Source: Umbilicaria muhlenbergii
Taxonomy: Eukaryota > Ascomycota > Lecanoromycetes > Umbilicariales > Umbilicariaceae
Length of the DNA stretch: 64,000 nt
Direction: 5' to 3'
Assembly: GCA_000611775.1 (NCBI GenBank)
Contig: KK106981.1
Location: forward strand, 4,280,927 to 4,344,926
Shown: positions 1 through 64,000 of the stretch, in pieces
Layout: the number at the start of each line of letters is the position of its first letter
Numbering within the stretch: position 1 is the first letter of the stretch
Translations under genes and position numbers: made by a program
Notes under the pieces: model-generated
Database searches by the model: none
Told to the model about the DNA's origin: nothing
What the model saw: only the letters and a program-made list of their open reading frames with translations

Positions 1-676
1 ATTCGATACTGACTCGCTACGATGAGATAGTGGGCAATGAGCCGAGAGCCGGGCAAGGCGTTTGGAAAGGAGATAAGAAGACGCCCAAGTCTTGAGGCCC
101 AGGTTATCGGCTGTGAGAGAAGGTTCGTAGAGGGTGATCGTAACAGTAGGGCCAGAAGAGTCGGTTGTTGTGGGTATAGAGAAGTCTCGCAAGATAGGTG
201 GTAATGCTAAGGATAGCATTCAAGAGGCGTCAGTGAGTTTCGACCAAGACCAACGGTGTCCATATGTATGGATAATGTACGTAAAATAGAAAGGATTTGT
301 TTACCAGTCCGTCCAGATCTTTCGCTCAATCTTAAACTAGCCAACTCCCATATCTGTTCTCTTAGGTTCTCATTATCTATCCACGGCAGCCTGCTAGCGA
401 CAATACTGGTCAGGTACTTCGGGATGCCTTCTTCGTTGATCTTTGCGTCCACCGCAAGGCTCTTCCCATTGGGGCCGACATCCCATGATACCGGCTTGAT
501 GGCTAGATCGTTCAAGGTCTGTAGCAAGACATCAGGTGCTGGTCGTGTGTATATTTGAGGAAGGTCTAAGACTGCGAAGAATGTGCTTTGTTCAGTGTCA
601 GCACCATGGCATCTTGATAGGCAATTATTGTCTTACCATGGATTTGCGGCACTTCATCAAAGTCGAAGGGATCCAT
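1..676 (-). CDS. efm2: EFM2-type protein-lysine methyltransferase, 5' part (runs off the window)
   Basis: Three exons are visible on the minus strand: 676-637, 571-305 and 206 to the window edge. Introns are 638-? in reverse order 572-636 and 207-304, with donors GTAAGA and GTAAAC and acceptors CAG and TAG. The reading frame holds across both junctions. The protein begins MDPFDFDEVPQIH and later carries WELASLRLSERSGRT, then YEPSLTADNLGLKTWASS. This order matches yeast Efm2 (ISERCGRTA followed by HEPSLTADNLGWKTWGSS), a seven-beta-strand methyltransferase that methylates a lysine of elongation factor 2. The SAM-binding GxGxG motif would lie beyond the left edge. The gene is divergent from GWT1 with about 200 bp between the start codons. 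Identity is a family match made by eye and is strong; the exact substrate lysine is inferred from the family. Confidence 0.87.
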
Positions 677-878
677 CTTGATCCGTAGAACAAAGAGGTA
701 AGTTAGGCGAACTGAGCAATGCCTCCTGTCGGTCGGTAGGGCTGTTGGGCTTGACGCACGCTAACCAAGCGGCCAGTAAATCGACAAGACTCTGACCTCC
801 ATCAGAGACGTGGGCTCACTGCTCAACTGCAAAGAATGATCTCATTGAAGCAAAGGTGAAATTTATGGAGCGGTTACA
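677..878. promoter_or_regulatory. Shared divergent promoter of EFM2 and GWT1
   Basis: These 202 bp separate the start codons of two divergently transcribed housekeeping genes, so they must hold both 5' leaders and core promoters. I see no clear TATA box. Co-regulation is an inference from the spacing only. Confidence 0.5.
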
Positions 879-2424
879 ATGGCCCAAAGCTACAAGACCC
901 TCAAGGAAGATTTTGTCTCCAATCTATCTGGAGGACAGATCTCGGAAATAAATTACGTGACCGCTGTAGCCCCGGTGGGTCATGTAGCAGCTTCTACACC
1001 AGAAGCAGATCTTACTGATGCATGTACAGGCGGCGGTTTTACTTTGGTCGGTCCTCCAGTCACGTCAAGGCTTCTTCGTCAAATATGGCCCTGCCGCGCT
1101 CGTGACAGACTTTCTTCTCAATGTTGGAGCAATCTTACTGGCAACTACCTTGTACTCTTCGGTGCCCTTGCTCCTCAACCTCCTATTACTTTCCCCAGCC
1201 TTTGTGATATACCTGCTTCCCACCACCAAAGCAAAGAGAAAAGCCTCGAAGCCACAGCAAGCCAATGGGGCCACGGCAGGTCCTGGTACGCGGGATGACC
1301 TTGAACCCTTTCCGATCCGTCCATTTGTCACCTCTTATAGAGGGAGTATGATGGTCATCACGTGCATCGCAATTCTTGCTGTCGACTTCAAAATTTTCCC
1401 TCGGCGCTTTGCAAAGGTTGAGAATTGGGGCACTTCGCTAATGGACATGGGGGTTGGGTCGTTCGTTTTTTCTGCCGGAGTTGTAGCTGCGAAACCTATC
1501 CTCAAGGACAGAATGGTGGGGAAGCCATCTGCACTACCCCAACGACTGACAGCATCAGTACGGCATTCATTGCCTTTACTTATCCTTGGTCTTATCAGGT
1601 TATACAGCGTCAAAGGACTTGATTATGCCGAACACGTCACGGAGTATGGTGTACATTGGAACTTTTTCTTCACTCTTGCATTCTTGCCGCCGTTCGTGGC
1701 GCTGTTTCAATCCTTCTTTGCATTGATACCGTCGTACGAAATACTTTCAATACTCCTAAGCAGCATTTACCAGTTATCTCTAGAGTTCACTAGCTTGAAG
1801 GCCTACATACTAACAGCTCCGCGGACCGATCTTCTGAGTCAGAACCGCGAAGGTGTATTTTCATTCTTTGGTTATTTGGCGATTTTTCTAGCCGGGCAAG
1901 GGACCGGCACGTACATTCTTCCAAGAAAGATGGACCGGAGTTCAAAGACCGATTCTGCTACAATGGAGCGCAGGCGTTTACTCATACGTATGATGTCGTC
2001 CTCCTCCATTGGGATCCTTTTGCTAGCATTAGCAACATCCTACAACTATGGTTTTGGCCTGCAAGTTTCCCGTCGGCTTGCCAACCTTCCCTATGTCTTT
2101 TGGGTATCGGCCTTCAATTGTACCCAGATTACGATCTTTTGTATTATTGAGACCGTCTTGTTTCCCGGGGTACACAAAGCAGCCGACAGGACATCGGAGA
2201 GACGTGAAGGCGCAATAGCTACCAGCAGAGTCCTCAGAGCATTCAACGCAAACGGGCTAGCGATATTCTTACTGGCCAACTTGCTGACTGGGGCCGTCAA
2301 CCTTACGATGAACACGCTTAGCGTGAGGAGAGAAGGGGCTATGGGGGTATTGGTCGCTTATGCTGCACTCTTGACCGGGATCGCGGTGATGCTCGATGCG
2401 TGGGGTATCGCGATCAAAATATAG
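879..2424 (+). CDS. gwt1: GPI-anchored wall transfer protein 1 (inositol acyltransferase)
   Basis: GWT1 acylates the inositol of glucosaminyl-phosphatidylinositol in the ER, an early step in making GPI anchors for cell-wall proteins; it is the target of the antifungal class that includes manogepix. Exons are 879-974 and 1030-2424, giving 496 aa. The 55-nt intron (GTGGGT...CAG) joins NYVTAVAP to [12 protein letters not shown], which is the usual N-terminus of fungal GWT1; the in-frame ATG at 1018 lies inside the intron and is not the start. The protein has about a dozen hydrophobic segments and contains the family block [16 protein letters not shown]. The C-terminus ([15 protein letters not shown]) is also typical. 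Length agrees with the family (about 480-510 aa). No sign of damage. Confidence 0.95.
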
Positions 2425-2576
2425 ACGACCGATTCAACGTTGAATTTGTGCTATCAAGACAAGTCTCCTACATACAAGAATACCCGCAAAGTTCCCCAAC
2501 ACCTACACCTTCGCCGAAACACCCCCCTTGGGTCTAACAGTTTTCCGTTACTCCCGAGGGACGACGACGCTCGTGT

Positions 2577-2900
2577 TTATATGTACTCGTACATTTCCTC
2601 GTCGCGCGACTGTTCAGGCACTAGCTCGAGGAAGTGCCCTTGTGAGCTGCTGGATGATGAGATACTCGACATTGTGCTCGTGCTGCTGGATCTGCGCTTT
2701 TGCTTTAATGGAACGCTGCCTTCTTCCTCGATCGTCGGCATCTCTTCCACTAGGATGCCACGACCGGCCGACGAGTTTCGAGCGGGCGGCGCTCTCCTGG
2801 ACTGGTACTGCTGGTCTGGTAGGAAGACGAGGAATGTTGACGGGCGTTGCGCAGTCGCGGAGTTGGTCGCGCTGTTGTTCTTACTGGGTGCTGCGGCCAT
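2577..2900 (-). CDS. Small Ser-rich acidic protein, hypothetical
   Basis: This is a 107-aa intronless reading frame with a true ATG. I do not recognise a named family. The N-terminal half is polar with an STFLVFLPDQQ stretch; the middle has EEMPTIEEEG; a basic and serine-rich run (KQKRRSSSTSTMSS) follows; and the end, FLELVPEQSRDEEMYEYI, looks like an ordered acidic tail. Alternating charged and serine blocks with a well-formed C-terminus suggest a real, mostly disordered protein rather than a chance frame. The longer plus-strand frames over the same bases lack such structure. It converges on GWT1, with stop codons about 150 bp apart. Confidence 0.5.
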   Translation of the reverse strand: MAAAPSKNNSATNSATAQRPSTFLVFLPDQQYQSRRAPPARNSSAGRGILVEEMPTIEEEGSVPLKQKRRSSSTSTMSSISSSSSSQGHFLELVPEQSRDEEMYEYI

Positions 2901-4410
2901 TATGGTGGCAATAAGATGGTAGAAGGAACTATCGGGACTTCAAAGCGAGTGGGAGAATTGGACGGTGGGGATTAAGAATCGGTATCAGGGTTGCGGCCAG
3001 CGCAGTTCATTTGCTAGGAAAGGGTAATTATATTATCGAAGACAATTTATCGTAGAACAAACTCCAGCGAGGACAGAACGACGACGACCTCGATTATATA
3101 GTCCCCTCTTCGCCGGCATCGATTGCGTTTCTTGGTTGCTGTCGCGATCGATAGCGATAGCAGAGGCTGTGTGTGTTTGATGTATTGTTTCGAACGTGAA
3201 GCCGGGGGAAGAGCCCCAATTGGGCATCCGAGGCCTCGTCTGCTACGCGGGTGTATCATCAGTATTCCACACGATAAATGCCACAAAGGCGACCGGGTTC
3301 CCATTCGCTGTTCTTGAAGCTGTTCTCGATTGTCTTTCGCTTGGCTGGAGCATTCGACGTTCGATATTGGAGGTTCGACGTTCGGAGTCGGTGACGCGGT
3401 CGTGGGGGCGACGTGCGTGGATACTGCGCCACAGCTTGCGACGGTGAAACTGGAACAGATCGTGTTGCAGAGCACGATTACGATACCTTGGCTTTTCTTG
3501 GGAGGGATGCGATTTTGTATAACTTGGCTGATGCAAGAGTTGCCTCTCTCAAGGTTGGTCAGACAAAAGGATCCCGTTATGCAGCTGCTACTTAGAGTCC
3601 GTATAGTAGATCAATTAGATAAAGGTCCAGCAAAAGGGAACAAATGACAGCTCCATAATAGATCCGTCACTGGATTATTATAGACTTGACAGGATCACTA
3701 AAATAAACTTTTGAAAAGAAAAGTAGAACTCATAAATCTCGAGGCCGCTGTTATATGCGAATACGATCGATCGCCTGTTATCAGGAGCGCCTACGACGGG
3801 CACATATAGAGCGTGTTTGTCGACTGCACGGTTCTTCCTAACAACACAGGAGGTTTAAGGTGCGATCCTGATGACCAGGCAAGGGTTTCAGCATCAGCAG
3901 AGGGGGGTAGGGGACCCGACCCTGGGGTCTGAGTAAATCAACAACCCAAATTTACTACAGCAACACCCATACCTCCAACTTCACCCACCTCCCTCCCTTA
4001 ACCACTCGCTGCACGAGTCTCGAACCCCCAGCCGTATACAGTACAGAGTTTGCGGACCAGATGATGATCTGATGGAAATCTACGATAGGTTGATGTTGCT
4101 CTACAGGAATATAGAGGCCGTATAAGGGAGGTCGCTGTATAGATCCTCGGTGGAAAGGATGTCAAATGTTGAATACATATGCTACTTGCACTCCGCTACG
4201 GAGTAGCTATACTCCCAAACCCCCACCCGCCATCTGAACCCCCCTCTCTAAACACCCCCACAAGCCCCCCCCAAAACAGCTTCACAAACCATCTCATACT
4301 CCCTCAACCTCCCCCCCACCCAGCCAACGGAACGAATCCTCCGTCCTCCCCACCGCGCCGCCCGCCCACCCCCCCCCTTCCCCCCAACAAACCCGCCCAC
4401 CCCCACCCCA
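2901..4410. other. Intergenic, no supported gene
   Basis: I see no convincing gene in these 1.5 kb. An 11-bp direct repeat TTCGACGTTCG occurs twice near 3355-3385. From about 4200 the plus strand becomes very C-rich (long runs of C and CCCA), which is the 3' flank of the citrate synthase-like gene read from the other side. Confidence 0.5.
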
Positions 4411-6059
4411 TCAGATCTTCGAAACCGGCCCCGTCCCCGTAACCGGTCCCGTATAGAAAAGCGTCGGCCGAAGGATATTATTCGGTTTACCTGCCCCATT
4501 CTCAGCGCCTTTATGTTCTCAAAAAAAAACCCCCCGGGTGAAAAGGAAAAAGGGGGAAACAAACTCATCGCCTCGCGCCAATGCGCCATCAACCCAGACG
4601 TGCGCATACAAAACATCATCACCGGCACCATTTCCGGTTCATACTCGCTGCGCCAATCACTGTGCGTCAGTCCAGTCCAGCCCAGTCCCGTTCCACCGAG
4701 TCACCGTTCCGCGCGGCCGAAACCCGGGAAAGGCAGCCGGGTGGGAGGGGGAGAACAGGAAACCAAAACATACAGGGCGATATAAATAAAAACCCCATAA
4801 AGATCCGCATTCGGGTGCAAGTGCCTCTTCAAAAAGTATTCGTCCTCCCCCGCCCTCCGCACAACCTCCCCCGCAATATCCAAAACCGGCGTCTGCGCCT
4901 TGAGCGCCCGCAGTATCTTCTTCGTGCCCTTGATGCGCGGGTCCTCCGTCCGGTACGTCCGATGCCCGTACCCGTACAACTTCGCCTCCCCCCGCTTCAC
5001 CCGGTCGATCATCGCGGGCACTTTCGCTACCGATCCGACGTCCCGCATGTTCTTGTACGCGACTTCCGTGGCGCCGAAGTGCAGCGGGCCGTACCCGGAG
5101 CTGAGCGCGGCGATGAGGCCGGAGATGGGATCCGAGAGGGTGGAACTGGCGAGCAGCAGCGCGAAGGTCGAGTTCGTGGGCCCGGCGTCGAACCCCAGCG
5201 CCCAGGTGTGGTGCAGGGCGCGGATGTGCGTCGGGTCTGGTTTCCCCGTGGCGGGGTCGACTTTGCCCATCATGAGGAGGAGGTTGGAGAGGAAGCAGCC
5301 CTGGGGGTCGGCGGGGTGGAAGGGGCGGTTGGCGCGGTGGCAGGTGGTGAGGGCGATGCAGATGGCGTAGGCGGCGGCGGTGCGGACGACGGCTTTGTCG
5401 ACGAGGGGGAGGTTGCCGTGGTAGATGTTGCCGCCGCGGGCGGTGGGGATGCCTTTGGGGACGGAGCCGAGGTAGGCGGATAGGCCGGCGATGATCATTA
5501 GCATTGGGGCTGTGGAACGGCTGGTCGGTGGGGTTAGTGGTGGGGGGGTGGTGGTGGTGGTGGTGGTGGGCAGGAGGATACGCACGGGAATGCTTGGATG
5601 ACACTGACGACACTTGGTGGGACATCTTGGAGCGCCGCGGCGAAAGATTGTCTGAGTCTTTCTTTCTCTTCGGGGGTGGGTAGGTGGCCCCACACAGTCA
5701 GATGGAAGATGTCTTCGTAGTCGTTGTGGAACAGTTCTTCGATAGGGATACCTCGGTGTTGTAGCATCCCACTGGAATCGCTGTTGAACAAACAAAGCAT
5801 GAGTAGCTGCTGGATTCCGTCAGAGATCACACAGCACGTTGACGTACCTGAAGGTCAACTTGGACTCCCCGGTCGCTGTGTTTCGAAGGCCTGGATCATA
5901 CAAGCGGAGGCCATTCTTGACCTGGTCCGCAAGGTCGGAGCCATCGGCAGGTGCCTTGATGTCTTTGAATCTGGCTGCATCGATGACATTGCGGTGTATG
6001 GGAATCTCATAGTTTAGAGAGGTGCGAGAGTCGGTGACAAGAAGTTTGCCTTCAGACAT
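4411..6059 (-). CDS. Citrate synthase family enzyme with a C-terminal peroxisomal signal (SKI)
   Basis: Citrate synthases join acetyl-CoA (or a longer acyl-CoA) to oxaloacetate. Five exons keep frame: 6059-5848, 5780-5586, 5520-4774, 4647-4565 and 4490-4411, giving 438 aa. The catalytic triad can be seen: His282 in GPLHFGA, His322 in GYGHRTYR and Asp375 in NADLYG. The block SGLMAHWREAM near the end is also typical. There is no mitochondrial leader; the protein starts MSEGKLLVTDSRTSLNYEIP and ends GPVSKI, a PTS1 variant, so a peroxisomal location is likely. It belongs to the shorter, bacterial-like branch rather than the mitochondrial CIT1 type. Members of this branch act in the glyoxylate/methylcitrate area and, in some gene clusters, as alkylcitrate synthases. 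The substrate cannot be read from the sequence. Exons shift from C-ending to G-ending codons. Confidence 0.9.
5536..5570. repeat. (GTG)n microsatellite inside intron 2 of the citrate synthase-like gene
   Basis: A run of GTG/GGT triplets on the plus strand fills most of the 65-nt intron 5521-5585. On the coding strand it reads CCACCA..., so it forms the pyrimidine-rich part of the intron ahead of the acceptor. Confidence 0.75.
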
Positions 6060-7676
6060 AGTTGGCGTAGATCTGGAGGACTAGCTCGGACACTGATTGA
6101 AGATACTTGATCGGCGGTTCGAAGGTTTGAGAAAATGTGTGAAGCTAAAGAAGCGCTCAAGCAAGATTGATTTGCACGGATGTCTAATTGCAAAGACTGC
6201 GTCATCGTGTTCGGGCCGAGGGGCAGGAGAAGCAGATTATTCTGAAGCTATACGGAGTTAAACAGCATTGTTCTGTTCGGGCCGAAGTAGAATATCAGAA
6301 GCATCTTTCGAGGAGCAGAAGCATTATGTGCATACATTAGCTCCAGCTCGCACATGAGACAACGAATATGAAGTCAGCTGAGACGACGTGAAAAAGATGC
6401 GTGATCACTAATGAGGCCGCTTCAACGATGAAGAAACTGATAGCGTGAAGAAGCTACCAGCGCATGGACGAGGGAGCAATATTGAACAGCACTCCACGAC
6501 AGACGGGCAGATCATCAATTGCTTCATCTCTGTTTTCTGAGAACATCCCTCTGCGAGATCTATGAGCTAGACCTCGATGACTGAAGCTCGGTACTCCTCG
6601 TCACCGCATGGTCATTCGCTGAAGATATTGCCCAAGAGCATGCGTAGATGGGAGATGGAGTCAGCAGTCGGCCAATCAGCACCCGAACCGTTGAACTGGA
6701 CCGGTGTCACCAAGCCCACAAGATCCAACCCAAACCCACTGGCCTGACGCAGCCTGAGGTCACTAAACCTCCGTCGTCCTGTCGTGCGCCCACCGTACCT
6801 AGCGTCGGGTAATAAGCAAGCATCCAACCATCCTATTCGATCCTTTCGATCCTTCAGGCACATCATCGTCTCATCCTCAAGGTAACAATCCTTCCGAGAT
6901 CTTATTCTTGTCCCGGGTTATGGTCACGCGGCCTGTTTCTGATTCGAATCCCGAGTTTCAATGCCCGCGAGGCAATGGGGCGCGGCGCTGCATAGCCTCT
7001 TGGAGGCGGTTGGGGGGATTGCTTCGCTAAATGCGCTTTGGGATTTGGGAGGGGAGAGATGGCAAGGTCTAGGCACGTTATAAGGGTACCTGCAGAGAGT
7101 GCAGCGTTAGGATTAAGGTGGTATGGTGTGCTTTTGATGCGATTAGATTGAGATCGAATCCCTCTGCCCTGCATATTCAGCTTGTGGATTTCACAGGGTT
7201 TATATCTCCTATGATTGTACATAGGAACCTTGTGCCCTGTCTAGCACTGTAGCCCTCTTTATTCCCTGTCCAGGCTCAATACCTTTTCATCCAAGTCCTT
7301 ACGGTTCTTGTTCTGATATTATGCTATATATCAGATTCTGCACCAAACAGAATAACCCATATCATTTAGGCTGAGCGACAGGTCCTCATAGTTTAGTGAA
7401 TAGTGTTAACAGTCTACCTTTGCAAATCAAATACCGATCACTTGAACTCAATCATCGGACTACGGACTAAGCTTCTCCAATCATAACCTTTAATCTAATA
7501 TGTCTCAAGTTTTATTAACGAGTCTATATAAAAACAAGAACGAGACTATCCGCTATTCCAACGCGATGGTATGTATATGTTGGATACACAAGAACATCTC
7601 GTAGAAAATAGTGAAGACCCCTTTCCACCTCAGACCCGAATTACATAACCTCTTACTCTACTGCAAAAGCACCTAC
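6060..7676. other. Intergenic, no supported gene
   Basis: This 1.6-kb stretch holds the 5' flank of the citrate synthase-like gene and the 3' flank of the propeller gene. Frames of 80-106 codons occur but show no domain or codon bias. A short repeat TTCGGGCCGA appears twice near 6210 and 6277. From about 7240 to 7600 the DNA is AT-richer. Confidence 0.45.
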
Positions 7677-8723
7677 TCAAGTCGAAATATTAACATCCAC
7701 CCTAACCACCCTGCCAGGCTGCGTAAAAGTCCCAGTGATATAGCCATTGATGCCACCATTAGTCGAAACATAAAGACTGCTCCAATCCGACCCCGTTCTC
7801 CCAAACTCGCAAGCCGTAGACCCGGAGAGAAGTGGATCAGTCGACGCGGCCACCACCGTTCCTCCAGTGACCGCTCGAGCTCTGAGCTCGTTATTCCCAG
7901 CAAAAAGCGTGTCTCCGATATAATCGAACTGAAAGTCGTCCCCGGCCGTAAAGTTAGATACCACAGTCGAAGCGGACCCGGCAGCTGTTCCATCCGAGTT
8001 GATGGGTATTTTGGCCCAGATTGCCTGATCGGTGTTGGTGAAGTAGAGCGAGTTGTCGCGGACCTTGATCCCGTTGACCCCGGTGGGCGCGATTGAGGAA
8101 GTCGGCTTCATCAGAGGGTCCGCGAGGACTTTGCTCGTCTGGCCGTTATTCACGTTTAGAGACCAGACGGCGCCGGCTCCGGAGTCGGCGATGAGCAGAC
8201 GCCCGTTAAACGTGGTCATTCCGTTGAAGACGAGCACTTGTGGGAAGTCTGCAACTTTCGTGACGGTAGCTGAATTCGGGTTGCCGGTGGAATAGGAGTT
8301 CATATCGACCTTCCATACCGAAAAGGTGCCCGGAGGGGCTGTGAAGGTAACGGTGGAGAGATTGCCGGTGGCAACATAGAAGATATCGGTGCCAAGCTCG
8401 GCAATACCCAGGCAGCCTAGCGTAGAGGGAAAGGTGTGGACTAGGGTTGCGCTCTGTGTTTGGAATGGATTCACCTGGTAGACTTGTGGCGAGGTGAGGA
8501 GTGTCACGAGGATCTGGCCATTAGATCGGACGGCGAGATTTTCCACCCAGGTGCCTTTGGGGAAATCGTAGATGTCGTGTACAGATGCGGAAACTGACCG
8601 TGCAACGTTCTGAGGAACGACGCTCGACGGAGGCTGAGCAGGCGCAGAATTTGCAGGCCTGGCAAAGGATATGGCTGAGATTAAAAACGCGGCGAGCGTA
8701 GTAGATATGTATTGGAGCTGCAT
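7677..8723 (-). CDS. Secreted SMP-30/gluconolactonase-like six-bladed beta-propeller protein
   Basis: The 348-aa intronless protein begins with a hydrophobic signal peptide (about residues 1-26, ending near ANSA) and is therefore likely secreted or lumenal. The rest is a run of short beta-rich repeats: NLAVRSNGQILVTLL, GMTTFNGRLLIADSG, GVNGIKVRDNSLYFTN and SSLYVSTNGG. This is the look of the SMP-30/gluconolactonase/LRE-like propeller fold. Fungal members of this size include lactonase-like proteins of unknown role and, in some biosynthetic clusters, hetero-Diels-Alderases; the sequence alone does not separate these. It sits between a citrate synthase-like and a PrpD-family gene, which fits a role in small-molecule metabolism. 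A TATAAAG box lies about 60 bp upstream of the start. Confidence 0.8.
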   Translation of the reverse strand: MQLQYISTTLAAFLISAISFARPANSAPAQPPSSVVPQNVARSVSASVHDIYDFPKGTWVENLAVRSNGQILVTLLTSPQVYQVNPFQTQSATLVHTFPSTLGCLGIAELGTDIFYVATGNLSTVTFTAPPGTFSVWKVDMNSYSTGNPNSATVTKVADFPQVLVFNGMTTFNGRLLIADSGAGAVWSLNVNNGQTSKVLADPLMKPTSSIAPTGVNGIKVRDNSLYFTNTDQAIWAKIPINSDGTAAGSASTVVSNFTAGDDFQFDYIGDTLFAGNNELRARAVTGGTVVAASTDPLLSGSTACEFGRTGSDWSSLYVSTNGGINGYITGTFTQPGRVVRVDVNIST

Positions 8724-8781
8724 GATGAGAAGAATGGAGAGAATACTGATGGATAGGAAAATTAAAGGAGAGACCTCATGG

Positions 8782-8788
8782 CTTTATA
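8782..8788 (-). promoter_or_regulatory. TATA box of the propeller gene
   Basis: The minus strand reads TATAAAG here, 59 bp before the ATG at 8723. Position and sequence fit a core promoter. Confidence 0.5.
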
Positions 8789-10080
8789 CACGGTGAAAAG
8801 AAGGCGAACGGGGGACATGGCCGTGGCACAGCACAACTCCAACAACGCCGTAAATCACAGTCTCTCGGACCAGCCGACCAACATCCTCCTGTTTCGGTGA
8901 CCATCGACTTTGGCAAGAGTAAGGGAGCACTACACCGGACATCAGCTCAAGCCATGATAGTTGGGTACAGTAAGACGGCAAGCTCTTGAACATGGCGCTG
9001 GCAACAGTCCGTTCAGTCCTAGAACTTCGGTCGGACCGGATGGGAATCGAGAGTGTTGCAAGGATGATGTGGGTGTGTTCGCAGTCTGGGTCAGATGTTT
9101 TTGGATGGGGCATGATGGGTGTCGAGTGAACTACCACCACACTGCCTATACCATACTCCTGCTGTGTCCGCAGTCATCGAGATACGACATAGGAAGAGGC
9201 ACAGCAGCGGGGCTCAACTTGGGGCCGTAAAACTTAGAACAACTGTCATCACCTGAATGGTTTGGTGTCGTAAGAATACTAGTTGATGAATCAGCCTTGG
9301 TCTAAAGAATCGCAGGAATTAGTTAGGGACGAACTGTTGCGTACTCAGCATCGCCACCGAAGAAGCCTTCTTTTTCTAGGCACACGCCTATGATCACATA
9401 CGAGGTTTGAGGTAGCATTTGACACGAGTAATGAGCGACGTGAGGTTAGCCTTTGGCATAACATTAGAGTAGGTATCATTAAGGTAATGACTGCAGGCAC
9501 TGCTTGCATGGCTTCCATGCGACGCACAAGTAAGGTACCCGCAAATGGATTCGCAGCGACGAATAGAGATGCACTGAGCCTGGCAAGCAGCTCCTCCAGA
9601 ACCAAGCGTATTTCAGACCATGCCAATCGGCTGTGGCAGCCACAAACGGACGACGTCAAGGATGATTACTAGAAAGGGCCAAGCCACGTGCTGCTGACTT
9701 CCGAATAAGGTCGTGGGGGCCTGACATCGTTCAGCTGATAGATTACCGACTGTAGGGCATTGCAGAGGCGAAGTTCCAGCACGTCGGGGTTCAGGTGACG
9801 TTGCGGTTGCATTCCACGCCGTCCTCCTCGCTTAGCGAAATCCTGGCTACTGCATACATCGGTGATCCTTCCATGTGTCTCGTAGAGTAAGATATGGGCG
9901 GTACAGTAGAAGTAACGGCAATGATTATTGGCGAATTGGGAATACCGTAGCATCCCAGGACCGTTCACCGGCCGGGCCAAGGTAGACAATTCCCCATTCT
10001 AAAAGAAGGATGCCCTCTCATACAGAGGGGGTGGGAAAGGCGGCTTTCTTTCATTGATCAGATTAGCTCAATGCCGTAAG
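8789..10080. other. Divergent intergenic region between the propeller and PrpD-family genes
   Basis: About 1.3 kb with no supported gene. Two opposing frames of 60-104 codons near 9345-9670 have no recognisable domain. The region would hold the regulatory sites for both flanking genes; I could not identify a specific binding site with confidence. Confidence 0.4.
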
Positions 10081-11675
10081 ATGGGTTCCTCACAGGCGGA
10101 AACGCCCTCAGCGGATGACAACCGCCGCACCACGTTCGATCAAGTCATTGTCGATATCAAAGACTATGTCTTCCACTACGAGATCAAGAACCCCAGAGCA
10201 TGGCTCTATGCCCGTACCACTATGCTTGATGCCCTTGGGTGTGCTATAGAGAGCCTACACAATAGCCCAGAATGCAGGAGCTTATTAGGGCCTATTGTAC
10301 CTGGGACGGCGGTGCCAGACGGCTTCAGACTTCCGGGTACATCGTATCAGCTTGATCCGGTAAAAGGCGCGTTTGATTTGGGATCGATGATACGATATTC
10401 CGATCACAACGACGCTTTGGGCGGTGCTGATGCGTCACATCCTTCAGGTATGCTGTTGCTTGTTGCAGTGTTACTCGCTGCAAAACACAGGCTCATGGTG
10501 TATCTCAATCGCTGATCTGTCCCGTTTGATTGGAAGATAACCTGGGCGCCATTCTCGCCGTATCTGACTGGCTCTGTCGATCCGCCGCCAACGGCAAGTT
10601 GACCCATCACGGGCCACCACTTACCATACACACTATCCTCACAGCCATGATCAAAGCGTACGAGATTCAAGGCTGTTTCCAGATCCAGAATGCCTTTCAC
10701 CCCTACGGTATGGACCACACTATCCTCGTTAAGCTCGCCTCTACGGCCGTCGTCTCCTGGCTACTTGGTCTCAGCGAGGATCAAACAATGGCCGCGATCT
10801 CGCATGTGTTCATGGATGGCTGCCCTCTGCGGGTCTTCCGCGGCGCTCCCAATACCATCCCTCGTAAAGGATGGGCGGCGGGTGATGCGTGTACGCGCGC
10901 CGTACAATTAGCACTTCTCATACGTAAAGGCCAACCCGGTGGTCACACTGTGCTGACAAGTCCGCGCTGGGGCTTCTATACCAATCTGTGGCACGGCAAC
11001 ACGTTTTCGCTCCCCAAGCCCTACAGCACCTGGGTCGTCGAGAACATCTTCTTCAAATGCATTCCCGCAGAAGGACACGGTATTTCGTCGATTGAAGCCG
11101 CTCTTCAACAGGCCGCCCGGTTAAGGAAGCGAGGTCTTGATCCTGCTCATGATATTGAAAGCATCAATGTCCGAACACAGGCCGCTGCCGTCCGAATCAT
11201 TAGTAAAGCTGGGGAGCTCCACAACGCCGCTGATCGCGATCATTGTATGCAGTATATGATCGCTGTTTCGCTGCTCAAAGGCGAAATCATGGAAGTCGCA
11301 GATTATAGTAACGAGAGCAAGTGGGCCACCAGTCCAGACGTGGCGTCGCTGCGAGCGAAAATCAAGATAAGAGAGGAACCGAGTTTTACGAGAGACTATC
11401 TCGATCTTAGCAAGAAGTCAGCCGCGAGTGGAATAACCATCGTGCTGAAGAACGGGCAGGTAATGGACGAAGTAGTGGTGGAGTTCCCTATAGGCCATGT
11501 CGAGAACGAAAACACCTTGGCTACGGTAAAAGCAAAGTTCAGGAGGAACATGAGTTTACGCTTCGAGGAACAGGAAGTCGAGGGCATCATGGCAGCCGCT
11601 GAGAATGATGACATGGCTGTTTCCAAGTTCGTAGACCTTCTTGTACGGAAAGGTGAAAGGGAGAACAAACTGTAA
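10081..11675 (+). CDS. MmgE/PrpD family dehydratase (2-methylcitrate dehydratase-like)
   Basis: PrpD enzymes dehydrate 2-methylcitrate to 2-methylaconitate; relatives act on citrate, alkylcitrates or decarboxylate cis-aconitate. Exons 10081-10447 and 10537-11675 give 501 aa. The 89-nt intron (GTATGC...AAG) joins ASHPS to DNLGAILAV, rebuilding the family motif of an HPSDN block after DxND (here SDHNDALGGAD). The C-terminal part includes the sugar-like half typical of the fold (GITIVLKNGQVMDEVVVEFPIGH, discontinuous with the core). The motif is closer to 2-methylcitrate dehydratase than to A. terreus cis-aconitate decarboxylase. There is no obvious mitochondrial leader. The nearby citrate synthase-like enzyme would supply a substrate of the right kind; this pairing is an inference. 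Confidence 0.87.
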
Positions 11676-12106
11676 ATAGGAACAGAGAGAGAGATATTTG
11701 CAGTGCCTAAATCAACAGAATCTTTGAGTACGAGAAACAACACGAAACCCTTTGAAAATGATTTCTGATGCCTTTGGAACCAAAAGACTCATGTCCTTTA
11801 GATTTTGGTTTCAGGCACTTACGACTATTCAAGCAGTTGCATATATAACATTATTTGCCGACGAGTACTGAAAATGGTATGACAACTGTAAGTGGTACTA
11901 GGATCTCTTTGTTGCAGCAGAAATGGTCTCTAGAGTCGTCAGTCCTCCCCAAAGCTTATCTCATAATTACACCTTCACATGCACATGAAGTGTATGATTT
12001 GAAGAACCAGCTCCAGGGAAAGGACGTTGAACTCAAATCTCATAGATAGTTGTGGCTAGGGGAATTAGCTGCGAGATCGATACGGAGGGTGTGGGTGAAG
12101 GCAATC
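11676..12106. other. Convergent 3' flanks of the PrpD and dienelactone hydrolase genes
   Basis: 430 bp between two stop codons on opposite strands. AT-rich 3' flanking DNA; nothing else seen. Confidence 0.5.
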
Positions 12107-13282
12107 TCACAAGAACTCGAGCAAGGTCTTATAGCCGCGCTCGTACTCCTCCCTGCTTCTTGGGTTCTCTAGATCGGCACTGACCAGGGTCAGCAAGAAC
12201 ACTGCTAGACTGAATGATGACTCGAGAAAGCTATTCTTACCGAGCAGCCATCCAACCCTACAACGCGGCGATCAGTCACCGTCCTTCGTAGTAATTCATG
12301 CCCTCGAGGAGCCACTTACATGAACCTGGTCGTGAAACGTCTCAATGTGCGCAGGCACCCTCAGCGCCTCTTTGAATTCCTCGACTGCGTCTGCCGGTTC
12401 GTCCTTGGACGCAAGCATGCATATCGGCACCGTCAAAGCCTCCGCGTCCTTTGGATCGACCATACTCGGATGCGCCGTGGAGACAGCCGTGAAGGGAGTA
12501 TCTTCCCCTGAGGACAGTACAATGATCTACTTGCCCTCCCCATTTTCGTCAGCTCTCTGTCAGCCTTACTAGGCGCTTTCTCTGAGCCCTCCCAAACCAA
12601 ATTCGACAGAGTAGATGGAAACACTCCCACCTTCCCTCCCCAACACAGTCCCAAAGCGCCCCATCTCTGGATTATCCCGCCGCTCTTCTTGGTGATTTCT
12701 CGGACGAGGCTAGGGATCTTCGGCACGTTGTTGGCCGCTGAGGCGGGGCCTTTGATGAATTCGCCTAGCTTTTTGCCTTTTTCGGGCGTGTCGGGCGGGA
12801 CCCAGGCATGGTCTGCTGGATTGCCGTGGAAGAAATCGGGCATATATACTTGGTATTGGTGGGAGCTGTCATCTGAATAGGCGAGGATATCGGCACCCTA
12901 GGCGTGAATGTTTAGTCGGGGCATATTAAAGGGCTCTCTTCTCTCTCTCATAGCTAATCAGGGGAAAGAGGCGGATATGAAGAGAGACTAAACCTGTAGG
13001 GTCTGAGGACAGTATCCAAAAATGTCGAAGACGAAGAGGATGGCAGACTTCGCGTCCGAGGGACCGGTCTTGTCTGGTGTGCCTCTCAGGGTTTTGTTGT
13101 AAATAATCGAAGTGGGTTTTGTACGTACATATCCTCATGCCATCGACGGTGATATAACGGCCTTTCTCCTTGTAATTGACTTGAGCCGGTGGAACAGTAC
13201 AGCACGCCTTGACTTCTTAGCACTTCACAGCCTTTGGCGTTTTGATTGGACTGCTCACTTGACTATGTCCGTGTTGAGCCAT
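12107..13282 (-). CDS. Dienelactone hydrolase family protein (alpha/beta hydrolase)
   Basis: Seven exons keep frame: 13282-13259, 13207-13129, 13082-12994, 12897-12570, 12507-12320, 12257-12241 (17 nt) and 12179-12107, giving about 265 aa. The catalytic Cys sits in GLCWGGK, the Asp in LASKDEP and the His in FHDQVHGWMAARADLE. The conserved ILFVFDIFGYCPQTLQGADILA and YERGYKTLLEFL blocks are also present. The fungal relatives are cytoplasmic AIM2-like proteins and cluster-borne hydrolases acting on lactones or thioesters. The second intron boundary (13083-13128, 46 nt) and the tiny first exon are the least certain parts of the model. The gene lies between a PrpD-family enzyme and an MFS exporter, so a role in the same small-molecule pathway is possible. 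Confidence 0.83.
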
Positions 13283-14581
13283 GATTATTGTTAAAAGGTA
13301 ATTGATCGCAGACTGCCAGAAAGCCTCAGTCTTCCCGTCAAGCTTGCCTCTGCGTCCAGGAAAGCACGTGTGTAAATAAGCCAGCCGGCCCGCTCTGGGG
13401 TCCAGGGCTGCACCGCGCGTATGTCGGAGTGATCACGACGCATGCTCGAAAGAGTACCTTGCAACTCTGTGTTACCCAGAGAGATACAAACCATTCTGCC
13501 CAGTGATAGTGAAGTAAGCTGTCTGTTCTCCTGCTATATGCAGGTGCACTATTTAGGGCGGGCCAAACGGAATCGAGAAGAGAGTCTATACCAGTGGCTT
13601 TGCGCACGAGCACCGGCCGTTGGGGCCAATCCTACCTTAGGGCTCAAGGTGCGGGAGGAAGGCTTCAGCCCATGGTAGGCCTCCTTCAGCTGAGTCTAGC
13701 ATGGCACAACCTGGACGTCGATTGACAGATAAGGAGCTGTCAGACAGGATCGGTCTCTGTCCCTCAAGGGGCTGTATTCTGCAGTTTACGCCAGCCAGGC
13801 ACTTCATCCTCAGCCATGCGACGTACAAAGGTCCAGTCTCCTCCAGTGCTCCCGCAGCCGGTTGCCGAAGGATTCCAGATGCCGGGTTACACCAGAGGCG
13901 GGATGGCAGCCACGCCAGCGTGGTCCAACGTTCGGTTACCGAGCCCTGCATGACGCTAAGCCGAACCCTGCATGAGGTGAAGCAATGAGCGATTGCGCCT
14001 TTGTCGTCGTTCGGTCACATCCTGCCTTTCTGGCGCAGTGCGGGGCTGCACCTCAATCAGCTGGCAGACAACATTTGCAGTCAGCTGAGACCGAGGAGAC
14101 CCTGATCACCCGCAAAGTGCCGCGGCCGGACGAGGCAAGCACAAAGCGGTGGCCTCAACACACGTCATTGTGTCCTGCTTGTGCGGTCCGGTAGTACCGC
14201 TTAGACCGGTACGGCGCCATGTTTCCCTGCGCGAGGGCTTAGGAGTTAGGACATAGGCTCTGGCACATGCTAATCTCCATCGCTCTCGGCTCGCCGCTCA
14301 TTCACTGGCTGAGATATGTCCGCCTTGACGCCGTTAAACGAAGGCTTCACAAAGGCCGTGGCCGTGACGTGCGTGGCTGCCGTCGCGCCTGCCATGCGCA
14401 CTTCACCTTAAGATCCTTTGTTCTGCACCGTAGCCGCAACATTGCTCTCACTATCTGACCTACAACTCTTCTCGTTCCTATCTGGCAATTGGATCAATAG
14501 TGAAGCCTCCGAACACCCGCCTGCATTGCCTTCTCGCTGCTCTCCTCGTCTCTCCTCATCCCTCCTTCTCGCCTCATTACC
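13283..14581. other. Divergent intergenic region before the MFS gene
   Basis: 1.3 kb, GC-rich, with no supported gene. Several frames of 60-104 codons overlap in both directions without domain signal. It separates the divergently transcribed hydrolase and transporter genes. Confidence 0.4.
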
Positions 14582-16424
14582 ATGTCTCGACCACTCTCGG
14601 AACACACCGCCTCGGAGGAGACTCTTCCCGTGGACGGCCGGTTCTCTTCCCAATCCAGAGAAGAGAGCGATACCGGCCTCTACACCACCGACAGCGCCCG
14701 TGCAAAAAATGAGAAGACCGAGCCAGAGAACGACCCGGACATTGTCACCTGGAATGGCGCCGACGACCCAGAGGATCCCAAGAACTGGAGCAAGAGTCAC
14801 AAGTGGGCCATCACAGCTGTAGGCTCTGCAACGCCCCGTTTCTAATCTTCAATCTCTCGCTGATGTTGCATCCCCCCCCCCCAGATTGTCTCGGCGTTTT
14901 GTTTCATCTCACCCGTATCGTCTTCGATAGTGGCGCCCGCTCTACCCGCCATTTCAAAGGAATTCCACGTTACCAATGAGGTTGAACAAAACCTGATGTT
15001 CAGTATCTTCGTGCTGGCGTATGCCTTTGGCCCACTCTTTTTGGGGCCCCTCTCCGAGGAATTCGGACGCCCTATCGTTCTCCAATTGGCCAACCTCTTC
15101 TACTTCATTTTCAACCTTGTTTGTGGCTTCTCGAGCAATAAGAGCGAAATGTTGGCTTTCAGGTTCTTGGCTGGATTGGGTGGGAGCGCTCCTCTGTGTG
15201 TGAGTAGTGGTCCGATCATGGAATTGGCGAGACCAGGGACTGATGGTTGATAGATTGGTGCGGGCGTTTTGAGCGATGTTTGGCGTGCCGACGAACGCGG
15301 TCAGTACATATGCACGGATTCCAGAATATTGTGCTGATTGGAGTAGGCGCTGCGCTCTCGATATACTCACTCGCACCCCTACTAGGACCTGGTAAGACCC
15401 ATCCCTTTTGCAACTCTACCTTACCGCGAGCCTAACATTCTCTCAGCAATTGGTCCCATAGCCGGTGGATGGATCGCACAAAGAACAACGTGGCGATGGA
15501 TCTTCTGGGCGACCTCAGCTGCCGACGGGCTCGTACAAGGCTTAGGCCTGATTTTCTTGCAGGAAACATATGGACCCAAATTGCTGAAAGACCGGGCCAA
15601 GAAGCAGCGGAAAGAGACGGGCAATGAGAACCTAAAGACAGCGTATGACCACCCGGACCAACGGCTCATTGCGAAATTGAGGCACTCCACTGTCAGGCCA
15701 TTTATTCTCTTGGGCACACAACCAATGGTGCAAGTCCTCGCGCTGTACATGGCCTATCTGTACGGCATTATGTGTAAGACCGGCACTTTTCCCTTCTTGA
15801 CCCCAAGCGAAACTAAATCCATGATTCACAGATCTCGTACTCGGCTCCTTCTCTGCGCTATGGACCGACAAATACCACGAATCCGTCGGCGTCTCCGGCA
15901 TCAATTACGTCTCCGTCGGCCTCGGATGCTTCCTCGGAGCCCAATTCGCCGCCCTCGTAACCAACCGCATCTACATTCGCTTGAAGCGCAAGAACAACGG
16001 CGTCGGCAGACCCGAGTTCCGCCTCCCGCTCATGGTCCCCGGCAGTCTCTTGGTTCCCATCGGCTTGTTCTGGTACGGCTGGAGCGCTGAAGCCAGGGTT
16101 CAGTGGATTATGCCGAATATTGGCATTTGTATCTATGCCATAGGAGGTATTCTCGGCTTTCAGTGTATCCAGGTCTTTCTCGTCGACGCGTACACTCAAT
16201 ACGCCGCTTCGGCTATTGCTGCCGCCGCCTTTCTGCGGAGTTTGGCGGCTTTTGGGTTTCCGCTCTTTGCGCCGTATATGTATAAGGCGATGGGTGATGG
16301 CTGGGCGAATAGTATGTTGGGCTTTATCGCTATCGCTATAGGGCTCCCGTCGCCGTTGCTGCTGTGGAAGTATGGGCCGATGCTTAGGGAGAGGAGTCCG
16401 TATGCGGCGGGCGGGGATCGGTGA
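14582..16424 (+). CDS. MFS transporter, DHA1 drug:H+ antiporter type
   Basis: Six exons keep frame: 14582-14818, 14885-15199, 15254-15299, 15347-15391, 15447-15773 and 15832-16424, giving 520 aa. The acidic, Ser/Thr-rich cytoplasmic N-terminus ends in DPEDPKNWSKSHKWAIT, the usual lead-in to TM1 of the fungal DHA1 family. Motif A is seen as GPLSEEFGRP between TM2 and TM3, and motif C as PLLGPAIGPIAGGWI in TM5. Twelve hydrophobic segments are present. Such proteins export drugs, polyamines or secondary metabolites across the plasma membrane. It closes the metabolic gene group that starts at 4.4 kb and would be a natural exporter for its product, which is inference. The last exon runs from C-ending to G-ending codons. 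Confidence 0.92.
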
Positions 16425-19400
16425 TGGACTGTTTGTGAATTGACACCTTCGACATTTTGGACCTCGTGCCTTTGGGGTTGCGGAAGTGCTTCCGGTTTGG
16501 GGAGACGGTTCCCTCTCGATGATATGATATGCTTGGCAGGGGAGTTTGGGTCTACTAGACGCTGCGGCGAGGACCAAGGAATGTCATCTTGCCAATTGGA
16601 TCGCGCCGACGAGCCCGCGGATGGCGATGCGGAGGGGGCTTGGATTTGGATCTAGGGTGCGGGCTCGCTTTGAGATTGGGGAAGAGAAAAATCATGATGG
16701 CACTGAATTATGATAGCGCTGGCGAAACGGAAAAGAGGACTGAGCGTGTCTTCCTTGTAATGGTGGAGGAGGTGGTTCTGTATTAATGCGCAGGGTGTGT
16801 ATTTTAGGTTCGTTAATGAACCTTGTTGATATCTCTGGAGGTTAGATTCTCGTGGTTAGCTAGGTGGCTTTATGAAGTTGACTGTATTTTAACTACTGGC
16901 CTGGCGCTCTTGAATGAACTCATCCGTGACTGGTGGATATGAGGTAGGGTTGAACTTTGTTGCCGGAGGCATGTCGTTCTTGCTGCCAAGGGCTGCGAGG
17001 CTAACCTCGTGTTTGGTGGATGCTTGACTTTACTCTAACTTTGCTTGTGATACTGACAGCGGTCTCTAGTTGATTTGAAGTGTGAAAGGCTACCACCTCT
17101 CCTTGTCTGAAAACCTGCTACGAAAAACATAGTCTAAGTAACCGGTCCAGTGTGGATAACTAGGAAGCTTACGAACGAAGCTGCTTCTAGATCCTCCTAA
17201 GTCGGTGTAGTAGCGGAGGGGAGAGTAGTAGGACTTGATGCAAAGTAGTGTCTTGAGAATTGAGCATCTTGCTTGAAGCATCGCGGAATAGACAAAGGTG
17301 ATGCAGTAGTAGGAAGCTGGGAAATAAGACTAGTCGCACGGTTCAAGATGACTTGTAGAACGCAATTCTTGTCATGATAAAAAGACCTTTGCAGCGCGTG
17401 GGACAAAGCGTACTCAACATTTTTCCAAATGACCCTCTGCGACACGAACTTGGGTGAAGAGTGCTTCGTGTAGGCCATGACACTTATCCTGCTCTGATGA
17501 CCCAAGTAAGGCTACGGAATGATAGCGGCGATGACCCTCCATGGCATCATCTTCGTTGAAATGATGAAGACTCCTCTCCGTTCTGCGTACATGAAACCAT
17601 TTGAGAGTATGGTCGGATGTAGATTGAAATGGTTGACTATATGGAGGGATCTTCAGTCACCGCACTCATTCCATACTTATCTGTGACCCCGGCACTGGGC
17701 AGCCTTCCAACCAGCGCGCCTGGAGGGAGGTCAAACGGGATGGGGCAGCACTGCGCCAGGACGGTAAGAAGTGGCGGAAATGGCGGACGAGGTGGCAGCA
17801 TCCGAAGGGGGGAGATGATCACATGACGCGCGCTGCCCGGGGCGGGCACTAACGGGAAGGGGTAATCCACAGCGACTTGCGAGTGGTAGATGTACCTCTG
17901 CACAGTACACACAGACAACAACAGGCGTCAATCTTATCCTTTCGATCGACGTCGGCTGTCCGGGTTCCATTTTCCACTCCTTCGGTAGCGTAGGAAGGCA
18001 GTAGGCTAGTTTCGTGATCTCGCTTCCGAATCGCGAGCGTCATGGCCGATTGTCCATCATCCATTATGCAGCAGGAATCCAGCAGTACAAAGTGCGACCT
18101 CAAGAGCATGTCAGATTTCCATGTTCATTGCCGACGCTCTGACCACCATTCCGGCAATTGCCAATGGCACTAAATTTGACAGATCTTGCAGCTTGTCAGA
18201 TTTGACAACTTGACAGGCCGCCTTCCAGATGGCTGATGTGGTAGCCGCTGAAACAGTTGACACGGAAAAGCAGGCAACCGAGCAGCTAAGCGGATGAGGC
18301 TTTGCGAAGTCCGCGTAAGACGTGATGGATCATAGATGCACACCAAACGGGTATGCAGTGCCCATGCCCGCTGCCAATGGAGGGAGCACAAAATCAAGGT
18401 GCATGATGCAGAGCGCCATTCGTTACTGCAGGCGCCGGACAGTTGGACGGGAGGGGGGAAACAAGATTCGAAAAGCTTCCAAGCACCGTTCGGTCTTCCT
18501 CGCTGTCAACGCTGTCGACGCCACGAAGCGGAGGCCTTGGGGTGTCAAGCGAATCTACCGACCATCATCTCTAGCCTCACTCCCATAGATCTGGATGGCC
18601 CACGGATTTTTGCAGAACAATGGTCTGTGGCACACATCTTGGAGGACCATCAGGCCCGTTCGGTCCATGGCCTTTATTGATTACAGCTTCCATCGCACAG
18701 CAGAAGGATCGAATGACACGGAGAGCGGCATGGGTGGTAGCGTGTGGACTTCCATCTCCCAGCGAGTCGAAGTCTAGTGTGAAATCGGCAGATCAACCAG
18801 CGCTCAGGCGACGGAACTGGAAAGTCTTCGATGGTACAACACAGCCCTGTTGATATTTTGGTTGAGTTCGGCCCCGCAGCCCCGCAGTCCCGCAGGCAGC
18901 GTGCAGCGTGCAGCTTGCCTCCCTCGAAATGTGCGCCGCTCCAACTTCTAACTTCCACGGCGAGTCTACTAAGTCCCTCGTACTGTCGAGCACTCTAGGG
19001 CCTCTCCATCGGCGTAATATGTCCTCCGTAAATGCAAGTGTCAAAAGTCAAAGCCAGGCACCAAGGCAAGCGAATTCGATGATCCTTGCCATCCCTGCTC
19101 AAACGTACATCATTCGATATGCGCCGCTGAACCATTTCAAAGCTTCTTCCACCTTGGCTCCAGCAATCCATCAGGACGGAGCCATCAGCAATTGTGCCAG
19201 ACCAGATTCTAAGACAGCACTCACGCGTACACACCTTTCCGAGACCTCATGCCACCCTTGGCCACTTTACTCCATATGGCCACTTGGTGTCTTCACGCTC
19301 CTGAAGCAGTGAGACCCTCCCTCGTAATCCCTGACGCTCAATGGCCTTCTCTTGCTGCTCCTGCCGTATCTCCCTCTGTGGTCTGCCTAAGTTGCAGCAT

Positions 19401-19759
19401 CTAACCAAATTTTCCAATCCCTTACGCTTGTGAGACGTCGCGTTGTGTTGGAATGACCCAAACCGCCGGGTCACGTCGAATCTTGGTATAAGACCCCCCT
19501 GGTTGGCCGCTGACCGAACCCTCATGATAAAACCATGCCACGCCAATGACCTGACTTCCCATTCATTGGAGACCCCTGGAGTACCTCCAATTATTGCGGA
19601 AGGTTTGTGATCTGCTTGAATGATGCCTACCAGGACGTTGTCTTTGCTTACAATGCTTCATAGAGTAACCGCCCACGTCGCGTCAATCACAAGAACATTC
19701 TTCACGGACACGCCCAGCTGCAGCCGCGATAACGCCAAAAGCCTTATCAATTGCCCAAT
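16425..19759. other. Gene-poor stretch, first part
   Basis: 3.3 kb without a supportable gene. Frames of 60-134 codons are scattered over both strands with no domain, no consistent codon bias and no credible intron pairs. Base composition is near that of the rest of the window, so it is not an AT-rich repeat-induced-mutation block. A 92-codon basic frame on the minus strand (19525-19247, ATG start) could be a small protein but cannot be supported. Confidence 0.4.
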
Positions 19760-19948
19760 ATGTGTATCAAGGTTGTTCACATGTACCGCTGCGGACACCA
19801 GCTCATCGAGACGGCAAAATGCGCAAATTGCAAGGGCGGCACGTGCAGGGGAATCAACGAGAAAGTTGTTCCACATACAGACAAGTGTGACCGCTGCTGT
19901 GGTGGATGGTATGGTGAGGCTAACCTCGTCCAATTGGCCATGTGCTAA
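19760..19948 (+). CDS. Small Cys-rich protein (62 aa), putative metal-binding
   Basis: The ATG-started frame encodes MCIKVVHMYRCGHQLIETAK followed by CANCKGGTC, then CDRCCGGW and a short tail. The spacing YRCGH...CxxC...C...CxxC resembles a large group of short fungal proteins with a CGH motif and paired cysteines, probably zinc-binding, whose function is unknown. No signal peptide is seen, which argues against a classic secreted effector. An upstream or downstream exon is possible, because many relatives are longer. This is the only frame in the 16.4-21.7 kb interval with a recognisable pattern. Confidence 0.5.
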   Translation: MCIKVVHMYRCGHQLIETAKCANCKGGTCRGINEKVVPHTDKCDRCCGGWYGEANLVQLAMC

Positions 19949-21724
19949 TAGACTGATCACGTAGACGTGCTGCCAGATAATCAATCCTCTCGGATGACCA
20001 CCAGCCAGCAGCCTTCAGTATATACGACACAATTCAGCCTTAGCCGCCGTACATAACGTTACACCGCCAAGAGCATCGTCCAGAACATCTTCCAGAACAC
20101 CTCACAGAATCATCGTGTGCCGTTTACACAAAGGACCGCTCGTGGACCGTTGGAGTGACCGGAGGATGGGGGAAGCGCCGGCAGAAGGGAAGAGCGTCGC
20201 TAACGACGTGAGTACACGGTGTAGTGTAATTGGTTTGGGACAGTTTGCAAATGGATGTTGTATACCCTCCCGCATTACAGTGGCAGCAGCCACCCCATAT
20301 CTACAAGCCGTATCAGTTGTGCTGGGCACTTGACCATCATAAGCGATGAAGGTTAATTCAAAAGCAATCGAACGGTTAGAATGGGAAAGCTGTTTCGTAT
20401 CGAGCGAGTCTTCGATTGGCGCTCCAGCTTCAAGGAGATTAATCTATGTTGATTCCCCGGAAAAGGCAGGAAAGGAATATCTGACAGCTCTGAGTCTTCG
20501 GAGATGCGTGTGTGACATTGCTTGGCGCTACAAAACGCCGAATCGACAGTCTGCTGCAGGCATGCCGCCACCAGTCATTCATGCACGATAGACAGAAGTT
20601 TCCATCTGGCCTGGGCGGCAATCGGACTTGTGTGGCGCTTGGCAGCCACGTCTTGCTCCTACGTGGGATATGGAGTTCCTGTCTTCTAGACGCAGCCGCC
20701 GATGATGTTTCAACTCCTGTGGGATATAGTCAGCCTCTGCATCGGCGCGCTGCATGTGTGCATGCTGCAGTGCGTCAACACGTGAGAAGAGGGCCACCTA
20801 TTCGACGGAATAGGCAGCACTCTCGGTTAGATTGGAAAGGCCGGCTACAGCTATCGAGCAGACGCGGGAGCACTTCTACGGGGGAGCATGACCGCATCAA
20901 GCAGCACGGTATCACGGGATGGCCTTAAACGGCTACTCTATAAACTATCCATGTACTGTAGCGGACAAAGCGTTGAAGAGAGGAGCTTTCGAGTCTTACC
21001 GGTGGACCTAGGGAGTACTTCGCGACAGTGCTGCCTCACATGCACTGTCAGCTCGACCTTGTGTGTGTGTCCGGCGTGGTGGTGCCAGCGGAGCCAGTAA
21101 GCCATCATCGGCAACGTCGGCCTGCCCTCTTGACAGCCATGCAGGACCGGACCAGGGCCGTCGACGCCATCCTGCATCGCAAGTGTGGGTCATTGGGTGT
21201 GCGGGTAATATGCCTCCTTGGTTGGTGTAGTGCCGCCTTGACCGTTGATGGATGGTGATAGTCCCATTATTGCGCACTTCAACGCCCCCTGCCCAGCAGC
21301 TCCCCCCCTCCATTCCCCTTAGCCATGACAGCACCGGGGTTTTGCCTTAGTGCCTCACTCAGGGCGGGGCGTTCCTTGGCTCGCAGGCACACACGCTCCT
21401 CAGGCTCCAGCGGTTGACAACTTTAAAAGGGACCACCATTGAAGCCATTGGCATCTCGTGACTTCATAAATGCAGTTCAAAGGACTACCTTGGAACTGAG
21501 GTTATACTTTACGGGCCTATGTAAAAAGCAATAGAGTCTGCTTTTCTTCTGATCGAGCACCCACAGGATCAGGAGTAGAGCTGTCTCGATTTGGTGTCAT
21601 AGTTGGTCGACAAGCATCGCAGCAGAGGATGCGCATTTGGCAGGAATAAGCGAAGAAGCCTAGTGGACTATCCCATATCCATAGCTTGGCTTGAAAGTCG
21701 GCCCACCTCAACTCCAACAATGTC
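19949..21724. other. Gene-poor stretch, second part
   Basis: 1.8 kb upstream of Mdm12 with no supported gene. Overlapping frames of 60-138 codons on both strands carry no recognisable domain. Confidence 0.4.
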
Positions 21725-23068
21725 ATGTCAATCGACATCAACTGGGACACTCTTACCACCGGCTCTGATGGCCTGGCCCTCGCAGAGTCGATTCGAGAAT
21801 TTATCCATGGCAAGTTCCAAGAGGTAGAACTCCCGCGGTTCATCCGCTCTGTGCAAGTTCACTCGTTTGAGTTTGGAGACGAGTGCCCGAACATCGAACT
21901 CAAGGACATCTGTGATCCTCTCCCAGACTTCTACGAGGACGATGGGGATGAAGAGGATGACGTAGATGAAGGAGAAGGTTCAGATGATGTTAAAGATGCA
22001 GCCAAAACTGCAGAACGGGCGGAGGAGACTCTGAGATGGCGGCAAGAAGCTGACCGCGCAAACCGCAATGGTTCGACGTCGACGGCGAGCTCAAGGCCTC
22101 CAGCCTACATCGACACTCGATTACCCGGACTACGCTCAAACCTAGGCTTGGCAGACTACATCGCCAGTCCGCTACTCTCACGTTCGAACACCCCAGGTAT
22201 TCACACTCCCGGCATCCCGGGAGGCTACGTCCCAGGTGTTCCAGGAGGCACGTCGAACCTCAATTACTTCCATCTACCCTTGAGTGCCGGGCTTTCTGGA
22301 GCTCAGACACCATTGGCAGCGGTTGCTGGAGGTAACCCGTACTCTGCGGGTTGGGCGGATCATACTGCTCCCCCGTGGGATAATCATATACGGCAACGAT
22401 CCCCGCAGCGGCATCAACAGCCGCAGAATGGACTTCAGCAGGAACGCTCTCATGCCGATCCTTCATCTCGTCCATCGACCGCCGATTCCTTCCATTCCCC
22501 GTTCCAGCACCGCAGACAAAGCTCCATTGACGGACTCGGCCAATCTCCACCGCCTCACAAACCTCGAAGTCACACCCCTGACCCCTCCGACCTGCAGATC
22601 GTCCTGCATATTGCGTACACCGGAAGTGTCCGCCTCTCTCTCACCGCCGAAATCCTCCTCGATTACCCAATGCCCTCTTTTGTCGGTATACCACTGAAGC
22701 TGAACATTGCGGGCTTGAGCTTCGATGGCGTGGCCTTGATAGCCTACCTGCGCAAACGAGCCCATTTCTGTTTTCTTGGGCCCGAAGATGCAGAGACCTT
22801 GGTTGGTGCTGAGGGTTTGCAGCACGATAATACTGGAGAAGGTGGGTCAGCGAATCTTCAACAGGGCAAGGCTGGCGGCCACGGTAGACGAGGAAGTATC
22901 GGGGGATTGCTGAGGGAGATCAAAGTCGAAAGCGAGATTGGGCAGAAGGAGGGTGGGAAGCAGGTTCTCAAGAATGTGGGAAAGGTGGAGAAGTTTGTTT
23001 TGGAGCAGGTGAGGAGGATCTTTGAGGATGAGTTTGTGTATCCGAGTTTTTGGACCTTTCTGGTTTGA
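21725..23068 (+). CDS. mdm12: Mitochondrial distribution and morphology protein 12 (ERMES subunit)
   Basis: Mdm12 is the cytosolic, lipid-binding subunit of the ER-mitochondria encounter structure and bridges Mmm1 and Mdm10/Mdm34. The 447-aa intronless protein begins [10 protein letters not shown], the standard Mdm12 start, and its SMP domain is split in the fungal manner. The N-terminal part ends at [16 protein letters not shown]; a long acidic and proline/serine-rich insert follows (about residues 75-285); the domain then resumes at [17 protein letters not shown] and continues through [14 protein letters not shown] to the C-terminal [18 protein letters not shown]. Length and insert are normal for Pezizomycotina. 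Confidence 0.96.
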
Positions 23069-23297
23069 TGGAGGTAGATGCAAGGATGAGGAAAGAGAGA
23101 GAATCAGTAGTTCAAGTGAGGCGCTGTATAACTTCCATACGCCAGCATCATAATCTGCAGTCCTCCAACCCCATCATAGGCCAAATGTGATCTCCAAACA
23201 CCTCACCCCAGCCCCAAACCGGCAACGGTGCGCCCTCCACGACCCTTCCCAACCCCCCCAAAAAGAAACTCCGCTCCACATCCTCGCCTCCCATCCG

Positions 23298-24266
23298 TCA
23301 CTTGCCCCCCTTCCCAACCTTCTTAACTTCGACCGCCTCTTCCTTCTTCCCCGTTTTGCTTTTCTCTCCTCCCTCCGTCCCCTTCTTCCCCCCGACCTCC
23401 TCCCTCCTCCCCTCCACAAACTCCCGATCCAAACTCACCCTCAACACCCTCCTCCCCTTTACCCCTTCCACCCCCTTCAGCAAATCATCCCGCTCATCCC
23501 ACCGCACCTCCCACATGCCCCCTTCTATCTCCGGCTCAACCACCACGAACTTCTCCTCCCCGTTGAGCGTCAGCCCGCCCCCGGTGCCGTTCGCGTCTTC
23601 GTCCGGGAAGGCATCGTCGTCGTCGGAGGAGGACGGGGCGGAGTCTTGGTCGAGGATCCACGACCAAGGACCGACGGTGTGGGGGCGGGATTGGGTGCGG
23701 TTGCCGTGGAGGAGAGAGCCGGTGGGGGGTTGGACGTAGATCCAGTTTAGCGTGGGGGGGGAGGAGGAGATGGTGGTGACGAGACCGATGGGCAAGGGAG
23801 GGGGGCGCTCGTCGTCGGGGTAGAGGATGTAGAAACCTTCGAAGCGGTGGGCGGGTTGGGGGTGGGGGAGGTCGGGGCGGGAGATCAGCACCTGTGTGTG
23901 TGTGTGTAGGACCTCTCGTTAGCTGTCGTTACTTTTGTCTCCCCTCTTCTTTTCCCCTTCTCCCTTATTCTCCCTCTGGCTCCGTCTCTCTTCCTCCTTC
24001 CTTCCCCCACTTCCCTTGCCCCAGCCACAAACCCCCCCCAAAAATACGTCCGCACTCACCTTGCCCCCACCCACAACAACCACCCCCCCATGAACCTCCC
24101 CCCTCCTCCCACTTTTCGCATCGCAATAACACCTCAGATAAAACTTCCGCATCAACTTCTCATCTGGCGGCTGGCGGGCGGCTTCGACGGCGCGTTTTTG
24201 GCTGGAAACGCCTTCGGCCACGGCGATGGTGGTGGGGAGGGCGGTTAGGGCGAGGAGGCCTATCAT
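23298..24266 (-). CDS. Conserved fungal hypothetical protein
   Basis: Exons 24266-24060 and 23891-23298 with a 168-nt intron (GTGAGT...CACAG, with a CA run before the acceptor) give 266 aa. It matches a family of short fungal proteins starting MIGLLALTALPTT, with a first exon ending at a Gly-Gly-Lys and a second exon carrying HRFEGFYILYPDDE and PPTLNWIYVQPPTGS, then TVGPWSWILDQ. No function is known to me. The N-terminus has a weak hydrophobic stretch. The C-terminal 50 residues are a Lys/Glu-rich tail, longer than I would expect. Both exons run sharply from C-ending codons to G-ending codons, giving very C-rich and G-rich tracts that also create long spurious frames on the other strand. Confidence 0.75.
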
Positions 24267-25119
24267 TGTGGTTTCCCCGGGGGATGGAATGGGGGGTGGG
24301 AGTAGGGATGGGGGTGATGAGGGATGAGAGGGATATGGGGGGAGAGGGGGGAAGAATGAGGTGAGGCGGTGGGTTGATGGGTGATGGCGGATGGGGGAAG
24401 AGGGATGAGAGATTGGGAATGGGAATGGGGAGGGGTGAGGGAATTGGGGGATGTAAAGTAGGGCGAAGGGAGAGATGCGTAGATGGGAGAAAGGAATTGG
24501 GAAGCTGGTTTGCTTGGAGTAGAGTAGGTAGGGGAGACCCCTGTTTTGTTGATGTGCGTCATTGTGCCGGAGTGGGGCGTGGGGGCAATGCGGGGTGAGT
24601 TCTGACGATCTAAGACGTGGATTCGGAAAGTTCTGTATGGGTACGACTTGGTTTCCTTCAAAGATCGATTGGGAATAGGTAGAGGAGTACAGGTTCTGTA
24701 TTGATATCCCTGTTCCTCTATAGCCTTCTGACGTTTATCCTCCACCACAGAATGTACATACCTAGTTGTACAACGACCACTAGCCGCCTCCGCTCGCTGA
24801 TTACTGTATGCCCCTTTCGTCGCTGCTAACAGTACAAGTGTACAATCAATCCTCCCAACTCCTCGTCAGCCTGAAAATGCATGGATAGCGCAATCATAAA
24901 CTTCTAGCTTGTGACATACCCAACCCATTAATGTCAATTATTAACGCATGCCCAGAATGCCTCCACGAGCAGATAAAGTACTGCATCGATTCAAAAAAAC
25001 CTCCGAGTGCGAAAATCAAAAGGGAGTCGTCCTCCAAAACGAGAGTACAATAGATGATCCATAGATATCCAACTTGCTTCCTTGCCCAAGGAGGGAGAGT
25101 AGGAGGCTTTTAACAAAAG
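24267..25119. other. Intergenic with a strong purine tract
   Basis: 850 bp. From about 24280 to 24480 the plus strand is almost all G and A (GGGATGGGGG-type), so the coding-strand leader of the minus-strand gene at 24266 is CT-rich, as is common in fungal promoters. No gene is seen. Confidence 0.5.
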
Positions 25120-28100
25120 CTATGAGGATTCATGCGCTGATGCCGAAGGCGCCAGAGGCGATAGAGCCCTTTCAGGAGTCACAGGCATCGGACCATGCCT
25201 TGCGACGAGTTCTTCGATTTTTGGAATAAGTTCAGGGATGCGGAAAGGTTTCGACACGACATCATCCTTCGAAACAACTCCAATCAGCAAATACCCTTCA
25301 TCGTCCCGAGGCTCACATTTCATCTCTCTAAAAAGGGTTGGATCAAAACTCACCATGCCGGACTGCAGTGCCGTATCAATCTGCTCACTCCGCGCATTCG
25401 CCGTCACGGCAATGATAGGCACATGTCCAACAATCCTCCCTTCCCTTTGCAGATCCCGGATTGTCCGCGCGCACGTCAAGCCGTCCATGACCGGCATTTC
25501 CAAATCCATCAAGATGACGCTAAGATCGGAACCGTCCGCCTCGTGGCCGTACCAGAAGCGCGACTGTTGCAGGAAGTCGATGCATTCGCCGCCGTGGTTG
25601 GCGACGTGCACGACGCAGCCCAGGTTACGTAGTTGCTTTGAAAGCACCCTTTGGTTGACGAGGTTGTCCTCCACTATGAGGACTTTGAGAGAGCCTTTGT
25701 TGTCAAAAGATTGCCCGCGAGCAGGAGGTGCGCGTGCGGGGGCGGGCTTTTGGGGTTTTAGGCCTTGGGATGATTTGCGGCTTGCGGCAGCTTCAGCTAC
25801 GTGCATTTGGTCTAGGGCGTCTTTTGAAGACGGAGGCTTAGATCGTCGAGCTTTGACGTAAAAGGCAAAGGTGCTCCCTACGCCGCTTTTGGAGGAAACT
25901 CCGATCTCGCCGCCTTGTAGTTCGACTAGCTCACGGGAGATGAAGAGCCCTAGCCCTGACCCTCCGTATTGAACGTGCGTTCTCGGACTCGCTTGGGAGA
26001 AGCGGATGAATAAGAGTTTCTTCTCATCATCGGTGAGGCCCCGCCCTGAGTCTTGGACAGCAAAGTGGAGGAAGACTTCTTCGCCTTCACCCCAATCAGA
26101 GCCTTCGGTAAGATCTTTCCGTTTCGATCTTGTGGGAAAGTATGAGACGTAAGAGTCCTCGTTGTTTGACGGCCTTCCTAACGTGGCAGCTAGCGTGACG
26201 ACGATGGTTCGCTTGGCCTGTGTCGTGGTAAATTTGATGGCGTTGGTCATGAGGTTGATGAGGACCTGCAGGAGACGTGACGGGTCTACGCGAACCCAAT
26301 CAATGTTCAGCTTCTGGAAGGACTCGTCGACCTTGAATTCCATTGCAATGTCGGCTGTTGAAAGCTCGCCTTCAAACATCTTTAGAGCTCTCTGGACCAC
26401 CGTGACGGGTTGGGCATCCACAGGGGTGACAAGCAGTAGCGCAGAGTCCAGTTTAGAGAGCGTGAGAATATCATCCACGATACGCTTCTGGTGCTGGGCG
26501 CATAGTGCAATTGTTTGCGCAGCATCAATGTTGCTGTCAACCAACTCGAGGGGTGGCTGCGTGACGGGCTGTACGAGTTTGAAGTTGGTCAGGGAGGAAG
26601 ATATTTCGTCCGCACATTGCAGGATGGCGCTCAAAGGATTGCGCATCTCGTGACTGGTGATGTCAATGAAATTCTCTTGTTGGCGCTTCAGCTCCACGGC
26701 CTCCTCCATCCGCCTTTTCTGGAGATCCTCCGCCCATTTTTGCTGGCTGATGTTAGTGATACTGCCGAAGACACTCTTCAAACTTCCATCCTCCTTCTTC
26801 TCCGGGTATGCGCTGGCCAGAACCCACGTGTCACCTTTGGTACCATTACGGTCCACCCATGGAGCCTTGAAGCGGAACTCTGCATTCATCGGAATTGTAT
26901 TTTGCACTAGATTGGTCCAGAGCTCCTTGACTCTCTCTAGATCCTCGTCTTTGACGGACGCCATCCAGTTGTCCGTACTGTTATCTTCCTTTGGAACTCG
27001 GGATATGTCGTACCACGTATCATTACAGTAGGTAATGCGTCCTTCTGAGTCGGCGATGAACATGCCTACTGGTGCAAATTCCGCCATGCGTGTGAACTTG
27101 GTCTCGCTTTCGACAGCTTCTTGTGTCCGAGCAGCCAGCTGCTCTGATAACTCAATCCGGTCGAGGGCAGCTAGTCTGGCAGCACGCTGGCCGCGCTTAA
27201 TTTCCTCCTCAAATAATACAACGGATGCCATTGACGTCGCTAACTGTCTCATAAGTAGTTGCACAAACAAATCATAGTCATCATCATAAGGCCTGCGAGG
27301 GTTAATACCCATAACGAGGAAACCGAGAACCGAATCGCTGGTGGTCAGGTGGATTGAAAAGACAACGGCCGCACGGCAGGGATCCCCAAAACCTCGCCAA
27401 TCAATGCCTTCAATAAGTTCCGGAGATAAGGTGTTGTTATCCGTCTGTAGCAAAATGGGGCGATCTGTTTTCATTGTCTCCCTAAATATGTGTCCGAAGC
27501 CATCCGTCCCTGCCTTGAGATCAATGTGTGATGATGCTGCTCGGTGCCCATCTGGCACTCCCAAGGAGCCTTCGAGTACACATTGCCTGGGACTTAGCAT
27601 GCTATTGGAATGCACTGATGATGCATCGCTATCTGGATCGTCTGTCACAGAGTAGAGCAGGACGAATGGCGTGTCGTACTCATTGTACTCGAGGCCCTTC
27701 AATACTTGGCTCCAGAAGCCTTTCACATCTCGTGCAGCCGCTGTTTTCTCGCCTACTTCTCGAAGGGTGAGCATTCGCCTTTCCGCAATCTTGCGCCGCG
27801 TCTTTTCGAACGCAGGATTGTAGAGCCCGACAACGGAGCCATCCTCACCGACCAAAGGGATGATTGACCAGGAAAAATACGTCTCTTCCAGGAATCCAGA
27901 TCTTTTCATGAAGAGGCAGTCATCATCCTTCATAGTGGCTTGCCCCGTCAATCGGGCGCTCGCAAAGACATCTTTGACAGCGAACCAAATCTCTGACCAT
28001 GCCTCGGCGTAGCTTTGACCCATCAATTGAGGGTGCTTTTGACCAGCGAGAAGGATGTACGCCTCATTGTAGATGGCCACGTTGTCCTCGCCCCAGTACA

Positions 28101-30168
28101 TCGCCGCAGGATGAGGACTAGCCATGACCATATTTGCCATTCCGCGCAAATCTGAAGACCATTCCTCGATGGGACCCAAACTGGTCTTTGCCCAATTCAC
28201 ACTACGCGCAAATTGTATGTGGCGTGGCATGGCGGGCGATAAGGGTATCCGAGTCCAGTCGAAGAAACCTTGATTCGACTGGCTTGGATCCAGAGGCTGA
28301 TCCATATCACTGTTAAGGGCTAATTGCAGAGTGTTCTTGCTCGACCGGAACAGAGAAACTCCAGTTGTATCTTCGGACTCGGGTTGAGGATTAGGGGTAT
28401 TCACTCCATTGGGTAGGGGTTGATTGTTTTCACCTATTGTGACTGTCTCTGTTTCGTCAGGTATCTCGATGGTTGAGACTACGCCGTCTTTGCCCTCGTT
28501 TGTAGATAATTCTGCCGGTATTGGGGTTCCAACATTACCGAAGTAATCTGAAGGTTCCTTCTGCAAGGAACTGAGCCCTGCCATTTCGTGTCCCGGAGTA
28601 CTTTTGGTTTCTTCGGTTATCAACGACATTGCTGATGTTGGATCTACCGAGGGTGGGTTCGAGGCTACGCTGGTTGCAATTGACCTGGTACTGGAGCTGA
28701 TGCTCGTTGGCATGGAGTTGAGATTGCCACTGATCAGGCGTAGTCGTTTCCTTAACGTGGAACAGGTCCAAGCAATACCCCCGTAGATGAAGGAGGGTAG
28801 GCTTACATCCAGAGACTCATGATTCTTCACAAAACTAATAGACCATGCCTTGAATTCAGAGAACGTAGTCGTGACAGCGTAAAGAGGCGAGGCCTGATGG
28901 ACCTTCCCTGAAATCATGTCTAACAAGCCAGAGTAACCTCTTAACGCGGCATTGGCAAAAACAATCTGGAGCGGCCCGGGTCGAAAGTTCGCCGAATTCC
29001 CTACGTCAATGATGAACGTTGGCCGCTCGTCCTGCTCCAACAGCTCAACAATCCCGACCTGACCTAAAAATTGCATACTACTTGTCGTCTCCCTATCTTC
29101 CGGTGTTGGAGCCCTGGGTATGCTGCCCCTTTCCATAGAGAGACGTGCACCTGGCGTACTGGCTGCACGTGATGGGCTACCAATGTTGATCGGCCCTCTG
29201 GCTAGCCTCACCGTCTTGATACCCCCAGCATCCTCGCTTTTGTTTGCCTTGCTCAACATGGTCGCCCCGGCTTCCGAACTCGAGAACCGAAGAGGTAGAG
29301 GCGGGCGCCGACGAGGGGAGTGGGAAAAGAAAAGCGGCGACGGAGGTGAAAGGTCTGTGACAGGACCTTTCGGAAATGTAGATGGATCTAATTTATGATC
29401 AGATTGGACGCCGCGGCGGGCTTTCTTCGCCGGAGGCTGTTCGCTGATAGAAGAGAGAGTTCGAAACTCGGAAGGAATTGCGCGCTTCTTCGAGGAATGA
29501 AAGGACGGAGATGCTTCCGTCAACAGCAACTCGTGGAGCTTTGGGTACGAAATGGCGCGACTTGATATCGAGGGACGTAGCTCATTTGGATGCTCGGAGC
29601 TCCATGATGGCTTCCGTAAGACTTCAGCAGGCGAAGTGAGCCCTTTGCCCAACGGCTTCTTGGGTTCTGCAGTCGGTTCACCTGCGCTGCCGCCGGGAGG
29701 TTTTTTATTGCTGAAACTTCGTGGGGCGGTAAAGATCGAATGCGGAATATGCATAGATAGAGATAGACATTCGCGCTCCTTGCCACTGAGAATCGTGCTT
29801 GCAGCTGGCTCGGTCAAGAGCTTCTCAGGCGGCACTCCGTCGCAACAGCCAAAGCAGCAGCTGCAGGATGATGTGCCCTGGCCGCAGACACGTGCAGTAC
29901 CGACCCTAGGGGTAGTGTTCGTAGATGCGTCGGTTCTTGAGGTGTTTACGTCGATTGTTAGGCTTCCTCGACTGGACGGATCCACCTTAGGGTCTAACAA
30001 TCCCTGGGGGAGCAATGCGGAAATATTACAGCAGTGCAAGTGGTGACGGCCGCGGCAGGGGAGTGTTGCCGGAGATTCCAGTCCGCTTTCGCTTCCGCTT
30101 CCGCTTTTGCTTTTGCTTTGGCTTGCTCCGCCGGCTCCGCTTGCTGGCCACGCTGGCCAAGGGAACAT
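25120..30168 (-). CDS. Hybrid histidine kinase (PAS, HisKA, HATPase, receiver)
   Basis: The frame codes about 1,650 aa after removal of one likely intron. Order: a long disordered N-terminus (about 1-370), a degenerate PAS-like segment near 385, a second sensor region (about 660-800, WGEDNVAIYNEAYILLAG), a GAF-like region, a PAS domain (about 1030-1150), and the dimerisation H-box with His near 1173 in SHEMRNPLSAI. Next come the HATPase N-box (LINLMTNAIKF), G1 (DSGRGL) and G2 (GGSGLGLFI), and a receiver with Asp near 1554 in ILMDLEMPVMDG. All phosphorelay residues are present, so it should autophosphorylate and pass phosphate through its own receiver to a Ypd1-type HPt protein. It has no transmembrane segment and is probably cytosolic. 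A probable 87-nt intron (25267-25353, GTGAGT...AAG) interrupts the receiver just before VVSKPF. Confidence 0.93.
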   Translation of the reverse strand: MFPWPAWPASGAGGASQSKSKSGSGSESGLESPATLPCRGRHHLHCCNISALLPQGLLDPKVDPSSRGSLTIDVNTSRTDASTNTTPRVGTARVCGQGTSSCSCCFGCCDGVPPEKLLTEPAASTILSGKERECLSLSMHIPHSIFTAPRSFSNKKPPGGSAGEPTAEPKKPLGKGLTSPAEVLRKPSWSSEHPNELRPSISSRAISYPKLHELLLTEASPSFHSSKKRAIPSEFRTLSSISEQPPAKKARRGVQSDHKLDPSTFPKGPVTDLSPPSPLFFSHSPRRRPPLPLRFSSSEAGATMLSKANKSEDAGGIKTVRLARGPINIGSPSRAASTPGARLSMERGSIPRAPTPEDRETTSSMQFLGQVGIVELLEQDERPTFIIDVGNSANFRPGPLQIVFANAALRGYSGLLDMISGKVHQASPLYAVTTTFSEFKAWSISFVKNHESLDVSLPSFIYGGIAWTCSTLRKRLRLISGNLNSMPTSISSSTRSIATSVASNPPSVDPTSAMSLITEETKSTPGHEMAGLSSLQKEPSDYFGNVGTPIPAELSTNEGKDGVVSTIEIPDETETVTIGENNQPLPNGVNTPNPQPESEDTTGVSLFRSSKNTLQLALNSDMDQPLDPSQSNQGFFDWTRIPLSPAMPRHIQFARSVNWAKTSLGPIEEWSSDLRGMANMVMASPHPAAMYWGEDNVAIYNEAYILLAGQKHPQLMGQSYAEAWSEIWFAVKDVFASARLTGQATMKDDDCLFMKRSGFLEETYFSWSIIPLVGEDGSVVGLYNPAFEKTRRKIAERRMLTLREVGEKTAAARDVKGFWSQVLKGLEYNEYDTPFVLLYSVTDDPDSDASSVHSNSMLSPRQCVLEGSLGVPDGHRAASSHIDLKAGTDGFGHIFRETMKTDRPILLQTDNNTLSPELIEGIDWRGFGDPCRAAVVFSIHLTTSDSVLGFLVMGINPRRPYDDDYDLFVQLLMRQLATSMASVVLFEEEIKRGQRAARLAALDRIELSEQLAARTQEAVESETKFTRMAEFAPVGMFIADSEGRITYCNDTWYDISRVPKEDNSTDNWMASVKDEDLERVKELWTNLVQNTIPMNAEFRFKAPWVDRNGTKGDTWVLASAYPEKKEDGSLKSVFGSITNISQQKWAEDLQKRRMEEAVELKRQQENFIDITSHEMRNPLSAILQCADEISSSLTNFKLVQPVTQPPLELVDSNIDAAQTIALCAQHQKRIVDDILTLSKLDSALLLVTPVDAQPVTVVQRALKMFEGELSTADIAMEFKVDESFQKLNIDWVRVDPSRLLQVLINLMTNAIKFTTTQAKRTIVVTLAATLGRPSNNEDSYVSYFPTRSKRKDLTEGSDWGEGEEVFLHFAVQDSGRGLTDDEKKLLFIRFSQASPRTHVQYGGSGLGLFISRELVELQGGEIGVSSKSGVGSTFAFYVKARRSKPPSSKDALDQMHVAEAAASRKSSQGLKPQKPAPARAPPARGQSFDNKGSLKVLIVEDNLVNQRVLSKQLRNLGCVVHVANHGGECIDFLQQSRFWYGHEADGSDLSVILMDLEMPVMDGLTCARTIRDLQREGRIVGHVPIIAVTANARSEQIDTALQSGMVSFDPTLFREMKCEPRDDEGYLLIGVVSKDDVVSKPFRIPELIPKIEELVARHGPMPVTPERALSPLAPSASAHESS

Positions 30169-30227
30169 GAGGCTGAGGAGGCGCTAGTGCATTGTCGTCC
30201 CTTCGCAGACGTAGTAAGATACGGGTG

Positions 30228-30257
30228 AATTCGGTGGATTCGGTGGATTCGGTGGAT
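30228..30257. repeat. Short tandem repeat, 9-bp unit ATTCGGTGG
   Basis: About three copies of ATTCGGTGG lie some 60 bp upstream of the histidine kinase start codon, in its promoter or leader. Confidence 0.7.
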
Positions 30258-30547
30258 TTTCGTGTGTCAAGAAAGTGGTCCTTTCATGTCACTAGGAACA
30301 TCTGTGAGGGAGGGGTGCTGCTTTATGGACTCCCCATTCGTTAGTGACGGACAACGCTATGATCCCCGTTTAGTCAGTAAGAGAAGATCCTCTCGATCTC
30401 GATGAACATCTAATACCATTGACTGATCCGCTTCCATGATGTAAATCATCGTTGTCTTGTAAGCCGTACATGACTGCTTACACGAATATTTACAGAGCTC
30501 GAGCGTCAAGGCAAAGGCGCAGATCGACCCATACCCAAGTATATCTT

Positions 30548-32403
30548 CTACAGTTTGGCCCTCGCCATTGGCTCTAAATTCATCTCTTTTGCATCGTTCG
30601 CTGCCCAGTCCCTCATCACCTTTCTCTGGATCTTGCCGCTGGGAGACTTGGGCACTTCCTCGATGAATTTCACGCCCCCGGTAAGTTGCTTGTGCTTCGC
30701 CACATGCTTGGCCGTCCATGTTACAATGTCCTGCTCGGATACCTTGCCCTTGGCATCACCTTTCAAGACCACGTAAGCCCTCGGAAGCTCTTCATGCTCC
30801 CTAGAGAACATGATTAGTGGTGCACTTCGGTACGAGGAATACGATTCTCGAGACTTACACATGGAGCGCGACGACAGCCGCGTCGGCAATATCATCGTTC
30901 TCCAACAACACCGCCTCCAGCTCCGCCGGTGCAACTTGGAAACCCTTCACCTTGATGAGCTCTTTCTTACGATCCACAATCCAATACCACCCAGCTTCAT
31001 TTCGGATTGCCACGTCTCCAGTGATCAAGAACCCGTCTGTATCAAAGCTTGCCTTGGTCGCTGCCGGATTTCTCCAATAGCCCATACAAATATTTGGTCC
31101 TCTTATGTAAATCTCCCCCCGTTCCCCCGGACCAACCTCCTTACCGTTATCGTCAATGAGCCTGATTTCAGCATTGGGGTCGATGAGCCCGGCGCAGCCA
31201 CTGCGGTCATCCATGCCGCCAGGGACATGAAGAGAGCTACAGGTGACCTCTGTCATGCCCCAAGTCTGAACGATTTTAACCTTGCACTTGGCGCTGACTT
31301 CATTCTGGAGTTCTTTCGAGAGTGGCGCGGCGCCACAGAGGATATTCTGCAGAGAGCTCAGGTCAAAGTCCTTCGTCTCTGGTCGCTTGCCCAACATGAC
31401 CAAGACTGGTGGTGCGGTCTGAATGTGTGTGATCTTGTGGTTTTGAATATGGCGGAGGAATTCCACGTAGTTGAAAGCTTTCATGAAGAATGTAGGGCTA
31501 AGTGTTCTGCATGCTGCTACAATAGACCAAAGCTGGCCATAAGCGTGGTAAAGAGGTAGGAAGCCAAGCCATCGCTCTTGGGGTCGATTTTCGGGTTTAT
31601 AGGGCTGCTCTAGGTCACGCATAAAGATTGATTGCTCCACATTGGCGATGACATTCTGATGGCTGATCATAACGCCCTTCGGCAGGCCGGTTGTTCTACA
31701 CATGTCTGTTAGTCCCCGTCCCTTCAATTCGAGCCTGAGAAGGAGTAGCCTCACACACCCTGAAGAGTAATTGAGGACCGCAGTTCGGTTCTTTGACTGC
31801 TCCGCATTAAAAGACTTCCATTTCCATTTCTCGGACTCTTCGGGGGAACCAATCATTGCCCGCCAATCCCTCAATCCTTGTGTGGGCGAGCACTCGTCGT
31901 CTGAGAAGAGAAATATACGGTTTCGGGGGAATTTGGCCTTGTCAGCTGCTTCTAGAGCAGTTTTGAGGAGAAGTGGATCGACCAGCATGACCTTGGCTCC
32001 GGTGTTTTCTATCTGATATTTTGTTTCTATTAGGCGCCCCTGATAAGCATCTATCACCATCCACAAGGGTTCCGAAGGAAGTCTCACCTGCGACACCGTA
32101 TGCAGGGTTACATCCACTAAAAATATATCCACTCCCAGTTATGCCTAGATATGCCACCGGGACAAAAATGTGGTTCGCCGAATACATCATAACAACATCT
32201 TCCTGTTGTAGTCCCAGCCTTTGCAGGCCAAGCCCTAGTCTCTTCACCCATGACAGCAGCTGTTTTGGCGACAAAGACCGCTTATCAGGCTCTACAGCAT
32301 CGATCCATATCGGAGTATCTGACGGTTTCGATCTCGGGGGGAAGAGGTAGGTCAGCACGTCAGTCCTAGGGATATCAATTTGGAAGCGCGACTTCTCAGG
32401 CAT
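30548..32403 (-). CDS. Peroxisomal 4-coumarate-CoA ligase-like acyl-CoA synthetase (ends AKL)
   Basis: Adenylate-forming enzymes of this class activate an aryl or fatty acid with ATP and join it to CoA. Four exons keep frame: 32403-32088, 32026-31759, 31695-30859 and 30800-30548, giving 557 aa. The P-loop-like motif YSSGTTGLPKGV spans the second junction. Further along are WGMTEVTCSS (A5), the hinge GWYWIVDRKKELIKVKG and the catalytic lysine in KSPSGKIQRK. The last three residues, AKL, are a canonical type 1 peroxisomal signal. The first junction restores VAETKYQIENTGAKVMLV, as in the family. In filamentous fungi such enzymes act in beta-oxidation of aromatic or medium-chain acids, and in some clusters activate starter acids. 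The exact substrate cannot be predicted here. Confidence 0.92.
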
Positions 32404-33030
32404 AGCCGTGGCGTCGACGGTGGCAGCAATGGCGGTGTGGAAATGAAGGGAAACTGTAGCTTATAACCTACTTTAGACCTTCTTGTTGAACCTCGTCACT
32501 CTTGTTGTCTGAAAGTCAAGCATAGCAGCGGGGCTCATTATTTAATGATTGCCAGAGCATCTAGTGCCCTTCGACCGGCCGCGGACACGGGTCTAGACTC
32601 GACCATAATGCATCCGACGTGGATTCGGAAACTGATACTTTTATGTACAGAGGACATTTCCTACATACCCGACGCACTCAATTGATCCTTGCTTACAATT
32701 GGATTGAGGTGTTACCAAACCACCACGAATGGAAGGTAAGAATGCGGGGGAACACCCAAAGCGACGTCATCCGTGTTTTGCGTCTGTTTCGCCGCGAGGC
32801 AGGCTGGGCAGATCTGAAAGTTGGCGGGCGCTTGCCTGCATTCGTCTATAAATACCATCGATTTAAATATATCCCCAGATACATCACTTCTTGTGCTCAT
32901 AACCCCATTCATCCTCAGAGCCCCCCAAGACCTAGGGATAACCTCAAAGATTAGACAGTACCCCACTATCTCCACAGCAAGTTATCGCACCTTGTACCGT
33001 GCAAATCGTCCCAACGACCACGAGCCCACG
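32404..33030. promoter_or_regulatory. Divergent promoter region, with a TATA box at 32847-32854
   Basis: 627 bp between the start codons of the acyl-CoA synthetase (minus) and the senescence-domain gene (plus). TATAAATA at 32847 lies about 180 bp upstream of the plus-strand ATG and suits a transcription start near 32880. No further site is assigned. Confidence 0.45.
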
Positions 33031-34736
33031 ATGTCCGCCGGCCATAACGACCCTAGGCTCCTCTATAGTGTCGGTAACATCAGAGCATACCATCTTCAAA
33101 ATGGCGAAGAATCACCTCTATCAACCTCTGGACCCCAGACGCTGTCCCTATTGATGGTCCCTACTTCCTCTCCCTTCGCCGATTTGTCCTCCTCCGAGCC
33201 CCAAAGCGCAGCACCTGAAGAAGACTTTTACCTCCATCTTCACCTCCCTCCTGAACTCGATCTTCCACTGCCAGCGACTACTCAGATCTATCATCAACCC
33301 CCGCATAGCTATTTGATACCGCGATGGGACTTGGGACCAGAGAGTGGAGCCTTCACTCGCATTGAGTTCCCCAGTATCGGTCACGGACCCGATAAAGTCA
33401 CTCAAGAGGACATTGATACTTTTGAGACCATCCTCGCACAATGCACGGCATTCCTGGAGCGCGCAAGCCCACCCACTGGGAAGAGCGGACACCACTATAA
33501 CCCGGCAGATTATGCCCCAGGTGAAGGATATGTGGGAACAGGCGCAAAGCAACACCAGTCCGGTCATATAGTACTCATAGACGAGGAAGATGGGAGCGTT
33601 GTGGGTGAGCTAAGTCAAGGGTTCGACGTTGTTGAAGGAGCTGGTATTGAACATGGATCGAAGAGTATATAACCTAAAACCGACAACCTATATGACGCGT
33701 ACTGACCATGTGCTTAGGACCTGTTGAGATTCAACTACCCCAGGAAGGCCAGGGCAACCGAATCAGTGTCAATAATGTCTCGGAGGACTATCTGAAGATG
33801 TCTAGGCACCCAGCGTACAAGGACTCTGCGCTCGTTCAAAATGCTGCAACAGCCTCACGTCTGATTGTGACAGGTTCGGGTTACTTGGCCAACGCACTGA
33901 CATCAGGAGCACAATCTTTCACCCAGAAGACGAAACCAAACCCAAAACCCATGACCTTCACTCCTACGACGCAAGCAAGAATTAGGAAGCTCAACAGCCT
34001 TTCTCAGAGCGCCATGGGTCTCTCAGCAAAGACTGTTGGTCAAGTAAGTAGGTATGCACAGAACCTCGGCGCAACAATGGCCCGCCGGGGAGAGCAGCAG
34101 AGAAAAACCAAGGGGATTGACAAGGACGGCCGTCCCATCGAGAATTATAAGCCTGGCCTACTAAATAAATCCATGATGGCCTTCTCGACGATTGCAGATG
34201 GTGTTGATCAAGGAGCGCGGAACTTGTTAAACTCCGGATCCGTTGCTGCAACCACGGTCGTTGGTCACCGATACGGCGAAGACGCCAGGACTGTGGCCTC
34301 CAATCTTGCCGGCGGCGTGAAGAACGTTGGACTTGTCTACGTTGACGCTGCTGGAGTGTCCAGGAGAGCGGTGATCAAGAGTGTCGCGAAAGGTATGTTG
34401 CTTAGTTAGTTCCTGGCTTCTGGGTATGTCTCCCGCTAACAAGTGTTCTGTGTGTTAGGGATGGTCGTTGGCAAGATGCCCGGAGGTGGAGAATTGGTGG
34501 TGGGTGGCGGCGACGGCGGGACCATTCCTCCCGAAGTGATGACGGAAAAGAATCCAAAAGGCACGGTTACGAACGAGGACCTTCCGGGTACAGGGCTCTC
34601 AGGAGGCGATCCTCCCGGGGTGGGCGAAGTGGGGTTCGGCAGTGCTGCGCCGCCAACATACGGGAGTACTGTCGGTGAGCCCTTGGGTTCGCAGGGGATA
34701 CAAGGGCAAGGGATGGATCCGTTTGCTAAGCGTTGA
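33031..34736 (+). CDS. Senescence-domain (spartin-like) protein
   Basis: Exons 33031-33664, 33718-34392 and 34459-34736 keep frame and give 528 aa. The N-terminal half (to about residue 210) has the fungal lead region with LLYSVGNIRAYHL and SYLIPRWDLGPESGAFTRIEF. The second exon carries the senescence domain: SRLIVTGSGYLANALTSGA, then AKTVGQVSRYAQNLG, and the end AAGVSRRAVIKSVAKGM, rich in small residues and able to form amphipathic helices. The C-terminus is Gly/Pro-rich and disordered. Relatives are plant senescence/dehydration-associated proteins and animal spartin, which bind lipids and lipid droplets; the fungal role is not established. The start was chosen because the conserved region begins shortly after it; the in-frame codons upstream have no such similarity. 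Confidence 0.85.
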
Positions 34737-36164
34737 AGTTTTGCTGCTTGCACTCATGGATCTTGCAGTCCACCATTGCTTACGCTTTCGCTACTTTGAA
34801 GCCCGCCTTCGGCTTATATATTGATTTTCGTCTTCCAGTATGGCAGGGTGTCACGGAAGCTGAAACAAAGGCGTCCTTTGTGGCTTTTGGTGGCGCCGTG
34901 ATATTCTTCGTGTGTTCTATGCTTTGCATGCATGCATCCTTTCGAAATGGCAACGTGCAGCTCTTTCGACAATCCTCACATTCACAGACAGAAGCGCAAG
35001 CAGTACAGTATGCCCTATCAGGATATCCGTTTGTGCCTAAACACGGCATTAATTGACCGTTCCGTGTTTCTGGCTCCTCATTGGAAAATCAACCTTGCGG
35101 CAAGGTGCAGGATTGTCTTGAGCGAAACCAGAATGTCGGAGTGCTGATAACGGTATTTGACCTCACGGTTGCGACCACGTCACTCAGGAATTGGCTGTGA
35201 TCCCTCCCATTCACAATGGCTGAGACAGTCTCGTCAACCGAGACCTGTGTACCTCGACCATCGTTCGGGTTGGTATTACTACCAAACAGGCAGGCAATTA
35301 GAAGCTCGATGCATTCCCCCATCCAAGCCTATTGGAAACCAGGTCTGCCTTGTATCCCCACGCTCGCAATACAACGAAGCCCCCGAGCCATCGCACACCG
35401 TCAAACCTGACCGAGTTTTGCCTCCCGCACCCGACCGCGAAGTGCGCCGCCGAGCGAATGAAGATGTTTTTACCATGGGTGAGCTTCCCGGTATGACAAT
35501 GATAATGAAGTTCATACCACGGACGTTTGAGGATCGCGACTCATGTGTCGAAGGCGGTCAGCGCACAGTATGTCCTTGAACAGTCGGGTGTCTTCATCTT
35601 GAGCCAGTCATGATTTGATTTCCTTGCCTCTTCGCAAGATGTTGTCGCAGCATTTCTCCATGGGTACGGAGCAGTGGTAGGTAGTAGACAATCCAGTCAG
35701 CTGGAGCAGGACCAGGTAGAGTCCGACCTTATTCTTACCTCGGGCGAATCTGCTACGCGACAGCCGCTTGAACATGGGGCGCGTCGGCCGTTTCATCTTG
35801 ACAATTCATGCAATGCGAGCGCCTAAAGCTGCCTCGTCCGGTGGCCCATACCCACGCTTCTCGGGGACTTCTGCCACCCAGAACAGACGTAGCATTGCAT
35901 GTGAAGATCCATTGGATCGCACTGCAATCCTCGAGAGAGACCCAGAGACAGCGAGACAGAGAGAGCAACAAACAACGAGAGAGGGAAGCGGATTCGTAGC
36001 CCGGTGTGTTGCTGCGTTGCGGTGTGCGGACCAGCCTCGTCAGCGTGGCGGGCAACAAACGGGGGCCCCTATCTCAAACGGCGCTTGACCTGCTTGGCCT
36101 GGGACCTGCCGCAAAAACGAAATTGCGGCTTCCCAGTCGAGCGACGGGAGCCAGCGAGCCAGCG

Positions 36165-36199
<35 letters not shown>

Positions 36200-36972
36200 T
36201 TCCGGCGCCCAGCGAACAAGCACGACGTCCAAGCTCACTCCAACACCATCCTTCCAACGTCAGCTCGCACTGGCCAGGCCGCTGAGTCGGCTTCGAGAGG
36301 CCATCACAGACTCGTCGACGTGACTGCAATGACGGCAGCGCGGCCATAGGTCCGACTGTTGTAGCCACTCCTTTGCGACTGTCCTTCTCGATCTGCTTGG
36401 GCTGTTAATCTAAGCTTCCGAGTGCTCTATCAGTCCATTCACACCTTCCCACGCTCGACAACCGCGACTTCACCTTGCCGACACGAATAATTAATCCAAC
36501 ATTGCAAGTGCTAGCACTTCTGGCGGGCCTGCAAGGATAGTGCTTACTGACAATCTAACACAGTCTCTGCAAGTCTCGCAGCTCAGTCCCAACCTCCTCT
36601 GCGCGACCCATCAACAGCTCTCGACTTGACAAATCTGCCTCTGACCATCGTCCGCGATTTCATTAAGCTGCCGCCTCCCCGAGCTTTAGACCCTCTCTGT
36701 AGGACCGCAGAATCCAGGGTCTCTATCCACCACGACCGCAGGCTTGATACGATCCTGGCCGTCAGGACAGCCTGAAAGGTCAAGGAGATATCGCGAGCAC
36801 AAAAGGCAAAGGAGGTGATAGGACCTCCTTGGTCCTCACGGAGCCTTCTGGTGTGGAGAGTGTAATAGTTTCACACCTTGGAAGGATAAACTCAGCCTGC
36901 ATGACCTCGACTCGCAAACGAACCACCAGGTCAACAACGCTTGACGCACGAGGGCCGGTGGAGTAGCTGCGG
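34737..36972. other. Intergenic and probable long 5' leader of the KIN4-type kinase gene
   Basis: 2.2 kb with no supported gene. The part from about 36000 onwards has the pyrimidine-rich, CAAC/CACC-rich look of a long fungal leader. KIN4-like genes and other regulatory kinases commonly have long leaders; that part is inference. Confidence 0.4.
36151..36199. repeat. (CCAG)n / CCAGCGAG microsatellite
   Basis: About ten tandem CCAG units, the first few interrupted as CCAGCGAG, lie about 800 bp upstream of the kinase start codon. Confidence 0.85.
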
Positions 36973-39900
36973 ATGATAAGCATGTCCTCGGCCACTATGC
37001 AGGCAGCTCCCCAACATGCGCAAGTTCCAATCCCGCCAGACACCTATGGAGTGAATACAGGCCCGGCGTCGCGTCGACACTATCAGCAACAATCGCCACA
37101 AGCCGGTGACTCTCGCTCTAATCATACAGGGAGTAGTGCGACAAGCTCTGCTCAAGCAACCCGTTATTCGTCAAGAAGGCCAGGCGGTACCGGTGCTCCG
37201 CCGAGTGGTCCTAATACGCCCCAGCAGCCACAACTCCCTTCGCCAACAGCATCGTACCCTTCTAGCACTACTACCCCTCGTACTCTGCCTGTACCTGCTT
37301 CGACATACAACTCTCCTCTGGCACCGACTGGTATAGATACCTCTTCAAATCGACAGCGTCACCGAGAGCAACTAGACTTACAGAATCAGCGAGGTGGCCC
37401 ACCTATACCTCCTCCTCCAAGAACTTCTTCGAACCAGGGAAGCCAAAATATCAATCCATCCTCCACGACATTGACGGATAGAACGGTCACTGCGCGTCAA
37501 GCAAGCCGGACAGCAGATGACGGACCATCGTCATCTCGAGTCGTCAATTCGATCGATAGACGTGAGGCTGGTGAAAAAGAAGGGTTTCAGGGCGGTGGAA
37601 GCGCAAGTATGGGTGAACGGGAACGCTTGAGAGACGATACATCGACTGCAGCCGCGGCTGCTGCTCGCTCACGCCGAAGAATACCGACATCTCCTGAAGG
37701 CCGACAATCGAATGCAGGCACTCGCGACAATAGAACACAACAATCCCCGTCCACAAGCAAGAGTCGATCAGCCGCAAATGTAGCTACACCTCCTGCTCTT
37801 TCAAGAGGAGAGAGTGAAATCATCAACCGTGTCATCGTGACCGATCCACAAATCGATCTAGACCGGGAGAATGAACGTCTAGCAGAGGCTGTACCTGTCA
37901 ATGCTGGAGCAGATGCGGTCTCCACGACCGGGCTTAGTCTTGTGGGTAGTGAAGGCGTCGACGATGGCGGCCGCGGCGGTAGTAGGAGTCGGCAGGACTA
38001 TTCGGCAAGTACGGCCAAAAGGAAAGAGACCAAATTTGGGGAGTACATGTTGGGACAGACTCTCGGCGAAGGAGAGTTTGGTAAGGTCAAGTTGGGCTGG
38101 AAGAAGGATGGGAGCGTGCAGGTGGCTATCAAACTCATCCGGCGGGAGAGTCTTGGTTCAAACCCAAGTCGACTACCAAAGATTTACCGGGAAATATCGA
38201 TTCTGCGAGAGCTCTCGCATCCAAATATTGTTCGGCTACATGAGATAGTGGAGACTGATCGACATATTGGCATTATCCTCGAATACGCCTCAGGAGGCGA
38301 ACTGTTCGACTACATCTTGAACCACCGATACCTGAAAGACAATGCTGCTCGCCGTTTGTTCGCTCAATTGGTGTCTGGTGTTGGTTATCTGCACAAGAAA
38401 GGTATCGTCCATCGAGACCTCAAGCTGGAAAATCTTCTTCTTGATCGGAATCGCAACATTATTATTACCGATTTTGGGTTTGCCAATACCTTCGATCCGC
38501 GGGATGAACTGACCGATGAGATTGAGTATGGACTTACAAACCGAGATTTTGTCAAGCGGATGGACCTGGAACGAGTACAGGATAGCGGGAGTCGGAGGGG
38601 TGACCTTATGCAGACAAGTTGCGGGAGCCCATGCTATGCGGCGCCGGAGCTTGTTGTCACGGATTCCCTCTACACCGGGAGGAAAGTTGACGTGTGGAGT
38701 TGCGGTGTCATACTGGTGAGTACAAGGCCTCGAGCTTGCAAAACTGATACTTAGTCTAACATTCTGGCCATAGTACGCTATGCTTGCCGGGTACTTACCG
38801 TTTGACGATGATCCAGCAAATCCGGAAGGAGATAACATCAATCTCTTGTATAAATACATCGTCTCAACTCCACTCACCTTTCCTGAATATGTTACTCCAC
38901 ACGCACGGGATCTGCTACGAAGGATCTTGGTCCCTGATCCGCGAAAGCGAGCTGATCTCTTCGAGGTTGCAAGGCATAGCTGGTTGAGTGAGTACGCTCA
39001 TGTGGTCTCGCATGTTACCAGTAGCACAACGACTGTTGGAGAGATTGCAAATACCACAGTCACGACAGGTAAAGTTGTCCCGTGTTCGAATGTTCGGACT
39101 TCCGGGTGCTGCTTCTGGCAGTGAAGAGAATCCATTGGTATTAGGATACTGACAAATGCCCAGAAGATCAACAAGATGCTCCTCTTCTCGCTCGGAGTGC
39201 TTCGGTCAGAGAGCCCGCCAAGCCATACCCTGTTAATTTGTCTCCGGTGGGAGGTCTTGGTCATCAAGGAAAGATCGACCTGGAGCAATCCGACGAGAAG
39301 CCGAAGACGCAGCGCGATGCCAAACGGAGGACTGTACAAGTCGAGTACGTTGCACCGCAATCCCAGACGGTGAGAGGTGAATCTTCTCCCCCAGTGGGGT
39401 CCCCTGCTGTTACTGGACCGCCCCCAACCACAACAGGTGGTCAATCTAGATCACGAGCGAGGAATGGAAGCCAGGGCCCTGCGGAACCCTCTAGGCAAGC
39501 GAACCTAGCTGTTTCGACCACGAAGCCTCTACCACAAGAGCCTACCGTTGTCCAGGACTCCAGACTGGAGGATGCCTACCTAGCACCTTTAGGATCCAAC
39601 AAGCCACAGCAAAGATCTACGGGCAATCAGCAAAACATGCCGCCTCCAGCTCGACCCGCAAGAGATGTCCCTCGATCCGTATCGGAATCCACAGGTGCAT
39701 TTGGCCAGGTCACTACGTCAATCGCAGCTAGACCAACCACGGGCGGCTCAATGGCCTCAGCTGTTGGAGGGAGATTGCAATCACGCGGCAATTCCTACAG
39801 CCAGCCTCTTGCTCCTACTGTGGCTGCAACGAACGCACAGGGGAAAGTGACTCAGCCGAAAAATGGGAAACAGTACAACATTTCGGCGCCCATACCCCAA

Positions 39901-40971
39901 CAGGAGCCTTACACGATGGATCCCTCAATAGGACAGCCCGGTGGTCAGCAGATGGCCAGTTACGATGGACGCCCGTCTACTACAGCACAGACAGATCCGG
40001 CGAGGGGTCATAAACGCTCGAATACATTAGGCAATGTATTTAGTAGATCGGGATCTCTTTTTGGTAGTCGCTCAGAATCTCAATCTCCTCGGCAGGAACC
40101 TAGGAAACAACCTGATAAGAGATACCCCCCCACAAGCATGAAGAATCCCATTGCATCCAATAGTCCTCGACCGTCAACCGACTCACGCCGGTCGTCGTCG
40201 TTTGGATTTGGGCGCAAGAGTAGCAAGAATAGCGATCTGGGGAAGCAAGAAAAGCCGAGAAGATTCTCTCTTCTACCTTCGTCCTTTTCTTTCAAAGGCC
40301 TCACAGGGAGCACCAAGGATCTGAGCACCGACAGTGGTCGTCCAACTTCGGACCAAAGACAGTCTACGGCTTCGTCGCAGGCGCCGCGTCCTCGTGCCCA
40401 GCCCAAAGTGCAACCATTTGCATTTGGCAGAGGTACGAGTCGGTCGAATAGCTACGATACCGAAGATAGCGACCAAGTGGGTTTTGATGGTCTGCGGGAT
40501 CGCGCAAGGAATGCTTCAGCTCAGCCAGCAAAAAGGGGCAACAATCCGGCCCGTAATCCGCCTCTTTCAGCTCCCGCGCAGCAACCGCAATTTGATAATC
40601 CTCAACCCTCACCGCAGCAAGAAGCATACAGCTCGAGACCTCCTGCTTTGGGACAATCATATCTACTGAGCGAATCCGCCCCTCCACAGCTCTCTGAAAC
40701 TTCCATTCCTGCTCCCCACCGCCGTCCTCAATATCCTCCTGGATTCAATGACTTCGACGAAGAGCCCCGGCCTTCTATGCAGCAAGGCCGCACCGCGAGA
40801 GGTCCAGCGGTGCTTACGAAGAATACCAGGAAATTTGCAGACGCCTACGAGCAAGAGAAGGAACCTGGATATGGTGCTGGGGGTCAGCATGCTGGCAGCT
40901 CTGGAGCTGCCAGAAAGGTCATGGACTTTTTCAGGAGAAGAGGAAAAGCGCGTGCCGGGGATGATCGATGA
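36973..40971 (+). CDS. kin4: KIN4-type serine/threonine protein kinase
   Basis: Exons 36973-38715, 38774-39068 and 39164-40971 keep frame, giving 1,281 aa (an ATG nine bases further in is an alternative start). A disordered N-terminus of about 350 residues precedes the kinase domain: GEGEFGKVKLG (glycine loop), VAIK (Lys near 385), HRDLKLENLL (near 480) and TDFGFAN (near 500). The activation segment has the long insert of KIN4/FRK1 kinases before SCGSPCYAAPE. The first intron splits the domain just after DVWSCGVIL. After the lobe ending RHSWLSEYAHVV comes a Ser/Pro/Gln-rich tail of about 600 residues ending in a basic KVMDFFRRRGKAR patch. In yeast, Kin4 acts in the spindle position checkpoint; in filamentous fungi the role is less settled. 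All catalytic residues are intact. Confidence 0.92.
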
Positions 40972-41735
40972 CGAGCCCTTGGCAAATCAGCTACTCCGGA
41001 ATCTGACCGGCGCGTGTCTCGTACATCTATGTCGACGCTTCAGAGCGTCGGATTACACTTGTGTTTAATCAAAGCCTCAATGTGGCTTCAAGCGAAATTG
41101 TTGATGCACTGTTACCGAGAAGATTCAAACTCGGCTCTGGATAACAAAGCATGTTTGGTGTTCTTTACAGTTCGTTGTAAGCGTGCTGTTCGATCGTGAT
41201 CGGCTTTTGTCATACCCAGCGGGTTTGGGAAAGGGGCGGGCTTATTGGAGTTTATTACAACCCCCTTGACGGGCGAGACCTAGTCCTTTTCTTAATACCA
41301 CGGCGCAGCAGAGAATGCTGTGGTACAGTTGAGGATCTGTCTGGCTGGCGCCGGGGCAACTGTAAGGGCAGGGCTTCTAGTTAATTTCGATGGTTGGGGT
41401 ATGCATACTTTTAGGTCTTGGCGATACTGAATACTGAATACATTTGTTGTGGTAGAGTTAGGGCTAGATGAGATAGCAATCGTGTTCGGAATTGGAAGAT
41501 GATTCTGGACGCGGTGTGTTATATACTACGGCTCGGATTCTGTGGCGGACAGGGCCAAAGAGACAAAGCCGGAACGTCGAAATCACCCCGTAGCTTTTGG
41601 TTCGTATCCCTCGCCCACCCCAAATTGTCACACTTACACCTATACCATCTCCACCGCCACCATCCGTCCCCATCCCCCACCCCATTCCATTCCCTCCCTC
41701 CCCATTCCATCCCCCTCCCCCACCCACACACCTCC
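40972..41735. other. Convergent 3' flanks of the kinase and aldo/keto reductase genes
   Basis: About 760 bp between two stop codons. From 41590 the plus strand becomes very C-rich (CCCCACCC-type), the continuation of the G-rich coding-strand end of the reductase gene. No gene seen. Confidence 0.5.
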
Positions 41736-44700
41736 TCACGCCCCCTCCAACCCCTCATACAACCCGACCCCCCACCCCTCACTCGGATTATTAAACCTCG
41801 TCATCCACTTCCTCCCCATCTCCTCCACCGCCACCAAATCCTCATACTCCAACATACACCCCCCGGCCTGGAAATTCTCTTCGATCCGTCCCGCATGCGC
41901 GCTTTTCGGAATCACGCTCGTGCCGCGCGTGACGCCCCACTCGAGGACGACCTGCGCGGGCGTGCAGTTGCGGCGGCGGGCGATGTGCGTGATGGCTTCG
42001 TTTTCCAACAGGGGCGGCGGCGGCGGGGAGGAGGAAGGGGGGGCGGAGTAGGTCGGGTTCGAGTTCCCCAGGGGGGAGTAGGCGGTTATGTGGATGCGGC
42101 GGGCGGCGTGGTAGTGTAGCCAGGTGGATTGCGGGAGGTAGGGGTGGAGTTCCATTTGGTGCGCGAAGGGCGGGTGGGAGGTGGAAAGGAGGAGGGCGGA
42201 TAGTTGGGGGGGGGAGAAGTTGGAGATGCCGATGTGGTGGACTTTGTGGGTGGAGAGGAGGAGGGTCATGGCGTGCCAGGTCTGTGGGGGAGGGGGGGGT
42301 TAGTGGGTGAGGACTTTTGGCGGGGGAGAGTGGGGGAATGGGGGGTGGGGAGGTTGGTTGGGAAAGATGGGGAGGGGGAGGGAAGGGGGGACGTACGTCG
42401 AGGTAGTCGATTTTGTTTCCGCTAGAGGAAGAAGCGACGGGCCAGTGCATGAGGTAGAGATCTAGGTAGTCGAGACCCAGATCTTCGAGAGTCTGATCGA
42501 GTGCCTTCTCGACCATATCCGGCGCATGACTGTTTTCCCCCGCCCCTCGTGTCAGCTGTGTTGCAATGGGGCGATATAGAGGCCAAATAGATGTATTATA
42601 TCTAGCTAAATACCGCTCCAATTGATATAAATGAACGTGTAGAAGCAAGCAGTCTTCGTAGAAATCAGGGCACATTAAATAACCCCCCATATCGGCTTTC
42701 TCGGTGCTCGCCTACATTGACCGAGCGCCTATAGTCGGGCCGAGCGCATGTAGGCATGATGCCTGCTACGGGCATATATTGGCTGCTGCAGGGCGGGGCG
42801 GACGAACGATTTTCCACATGCAACACTTAGGAGTGCTGTGAGCTAAATGAGCGAGTAGAAGTGGGAATATATGTGCTTACGAGGAATGTTGTCTCTGTGT
42901 ATACTTGTGCGGTAAATGCCTAAAATGACCCCCCCCAACTTGTAAATTCCCGGAATAACCCCCAAAACTTCATAATTCCTCGTTTGACCCTCAGCCTTCT
43001 ATAGAGGTGCTTTCAGGCTGACTTTCATGCATTTATTTGTATGACTCAGGTTGTTTAAAACGGGTCTGAACTCACTCTGATCTACAGTCTACTCATCATT
43101 AACTCGCCTGCTTCTTTTCTTTGTGAAGCTCTTGATAGGTTCATGTAATCGTGCCTCGCCAACTAGAATTCAGCACTCTCCGGTTGAGTTTTCAATTATA
43201 ATCTTAACTAAACTTTTAATCGTGCTTTGCTTACTAATAATCGTTCACACGATTACTTAACAATGAACATCATAAGTATGCGACAACACAAATGTTTTCT
43301 ACACCCACCTTTGAATCAATTTATCCCCTAATATTAATTTGATTGAGGAAAGAACAGTGCAGACATTTTTATTCTTCAATATTTTTAGGGGGTCAAACGA
43401 GGAATTATGAAGGTTTGGGGGTTATTCCGGGAATTTACAAGTTGGGGGGGGTCATTTTAGGCATTTACCGCACAAGTATACACAGAGACAACATTCCTCG
43501 TAAGCACATATATTCCCACTTCTACTCGCTCATTTAGCTCACAGCACTCCTAGATGTTGCATGTGGAAAATCGTTCGTCCGCCCCGCCCTGCAGCAGCCA
43601 ATATATGCCCGTAGCAGGCATCATGCCTACATGCGCTCGGCCCGACTATAGGCGCTCGGTCAATGTAGGCGAGCACCGAGAAAGCCGATATGGGGGGTTA
43701 TTTAATGTGCCCTGATTTCTACGAAGACTGCTTGCTTCTACACGTTCATTTATATCAATTGGAGCGGTATCATATAGATTTCTTCTTCGAGCTCGCCGGC
43801 GAGGTATGCGCTGACGACGTCCATTTGGTGTATATGCAGGTCTTCGTACGCTGCAATAGCCAGAAGCATGCGGAGCGAGTTGAAACGTAGGGTTGAGGCA
43901 AAGGTTTCTTCGTAGTCCACTCCATATTGCTGGGAAAATCCTCTAGCAACCAGGCGGGCTTTGAAACGCTCAATTAGGCCGCTCGGAGTGTACTTTACCT
44001 TAAATACCCATTTAGAACTGATTGGTTGACGCCCCTTAGGCAGTTCAACCAGTTCCCATGTGCCGTTGACCGCCAGCGAATTTAATTCTTCGTCTATGGC
44101 TTGGGTCCATTGACGGTGATGAGTAGAGCTTCAGACTGCTTCCTTGTAGGTGGAAGGCTCATGGACCTGCTCCTGAATAGCCATATTGGACATATATCGT
44201 GTATTCAGCTTCGATAATCGACCACTTCGAGTATATAATGGCGTCGAACCCAGTGGCCGGCCTGGAATTCTTTCTTGCTCCTCCGGAATTTCAGCAGCTG
44301 ATCCAGGTGCCAAATGTATGGTTCTGGAGGCTTCTTCAGAGCCAGAAGAATCTTCCTCATTTTCCTCAGCTTGATCCGAATGTGTATCGTTATCATTCGA
44401 ATTTTCTTTGAAATTTCCGGTTTGATTTTCGGGCCCCTGAATCAACGTCAGAAGCTCCAATAAATCTCCCACTGCTCCAGTGGGCTCAGGGCCTGGAGGT
44501 AATGCTCCCCCACTTTCATTGCGCCTCAGAGAAAGCTCCTGAGGCGTCAAGACCAGTGTGTCGTCGTCGTCAATGGTGTCGGGGTCGATAGGGTTTTCCC
44601 AGCCATCCTTATAAAGGCTTGAATTTGCCAACAAACTTCCTCCTTTCTCTTTCTCAAGGAAGAGAACATGGGTATGGATTTCTACCAGGTTTTTAGAAGG

Positions 44701-47700
44701 ATTCCAGACCCGAAATTGCTGGTTGCTCTTGCAATAACCAACGAAAACCCCCTTATAAGAGGTGTCTTCCAATTTCGCCCGTTTTTCCTTTGGTATGTGG
44801 CAATGGACGACGCACCCAAATGGTCGTAGATGTCCAACGGAGGGTTTAGACCCTGTATATAATTCATATGAGGTCTTTGCCCCATGTTTAGGTCCCAATG
44901 GGAGTCGGTTTCGTAGGTAGGCGGCGGTTTTGGCGGCCTCTCCCCAAAATTCTGGTGACAATTGAGAGTCATAAAGCATGCTCCGAATGGCCTCTGTAAT
45001 CATACGGTTTAGGCGTTCAGCGTAACCGTTTTGTTCCGGTGTATATGGGGTGGTAAATTCAAATTCTACCCCCTTAGGCGTCCAAATTCTGGCCAATTTG
45101 CCATATTCTCCGCCATTATCACATCAAAAGACCAGGAGCTTCTTTCCGGTTTCTTTCTCTGCCTTTAGCTTCCATATTTCAAACGTTGCATAAAGATCCG
45201 TCCTCGCCTGGAGTAGGTAAAAATCACCATAACGGGAATATTCGTCAGAAAATGTAGCGAAATATCGGTTTCCACCTAGACTATCAATCTGGTATGGTCC
45301 CCAAATGTCTGAAAAGACTCGTTCCAAAGGCTTTTGAGCTCTTGGTATTGAAGCCTTGTTCTGTACCCGTATCATTTTACTGTGTAGACATGCCGAGCAG
45401 TCCTTTTCCGCTTCGGAAGGGCGTAAATCGCGGGTTATACCCTCCACACATGATTTTAGGCGTTGCAGGCGATATGCCCCTGCATGGCTGAATCTCTGAT
45501 GCCACTTCAAGTACTCGGTTTGTGGCTGGTTCGAAGTTTTGGAAATTTCAGGGGTAATTGGCCCCAAAACCTCCACCGGGGCAGGGGCTCCATATGAGCC
45601 ACCCGCCTGCTCTGGACCTGCTCCCACTGGCTCCGGAGTGAGCCATAATATAGGCGGTGCTCCCCCTGCTGTCGCTGGAGCGGCCAGGCCGTTCGTCGAT
45701 TTTTGGTAGGTCTGGACCTTAAAGGCCACTTTCCCGTTTGTCGATTTCAGTATATAAACTGAACCGTGCTGGCTTGCCGTGGCAATGACGTTTCCTTGGC
45801 GCTTAAAAAGCACTCATTCGAGTCCAAATTCCACGGTTATCCCATTCTTACTGGCTGCTCCGATCGACAGCAAATTCCCGTCCAATTCTGGGACATAAAG
45901 GACGTCCTTTAGGGTGAGTATTTTGCCCACAAAAGAAACTTCCGCCTTGCCAATTCCAGTCGCCTTTATCAAATTTCCATTGGCCAAGCAAACGTCCGTA
46001 GAGTAATCCTGAATTTCGGTGAAAAAGCTCCTATCCAGGGTCATATGATGACTTGCTCCGGAGTCGACTATCCAGCAGCCGGGAGGTAATTCCAGGCTGG
46101 CTATGACTTCCAAGGCCGTCGCTCTTCACGCCCTGCCATCATCGCTGGCTTCGTGGTCCTGGTTGTTTGATTTTTTCAAATTTTTTGAAGTTTCCGACCC
46201 CCCTGAACTTTCAGAGGCTTGCCTTGCATTGGCCTTTGATTTCGGGGGTGGTTTAACACCGTTTGAGGGTAATTCTTCCCCGTCTTTCGTATGGGTAGCG
46301 TAGCAATTCACGGCGAAATGACCCTTTTTCTGGCACTGAAAGCAGGTTTTCCCGCGTTTGCTGTCCTTGTCGTCCTTGCTGAATGACTGCTGGCTCCCTG
46401 TCTGGCTTCCTGCCTTGGCGGCATTGGCGGTGGCGTTCTTGGCCGCCTTATTCAAGGCGTCTTCCATTTCCTTCTCCTTTAGTTGGCGTAGGACATTGGC
46501 AATAGACGACTCTACCACCTCATTTCAAATTCAAAAGATCATTGGACCATATGGGTCCTCTCATAAAGCTTCAAGGAAGACTTCTCGAAGCATGTTATCG
46601 TAAATAGGAGTCTCAGGACTTAAAACCTGAATTTCAGCTTGGATTTTCCGCAAGGCGTATAAAACTTGCTCCGCCGTCTCCTTTGGTCCTTGCTTATAAT
46701 TGGAGAAAGCTCTGATTTGGGACAGGTAGTAGGTGATTCCTATAAGCTTCTTCATCTCCTTTAGGCGGTCCCAAAGCTCCTTGGCAGTCTCAGGTTTATA
46801 GAAGGTTGCGTCGGCCTGGTTGCAAAATGATTTTATATCATACCAGGCTTTCCTGTCTGCCCTTACCCACTTCTTGGTCTCCTCTTGTGATCCCTGCGTC
46901 TCTTTCTCGTCCACTAACACCTTTTCTGGCTTGGCGTACGCCCCTTCAACGACGTCCCAGTGGTCTCGTGCCACCAAATATGCCTGCACGGACTCGGCCC
47001 ATGCCATATAATTGCTCTCGTTGAGCTTTAGGGCCGTCGTGCCCTTCGGTCCATCGTATTCCATGCTCTTTCAAGTCCGTATGACTGCTCCTGCGTCTGC
47101 GGCGGCGTGGATAACGGTTCGAAGGGGGGGGGGTGTGGATTTTCGAAGTTTTTCGACCTCTTTGGTTCGAGCGATAAACCGATGTTTTATCGTCTGGAAA
47201 TGGACGTTTATATCGTCCGCTTGCGTGGTAGGCTTTCGATTGCCTAAACGGGTCGAGGGATCGTCGGCGAGGGCTAGGGCAGAGTAGGGTAGTAGGGCAA
47301 AGCAACGACAACAGGCGGTAGTTATGCACTGACCGGGCTCATAACCTGTTGCAATGAGGCGATATAGAGGCCAAATAGATGTATTATATCTAGCTAAATA
47401 CCGCTCCAATTGATATAAATGAACGTGTAGAAGCAAGCAGTCTTCGTAGAAATCAGGGCACATTAAATAACCCCCCATATCGGCTTTCTCGGTGCTCGCC
47501 TACATTGACCGAGCGCCTATAGTCGGGCCGAGCGCATGTAGGCATGATGCCTGCTACGGGCATATATTGGCTGCTGCAGGGCGGGGCGGACGAACGATTT
47601 TCCACATGCAACAAGCTGTGCCCTAACCGGCCCCTCCGTACCTTTTCTCCACCTCCATCCTCCGCTCTCCCTTTCCCCATTCTAGACCCCCGAAGCAGTC

Positions 47701-48025
47701 GCACTCACTGATCGTTCCACAATTTACTCGTCACCCACACATCCCCCCTCCCCACTCCCGCCAGCTTCATCCCCTCCTTAATCCCCCTCCCCACCTCCTT
47801 CTCATTCCCGTACGCCGCCGCGCAGTCGATATGCCTGTATCCGGTCTTCAGCGCCACCGCGACGGCGTCGGAGGCATTGGAGCGCTCGAGATTCCAGGTG
47901 CCGAAGCCGAGGAGCGGGATCGAGAGCTGCGGGGTGGAGGATATGGGGTGTTGGGCTGCGGCGGAGTCGTGGATGTGGGCGGAGGTGATGGCCGCTAGGG
48001 CTAGGAGTGTGAAAAGCGATTGCAT
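41736..48025 (-). CDS. Aldo/keto reductase with signal peptide; first intron carries an LTR retrotransposon
   Basis: Aldo/keto reductases reduce aldehydes and ketones with NADPH. Exons 48025-47709, 42529-42397 and 42281-41736 keep frame and give 331 aa, the usual length. Catalytic residues are present: Asp67 and Tyr72 ([14 protein letters not shown]), Lys101 (VTSKLW) and His134 (YLMHWP). The first junction joins KLWND to [15 protein letters not shown] exactly as the family expects. Residues 1-24 form a hydrophobic signal-like leader ending near SAAAQ, unusual for this cytosolic family. Intron 1 is 5,179 nt, of which 5,060 nt are a retrotransposon plus its target duplication; without it the intron would be 119 nt. 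Donor GTGAGT and acceptor CAG are untouched, so correct splicing is possible, but the element lies in the same orientation and could end transcripts early. Exons 1 and 3 show the C-to-G codon shift. Confidence 0.85.
42559..42825 (-). repeat. LTR (3' LTR in element sense)
   Basis: 267 bp, from TGTTGCAATG to CACATGCAACA on the plus strand; a direct repeat of 47347-47613. The TG...CA ends and adjoining AGCTG duplication mark it as the outer terminus. Confidence 0.95.
42610..43770. repeat. Large inverted repeat (about 380-bp arms) inside the copia element
   Basis: Left arm about 42610-42991, right arm about 43387-43770, nearly perfect reverse complements; the spacer of about 400 bp is AT-rich. 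Each arm consists of about 165 bp of element-internal sequence joined to about 216 bp of LTR, so the right arm is an inverted copy of the element's own 3' end, including a partial LTR in the opposite orientation. Confidence 0.9.
43771..46113 (-). pseudogene. pol-like region of the copia element (protease, integrase, start of reverse transcriptase)
   Basis: A fossil polyprotein region in several frames. In order it shows an aspartic protease ([12 protein letters not shown]), the integrase zinc-binding and core regions (WHQRFSHAG, then FSDIWGPY and [14 protein letters not shown]), the copia-type C-terminal integrase domain ([19 protein letters not shown]) and the first part of reverse transcriptase ([22 protein letters not shown]). 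It is broken. Confidence 0.85.
46126..47064 (-). pseudogene. gag-like region of the copia element
   Basis: A fossil capsid-type region. The N-terminal part has [17 protein letters not shown], typical of the copia gag (UBN2) domain; the later part has a [14 protein letters not shown] zinc knuckle for nucleic-acid binding. The region is broken. Confidence 0.85.
47335..47346 (-). other. Primer-binding site matching the anticodon arm of initiator tRNA-Met
   Basis: Directly inside the 5' LTR the element-sense strand reads GGTTATGAGCCC. Its complement GGGCTCATAACC is the anticodon stem-loop of eukaryotic initiator tRNA-Met (CAT is the anticodon). Priming from a tRNA cut in the anticodon arm, rather than from its 3' CCA end, is known for Drosophila copia and some relatives. 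Confidence 0.8.
47347..47613 (-). repeat. LTR (5' LTR in element sense)
   Basis: 267 bp, nearly identical to 42559-42825 with one visible difference close to its end. It is followed on the inside, without a gap, by the primer-binding site at 47335-47346. Confidence 0.95.
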
Positions 48026-48501
48026 CGTCGCTTTGCCGCGGAAGGTGCCTGGTCAAGGACCTGAAGCAATGCGGGTGGCTTTGTACGGATAGCTTAGAAG
48101 GAGGGGATGTTCTTCGAGACCCCTCGTCTCTCTTCGCATCAAGATGCGGAGTATCATGATGTCATAAAACGTTTCTTTTGGGAATCTCTTGGAGCAGCTT
48201 CGTTGCTCTTACGAGGTTATGTCGTAGCCGCCGCGCTCGGCATATATACTTGCCCGGGCGGCAACGAGCAAGACCGAGTTTTTAAATCATCGAAGCATTG
48301 CTGTGTTGTTGTGAGTGGGAGGTGTTCTACTGATCATGATGTTTGAACTCTGAAGGCTGTGACAAGTTTTTGGATGGCCTATGAATGCCTCTTCCATAAA
48401 ACGAAGGAAGGCCTAGCTACCCAACCCAAATCGTTGAACCACCCTACAGGATTCACCCATCCAACTATACGAAACAGCCCCCAACCTCCACCAAGCACCC
48501 C
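48026..48501. other. Promoter of the aldo/keto reductase and 3' flank of UTP17
   Basis: 476 bp between two minus-strand genes. A GCATATATACTTG stretch at about 48239 could act as a TATA element. No gene is seen. Confidence 0.4.
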
Positions 48502-51500
48502 TCACCCCTTGGCCGCCTTCCTCGAACAAAGTCCCGCAACCTGTTCAAACAGATCCACCACAGGCGGCAGAGCAAAAGCCGGCCCTACATCAAAGATCCC
48601 AGCCAGATCCTCTTGCCGGAACACGGACGCATCTTCATCGTCCTCGATCATTAGCACCGCATCATGCGTTCGCCCCTCCCCATCCATTGAGAAGTCCATA
48701 ACGTCGTTTCCCATCTTGCCCACGCCGTAGATATTCTCCAATCCCGCTAGAGGTACCTCTTCAACCGTCGGGGCCGGTGCCGGTCCGGGCATGTATGGTT
48801 GTGCAGATGGCGTGAGAGTCCTAAGCTCGGCCGCCGAGTCAATCGCATAATACCCCTTCCTACCCGTAGCGGGCAGAAGTGAGATGGTCGTATTCGGCAG
48901 CGTCGTCCAAACGTGCGGAGTCGGATTATCAGGATCAAAGACCGCAATGCGGGACCTCAGCGTCGTTGTAGATTTCGAAGAATGACCGATTTCCGGCAAG
49001 GCGATAGCGAAGGTGTGGTTGTGTTGATGGACGGCTAGATGCGTGGTGGCGATTTCCTTGGCCGTGGATAATCCGTACGATTTCAATGAAAAGCCGTAGT
49101 GGAGTTCATCGTCGACCAAGTCCCACACGCCGATTTCGTTGGACAGCATGATCATATATCGATCCACCATGCCGAGACCCATCAAACGACCGGAATAGAG
49201 ACCAGTTCGAGTATAGCGTACCCCTCCGCTGTCGGTGTCGATGAGATCAATTCTTAGGGGAGATTGCGAAGACCCAGCAGCGAGGAGTGATCCGTCTTGA
49301 GAATACGCCAAGCATGCGGTGAGAGGCTCATTATTATTAACAGTGGTAGCGAATGTCTTCTCCAAAGGCACAACATGGCGACAACTCCAGTTCGTCAGAT
49401 TCCTGCCATCCTTGCCGCGAACCTGGACTCCATTACGAAATCGCATCTTCGGTGTCCAGATCCGTACCGTGTTGTCGTCCGCAACTGTAGCAAAGCCGAC
49501 TGAAGAAGGGTCAGAAACCAGATCCAACACCTTCCCCGTAGTTGGAGGCCCCAAAGAATCTCCTGCATGGGGGTTATCAATTCTAGCGACAAGCTCCCAT
49601 GTACGTAGATCACTGTTCCACGACCAGAATTTCAGATGCACTTCGAGTCGAGCATCCAATTCTTGTGCGGCACTCGGCTCATCAAAGGCTAAATGAGCAA
49701 TATCTCTTTTGGGTGGTTGCCATTCATCAACCGTCGCAAGCCATTGGCCATCACAACTGACTTGCATGTGTTTAACACATGGCTCCTCGATCAGGTTGCC
49801 CTCGGGGCCCATATTGCGAACGGTGACGTTCGTCCTCGTCAAGGCTTGCCGAGAAATCTGGTGTGCCGAGGCTACGTCAACGGTCTGTAGCTGAGCAGCA
49901 CTGCGGCTTGTAGTAGTCGACAAGCGTGCAGATGATGACGTGGGAACCGCGAGTAGCAATTGACCCGAGTTGACTGGATTGATAGTGGATGGAAGTCGGC
50001 TGGGCTGCGTCGACGTGAACTCATGAGGTGGCGCATCAACTCGAGGTACATGTGGCAGCAATGTCCCAGGCTTTGCTGATGTGGATACTTGTATGCCAGG
50101 AATGCTGGTAGTCGGTTGAAGCTCTGTAGTGGAGAGGACCATGGTAGAGTTGTCGGCAAGTCGAATAGCGTAAGACGAGCCTGAAGGAGAGACCACAACG
50201 GCTTCGATGGGGGCTGATAGATGAGGTAATTGTTGTTGTCGTCCAGTCTCGAGTTGCCATAGGATTAGAACAGTTTCAAGCCCACCAGATATCACGTAGT
50301 TGCCTGTACGTATTAGCAGTCATCCACTTCATTAGAGCATTATGCCTACCATCAAGTGACCACTTCGTCGTAGAAACACCATTTCTGTGCCAATGAAGCC
50401 GTTGTGGAGTCAAATCTTGTCCTGTCACAGACTTCCCACGTCGTTCTTTTCGAACAAGTTTACCTAGAAGATCCTCATATATGAAGATAGACCCTTTCAT
50501 GTCCCCTACAACAATGTCCACCGTCACCTGACCTTTTGACTTTGACGAGTTTGTTCCGACCGCTCCAGGGCCAGGTAATTGCGAGGTGTCGGAGGGAACT
50601 CGTCCATCGAGACTCGTGATCCATTCAGGACATGATATCTCTCTCCAGACATATGAAAGATCATTTAGCGATGCTGGGCCAGCCACTTCGCTACGTCCAA
50701 TCATCAAACGTGGGCCAGAGCTTGCCACAATGATCTTCCCACCAGCGAGCACCTTCAACGCAGTCAGAGGTTCCGATGATTTTAGTAATGTACGTAGTTC
50801 GGTCTTCGACGCATCGGCTTTTCCACTCAATCTGTGCGCCGTGATCATCCATTGGCCCTTCTTATCAACGGTATATATGATGTCTCGATCTGCCGGGCTT
50901 TGTGCCAAATCCGATCCTGCAAGGTTGAAAATTTGGGAGGATATATCCCATCTTCCGAGATGCTTGCCCCTGTTCCAGTCATATTTGTGTATAGAGCCTG
51001 AATTAGTAGCAACGTAGAGGAGATTCGCATCTGTTGGGGAGAGCACGAAGCCGACAATGAACCCAGATCTTGCGATCGTGAGCTTTCTGGTTAGAAGCGA
51101 AGTGGAGGTAGAGTAAACGTGTATGGAAGTATCGTAGGCAAGGAGGAGATATCTGACGAGAAAGTACACAATCAGTCCTGAAGTAACAAGCCTGGACTCT
51201 GATTAGATACGTACTTCTCGTCCGGACTGAACACTGGGTCTAAGTCAAGCAGCCGACCTCCAACAGGATCTGAAACCCTCCACGCAGAGTCTTTGAACTC
51301 TTCTACCGCACGCTTCTCACCCGCTGCTCTAGAACGTCTCTTCTCCTTCTTACTTGCATCCGCCGCAACATCCACTACGCCACTATCATCACCCTGCAAT
51401 GCTATCGTCCGATCCTTTTCTCTCTGCCTCTTCTCCTTCTTCGCCTGCTTCCTCGCAAGTTTAATCGCCAGTCTCTCCTCTTCCGTGTTCGCCCCAGAAA

Positions 51501-51663
51501 CAACAGCATGTCCATTCACCGACCCGTTCGACTGTGCCGCGACGACGCCGTTTTCTTCAGCGCCTTCTTCGTGCCTGCCATTTCGTTGGTCCTTTCTGGC
51601 TTTCTTTAGTCCGTTGATGCTCGCGGACTCTCCTTCTGTAGCTTCCCGCTTTCTCTTCGACAT
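48502..51663 (-). CDS. utp17: UTP17/NAN1 (WDR75), WD40 subunit of the t-UTP/SSU processome
   Basis: Utp17 belongs to the t-UTP subcomplex, which starts assembly of the small-subunit processome on nascent pre-rRNA in the nucleolus and supports RNA polymerase I transcription. Exons 51663-51215, 51152-50350 and 50303-48502 keep frame and give 1,017 aa. The first exon is a highly charged, lysine-rich tail (KLARKQAKKEKRQREKDRT), a nucleolar-type sequence. WD-repeat blocks follow, with typical stretches such as DTSIHVYSTSTSLLTRKL, VSTTKWSLDGNYVISGG (spanning junction 2) and TVADDNTVRIWTPKM. The pattern WSLDGNYVISGGLETVLILWQLETG is the hallmark of the NAN1/WDR75 family (given here as a discontinuous reading). 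It is head-to-head with RPB10. Confidence 0.9.
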
Positions 51664-51962
51664 ATTGCTTGTGGAGCGTCACTACTAGAGGTGATAAATC
51701 CTCCCGTTGAAGCTCCTTCGCGTCAATGCCACAACTGGTAAAATGATGGACGTCCTCGGAGAGTCATGGGGGGTGTAGCTGACGGCGGGGGATTTTAATA
51801 TGGTAGGGCTGAGATAAATTTCTTAGCGTGATTCGGTAGCTTCCGCCTGGATTTCGATGCTTTGAACGCTCTCATACAATCCCTCTACACTCAGAGATAG
51901 TCACGGGTAGAGCATCGCCTCGAAGATTAGCATAACATCTTGCGCTCTCGAACATCTCCATC
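51664..51962. promoter_or_regulatory. Shared divergent promoter of UTP17 and RPB10
   Basis: 299 bp separate the start codons of two genes needed for ribosome production. It contains AT-rich stretches (TTTTAATATGG, GATAAATTTC) but no motif that I can assign firmly. Confidence 0.5.
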
Positions 51963-52363
51963 ATGATTATCCCCGTGCGCTGTTTCTCCTGCGGCAAGGT
52001 AAGCTAATCCCCATACCCCATGCTCAACTCCACAGCCACTAACCAAGATACCCACCAGGTGATCGGAGACCTCTGGGAACGCTATCTCAAACTCCTAGAC
52101 GACGGCATAAGTGATGGGTATATCTCTCCTTCAACGAAATTTGCTCTTTGCGCAAAGGCTGACCGCATGCCATCACTGCAGAGACGCGATGGACCAGCTT
52201 GGCTGCAAGCGTTACTGCTGCCGGCGAATGCTCATGACACACGTCGACTTGATCGAGAAGCTGTTAAAGTACGTCTCGTCGCTGCGTGAAGGTCTCCGGC
52301 CGCTAACAAATCCCCAGGTATAACCCGGCAGAGCGCGATCGGTCGAAGAACCTACTACAGTGA
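51963..52363 (+). CDS. rpb10: RPB10/RPABC5, shared subunit of RNA polymerases I, II and III
   Basis: Four small exons keep frame: 51963-51998, 52059-52117, 52182-52268 and 52318-52363, giving 75 aa. The protein begins [19 protein letters not shown] and continues [20 protein letters not shown] then [12 protein letters not shown]. The zinc-binding cysteines are those of the atypical CX2C...CC motif of Rpb10. Length matches the family (65-80 aa). The first exon ends right after the CxxCGK knuckle, a common intron place in fungal RPB10. No damage. Confidence 0.96.
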
Positions 52364-52869
52364 GGCCGTGGAGGTTGGTTTGTTTGGTGGTGGGTGTTGG
52401 CTGTTTCTGAAGTTGGGCAGTGTGATAATGAATGCATGATACCAGGCGTTTGGAGATCTGTGTTCTGTTTGGGGGCTAGCATCTGGCTCGGCAAGAGACT
52501 GCCAAGTACTCGACGATAGCAGACACAAACGATTGGCGTGTGGCGTGGGAGATAAGTGCATTCGGGCAGATCACAGGGCTCTCGTACACTACGAAAGAAT
52601 GCTAAGAATAATCCAGTCCAGCTGCAATCATAATTCATAGGTGTATCCGTCAGGCATCCAAGCTTTTCTGCGCCTCCAATCCACCCAACGAAATCCCAAA
52701 AGCCCCAAGAAACCGCAAAACTCCACACAACGGAAAACAGCCCAAGCGCCGCAACAAATGCACATATTCTCGGTTCCATTAACCCCAAATCGGCACCGCA
52801 AACCCCCCAACGCCTAGATGCTCAAACCCCCAAACCGTCGACATCATCCCCAGCCGCAACCATCCAATC
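52364..52869. other. Convergent 3' flanks of RPB10 and the Ser-rich gene
   Basis: About 500 bp between stop codons on opposite strands; no supported gene. The right part is CAACC-rich on the plus strand. Confidence 0.45.
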
Positions 52870-55800
52870 TCAATGATGTCTCTCATGCAAATAAACCACC
52901 GTCGTCCACCCCGCACAACACCCCGTACTCATCCCATGTTCACACCACGGACACTTCACCCTCGTCTCCACCACCCCAACCCCCGCATCCTTCTCCTTCT
53001 CCTTCTCCTTCCCCTTGCCCACCCCCACCTCCACACCCAACCGCCTCTTCGCCTCCGCAACCACGTTCCTCGCCCCCACACTCCGCGCCACCCGATCCCC
53101 CTCCTCGATCCCCCGCCCCCTGCCCCCCACCGCCATCGCTTCGTACAGCCGACTCGGCAAATCGTGCCAGAACTTGCATTTGCAGCAGATGACGAACATC
53201 TTCGCGATCGGCTTGACGTCGAGTCCGTTGTTGCCGGTTATGCCGGGGCCCGGGGCGGGGAGCGTGCTCAGGGTGTTGGGGGTGGGGGTGCGACGGGTGG
53301 AGGAGGAGGAGGCGCCGGGGCGGAGGGGCGAGCCGGAGGAGGGGGTGTGTGTGTGGAAGGGGGGTTTGGGGGTGAGGGTTAGGGAGGAGGTGGTGGCGGT
53401 GGATGAGGGGAGGGGGAATTTCGACATGGCGGCGTAGGAGGTGGGCTTGGAGTCGGTGGTGGAGGTGGCGGGGGTGACACGTTTTGGTTTCGTCAAGGGT
53501 TGGTGCTTTAGTTCGGGGAGGAAGTCGAGGGATGGAAGGGCAGTGGTTTGGGGGAGTTGGAGTTGTGGGTTGGAGCGCGATCGTTTGAGGGAGGGTTTTC
53601 TGGTGGTGCCGTCGCTGGCGACACTTTCGATTATCACTTCGAGGTTTGGCTTCGCAGAGGAGGTGGCCAAGTTTGGCTTTTTAGACGATGTGTCTAAGTC
53701 TGGCTTCTTGGACGATATATCTAACGGCTCGTCTGTGGTAGACTTTTCGTTATTCGCCGGCGCAGTTTGTGTATCAGTGCTGCTCTGCGTAACGGGGCTC
53801 TTATCACGACTACTCGGCCCGGAAACTGGCTTTTGCGACGCCTGCTGCGACACAGAGGTGAAATCCGGTGTAGTTGACGACTTCGGTAGGATCTTAGAGG
53901 CAAGTATGGTATGGACGGCCCTCTTTGGAGAACGATCTGGTATGCTATAATTTGGTAGAATCGGAGGAGCTTCGACTTCAGTTGTCTTGATGTCATTTTT
54001 GGTTCGATGGGGATTCATTGTCAGTGGGTTTGGTATTGGAATTTTGGATTCACGCTCCGGTTTCGGAATCTTGGGGGGCAAGACCACACTTATAGGGCTG
54101 ACGGGTGAGGGCGGAGAGGTAGGTGAGTAGGGGTTTCTCTTCGACTGGCCCACCGTCACGGTATCCGTGGAGTCCGAAGACACTGACAGGGCTTCGAGCT
54201 TTGGACGACGTTGCACATCTTGGGTCCTATCCACTTTAGGAGCTCCCGAATGTTGTGATCTGCCAGTCCCTGTGCAATTACGCGGCTTGTCTGTCGAAAA
54301 AGCAGGATGTTGATCTTCCCCTTTGTCTTTGAAGGTGACCTTCCTGTCAAGGCTCTTGCCCTGTCGAGTGGGCGAGGTCCTTGGTGATTTTTGAATCGAT
54401 TCTGCCGAGTCAGTTGGAGTCGGTGGCCATCTCCGATTGACATTATATATAGAATCGTACCCGTCCGTAAGCTGCATGCTATTGCTAAGAGCCATCTGAT
54501 CTTCATAACTGGCGATGGACCTTTGTTGTTGATGCATTCGCTGCTTATGAACATAGCTACTCCCATCAATCGACGACATTATCTGTGAAGTTATAGTATC
54601 AAGGTTCACGGGGCTAGCTTCGCTGCCGGTTGCACTATTTCGTTTGATTGTAGTGTCTTCTCTACGGCCGTGGGCTTTGGCTGCTTTGCCTCCTTCGTCG
54701 GAGTGTTCATCACTTCGCGGTTTGATCCGGCCCGGAGACTCATATCCGCTTCTGGATCGATTCTTCTTACTGATTGAATCCTGCCCGTCGGAAGGCCTTC
54801 GTTCTGTAGGCGCAGGCTTGACTGGGGCTGGGATTTCAGATGTCTCGCGACGATTTTTGGATAAGTCCACATCGGTGTTATTCTGGCTAGTAGGCGGTGT
54901 CACAAAGCGCTGAGACTTGCTGGAGGGAGTCGAAATATCATCAGCAGTGGCAGGCTCCACAGTGCGTTCTTTTCCAAATGAGAGTGTCCTGAGCCGGTAC
55001 GCAAACTCAACGAGGTCTTTCTTGTACGAGTGTTCTTCATCATCGGCCAATATCGCAGATTCGCATGAAGATACACGGCGCGAATTTGTTTCAATCCCTG
55101 AGAGCTTTGGAAGCTGCGGCGCAGTGTCGCTCACAATCGGTCCGGAATTATCAGGCCACGCCGAAAAGTTCTTGGCAGATATAGGACTCCATCGCTGTAC
55201 AAACGACGAAATCGATGATATAGAGGACCGTCGCTCGTCTCGAGAGGACCGTCGAGAGTGGTCTGTTGATGTTGGCTGCGAAGCCGATTGTGAGCCGGAT
55301 GAGAACCTCCTCAGAGCTGCCGGCATTCTCTGCGTATCCATTGCGGCCGGCGGCTTCTTACTCAAGCGCTTACCTGCCTTTCCCAGTGTTTTCTGGATTT
55401 CGTCATCTTTCTCCTTCTTCACTTGCTTTTCCAAATCCTTGGTTTCCTTTTCGGCCTTTTCGGCCTTTTTCTTCTCTTTCTTCTTCCTGCCTCCGCCAAA
55501 CTGTGACCAACTTGGCGACTGGCAGATTTCCTCGTCAAACGATCCTTCCTTCGCCGACAAGTTTTCTGGCTTCCGTGAAGACGACCGTTCCTTCTCTTGT
55601 TGGGGGATCAGAACGGACAAGGACGGCATAGTTTGCGATTTGGTGGGTAAAGAAGGACGCGGGATGGAGACTGGTTCATATGCTCGCCGAGATCTGCCTG
55701 GATCTGGACTTCTGTCCACTGAGGTCCTTGCCGCCGGGCTTGTAGCTTTATCGGTTTGGGGAACCTGATGACCCTACAATGGTAGGTCAGCCTGAACTGG

Positions 55801-55986
55801 TGCGCCCTGACATGAAGCAGCTAAATCCCAGGCAGAATCGGCGTTGTTGACGTTTGTGCAACCATAGAAGTAGAATTGTAACAATGGTCAGCCTACCTTG
55901 TTCTGCTTTTCCAATTGCAACATTCGTGACAAGATATCCCTTCCTGTCGACGGGCGAAGCTTTGGTTGTTGCTGGGCGGTAGCCAT
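52870..55986 (-). CDS. Large Ser/Pro-rich fungal protein with a Cys-rich C-terminal domain
   Basis: Exons 55986-55897 and 55773-52870 keep frame, giving 997 aa; the 123-nt intron starts GTAGGC and ends TAG. The N-terminus, MATAQQQPKLRPSTGRDILS then RMLQLEKQNK, looks like a short helix conserved among fungi. Residues of about 85-165 include a Lys/Glu-rich coiled-coil stretch (KKKEKKKAEKAEKETKDLEKQ). Most of the protein is disordered and Ser/Thr/Pro-rich. The last 115 residues carry CCKCKFWHDLPSRLYEAM and, after a basic/Gly-rich linker, CPWCEHGMSTGCCAGW, i.e. two C-x2-C pairs likely to bind zinc. I recognise it as a widespread Pezizomycotina hypothetical but know no function. The last exon turns from C-ending to G-ending codons near 53200. 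Confidence 0.78.
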
Positions 55987-58175
55987 CTCGACTGATCTCG
56001 AAACAAAGTGGTGGAACGAGCGACCAATTCACGAACGAAACAACAATCAGACTCGTGAACAGAAAGATCGCAATTGCTGAAGCGCCTGTGTCTCAATGAA
56101 GGGAAGCAGCAGCGAGGCTCAAGCAAGGGAAAGTTGGCTCATGCACCTAACCTGGGTTCGTGATGAGGTAAAGAGAGTTTGGTACCACGTTACACAGGAA
56201 TAAGAAACGCCGTGTTGCCCCAACGCTGTGGCTCTGACCTTTTGCACTGCAGCGTCTGCAAGTGCCTGCATGGCCTGGAAATAAGTCCTGCTCCTTGACA
56301 TCAAGGTCGTAACATTCCATGTGGTGTAAGGGAAAAAGTGGATTGCGAGCACGGCCGGCTACATGCCGGACTGCAGGCGGTGAATTACGAGAGCCAACAA
56401 ATCAATAGAGTCATTGCGCAAGAAGGCAAAAGGCGAAAGGAAGAATGACAGAAAGAGAAGGGCATTCTTCCGCCAGTGCGGGTTAGCGATGGGCAAAGGG
56501 GACGGAAAGGCAATAGCAGTGCGCACCTTGCATGAGTGTCTAGGCGGCTTCAGGACCATCGACACGTCGCATTCGACGTGATCGACACGCAGAGCGAGAA
56601 GCCCCTAGGCACCCCTCAGCTCAGGGGCCGATGCAGGCTTTCTATTTATATCATCAACGCTTCCGCTGCTTCATGGCGTTTTGGCTTTGCAGTCGACACA
56701 ATAACCAAGTGGCGAATACCACGACGGTCATAGCTGACGGCTCGGCGGTGTCAATCATAGTTGCAACAATGGCAACGATGTCGATCATGTTCACAGACTC
56801 CATCATGACCAGTGCTTGGGCATTACTGCTCTATCCTTTCGCACCATCCAAAGCCCAGAGCAGCGGCTGATCAAAACTACAAGCCAAGCAGCCAAGTCCC
56901 TCTTCAGCCCGCCCGCGCCCCGGACCACCAACTTAACCACCGCCTCCTAGACCCTTGGGCCTTAATTGTAGGTTCTGACACGACGGGAAGAATCTCGCGC
57001 GGTAATCTTCCCTACCCAGAAATCCGTGTCCGGGAGGAAGACTTACCGCGCGATGAACATCCCCCAATAGACCCCATCAACACGACTACAGAAAATGTGG
57101 ATACAAAGAAGGTTGCGCCCAACCCTCTCTGTATCGATGCGCTCGTATCGGGTCCCGTCGAACACCACCCCCAATTTCCTGCAATCTACTCCGAGTACAT
57201 ATGTGGACACACCACTCTTAAGTCAGCACCCCCGCTGCTGCCCATCCACTCCGTCCTCTTTACCTAAACCGCTGGCACATACCTCTGAGATGCGACCGAT
57301 TAACCAGTGCTTTCACCAGCGGACGTCGGGGGTTCAAAGCTTGTGGTTAGCTGGGTTTGTTGGTATGGACGAGGGGACTTGGGTGGTTAGATGTAGGTAC
57401 TATTTTGTAAGACCGGCTTCTGATCGAGGGGGTTTGGAGTATGTCATCCCCGTGCTGAGTATGTCAAGTGTAGAGGAAAGGTAATCCCTGCACACAAAGC
57501 CCCACGTCGTTGTATTATTCCAAGTCTAGGCTCTAATGGAGAGCGAGGTGCTCCGGAGGCCATGAGATGGCGGTCTTATATGCCAACTCATTGCCGTACT
57601 AGAGGTCAGGATGATGGAGATATACGTGTGTGTACAAATTGTGGGTGTTCAGGGAAGAAACTACCAAGGACCCGCTCGTATCGGATACGAAGGCTGAACG
57701 CCGAGTCATCTCATCGAGTGCTGTGACTTGAAGTAGCTTAGGATGACCTAGACTACCGTACTCTATGGAGGGAAGATGGTTGTTCGATGTAGCTTCTTCG
57801 GCGGGCTGCGGGGATCTGCTTGCATATGGGTGTGAGAAAGAGGGCGGAGCCACGTGGTGGAAGCAATGGTTATCGACTATTACTGTACGGAATAAGATGG
57901 CTCGCATGGTGCGGCTTGTATGTAGTACGGCTGATTATGCCCTACGTCTACATATCATTCCCAAATAACCACCAAAAAAGCTGTTCTTTTTATATAGATT
58001 TGATTCTGCAATCTCAAAGATTGCGACGCTGTCTCTACTTCTAAGACCCAATATCTACCTCTCATGGCATGGTATAGCCTCGCAACAAGACCGAATGACC
58101 GCCCAGACGCCCTCGTCGTTACGCCTGTTTAACCCGCGCTATGCAAATTCCACCATCTAGGACTCACAAATCCAA
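55987..58175. other. Intergenic, no supported gene
   Basis: 2.2 kb. The longest frame (56812-57267, plus, 151 codons) is Pro/His-rich without recognisable domain and is not called. The left part must hold the promoter of the Ser-rich gene. Confidence 0.4.
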
Positions 58176-59862
58176 TCACAGTCTGTGACCATTTTCAACA
58201 CCTCCATTCATAACCTCACCACTCATAACCGCCTCGTTCGGATTCGCCGCCGCATGCGTCTCTTTGTTCGACGCCTCACCAGCCTGCGTTTCGTCATCAA
58301 CGCTCAACGCAACCCATCCCCTGACACTCCCATCTGCGGCCAAGATCTTATAATCTTGCCCTAATGACGGAGGCTGGTAACCGACGGATGCGTGTACATG
58401 GCCATTAGCATGACCGTTCGCCAACTTATGTTTGCCCTTAACTTCCTCTTCCATATCAACACTGGAAGTATCCGCGACCTCGACCCCATTCTCCCTCATC
58501 ACCTCCAGAATCGCCCGGACGTTCAACCGGAGTGTCCGCTCCGGCTCGACGGCATTGAAGGCTTTTTTCGTCAGCCAGGGGAACAGCACCCCGAAGTCGG
58601 ATTGGCTTAAATGCGCCGAGGAAACGGGGTAGAAGATATGCGGCGGGGGCATGCGCGAGGAGGACGCCGAGGACCTGCGTTCTTTGGAGGGGTTTTCGGA
58701 CACGGCTTGTTTGAGATGGTTGAGATTACTCTCCCATTTGAAAAAGGCTTCGCTTAGGATCGCGAGCAGATTGGAGCCACCGGGGCCACCGGGGGAATAG
58801 CAGGGGAGAGGCTGGTCCCATAGCCAGCGGGTGGCCCAACTGCGAAGAGGTAGTACCCAGAGATCGAGGAGGGATATGTGCGTTGAAGGAGTTATCTGCC
58901 GGACAATGGATGAGTTTTCGGAGGGGGTGTAGAGGGGTTTGTAGCCGCTGATAGGAGAGGTTTGTCTGTAGAAGACAGATTTGACGAATTGAACGATTGT
59001 AGCAGCCCCGAAGGAGTGGCCCGACCAGGATATTTTGCCGGGTGTATAGACTTCAAGATTCGAGGCAAACATAGCGAGATCGCCTTCGGAGCTGCCAGAC
59101 TTGGCCAGAGAATCGGCGGCAAGATTGTGAAGTTCCTCTCCTCGGTCCATCTTAAGTAGCGCTTCGTGCACAAGGCCCATTTCCCACAGCCGGATTCTAA
59201 GCTGCTTGTCCCGGGCGTCTAGAACCTCTTTTGATTTCGAGTGCGGTAACGTAACATAGTCCACCGGCCGCAATTGACGTCCATCTGCTTCCCGGATGAA
59301 CGATATGGGCCCGCTGCCATCCCTGTGCTCCGGCGCAATTACCACCACGCCGTGACTCGCCAGCGAGCCTGTAATGTGACTGTATGCGTTTCTCGACCCC
59401 CCCAGACCATGGGAAAACACCATGACCGGCCATCTCTTCGTCTTTGTTGGTGGAATAGCCAACGGCGCATGTCGAAGAGCAGGAATGGTCACATAGTAGA
59501 GTAATCTCGGTAGGAAACTTCGGGCACGTGTCAGCTCAAAGTCCACAAGTGGTCGCGTGACCAGGCCAAACTCACGAGAACAGTTCCGATAATTTGACTC
59601 CGGCTCCCAGAAAGCGGGCGTAGGCTCCCAAATACTCGCGCTGCGGATCTGGAAGCCAGTAGACGTGCTTGGGTTTCTTCTTCGGTGGCTCACATGGGTA
59701 GAAGATACGGAATTGGATGGTGGAGATCGATGGGTCTGGGGCAGGCGCTGGGGATTCGAGATCGCTGGTGGGAATCTCGACGTCGATGGTGCCCACCTTG
59801 TAAGGACCGGTGTGTGGAGGAAAGGATGGCGTGGGATTGAGGTGAGACAAGAGCGAGGCCAT
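58176..59862 (-). CDS. Platelet-activating-factor acetylhydrolase family phospholipase
   Basis: PAF-acetylhydrolases (phospholipase A2 group VII type) remove short or oxidised acyl chains from the sn-2 position of phospholipids. Exons 59862-59576 and 59517-58176, joined over a 58-nt intron (GTGAGT...AAG), give 542 aa. The lipase core is clear: VMVFSHGLGGSRNAYS (oxyanion region), GVVVIAPEHRDGSGP, and the nucleophile Ser near 263 in SWSGHSFGAATIV. The likely His lies in SSAHLSQSDFGVLFP. No signal peptide is seen, so an intracellular enzyme is likely, unlike the secreted animal form. The C-terminus is a His/Gly/Asn-rich tail of about 60 residues. The frame beginning five bases upstream is a shadow. 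Confidence 0.9.
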
Positions 59863-60310
59863 GTCACAATGAAAGACGCTGTTTCTCTAGGTATTTCCGT
59901 ATCACGAAAATGAATGGCGACTTGCCAGCAGAAAGACCGTATTGATGGCTACGTACAGGAATGCTTGAGAAACATCAAGCGCCACATGGGAAGAGGAAGA
60001 AGAAAAAGAAAACTCGGTGACACCGCCACTCGCGGAGGAGGGTGGTGGTGACGTTTAGAAAAGTATCAGCCTCGGTATCACCTCGGGTCTGACCATTAAG
60101 CCTGCCGGGAACGCCGTACCTGACTAACCTCGTTTGGTACGATCGGGCCGAGCTGGTCGTGTGACTGGTGCTCCAATATGCATGAGCACGTGATCATCGC
60201 ATTCCGGTCGGAAGTTGCTCCGAATACCTTTTCATACTTGAATTCAGTCCAGAGACCGCCTGAGTAGAAGCCAAACCATCGCAAGCAGTGTTCGAGTTTG
60301 ATTATATTTT
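59863..60310. other. Intergenic between PAF-acetylhydrolase and the DUF1479 gene
   Basis: 448 bp holding the promoter of the former and the 3' flank of the latter. Nothing further seen. Confidence 0.45.
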
Positions 60311-62244
60311 CTAGAACCCCAAGATCTCATTCGCTCTTTTCAAAAGCCTGGCCTCGCCGAGGGTCTTGACTCCGACATCTTCATTCCACTCATCACCTCC
60401 CAAGATCTCATTCGCTCGTTGTATAAACCTAATCTCGTGTTGAGGCTTAATTTTGACATCTTCATCCCATCTGCTCAGTCCCATCGCCTGCTGACCCTTC
60501 AGACCAATGCTCTTCATCACGTAATCCGGGGTAAGTCGGCCGATATGTTTGCCTTCGCCCTCGCCGGATGGGAAGTCTGGCGCAGGAATCCCTACATTGG
60601 AGATTGTGTCAGCTCAGTCTCCAAAAAAAGCCGGATGTACCAGCCGAATGTCCACAATCCACGAGTTGCGGGGGCACCTCACCTTCAGCAAATGCCTCAC
60701 GCTGGCGCACCAGATACTCGGCATTAGCTTCAGTTAATGGACAAGCTGGTATGTACATCACGCTGGCGTCACTCTTGCCGTTGTGCATCTTATCGACTGC
60801 ATGGATGGCTATGAGCTGCAAATTAGCAAGTGTGGAAACATCATGACAGCGTTCGTCTGGCTGTCGGGGGGATCGCTAAAATTCCAGTATGGCTCCGAGG
60901 ACCAAACTTACTATCACAATGCCACACCACATAATCCCCCGGATTTACCCGCGGCACATGTACCATCGAATCCTCAAGACTCAAGTGCGGATGCAACACG
61001 GTATTCAGTTCTTGACAATGCGAAGGAGTAGCGCCTTGAAGCACCGGTGTAGGTTCCGTCTCCATCTTCCAATTATCCGCCTCCAAGAACGCAGACCCAT
61101 ACGCCTCTCCCGGTGCTCTTTTCGGCTCGAAAAACGGCCTCAGGAGAAAGTACGCGGTCGACTTCCCCAACAACGGATTCACCATCAAGGTCCCCTCTCC
61201 CGGCCCCGTCGCACTCATCGACAACCACCCTTGGAACATCCGGAACATCGAGCACGCACCGGCCCCATTGTACAAGTCCGATACCACAGGTAGTCTGCAA
61301 CTGCTCTCCCACGGATCGTATTCCTCCCAGTTCCCTTGGAATATATGCTCATACACTCGTCCTCGTCCATACCCGTTATCTTCCCACCGCTCGCAACTTC
61401 CGCCGTCGACGTGCGGACCGAGGGCGAAACCGGCGTCGCCCGGTTGACGGATCCGAACCCGGTCGGCGTAGGTGGTGGGATGGGCGGTTGAGATTAGGGC
61501 CGTGGGGTCGCGGGAGTGCCAGTGCGACATTAGGAACGATTGCGTGCGGAGGAGGTTTGGGTGGGCGCGTGCGAGGATCTGGGAGGGGGACCAGTAGAGC
61601 TCGTAGACGGCGGGGTTGTGGGCGGGGAAGCCTGTGGTGCAGAAAGAGGCAGTCTGTCAGCCGCGCTTCCGTACGCCCACGCATCAAGACAAAAGCCATG
61701 GTAGTGTCTGGCCACCGAAACCTCGCCTCCCTCATAAAGTCCTGGGCTGTTGTAAAGGGGCTTCCCACGGCTACCCACCTTTCGTCTGCGGATTCTCCCC
61801 CACATACCCCCTCACCGCCTCCTTCCACCCCACCGCCTCCCTCTCCCCCACCACCCCCGTCACAACACCCACCCCCCTCCTCCTAAACCCCTCCCCGAAC
61901 TCCGCTCGTCTCTCCGCCCTCTCAATATCCGCATACGCAATCTTCGGCACCACCGCCGGCCCCCGTGCCCGCAGAACCTCAACCTCCCTCCGCAGCTCCG
62001 TCAGCAACCGCTGCCAACTCGCCAGCAGGCGCTCTTCGTGGCCCCATATGAGGCGCGTTTTCAGCGCCGCGAAGCGGGGGGGCAGGGGCAAGGTCGCGGC
62101 GCCGGAGAGGGAGGGGAAGACGGAGGAGATGTCGCCGGAGGGTTTTTGGAGGGCGGGGGCTGTTGAGGCGGCGCGGCGGCGACGGCGGAGGGCGTGGGTG
62201 GGGAGGGGGTGCCGGAGGTGGCGGGAGCGGAGGGGGGAGGGCAT
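60311..62244 (-). CDS. DUF1479 family protein (predicted 2-oxoglutarate/Fe(II) oxygenase fold)
   Basis: Four exons keep frame: about 62244-61779, 61631-60912, 60808-60683 and 60591-60311, giving 530 aa. DUF1479 proteins (bacterial YbiU and many fungal relatives) have the cupin-like fold of Fe(II)/2-oxoglutarate enzymes. The likely metal ligands are in GPHVDGGSCERW (HxD) and in the His of WHCDTIHAVDKMHNG, which is rebuilt by the second junction. Other family blocks are LYWSPSQILARAHP and RMFQGWLSMS. Exon 1 starts with an Arg-rich, Ala/Pro-rich leader (about 45 residues) that could be a mitochondrial presequence. Substrate and reaction are unknown. The first two exons each run from C-ending to G-ending codons. 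The exact base of the first donor is uncertain by one. Confidence 0.85.
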
Positions 62245-63044
62245 TGTTGGCGGTGGGAACTGTTTGTAAGGCTTTCGTGGACGGGCGAGCAGTGGTTACG
62301 GAATGGCAATAATCTTGGGATTCCTCCCCATTTTATCTGGTGGGGATGCTTGAGAAACCACGCTAGGTGACACTACACTCATGGCGGATGGCGGGCCCGG
62401 TCTATTTACCTGGCGCGGGGAAATTCTATTTATTCCGGACGGGGGGGACCCTATTTACCCGGCATTGGGGAAGTTTGGTAAAGATTGCCGGGGTCATGGC
62501 ACATGGACCGGCTTGCAACAAACTAGTAGTCCATTGGATTGACGGTGCATGATATTTAGCCTCGACAGTTAGAGAACTAACGGTCCAGCATGGTTGGTTG
62601 ACAGTGAGCCTGGGTCTCGTGCCCAAGCGATCGGCTGAGATTCCGGCAAAATAAAATGCCTACAAAGGCTGTTGGACGCGGATATGCAACATCTACTCGG
62701 AGTAGAATTGCCTGCCTAAGTTACTCAGGCTCGCGAGGCACTTAGATGGCAGTACTTATATTTAGATGTTAGGCGCACGATTAATATTGAATCAAGTGCC
62801 AGTAGTAAGCAAGCTTGCAGGACAATCGGAGAGTAACTCAGCAGCCAATCGAGAACGAAAGACACATGGTTAATCAGTAAACCAGGAATGCAGATAATAG
62901 AGCTTCAAAACTACTGCTTTCTACCATCTGATCCTTTTTCGGCTTTCCTTTCGAAGGCCTCCCTATCCACGAACCGCCACTGATTTTAGATACTGCGCCT
63001 GCAAATGTTCGACGACCCCAACCCCAGCTCCACCCCCCTAATTT
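62245..63044. other. Intergenic, no supported gene
   Basis: About 800 bp. Near 62400-62470 a phrase CTATTTAC/CTATTTAT recurs three times (before CTGGCGCGG, TCCGGACGG and CCGGCATTG), possibly a small degenerate tandem repeat. The left part is the promoter of the DUF1479 gene. Confidence 0.4.
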
Positions 63045-63981
63045 TTACGCATCAACCTCATTCTGAATCATAACCTTAATCGCCCCCGTCTTCGGATCCG
63101 CCGCCGTATGAAACGCCTTAACCGCATCCTCAATATCGAACCGATGCGTCGTCAACCGACTCAAATCCAACACCCCACTCTCGACCAGCCGAATCGCCCT
63201 CGGCCACGTATTGCTGTACCGATACTGAAACTGCAAATCCACCTCCATCGTACTCAGCCGCATAAACGGCATCTTCATCTCACTCTTCCCGACCCCGATC
63301 ACAAACACCTTGCCCCCGAACTTCATGCTCCAGATCGCCGCCGCGATACTGCTTTCCACGCCCGTGCACTCCATCGCGACCGCCGGTCTCATGCCGGCTA
63401 GTGCGACAATTTGCGCCGCCGCTTCTTCTTCGCCCACGCCTCGCTCCACTTTGTAGGTCCGCACCCGCGACACCAGGCTCTGCGCGAACTTCAGCCGTCC
63501 CGCGTCGATATCCGTAATGACGATCGGCTCCGCCCCCGCCGCCGCGCAGCACAGCAGCGTGACCAACCCGATCGGCCCCGCCCCACAGATGAGCACCGGG
63601 TCCCCCAGCTGAATCCCGCTGCGCTCCATGCCCGCGAGCGCGACGCTCAACGGCTCCAGCAGCGCGCCGTTCTCGTAACTCATGGCCCCGATCTTGTGGC
63701 ACCAGATCGCCGGGTGGTTTACGTAGCGACGCAGCAGGCCGTCGAAGGGCGGGGTGGAGGAGAATTTCACTTTTTCGCAGCCGTTGTAGCGGCCGGTGAG
63801 GCAGGGTTCGCATTCGTTGCAGATGATGTTCGGTTCGATGGCTACGCGGTCGCCGGGTTGGAGGGAGGAGACGGAGGGGTGGACGGCGAGGATTATGCCG
63901 GCGGATTCGTGGCCGAGGATGTGGGTGTTTTCGACGACCATGGGGCCGATGCGGCCGGCGTGCCAGAAGTGCACGTCGGAG
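63045..63981 (-). CDS. ladA: L-arabinitol 4-dehydrogenase, 3' exon (5' part off the window)
   Basis: This zinc-dependent medium-chain dehydrogenase oxidises L-arabinitol to L-xylulose in fungal pentose catabolism. The visible exon starts at a CAG acceptor (63982-63984) and codes 312 aa. It contains HILGHESAG (zinc Glu/His region), [19 protein letters not shown] (structural-zinc cysteines), the Rossmann motif [11 protein letters not shown] and the LAD-specific [19 protein letters not shown]. The stretch [17 protein letters not shown] also fits LAD better than xylitol dehydrogenase. In place of a four-cysteine structural site the run NECEPC...GC is seen, as in many LADs. The first exon(s), with the catalytic cysteine, lie beyond the right edge. 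The exon shows the clearest C-ending to G-ending codon shift in the window. Confidence 0.9.
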
Positions 63982-64000
63982 CTGTGGGGGTGGGTGTTAG

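Follow-up and report, generated by a model that had tools for sequence, protein, structure and literature searches.

In fungi, opposite GC skews at the 5' and 3' ends of genes were described by McLean and Tirosh (2011, PMC3315797), who, in the parts of the article considered here, left both mutational and adaptive explanations open. In those parts the coding strand is C-biased at the 5' end and G-biased at the 3' end, as seen at fourfold sites and in amino acids as well as in the flanks, the values being gene averages in start-to-stop bins with a flat AT skew, and the text covered contains no analysis of introns. At human meiotic hotspots, mutagenesis is strand asymmetric, with C and A, as we read it, mutated to the left of the break, and the substitution bias is reverse-complement symmetric about the center at the kilobase scale (PMC7615360, sections consulted). 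GC-biased gene conversion leads to a local rise in synonymous GC (Marsolier-Kergoat 2013, PMC3845650, in the portion used).

In Umbilicaria muhlenbergii we found the polarity reported by McLean and Tirosh at the same kinds of sites, but in discrete blocks of ca. 560 bp located mostly at gene 3' ends. A 5'-end C bias and a 3'-end G bias that runs into the 3' flank were both present, while neither a whole-gene gradient (64 multi-exon genes) nor a flat positive AT skew was found. Unlike the published averages, the pattern restarts near some introns, its two arms are near mirror images, and its third-position AT skew changes sign. The C-to-G blocks thus refine the known 5' C/3' G skew of fungal genes. 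The gradients seen along exons very probably reflect a unit at the DNA level, namely, a two-part block with a C-rich left arm and a G-rich right arm on the coding strand; this reading is based on the introns and flanks sharing the skew and on the arms being near reverse-complement mirrors.

The counting set comprised 112 gene models of our own, made without transcript support, in 344 kb of the genome. Blocks were present in 9 of the 21 genes of the window (the whole stretch of 64,000 nucleotides analyzed), in 18 of 72 genes from 25 stretches taken by place (two of them next to the window), and in 13 of 19 genes from sequences L001 to L008, which were picked via an aldo/keto reductase search and are a block-enriched sample. 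Altogether, 40 of the 112 genes had a block, compared with 8, 10, and 5 of 112 in shuffles. Gene models of <300 nt, codons split by introns, and sequences L034 to L037 were left out, and the initial gene-finder settings, which put introns everywhere, were discarded and are absent from the counts. Exon z values derive from a synonymous-codon shuffle test over the first 29 sequences (negative values indicate the C-to-G direction), whereas later counts cover 34 sequences. C arms, G arms, and background were called by a three-state model along the genes.

The observation is real and strong, and in this filamentous fungus a considerable fraction of the genes contain a block of about half a kilobase that runs from C-rich to G-rich on the coding strand. 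In the 180 exons with 60 or more codons, z was below -2 in 68, below -4 in 29, and above 2 in 5. The three-state model found 48 C-to-G switches against 10 G-to-C in the 112 genes, compared with 9, 13, and 5 C-to-G switches in gene-wise synonymous shuffles, and reversing the codon order flipped the polarity (12 C-to-G against 44 G-to-C). C arms gave way to a G arm in 48 cases and to background in 4; background passed into a C arm 30 times and into a G arm 13 times, and G arms returned to background 12 times against 4 for C arms. Segmentation of the whole DNA without gene models, from which only boundary counts were used since its background state drifted to AT-rich DNA, gave 131 boundaries of the expected kind (background to C and G to background), compared with 35 that ran the other way, and 171 C-to-G against 120 G-to-C. 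Median block length was 564 bp (roughly 0.4 to 1 kb). Within an exon the two arms were correlated (rho =.41, n = 163;.42 with normalized skew, and a partial rho of.29 given GC3), as expected of a single unit. Outside the gene models we found three C-to-G steps of at least 0.4, two of which (L021 near 8767 and L013 near 9457) resemble missed genes by eye; the third is in L016 near 2369.

The earlier note on this window had named nine places where codons ending in C give way to codons ending in G along an exon. C3 falls and G3 rises at all nine, and under the synonymous-shuffle control eight have z values of -4.6 to -9.6. In a Gig2-like gene (PF07350, - strand), exon 1 (61779 to 62244, z = -8.1) passes from a C arm to a G arm and stops at the intron, with C3 of.82,.56,.03, and.00 and G3 of.05,.33,.74, and.85 by quarters. 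The skew switches back from G to C at the 147-nt intron (61632 to 61778), and exon 2 (60912 to 61631, z = -6.9) carries a second C-to-G block; the PF07350 match continues across this intron (profile positions 2 to 107, then 105 to 329). A dehydrogenase-like exon (63045 to 63981, - strand) is graded over its full length to the stop codon, with z = -9.6 for the exon as modeled up to its truncation at 63998; its name comes from reading the protein, and the scanned part had no Pfam match. A citrate synthase-like gene (PF00285, - strand) has a C-to-G block in its last exon (4701 to 5520, z = -7.8), and the two earlier exons are nearer background. Similarly, the last exon of an MFS gene (15832 to 16424, + strand; labeled from an MFS_1 match of an overlapping frame, under the curated cut-off) is a C-to-G block with z = -6.9, and the testable earlier exons range from -0.2 to +0.8.

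An aldo/keto reductase gene (- strand) has C-to-G blocks in its first exon (47705 to 48025, z = -4.6) and its last exon (41736 to 42281, z = -7.2), and the 115-nt intron before the latter (42282 to 42396) lies within a C arm without reset, with skews of -1.00 and -0.88 by halves. The exon at 23298 to 23891 (- strand, z = -5.9, no Pfam match) is also a C-to-G block. It is preceded by a 168-nt intron at the reset (23892 to 24059) that is G-rich like the upstream G arm (+0.71 and +0.37 by halves), and by a C-to-G switch at 24060 to 24266, with the step centered at 24189; the switch is confined to the 3' end of its exon, and exon 24060 to 24695 as a whole has z = -1.6. The ninth place is a block in the last ca. 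580 nt of a 2.9-kb exon (52870 to 53450, - strand; steps at 53204 and 53596), whose C arm begins without a predicted intron; the earlier note had likewise placed the change at this end. Because the switch is limited to this end, the whole exon (52870 to 55773) has z = +1.1.

Several generalizations of the earlier note were not sustained. Blocks are not a rule of metabolic genes, as they occur in the uL23, Noc2, TFIIA alpha/beta, and Bmt2 genes, and several metabolic genes have none. The histidine kinase (identified by Pfam), said to be weakly graded or not at all, is indeed ungraded (exon 25183 to 29754, slope +0.06, z = +2.6); it is the upstream one of what are probably two genes fused in our model 23298 to 29754. 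For UTP17, described in the same way, the signal is weak but not absent, the WDR75-like (UTP17-like by Pfam) gene at 48502 to 51663 having slopes of -0.10, -0.26, and -0.15 (z of -2.1, -3.0, and -3.6). Nor is each longer exon graded, given that in 41 multi-exon genes from the 25 stretches taken by place the slope of non-last exons was -0.043 (confidence interval [CI], -0.154 to 0.070).

The earlier note also stated that the next exon starts again with C. On average this was the case, with a mean skew change of -0.156 (standard error of the mean, 0.032) at 107 intron junctions compared with +0.054 at 3,561 exon-internal points, and drops below -0.7 at 5 junctions and at none of the internal points. 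Seven of 10 resets (one of them, in L001, depending on a doubtful 10-codon last exon) fell within 10 codons of an intron, where 0.8 were expected. These values would suit exon signals linked to splicing, one of the causes proposed earlier. However, the reset is not a rule. Of 34 introns in contact with an arm, 21 are enclosed by a single arm and do not reset it (15 in C arms and 6 in G arms); the others comprise 6 G-to-C resets, 4 that open a C arm, and 3 that close a G arm. Three resets are away from introns, 20 of the 48 blocks extend over one or two introns, which rules out a strictly exon-bound unit, and single-exon genes are graded as well. Moreover, the skew is not confined to exons, as the 15 introns in C arms had a pooled GC skew of -0.64 compared with -0.05 in 145 background introns (P = 5e-7; introns with a trimmed body of <15 nt were left out). 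With the 2.9-kb exon graded only at its end, splicing signals are a very improbable cause.

The 13 boundary introns all have the expected polarity, with none opposite. This supports the block and would also fit single-stranded DNA mutagenesis beside double-strand breaks at block edges (gene ends and introns), by analogy with human meiotic hotspots, at which C and A are mutated on the left and G and T on the right, so that DNA would become G-rich to the left and C-rich to the right of an edge (PMC7615360, in the sections consulted). Of the 30 C arms preceded by background, 10 begin no more than 15 codons from an intron (3.2 expected), but the other 20 do not start near one. Such breaks predict paired effects across edges, and flanks across all 81 intergenic gaps were uncorrelated (rho =.09). 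A weak correlation was present among convergent neighbors (rho =.38, one-sided P =.03, n = 25) but in none of the three other orientations; it is in line with such breaks and gives a hint of some agent acting at shared terminators. Breaks at edges also predict C arms at gene starts whatever the gene length, and these were found in 12 of 45 genes of <400 codons, 1 of 44 above, and 0 of 24 with at least 600 codons. We therefore consider this explanation improbable.

The near disappearance of start C arms in long genes also rules out the gene start as the anchor. In agreement with the earlier statement that a simple 5'-to-3' gene gradient is insufficient, the slope in 64 multi-exon genes followed position within the exon (-0.297; CI, -0.42 to -0.18) and not position in the gene once the former was fitted (-0.021; CI, -0.12 to 0.08). 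Blocks usually occupy the 3' end of the gene, and in some genes they recur upstream, joined at or near an intron; G arms close genes of every length (7/17, 12/28, 5/20, and 12/24 in rising length classes). The skew continues past stop codons and fades ca. 100 to 150 nt downstream, reaching +0.40 in the first 50 nt where the gene ended in a G arm (34 genes) and +0.17 where it ended in background (54 genes); in the first 50 nt upstream it was -0.33 for 12 genes starting in a C arm and -0.18 for 76 starting in background.

The G arms at gene ends and the fading of their skew downstream favor the main rival to polarized repair in recombination, namely, transcription-coupled asymmetry, in which antisense or short transcripts of ca. 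0.5 kb that begin at gene 3' ends, and in some cases in introns, would leave the sense strand with a C-to-G block. The weak correlation of convergent genes points the same way, as does the published rule of C at 5' and G at 3' ends of fungal genes (PMC3315797, parts considered). The earlier suggestion of transcription-coupled mutation is supported insofar as skewed introns and flanks and near mirror-image arms indicate a mutation- or repair-type process on DNA, which transcription may drive, but sense transcription producing a simple 5'-to-3' gradient fits poorly, since long genes lack a start C arm. Transcription-coupled asymmetry leaves the raised synonymous GC of the arms unexplained, and we regard it as possible but less likely than not.

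Composition at fourfold sites (those no more than 8 codons from a switch between states being excluded) is nearly mirror symmetric between strands, with C at.680 in the left arm and G at.684 in the right, and C/(C+T) at.879 on the left and G/(G+A) at.883 on the right. Third-position AT skew is +0.35 in C arms and -0.49 in G arms, and all-base AT skew changes little (from about +0.1 on the left of the switch to about 0 or -0.1 on the right). A shift is seen at codon positions 1 and 2 as well. Selection on codons or mRNA, through translation speed, mRNA structure, or stability, could account for a rise of GC in arms that is far larger at synonymous sites than in introns. Yet the introns, the flanks, and the mirror symmetry rule it out as the main cause; in addition, T-ending codons rise in G arms (.71 of C/T sites,.45 in background). 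A C arm-G arm RNA hairpin was ruled out too, because folding energy equaled that of both gradient-preserving and gradient-erasing shuffles, and pairing of the arms was not selected relative to synonymous shuffles (z = -0.02) in the 26 of 48 blocks folded, which were intronless and of up to 800 nt. We regard codon or mRNA selection as quite unlikely.

As in GC-biased conversion, synonymous GC is raised, fourfold GC being.817 in arms and.554 elsewhere in the same genes. However, we know of no C/G strand polarity in ordinary GC-biased conversion, and here intron GC rises less (.49 in background to.58 in the 15 C-arm introns) than synonymous GC (.53 to.83). We propose a DNA-level bipartite block combined with polarized mismatch correction in recombination, an explanation to which, taken whole, we assign a probability of roughly one in three. 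Recurrent recombination events inside the block would form heteroduplex spreading both ways. Mismatches in which the invading strand carries C and the partner base is not G would tend to escape correction, so that C would increase and G decrease in the left arm, with the opposite change in the right. Spread of the heteroduplex would tend to halt at introns and gene ends, which diverge faster, and block boundaries would thus lie there. In yeasts, repair of mismatches that contain C is poor. Mouse cells offer a documented case of strand-biased mismatch resolution following a double-strand break (PMC9001825, portion consulted).

Under this rule the left arm should have C > A = T > G. The C-arm introns fit (C.473, A.216, T.208, and G.103), but fourfold sites alone do not (C.680, G.151, A.094, and T.075) and need an added GC bias, one that is weak in introns. 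Strand-asymmetric repair would act on both arms of one event; recombination as its agent is a tentative reading from sequence, and it leaves the preference for gene 3' ends unexplained. The weak correlation of convergent neighbors also counts against it. As we read the human data, the polarity about a break is opposite, which would argue against breaks at block centers and fit only breaks at block edges (PMC7615360, sections consulted).

Resolving a gene-average skew into DNA-level two-arm blocks speaks against codon choice or splicing signals as the main cause. It is also a caution for work on codon usage and amino-acid composition in such genomes, where the statistics contain a strong strand signal at the local scale. 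The skew of fungal genes may arise not from a whole-gene transcription ramp but from many short footprints of repair or recombination, each with mirror symmetry, that lie at gene 3' ends and start anew near introns. Every block predicts a site of recombination, breaks, or antisense transcription and, if this reading is correct, each would mark a long-lived event center readable from a single genome.

The window belongs to a genome of 34.8 Mb in 7 contigs, and we analyzed it together with 33 other stretches of the same genome (344 kb in total), of which 8 were retrieved by an aldo/keto reductase search and 25, of 10 kb each, were chosen by place (2 adjoining the window, the remaining 23 spaced apart). 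Our own splice-aware gene finder gave 112 models, 89 of them complete, with 291 exons. Codons were then described by a three-state model, background (B), C-rich (M), and G-rich (K), with transition rates symmetric at the start and then fitted. The fitted model contained 48 M-to-K switches and 10 K-to-M resets, together with 30 B-to-M, 13 B-to-K, 12 K-to-B, and 4 M-to-B transitions. Gene-wise synonymous shuffles left 9, 13, and 5 M-to-K switches, and reversal of the codon order gave 12 M-to-K and 44 K-to-M.

The unit of the pattern is a block, a C-rich arm followed on the coding strand by a G-rich arm, and not the exon. Blocks spanned a median of 564 bp (10 to 90% range, 367 to 976); 28 of the 48 contained no intron, and 20 contained one or two. 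An exon start was found no more than 30 nt from the left edge of 20 of the 48 blocks (3.1 expected), and an exon end equally near the right edge of 33 (2.9 expected); gene-model starts and ends coincided with those of the block in 12 and 30 cases, respectively. The last switch lay a median of 291 nt upstream of the stop codon (33 complete genes). G arms closed genes of any length (7/17, 12/28, 5/20, and 12/24 by rising length), but C arms opened almost exclusively short ones (6/17, 6/28, 1/20, and 0/24). Overall, 40 of 112 genes had a block, whereas shuffles gave 8, 10, and 5. The share was 18 of 72 in the stretches by place, against 9 of 21 for the window and 13 of 19 for the search-selected loci.

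All 18 block genes of the stretches by place were scanned against Pfam by their largest exon, and 14 matched (carboxypeptidase, Noc2, TFIIA alpha/beta, dioxygenase, Bmt2, kinase, AAA protein, short-chain dehydrogenase, uL23, ABC transporter, eIF3i-like, Diels-Alderase-like, NAD(P)H-hydrate dehydratase, and P450). Block-free genes, 20 of 54 of which were scanned likewise, included a prephenate dehydratase, an amino-acid transporter, a short-chain dehydrogenase, and a CoA transferase. The gradient had been described as a trait of metabolic genes, which does not hold as a rule, since blocks occur in the Noc2, TFIIA, and uL23 genes and the block-free set holds metabolic genes; given the matches in both sets, the split is not one of metabolic versus housekeeping functions. 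The uL23 gene, with a typical block, lies at 8387-8908 of one stretch by place (L013), and the best PDB matches of its protein were the 60S L25 chains 7r81 and 7olc, which come from Neurospora crassa and Chaetomium thermophilum, as expected if the genome is that of a filamentous ascomycete. At about 9320-9822 of the same stretch, an opposite-strand gene, Tim8-like by eye, looks like another block; its intron is G-rich on the + strand. Another stretch (L021) carries at 8600-9909 a gene, oxidase-like by eye, with two successive blocks; in the first the introns are C-rich and then G-rich, the second is opened by a C-rich 110-nt intron, and the last exon had no Pfam match.

Within exons, the C-ending to G-ending gradient was recovered at all nine places where the earlier note had reported it, with z of -4.6 to -9.6 against per-exon synonymous shuffles at eight, where exon 23298-23891 represents the pair at 23298-24266; in the Ser-rich gene it was restricted to the last ~580 nt. 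Across 180 exons, z was below -4 in 29 and above 2 in 5. Slopes steepened with GC3 (r = -0.59, 205 exons); of the 11 exons at a GC3 of 0.8 or more, 10 had slopes below -0.5.

The claim that the gradient restarts at each exon stands only in part. Skew changed by -0.156 (sem 0.032) across the 107 introns with 40 codons on either side, versus +0.054 at in-exon points, and drops below -0.7 occurred at 5 of these introns and at 0 of 3561 in-exon points. An intron lay no more than 10 codons away from 7 of the 10 resets (0.8 expected) but from only 1 of the 48 M-to-K switches (3.1 expected). Among the 64 multi-exon genes, the slope tracked position within the exon (-0.297) and not within the gene (-0.021); in the 41 from the stretches by place, it was -0.213 (CI -0.389 to -0.063). 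However, non-last exons alone gave -0.043 in these 41, with a CI spanning zero, versus -0.158 (CI -0.295 to -0.037) in all 64. Thus, the reset is real and is concentrated in a subset of genes; beyond the window and the loci selected by search, a block at the 3' end makes up most of the signal. Among the 179 introns assigned to a class, 145 had background on both sides, 15 lay inside C arms, and 6 inside G arms; the boundary introns comprised 6 at resets, 4 opening a C arm, 3 closing a G arm, and 0 of opposite polarity. Reset introns were longer (median 128 nt, n = 6, versus 63 in background introns; P =.03 against all other introns).

The exons of the aldo/keto reductase gene appeared 5 kb apart in the earlier note because a Ty1/copia-type LTR retrotransposon lies inside that gene (window 42559-47613); PF00248 is split by it, positions 2-74 lying to one side and 75-288 to the other. 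Among the domains of the element, gag (PF14223) and retroviral SH3-like (PF25597) scored above their cut-offs, GAG-pre-integrase and integrase core below. Its two 267-nt terminal repeats were 100% identical according to the repeat finder, although in a direct comparison at the same coordinates not every letter was equal, and a 5-bp duplication (AGCTG) borders it. Its predicted exons showed no strong C-to-G slope, which agrees with a young insertion. A 381-nt inverted repeat (99%; 42610-42990 and 43390-43770) inside the element takes in part of an LTR and is an internal rearrangement or a nested piece.

The skew extends beyond codons. Introns inside C arms had a GC skew of -0.64, versus -0.05 in background introns (P = 5e-7), and those inside G arms +0.16 (P =.03, n = 6). 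The 3' flanks after genes ending in a G arm were G-rich for ~100 nt (+0.40, +0.23, +0.04, then slightly C-rich), the 5' flanks of genes opening in a C arm were C- and A-rich, and codon positions 1 and 2, with the amino acids, shifted along with the arms. When all DNA was segmented without recourse to gene models, there were 63 B-to-M and 68 K-to-B transitions versus 19 B-to-K and 16 M-to-B, and 171 M-to-K versus 120 K-to-M. At fourfold sites the M arm had A.094, C.680, G.151, and T.075, and the K arm T.130, G.684, C.108, and A.077. Each arm thus nearly mirrors the other, C at pyrimidine sites (.879, M) answering G at purine sites (.883, K), and A at purine sites (.644, M) answering T at pyrimidine sites (.712, K); small departures (e.g.,.151 versus.108) exceed sampling error, and neighboring bases altered these base frequencies only modestly. 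GC at fourfold sites reached.817 in arms, as compared with.554 elsewhere in the genes that carry them and.532 in block-free genes.

The two arms within one exon were correlated (rho =.41, n = 163;.42 on normalized skew; partial.29 given GC3). No correlation was found between facing arms over 81 intergenic gaps (rho =.09), with a weak link in convergent pairs only (rho =.38, one-sided P =.03, n = 25, four orientations tested), or between first and last parts of the 64 multi-exon genes (rho = -.06); in 23 single-exon genes these gave rho =.40 (P =.06). Arm-to-arm folding was no stronger than in shuffles (26 of 48 blocks folded).

The nearest work in the literature searched is that of McLean and Tirosh 2011 (PMC3315797), and another paper concerns GC-biased gene conversion (PMC3845650); among the papers listed, judged from titles and abstract openings, none reported such blocks or a restart at introns. 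PMC6892556, by its abstract, describes an AT-rich codon trend at gene ends, in contrast to the G-ending codons here. As the agent, polarized mismatch correction in heteroduplex is a tentative candidate: it would yield C > A = T > G in the left arm, and diverged introns and gene ends would halt it. Introns in the C arm match that order (A.216, C.473, G.103, T.208), but fourfold sites fit only with an extra GC bias, and the 3' preference of blocks is left unaccounted for. Moreover, mismatch type had little effect in a mouse study (PMC9001825), and the polarity is unlike that of human break mutagenesis as interpreted here (PMC7615360). Coupling to short or antisense transcripts, an equally doubtful agent, accounts better for the 3' position but less well for the raised synonymous GC. 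Codon and splicing explanations both fail to cover the introns, the flanks, and the mirror symmetry, so that a strand-asymmetric DNA process with its centre at the switch is what remains, and we put the probability that the cause lies at the DNA level at about 0.8.
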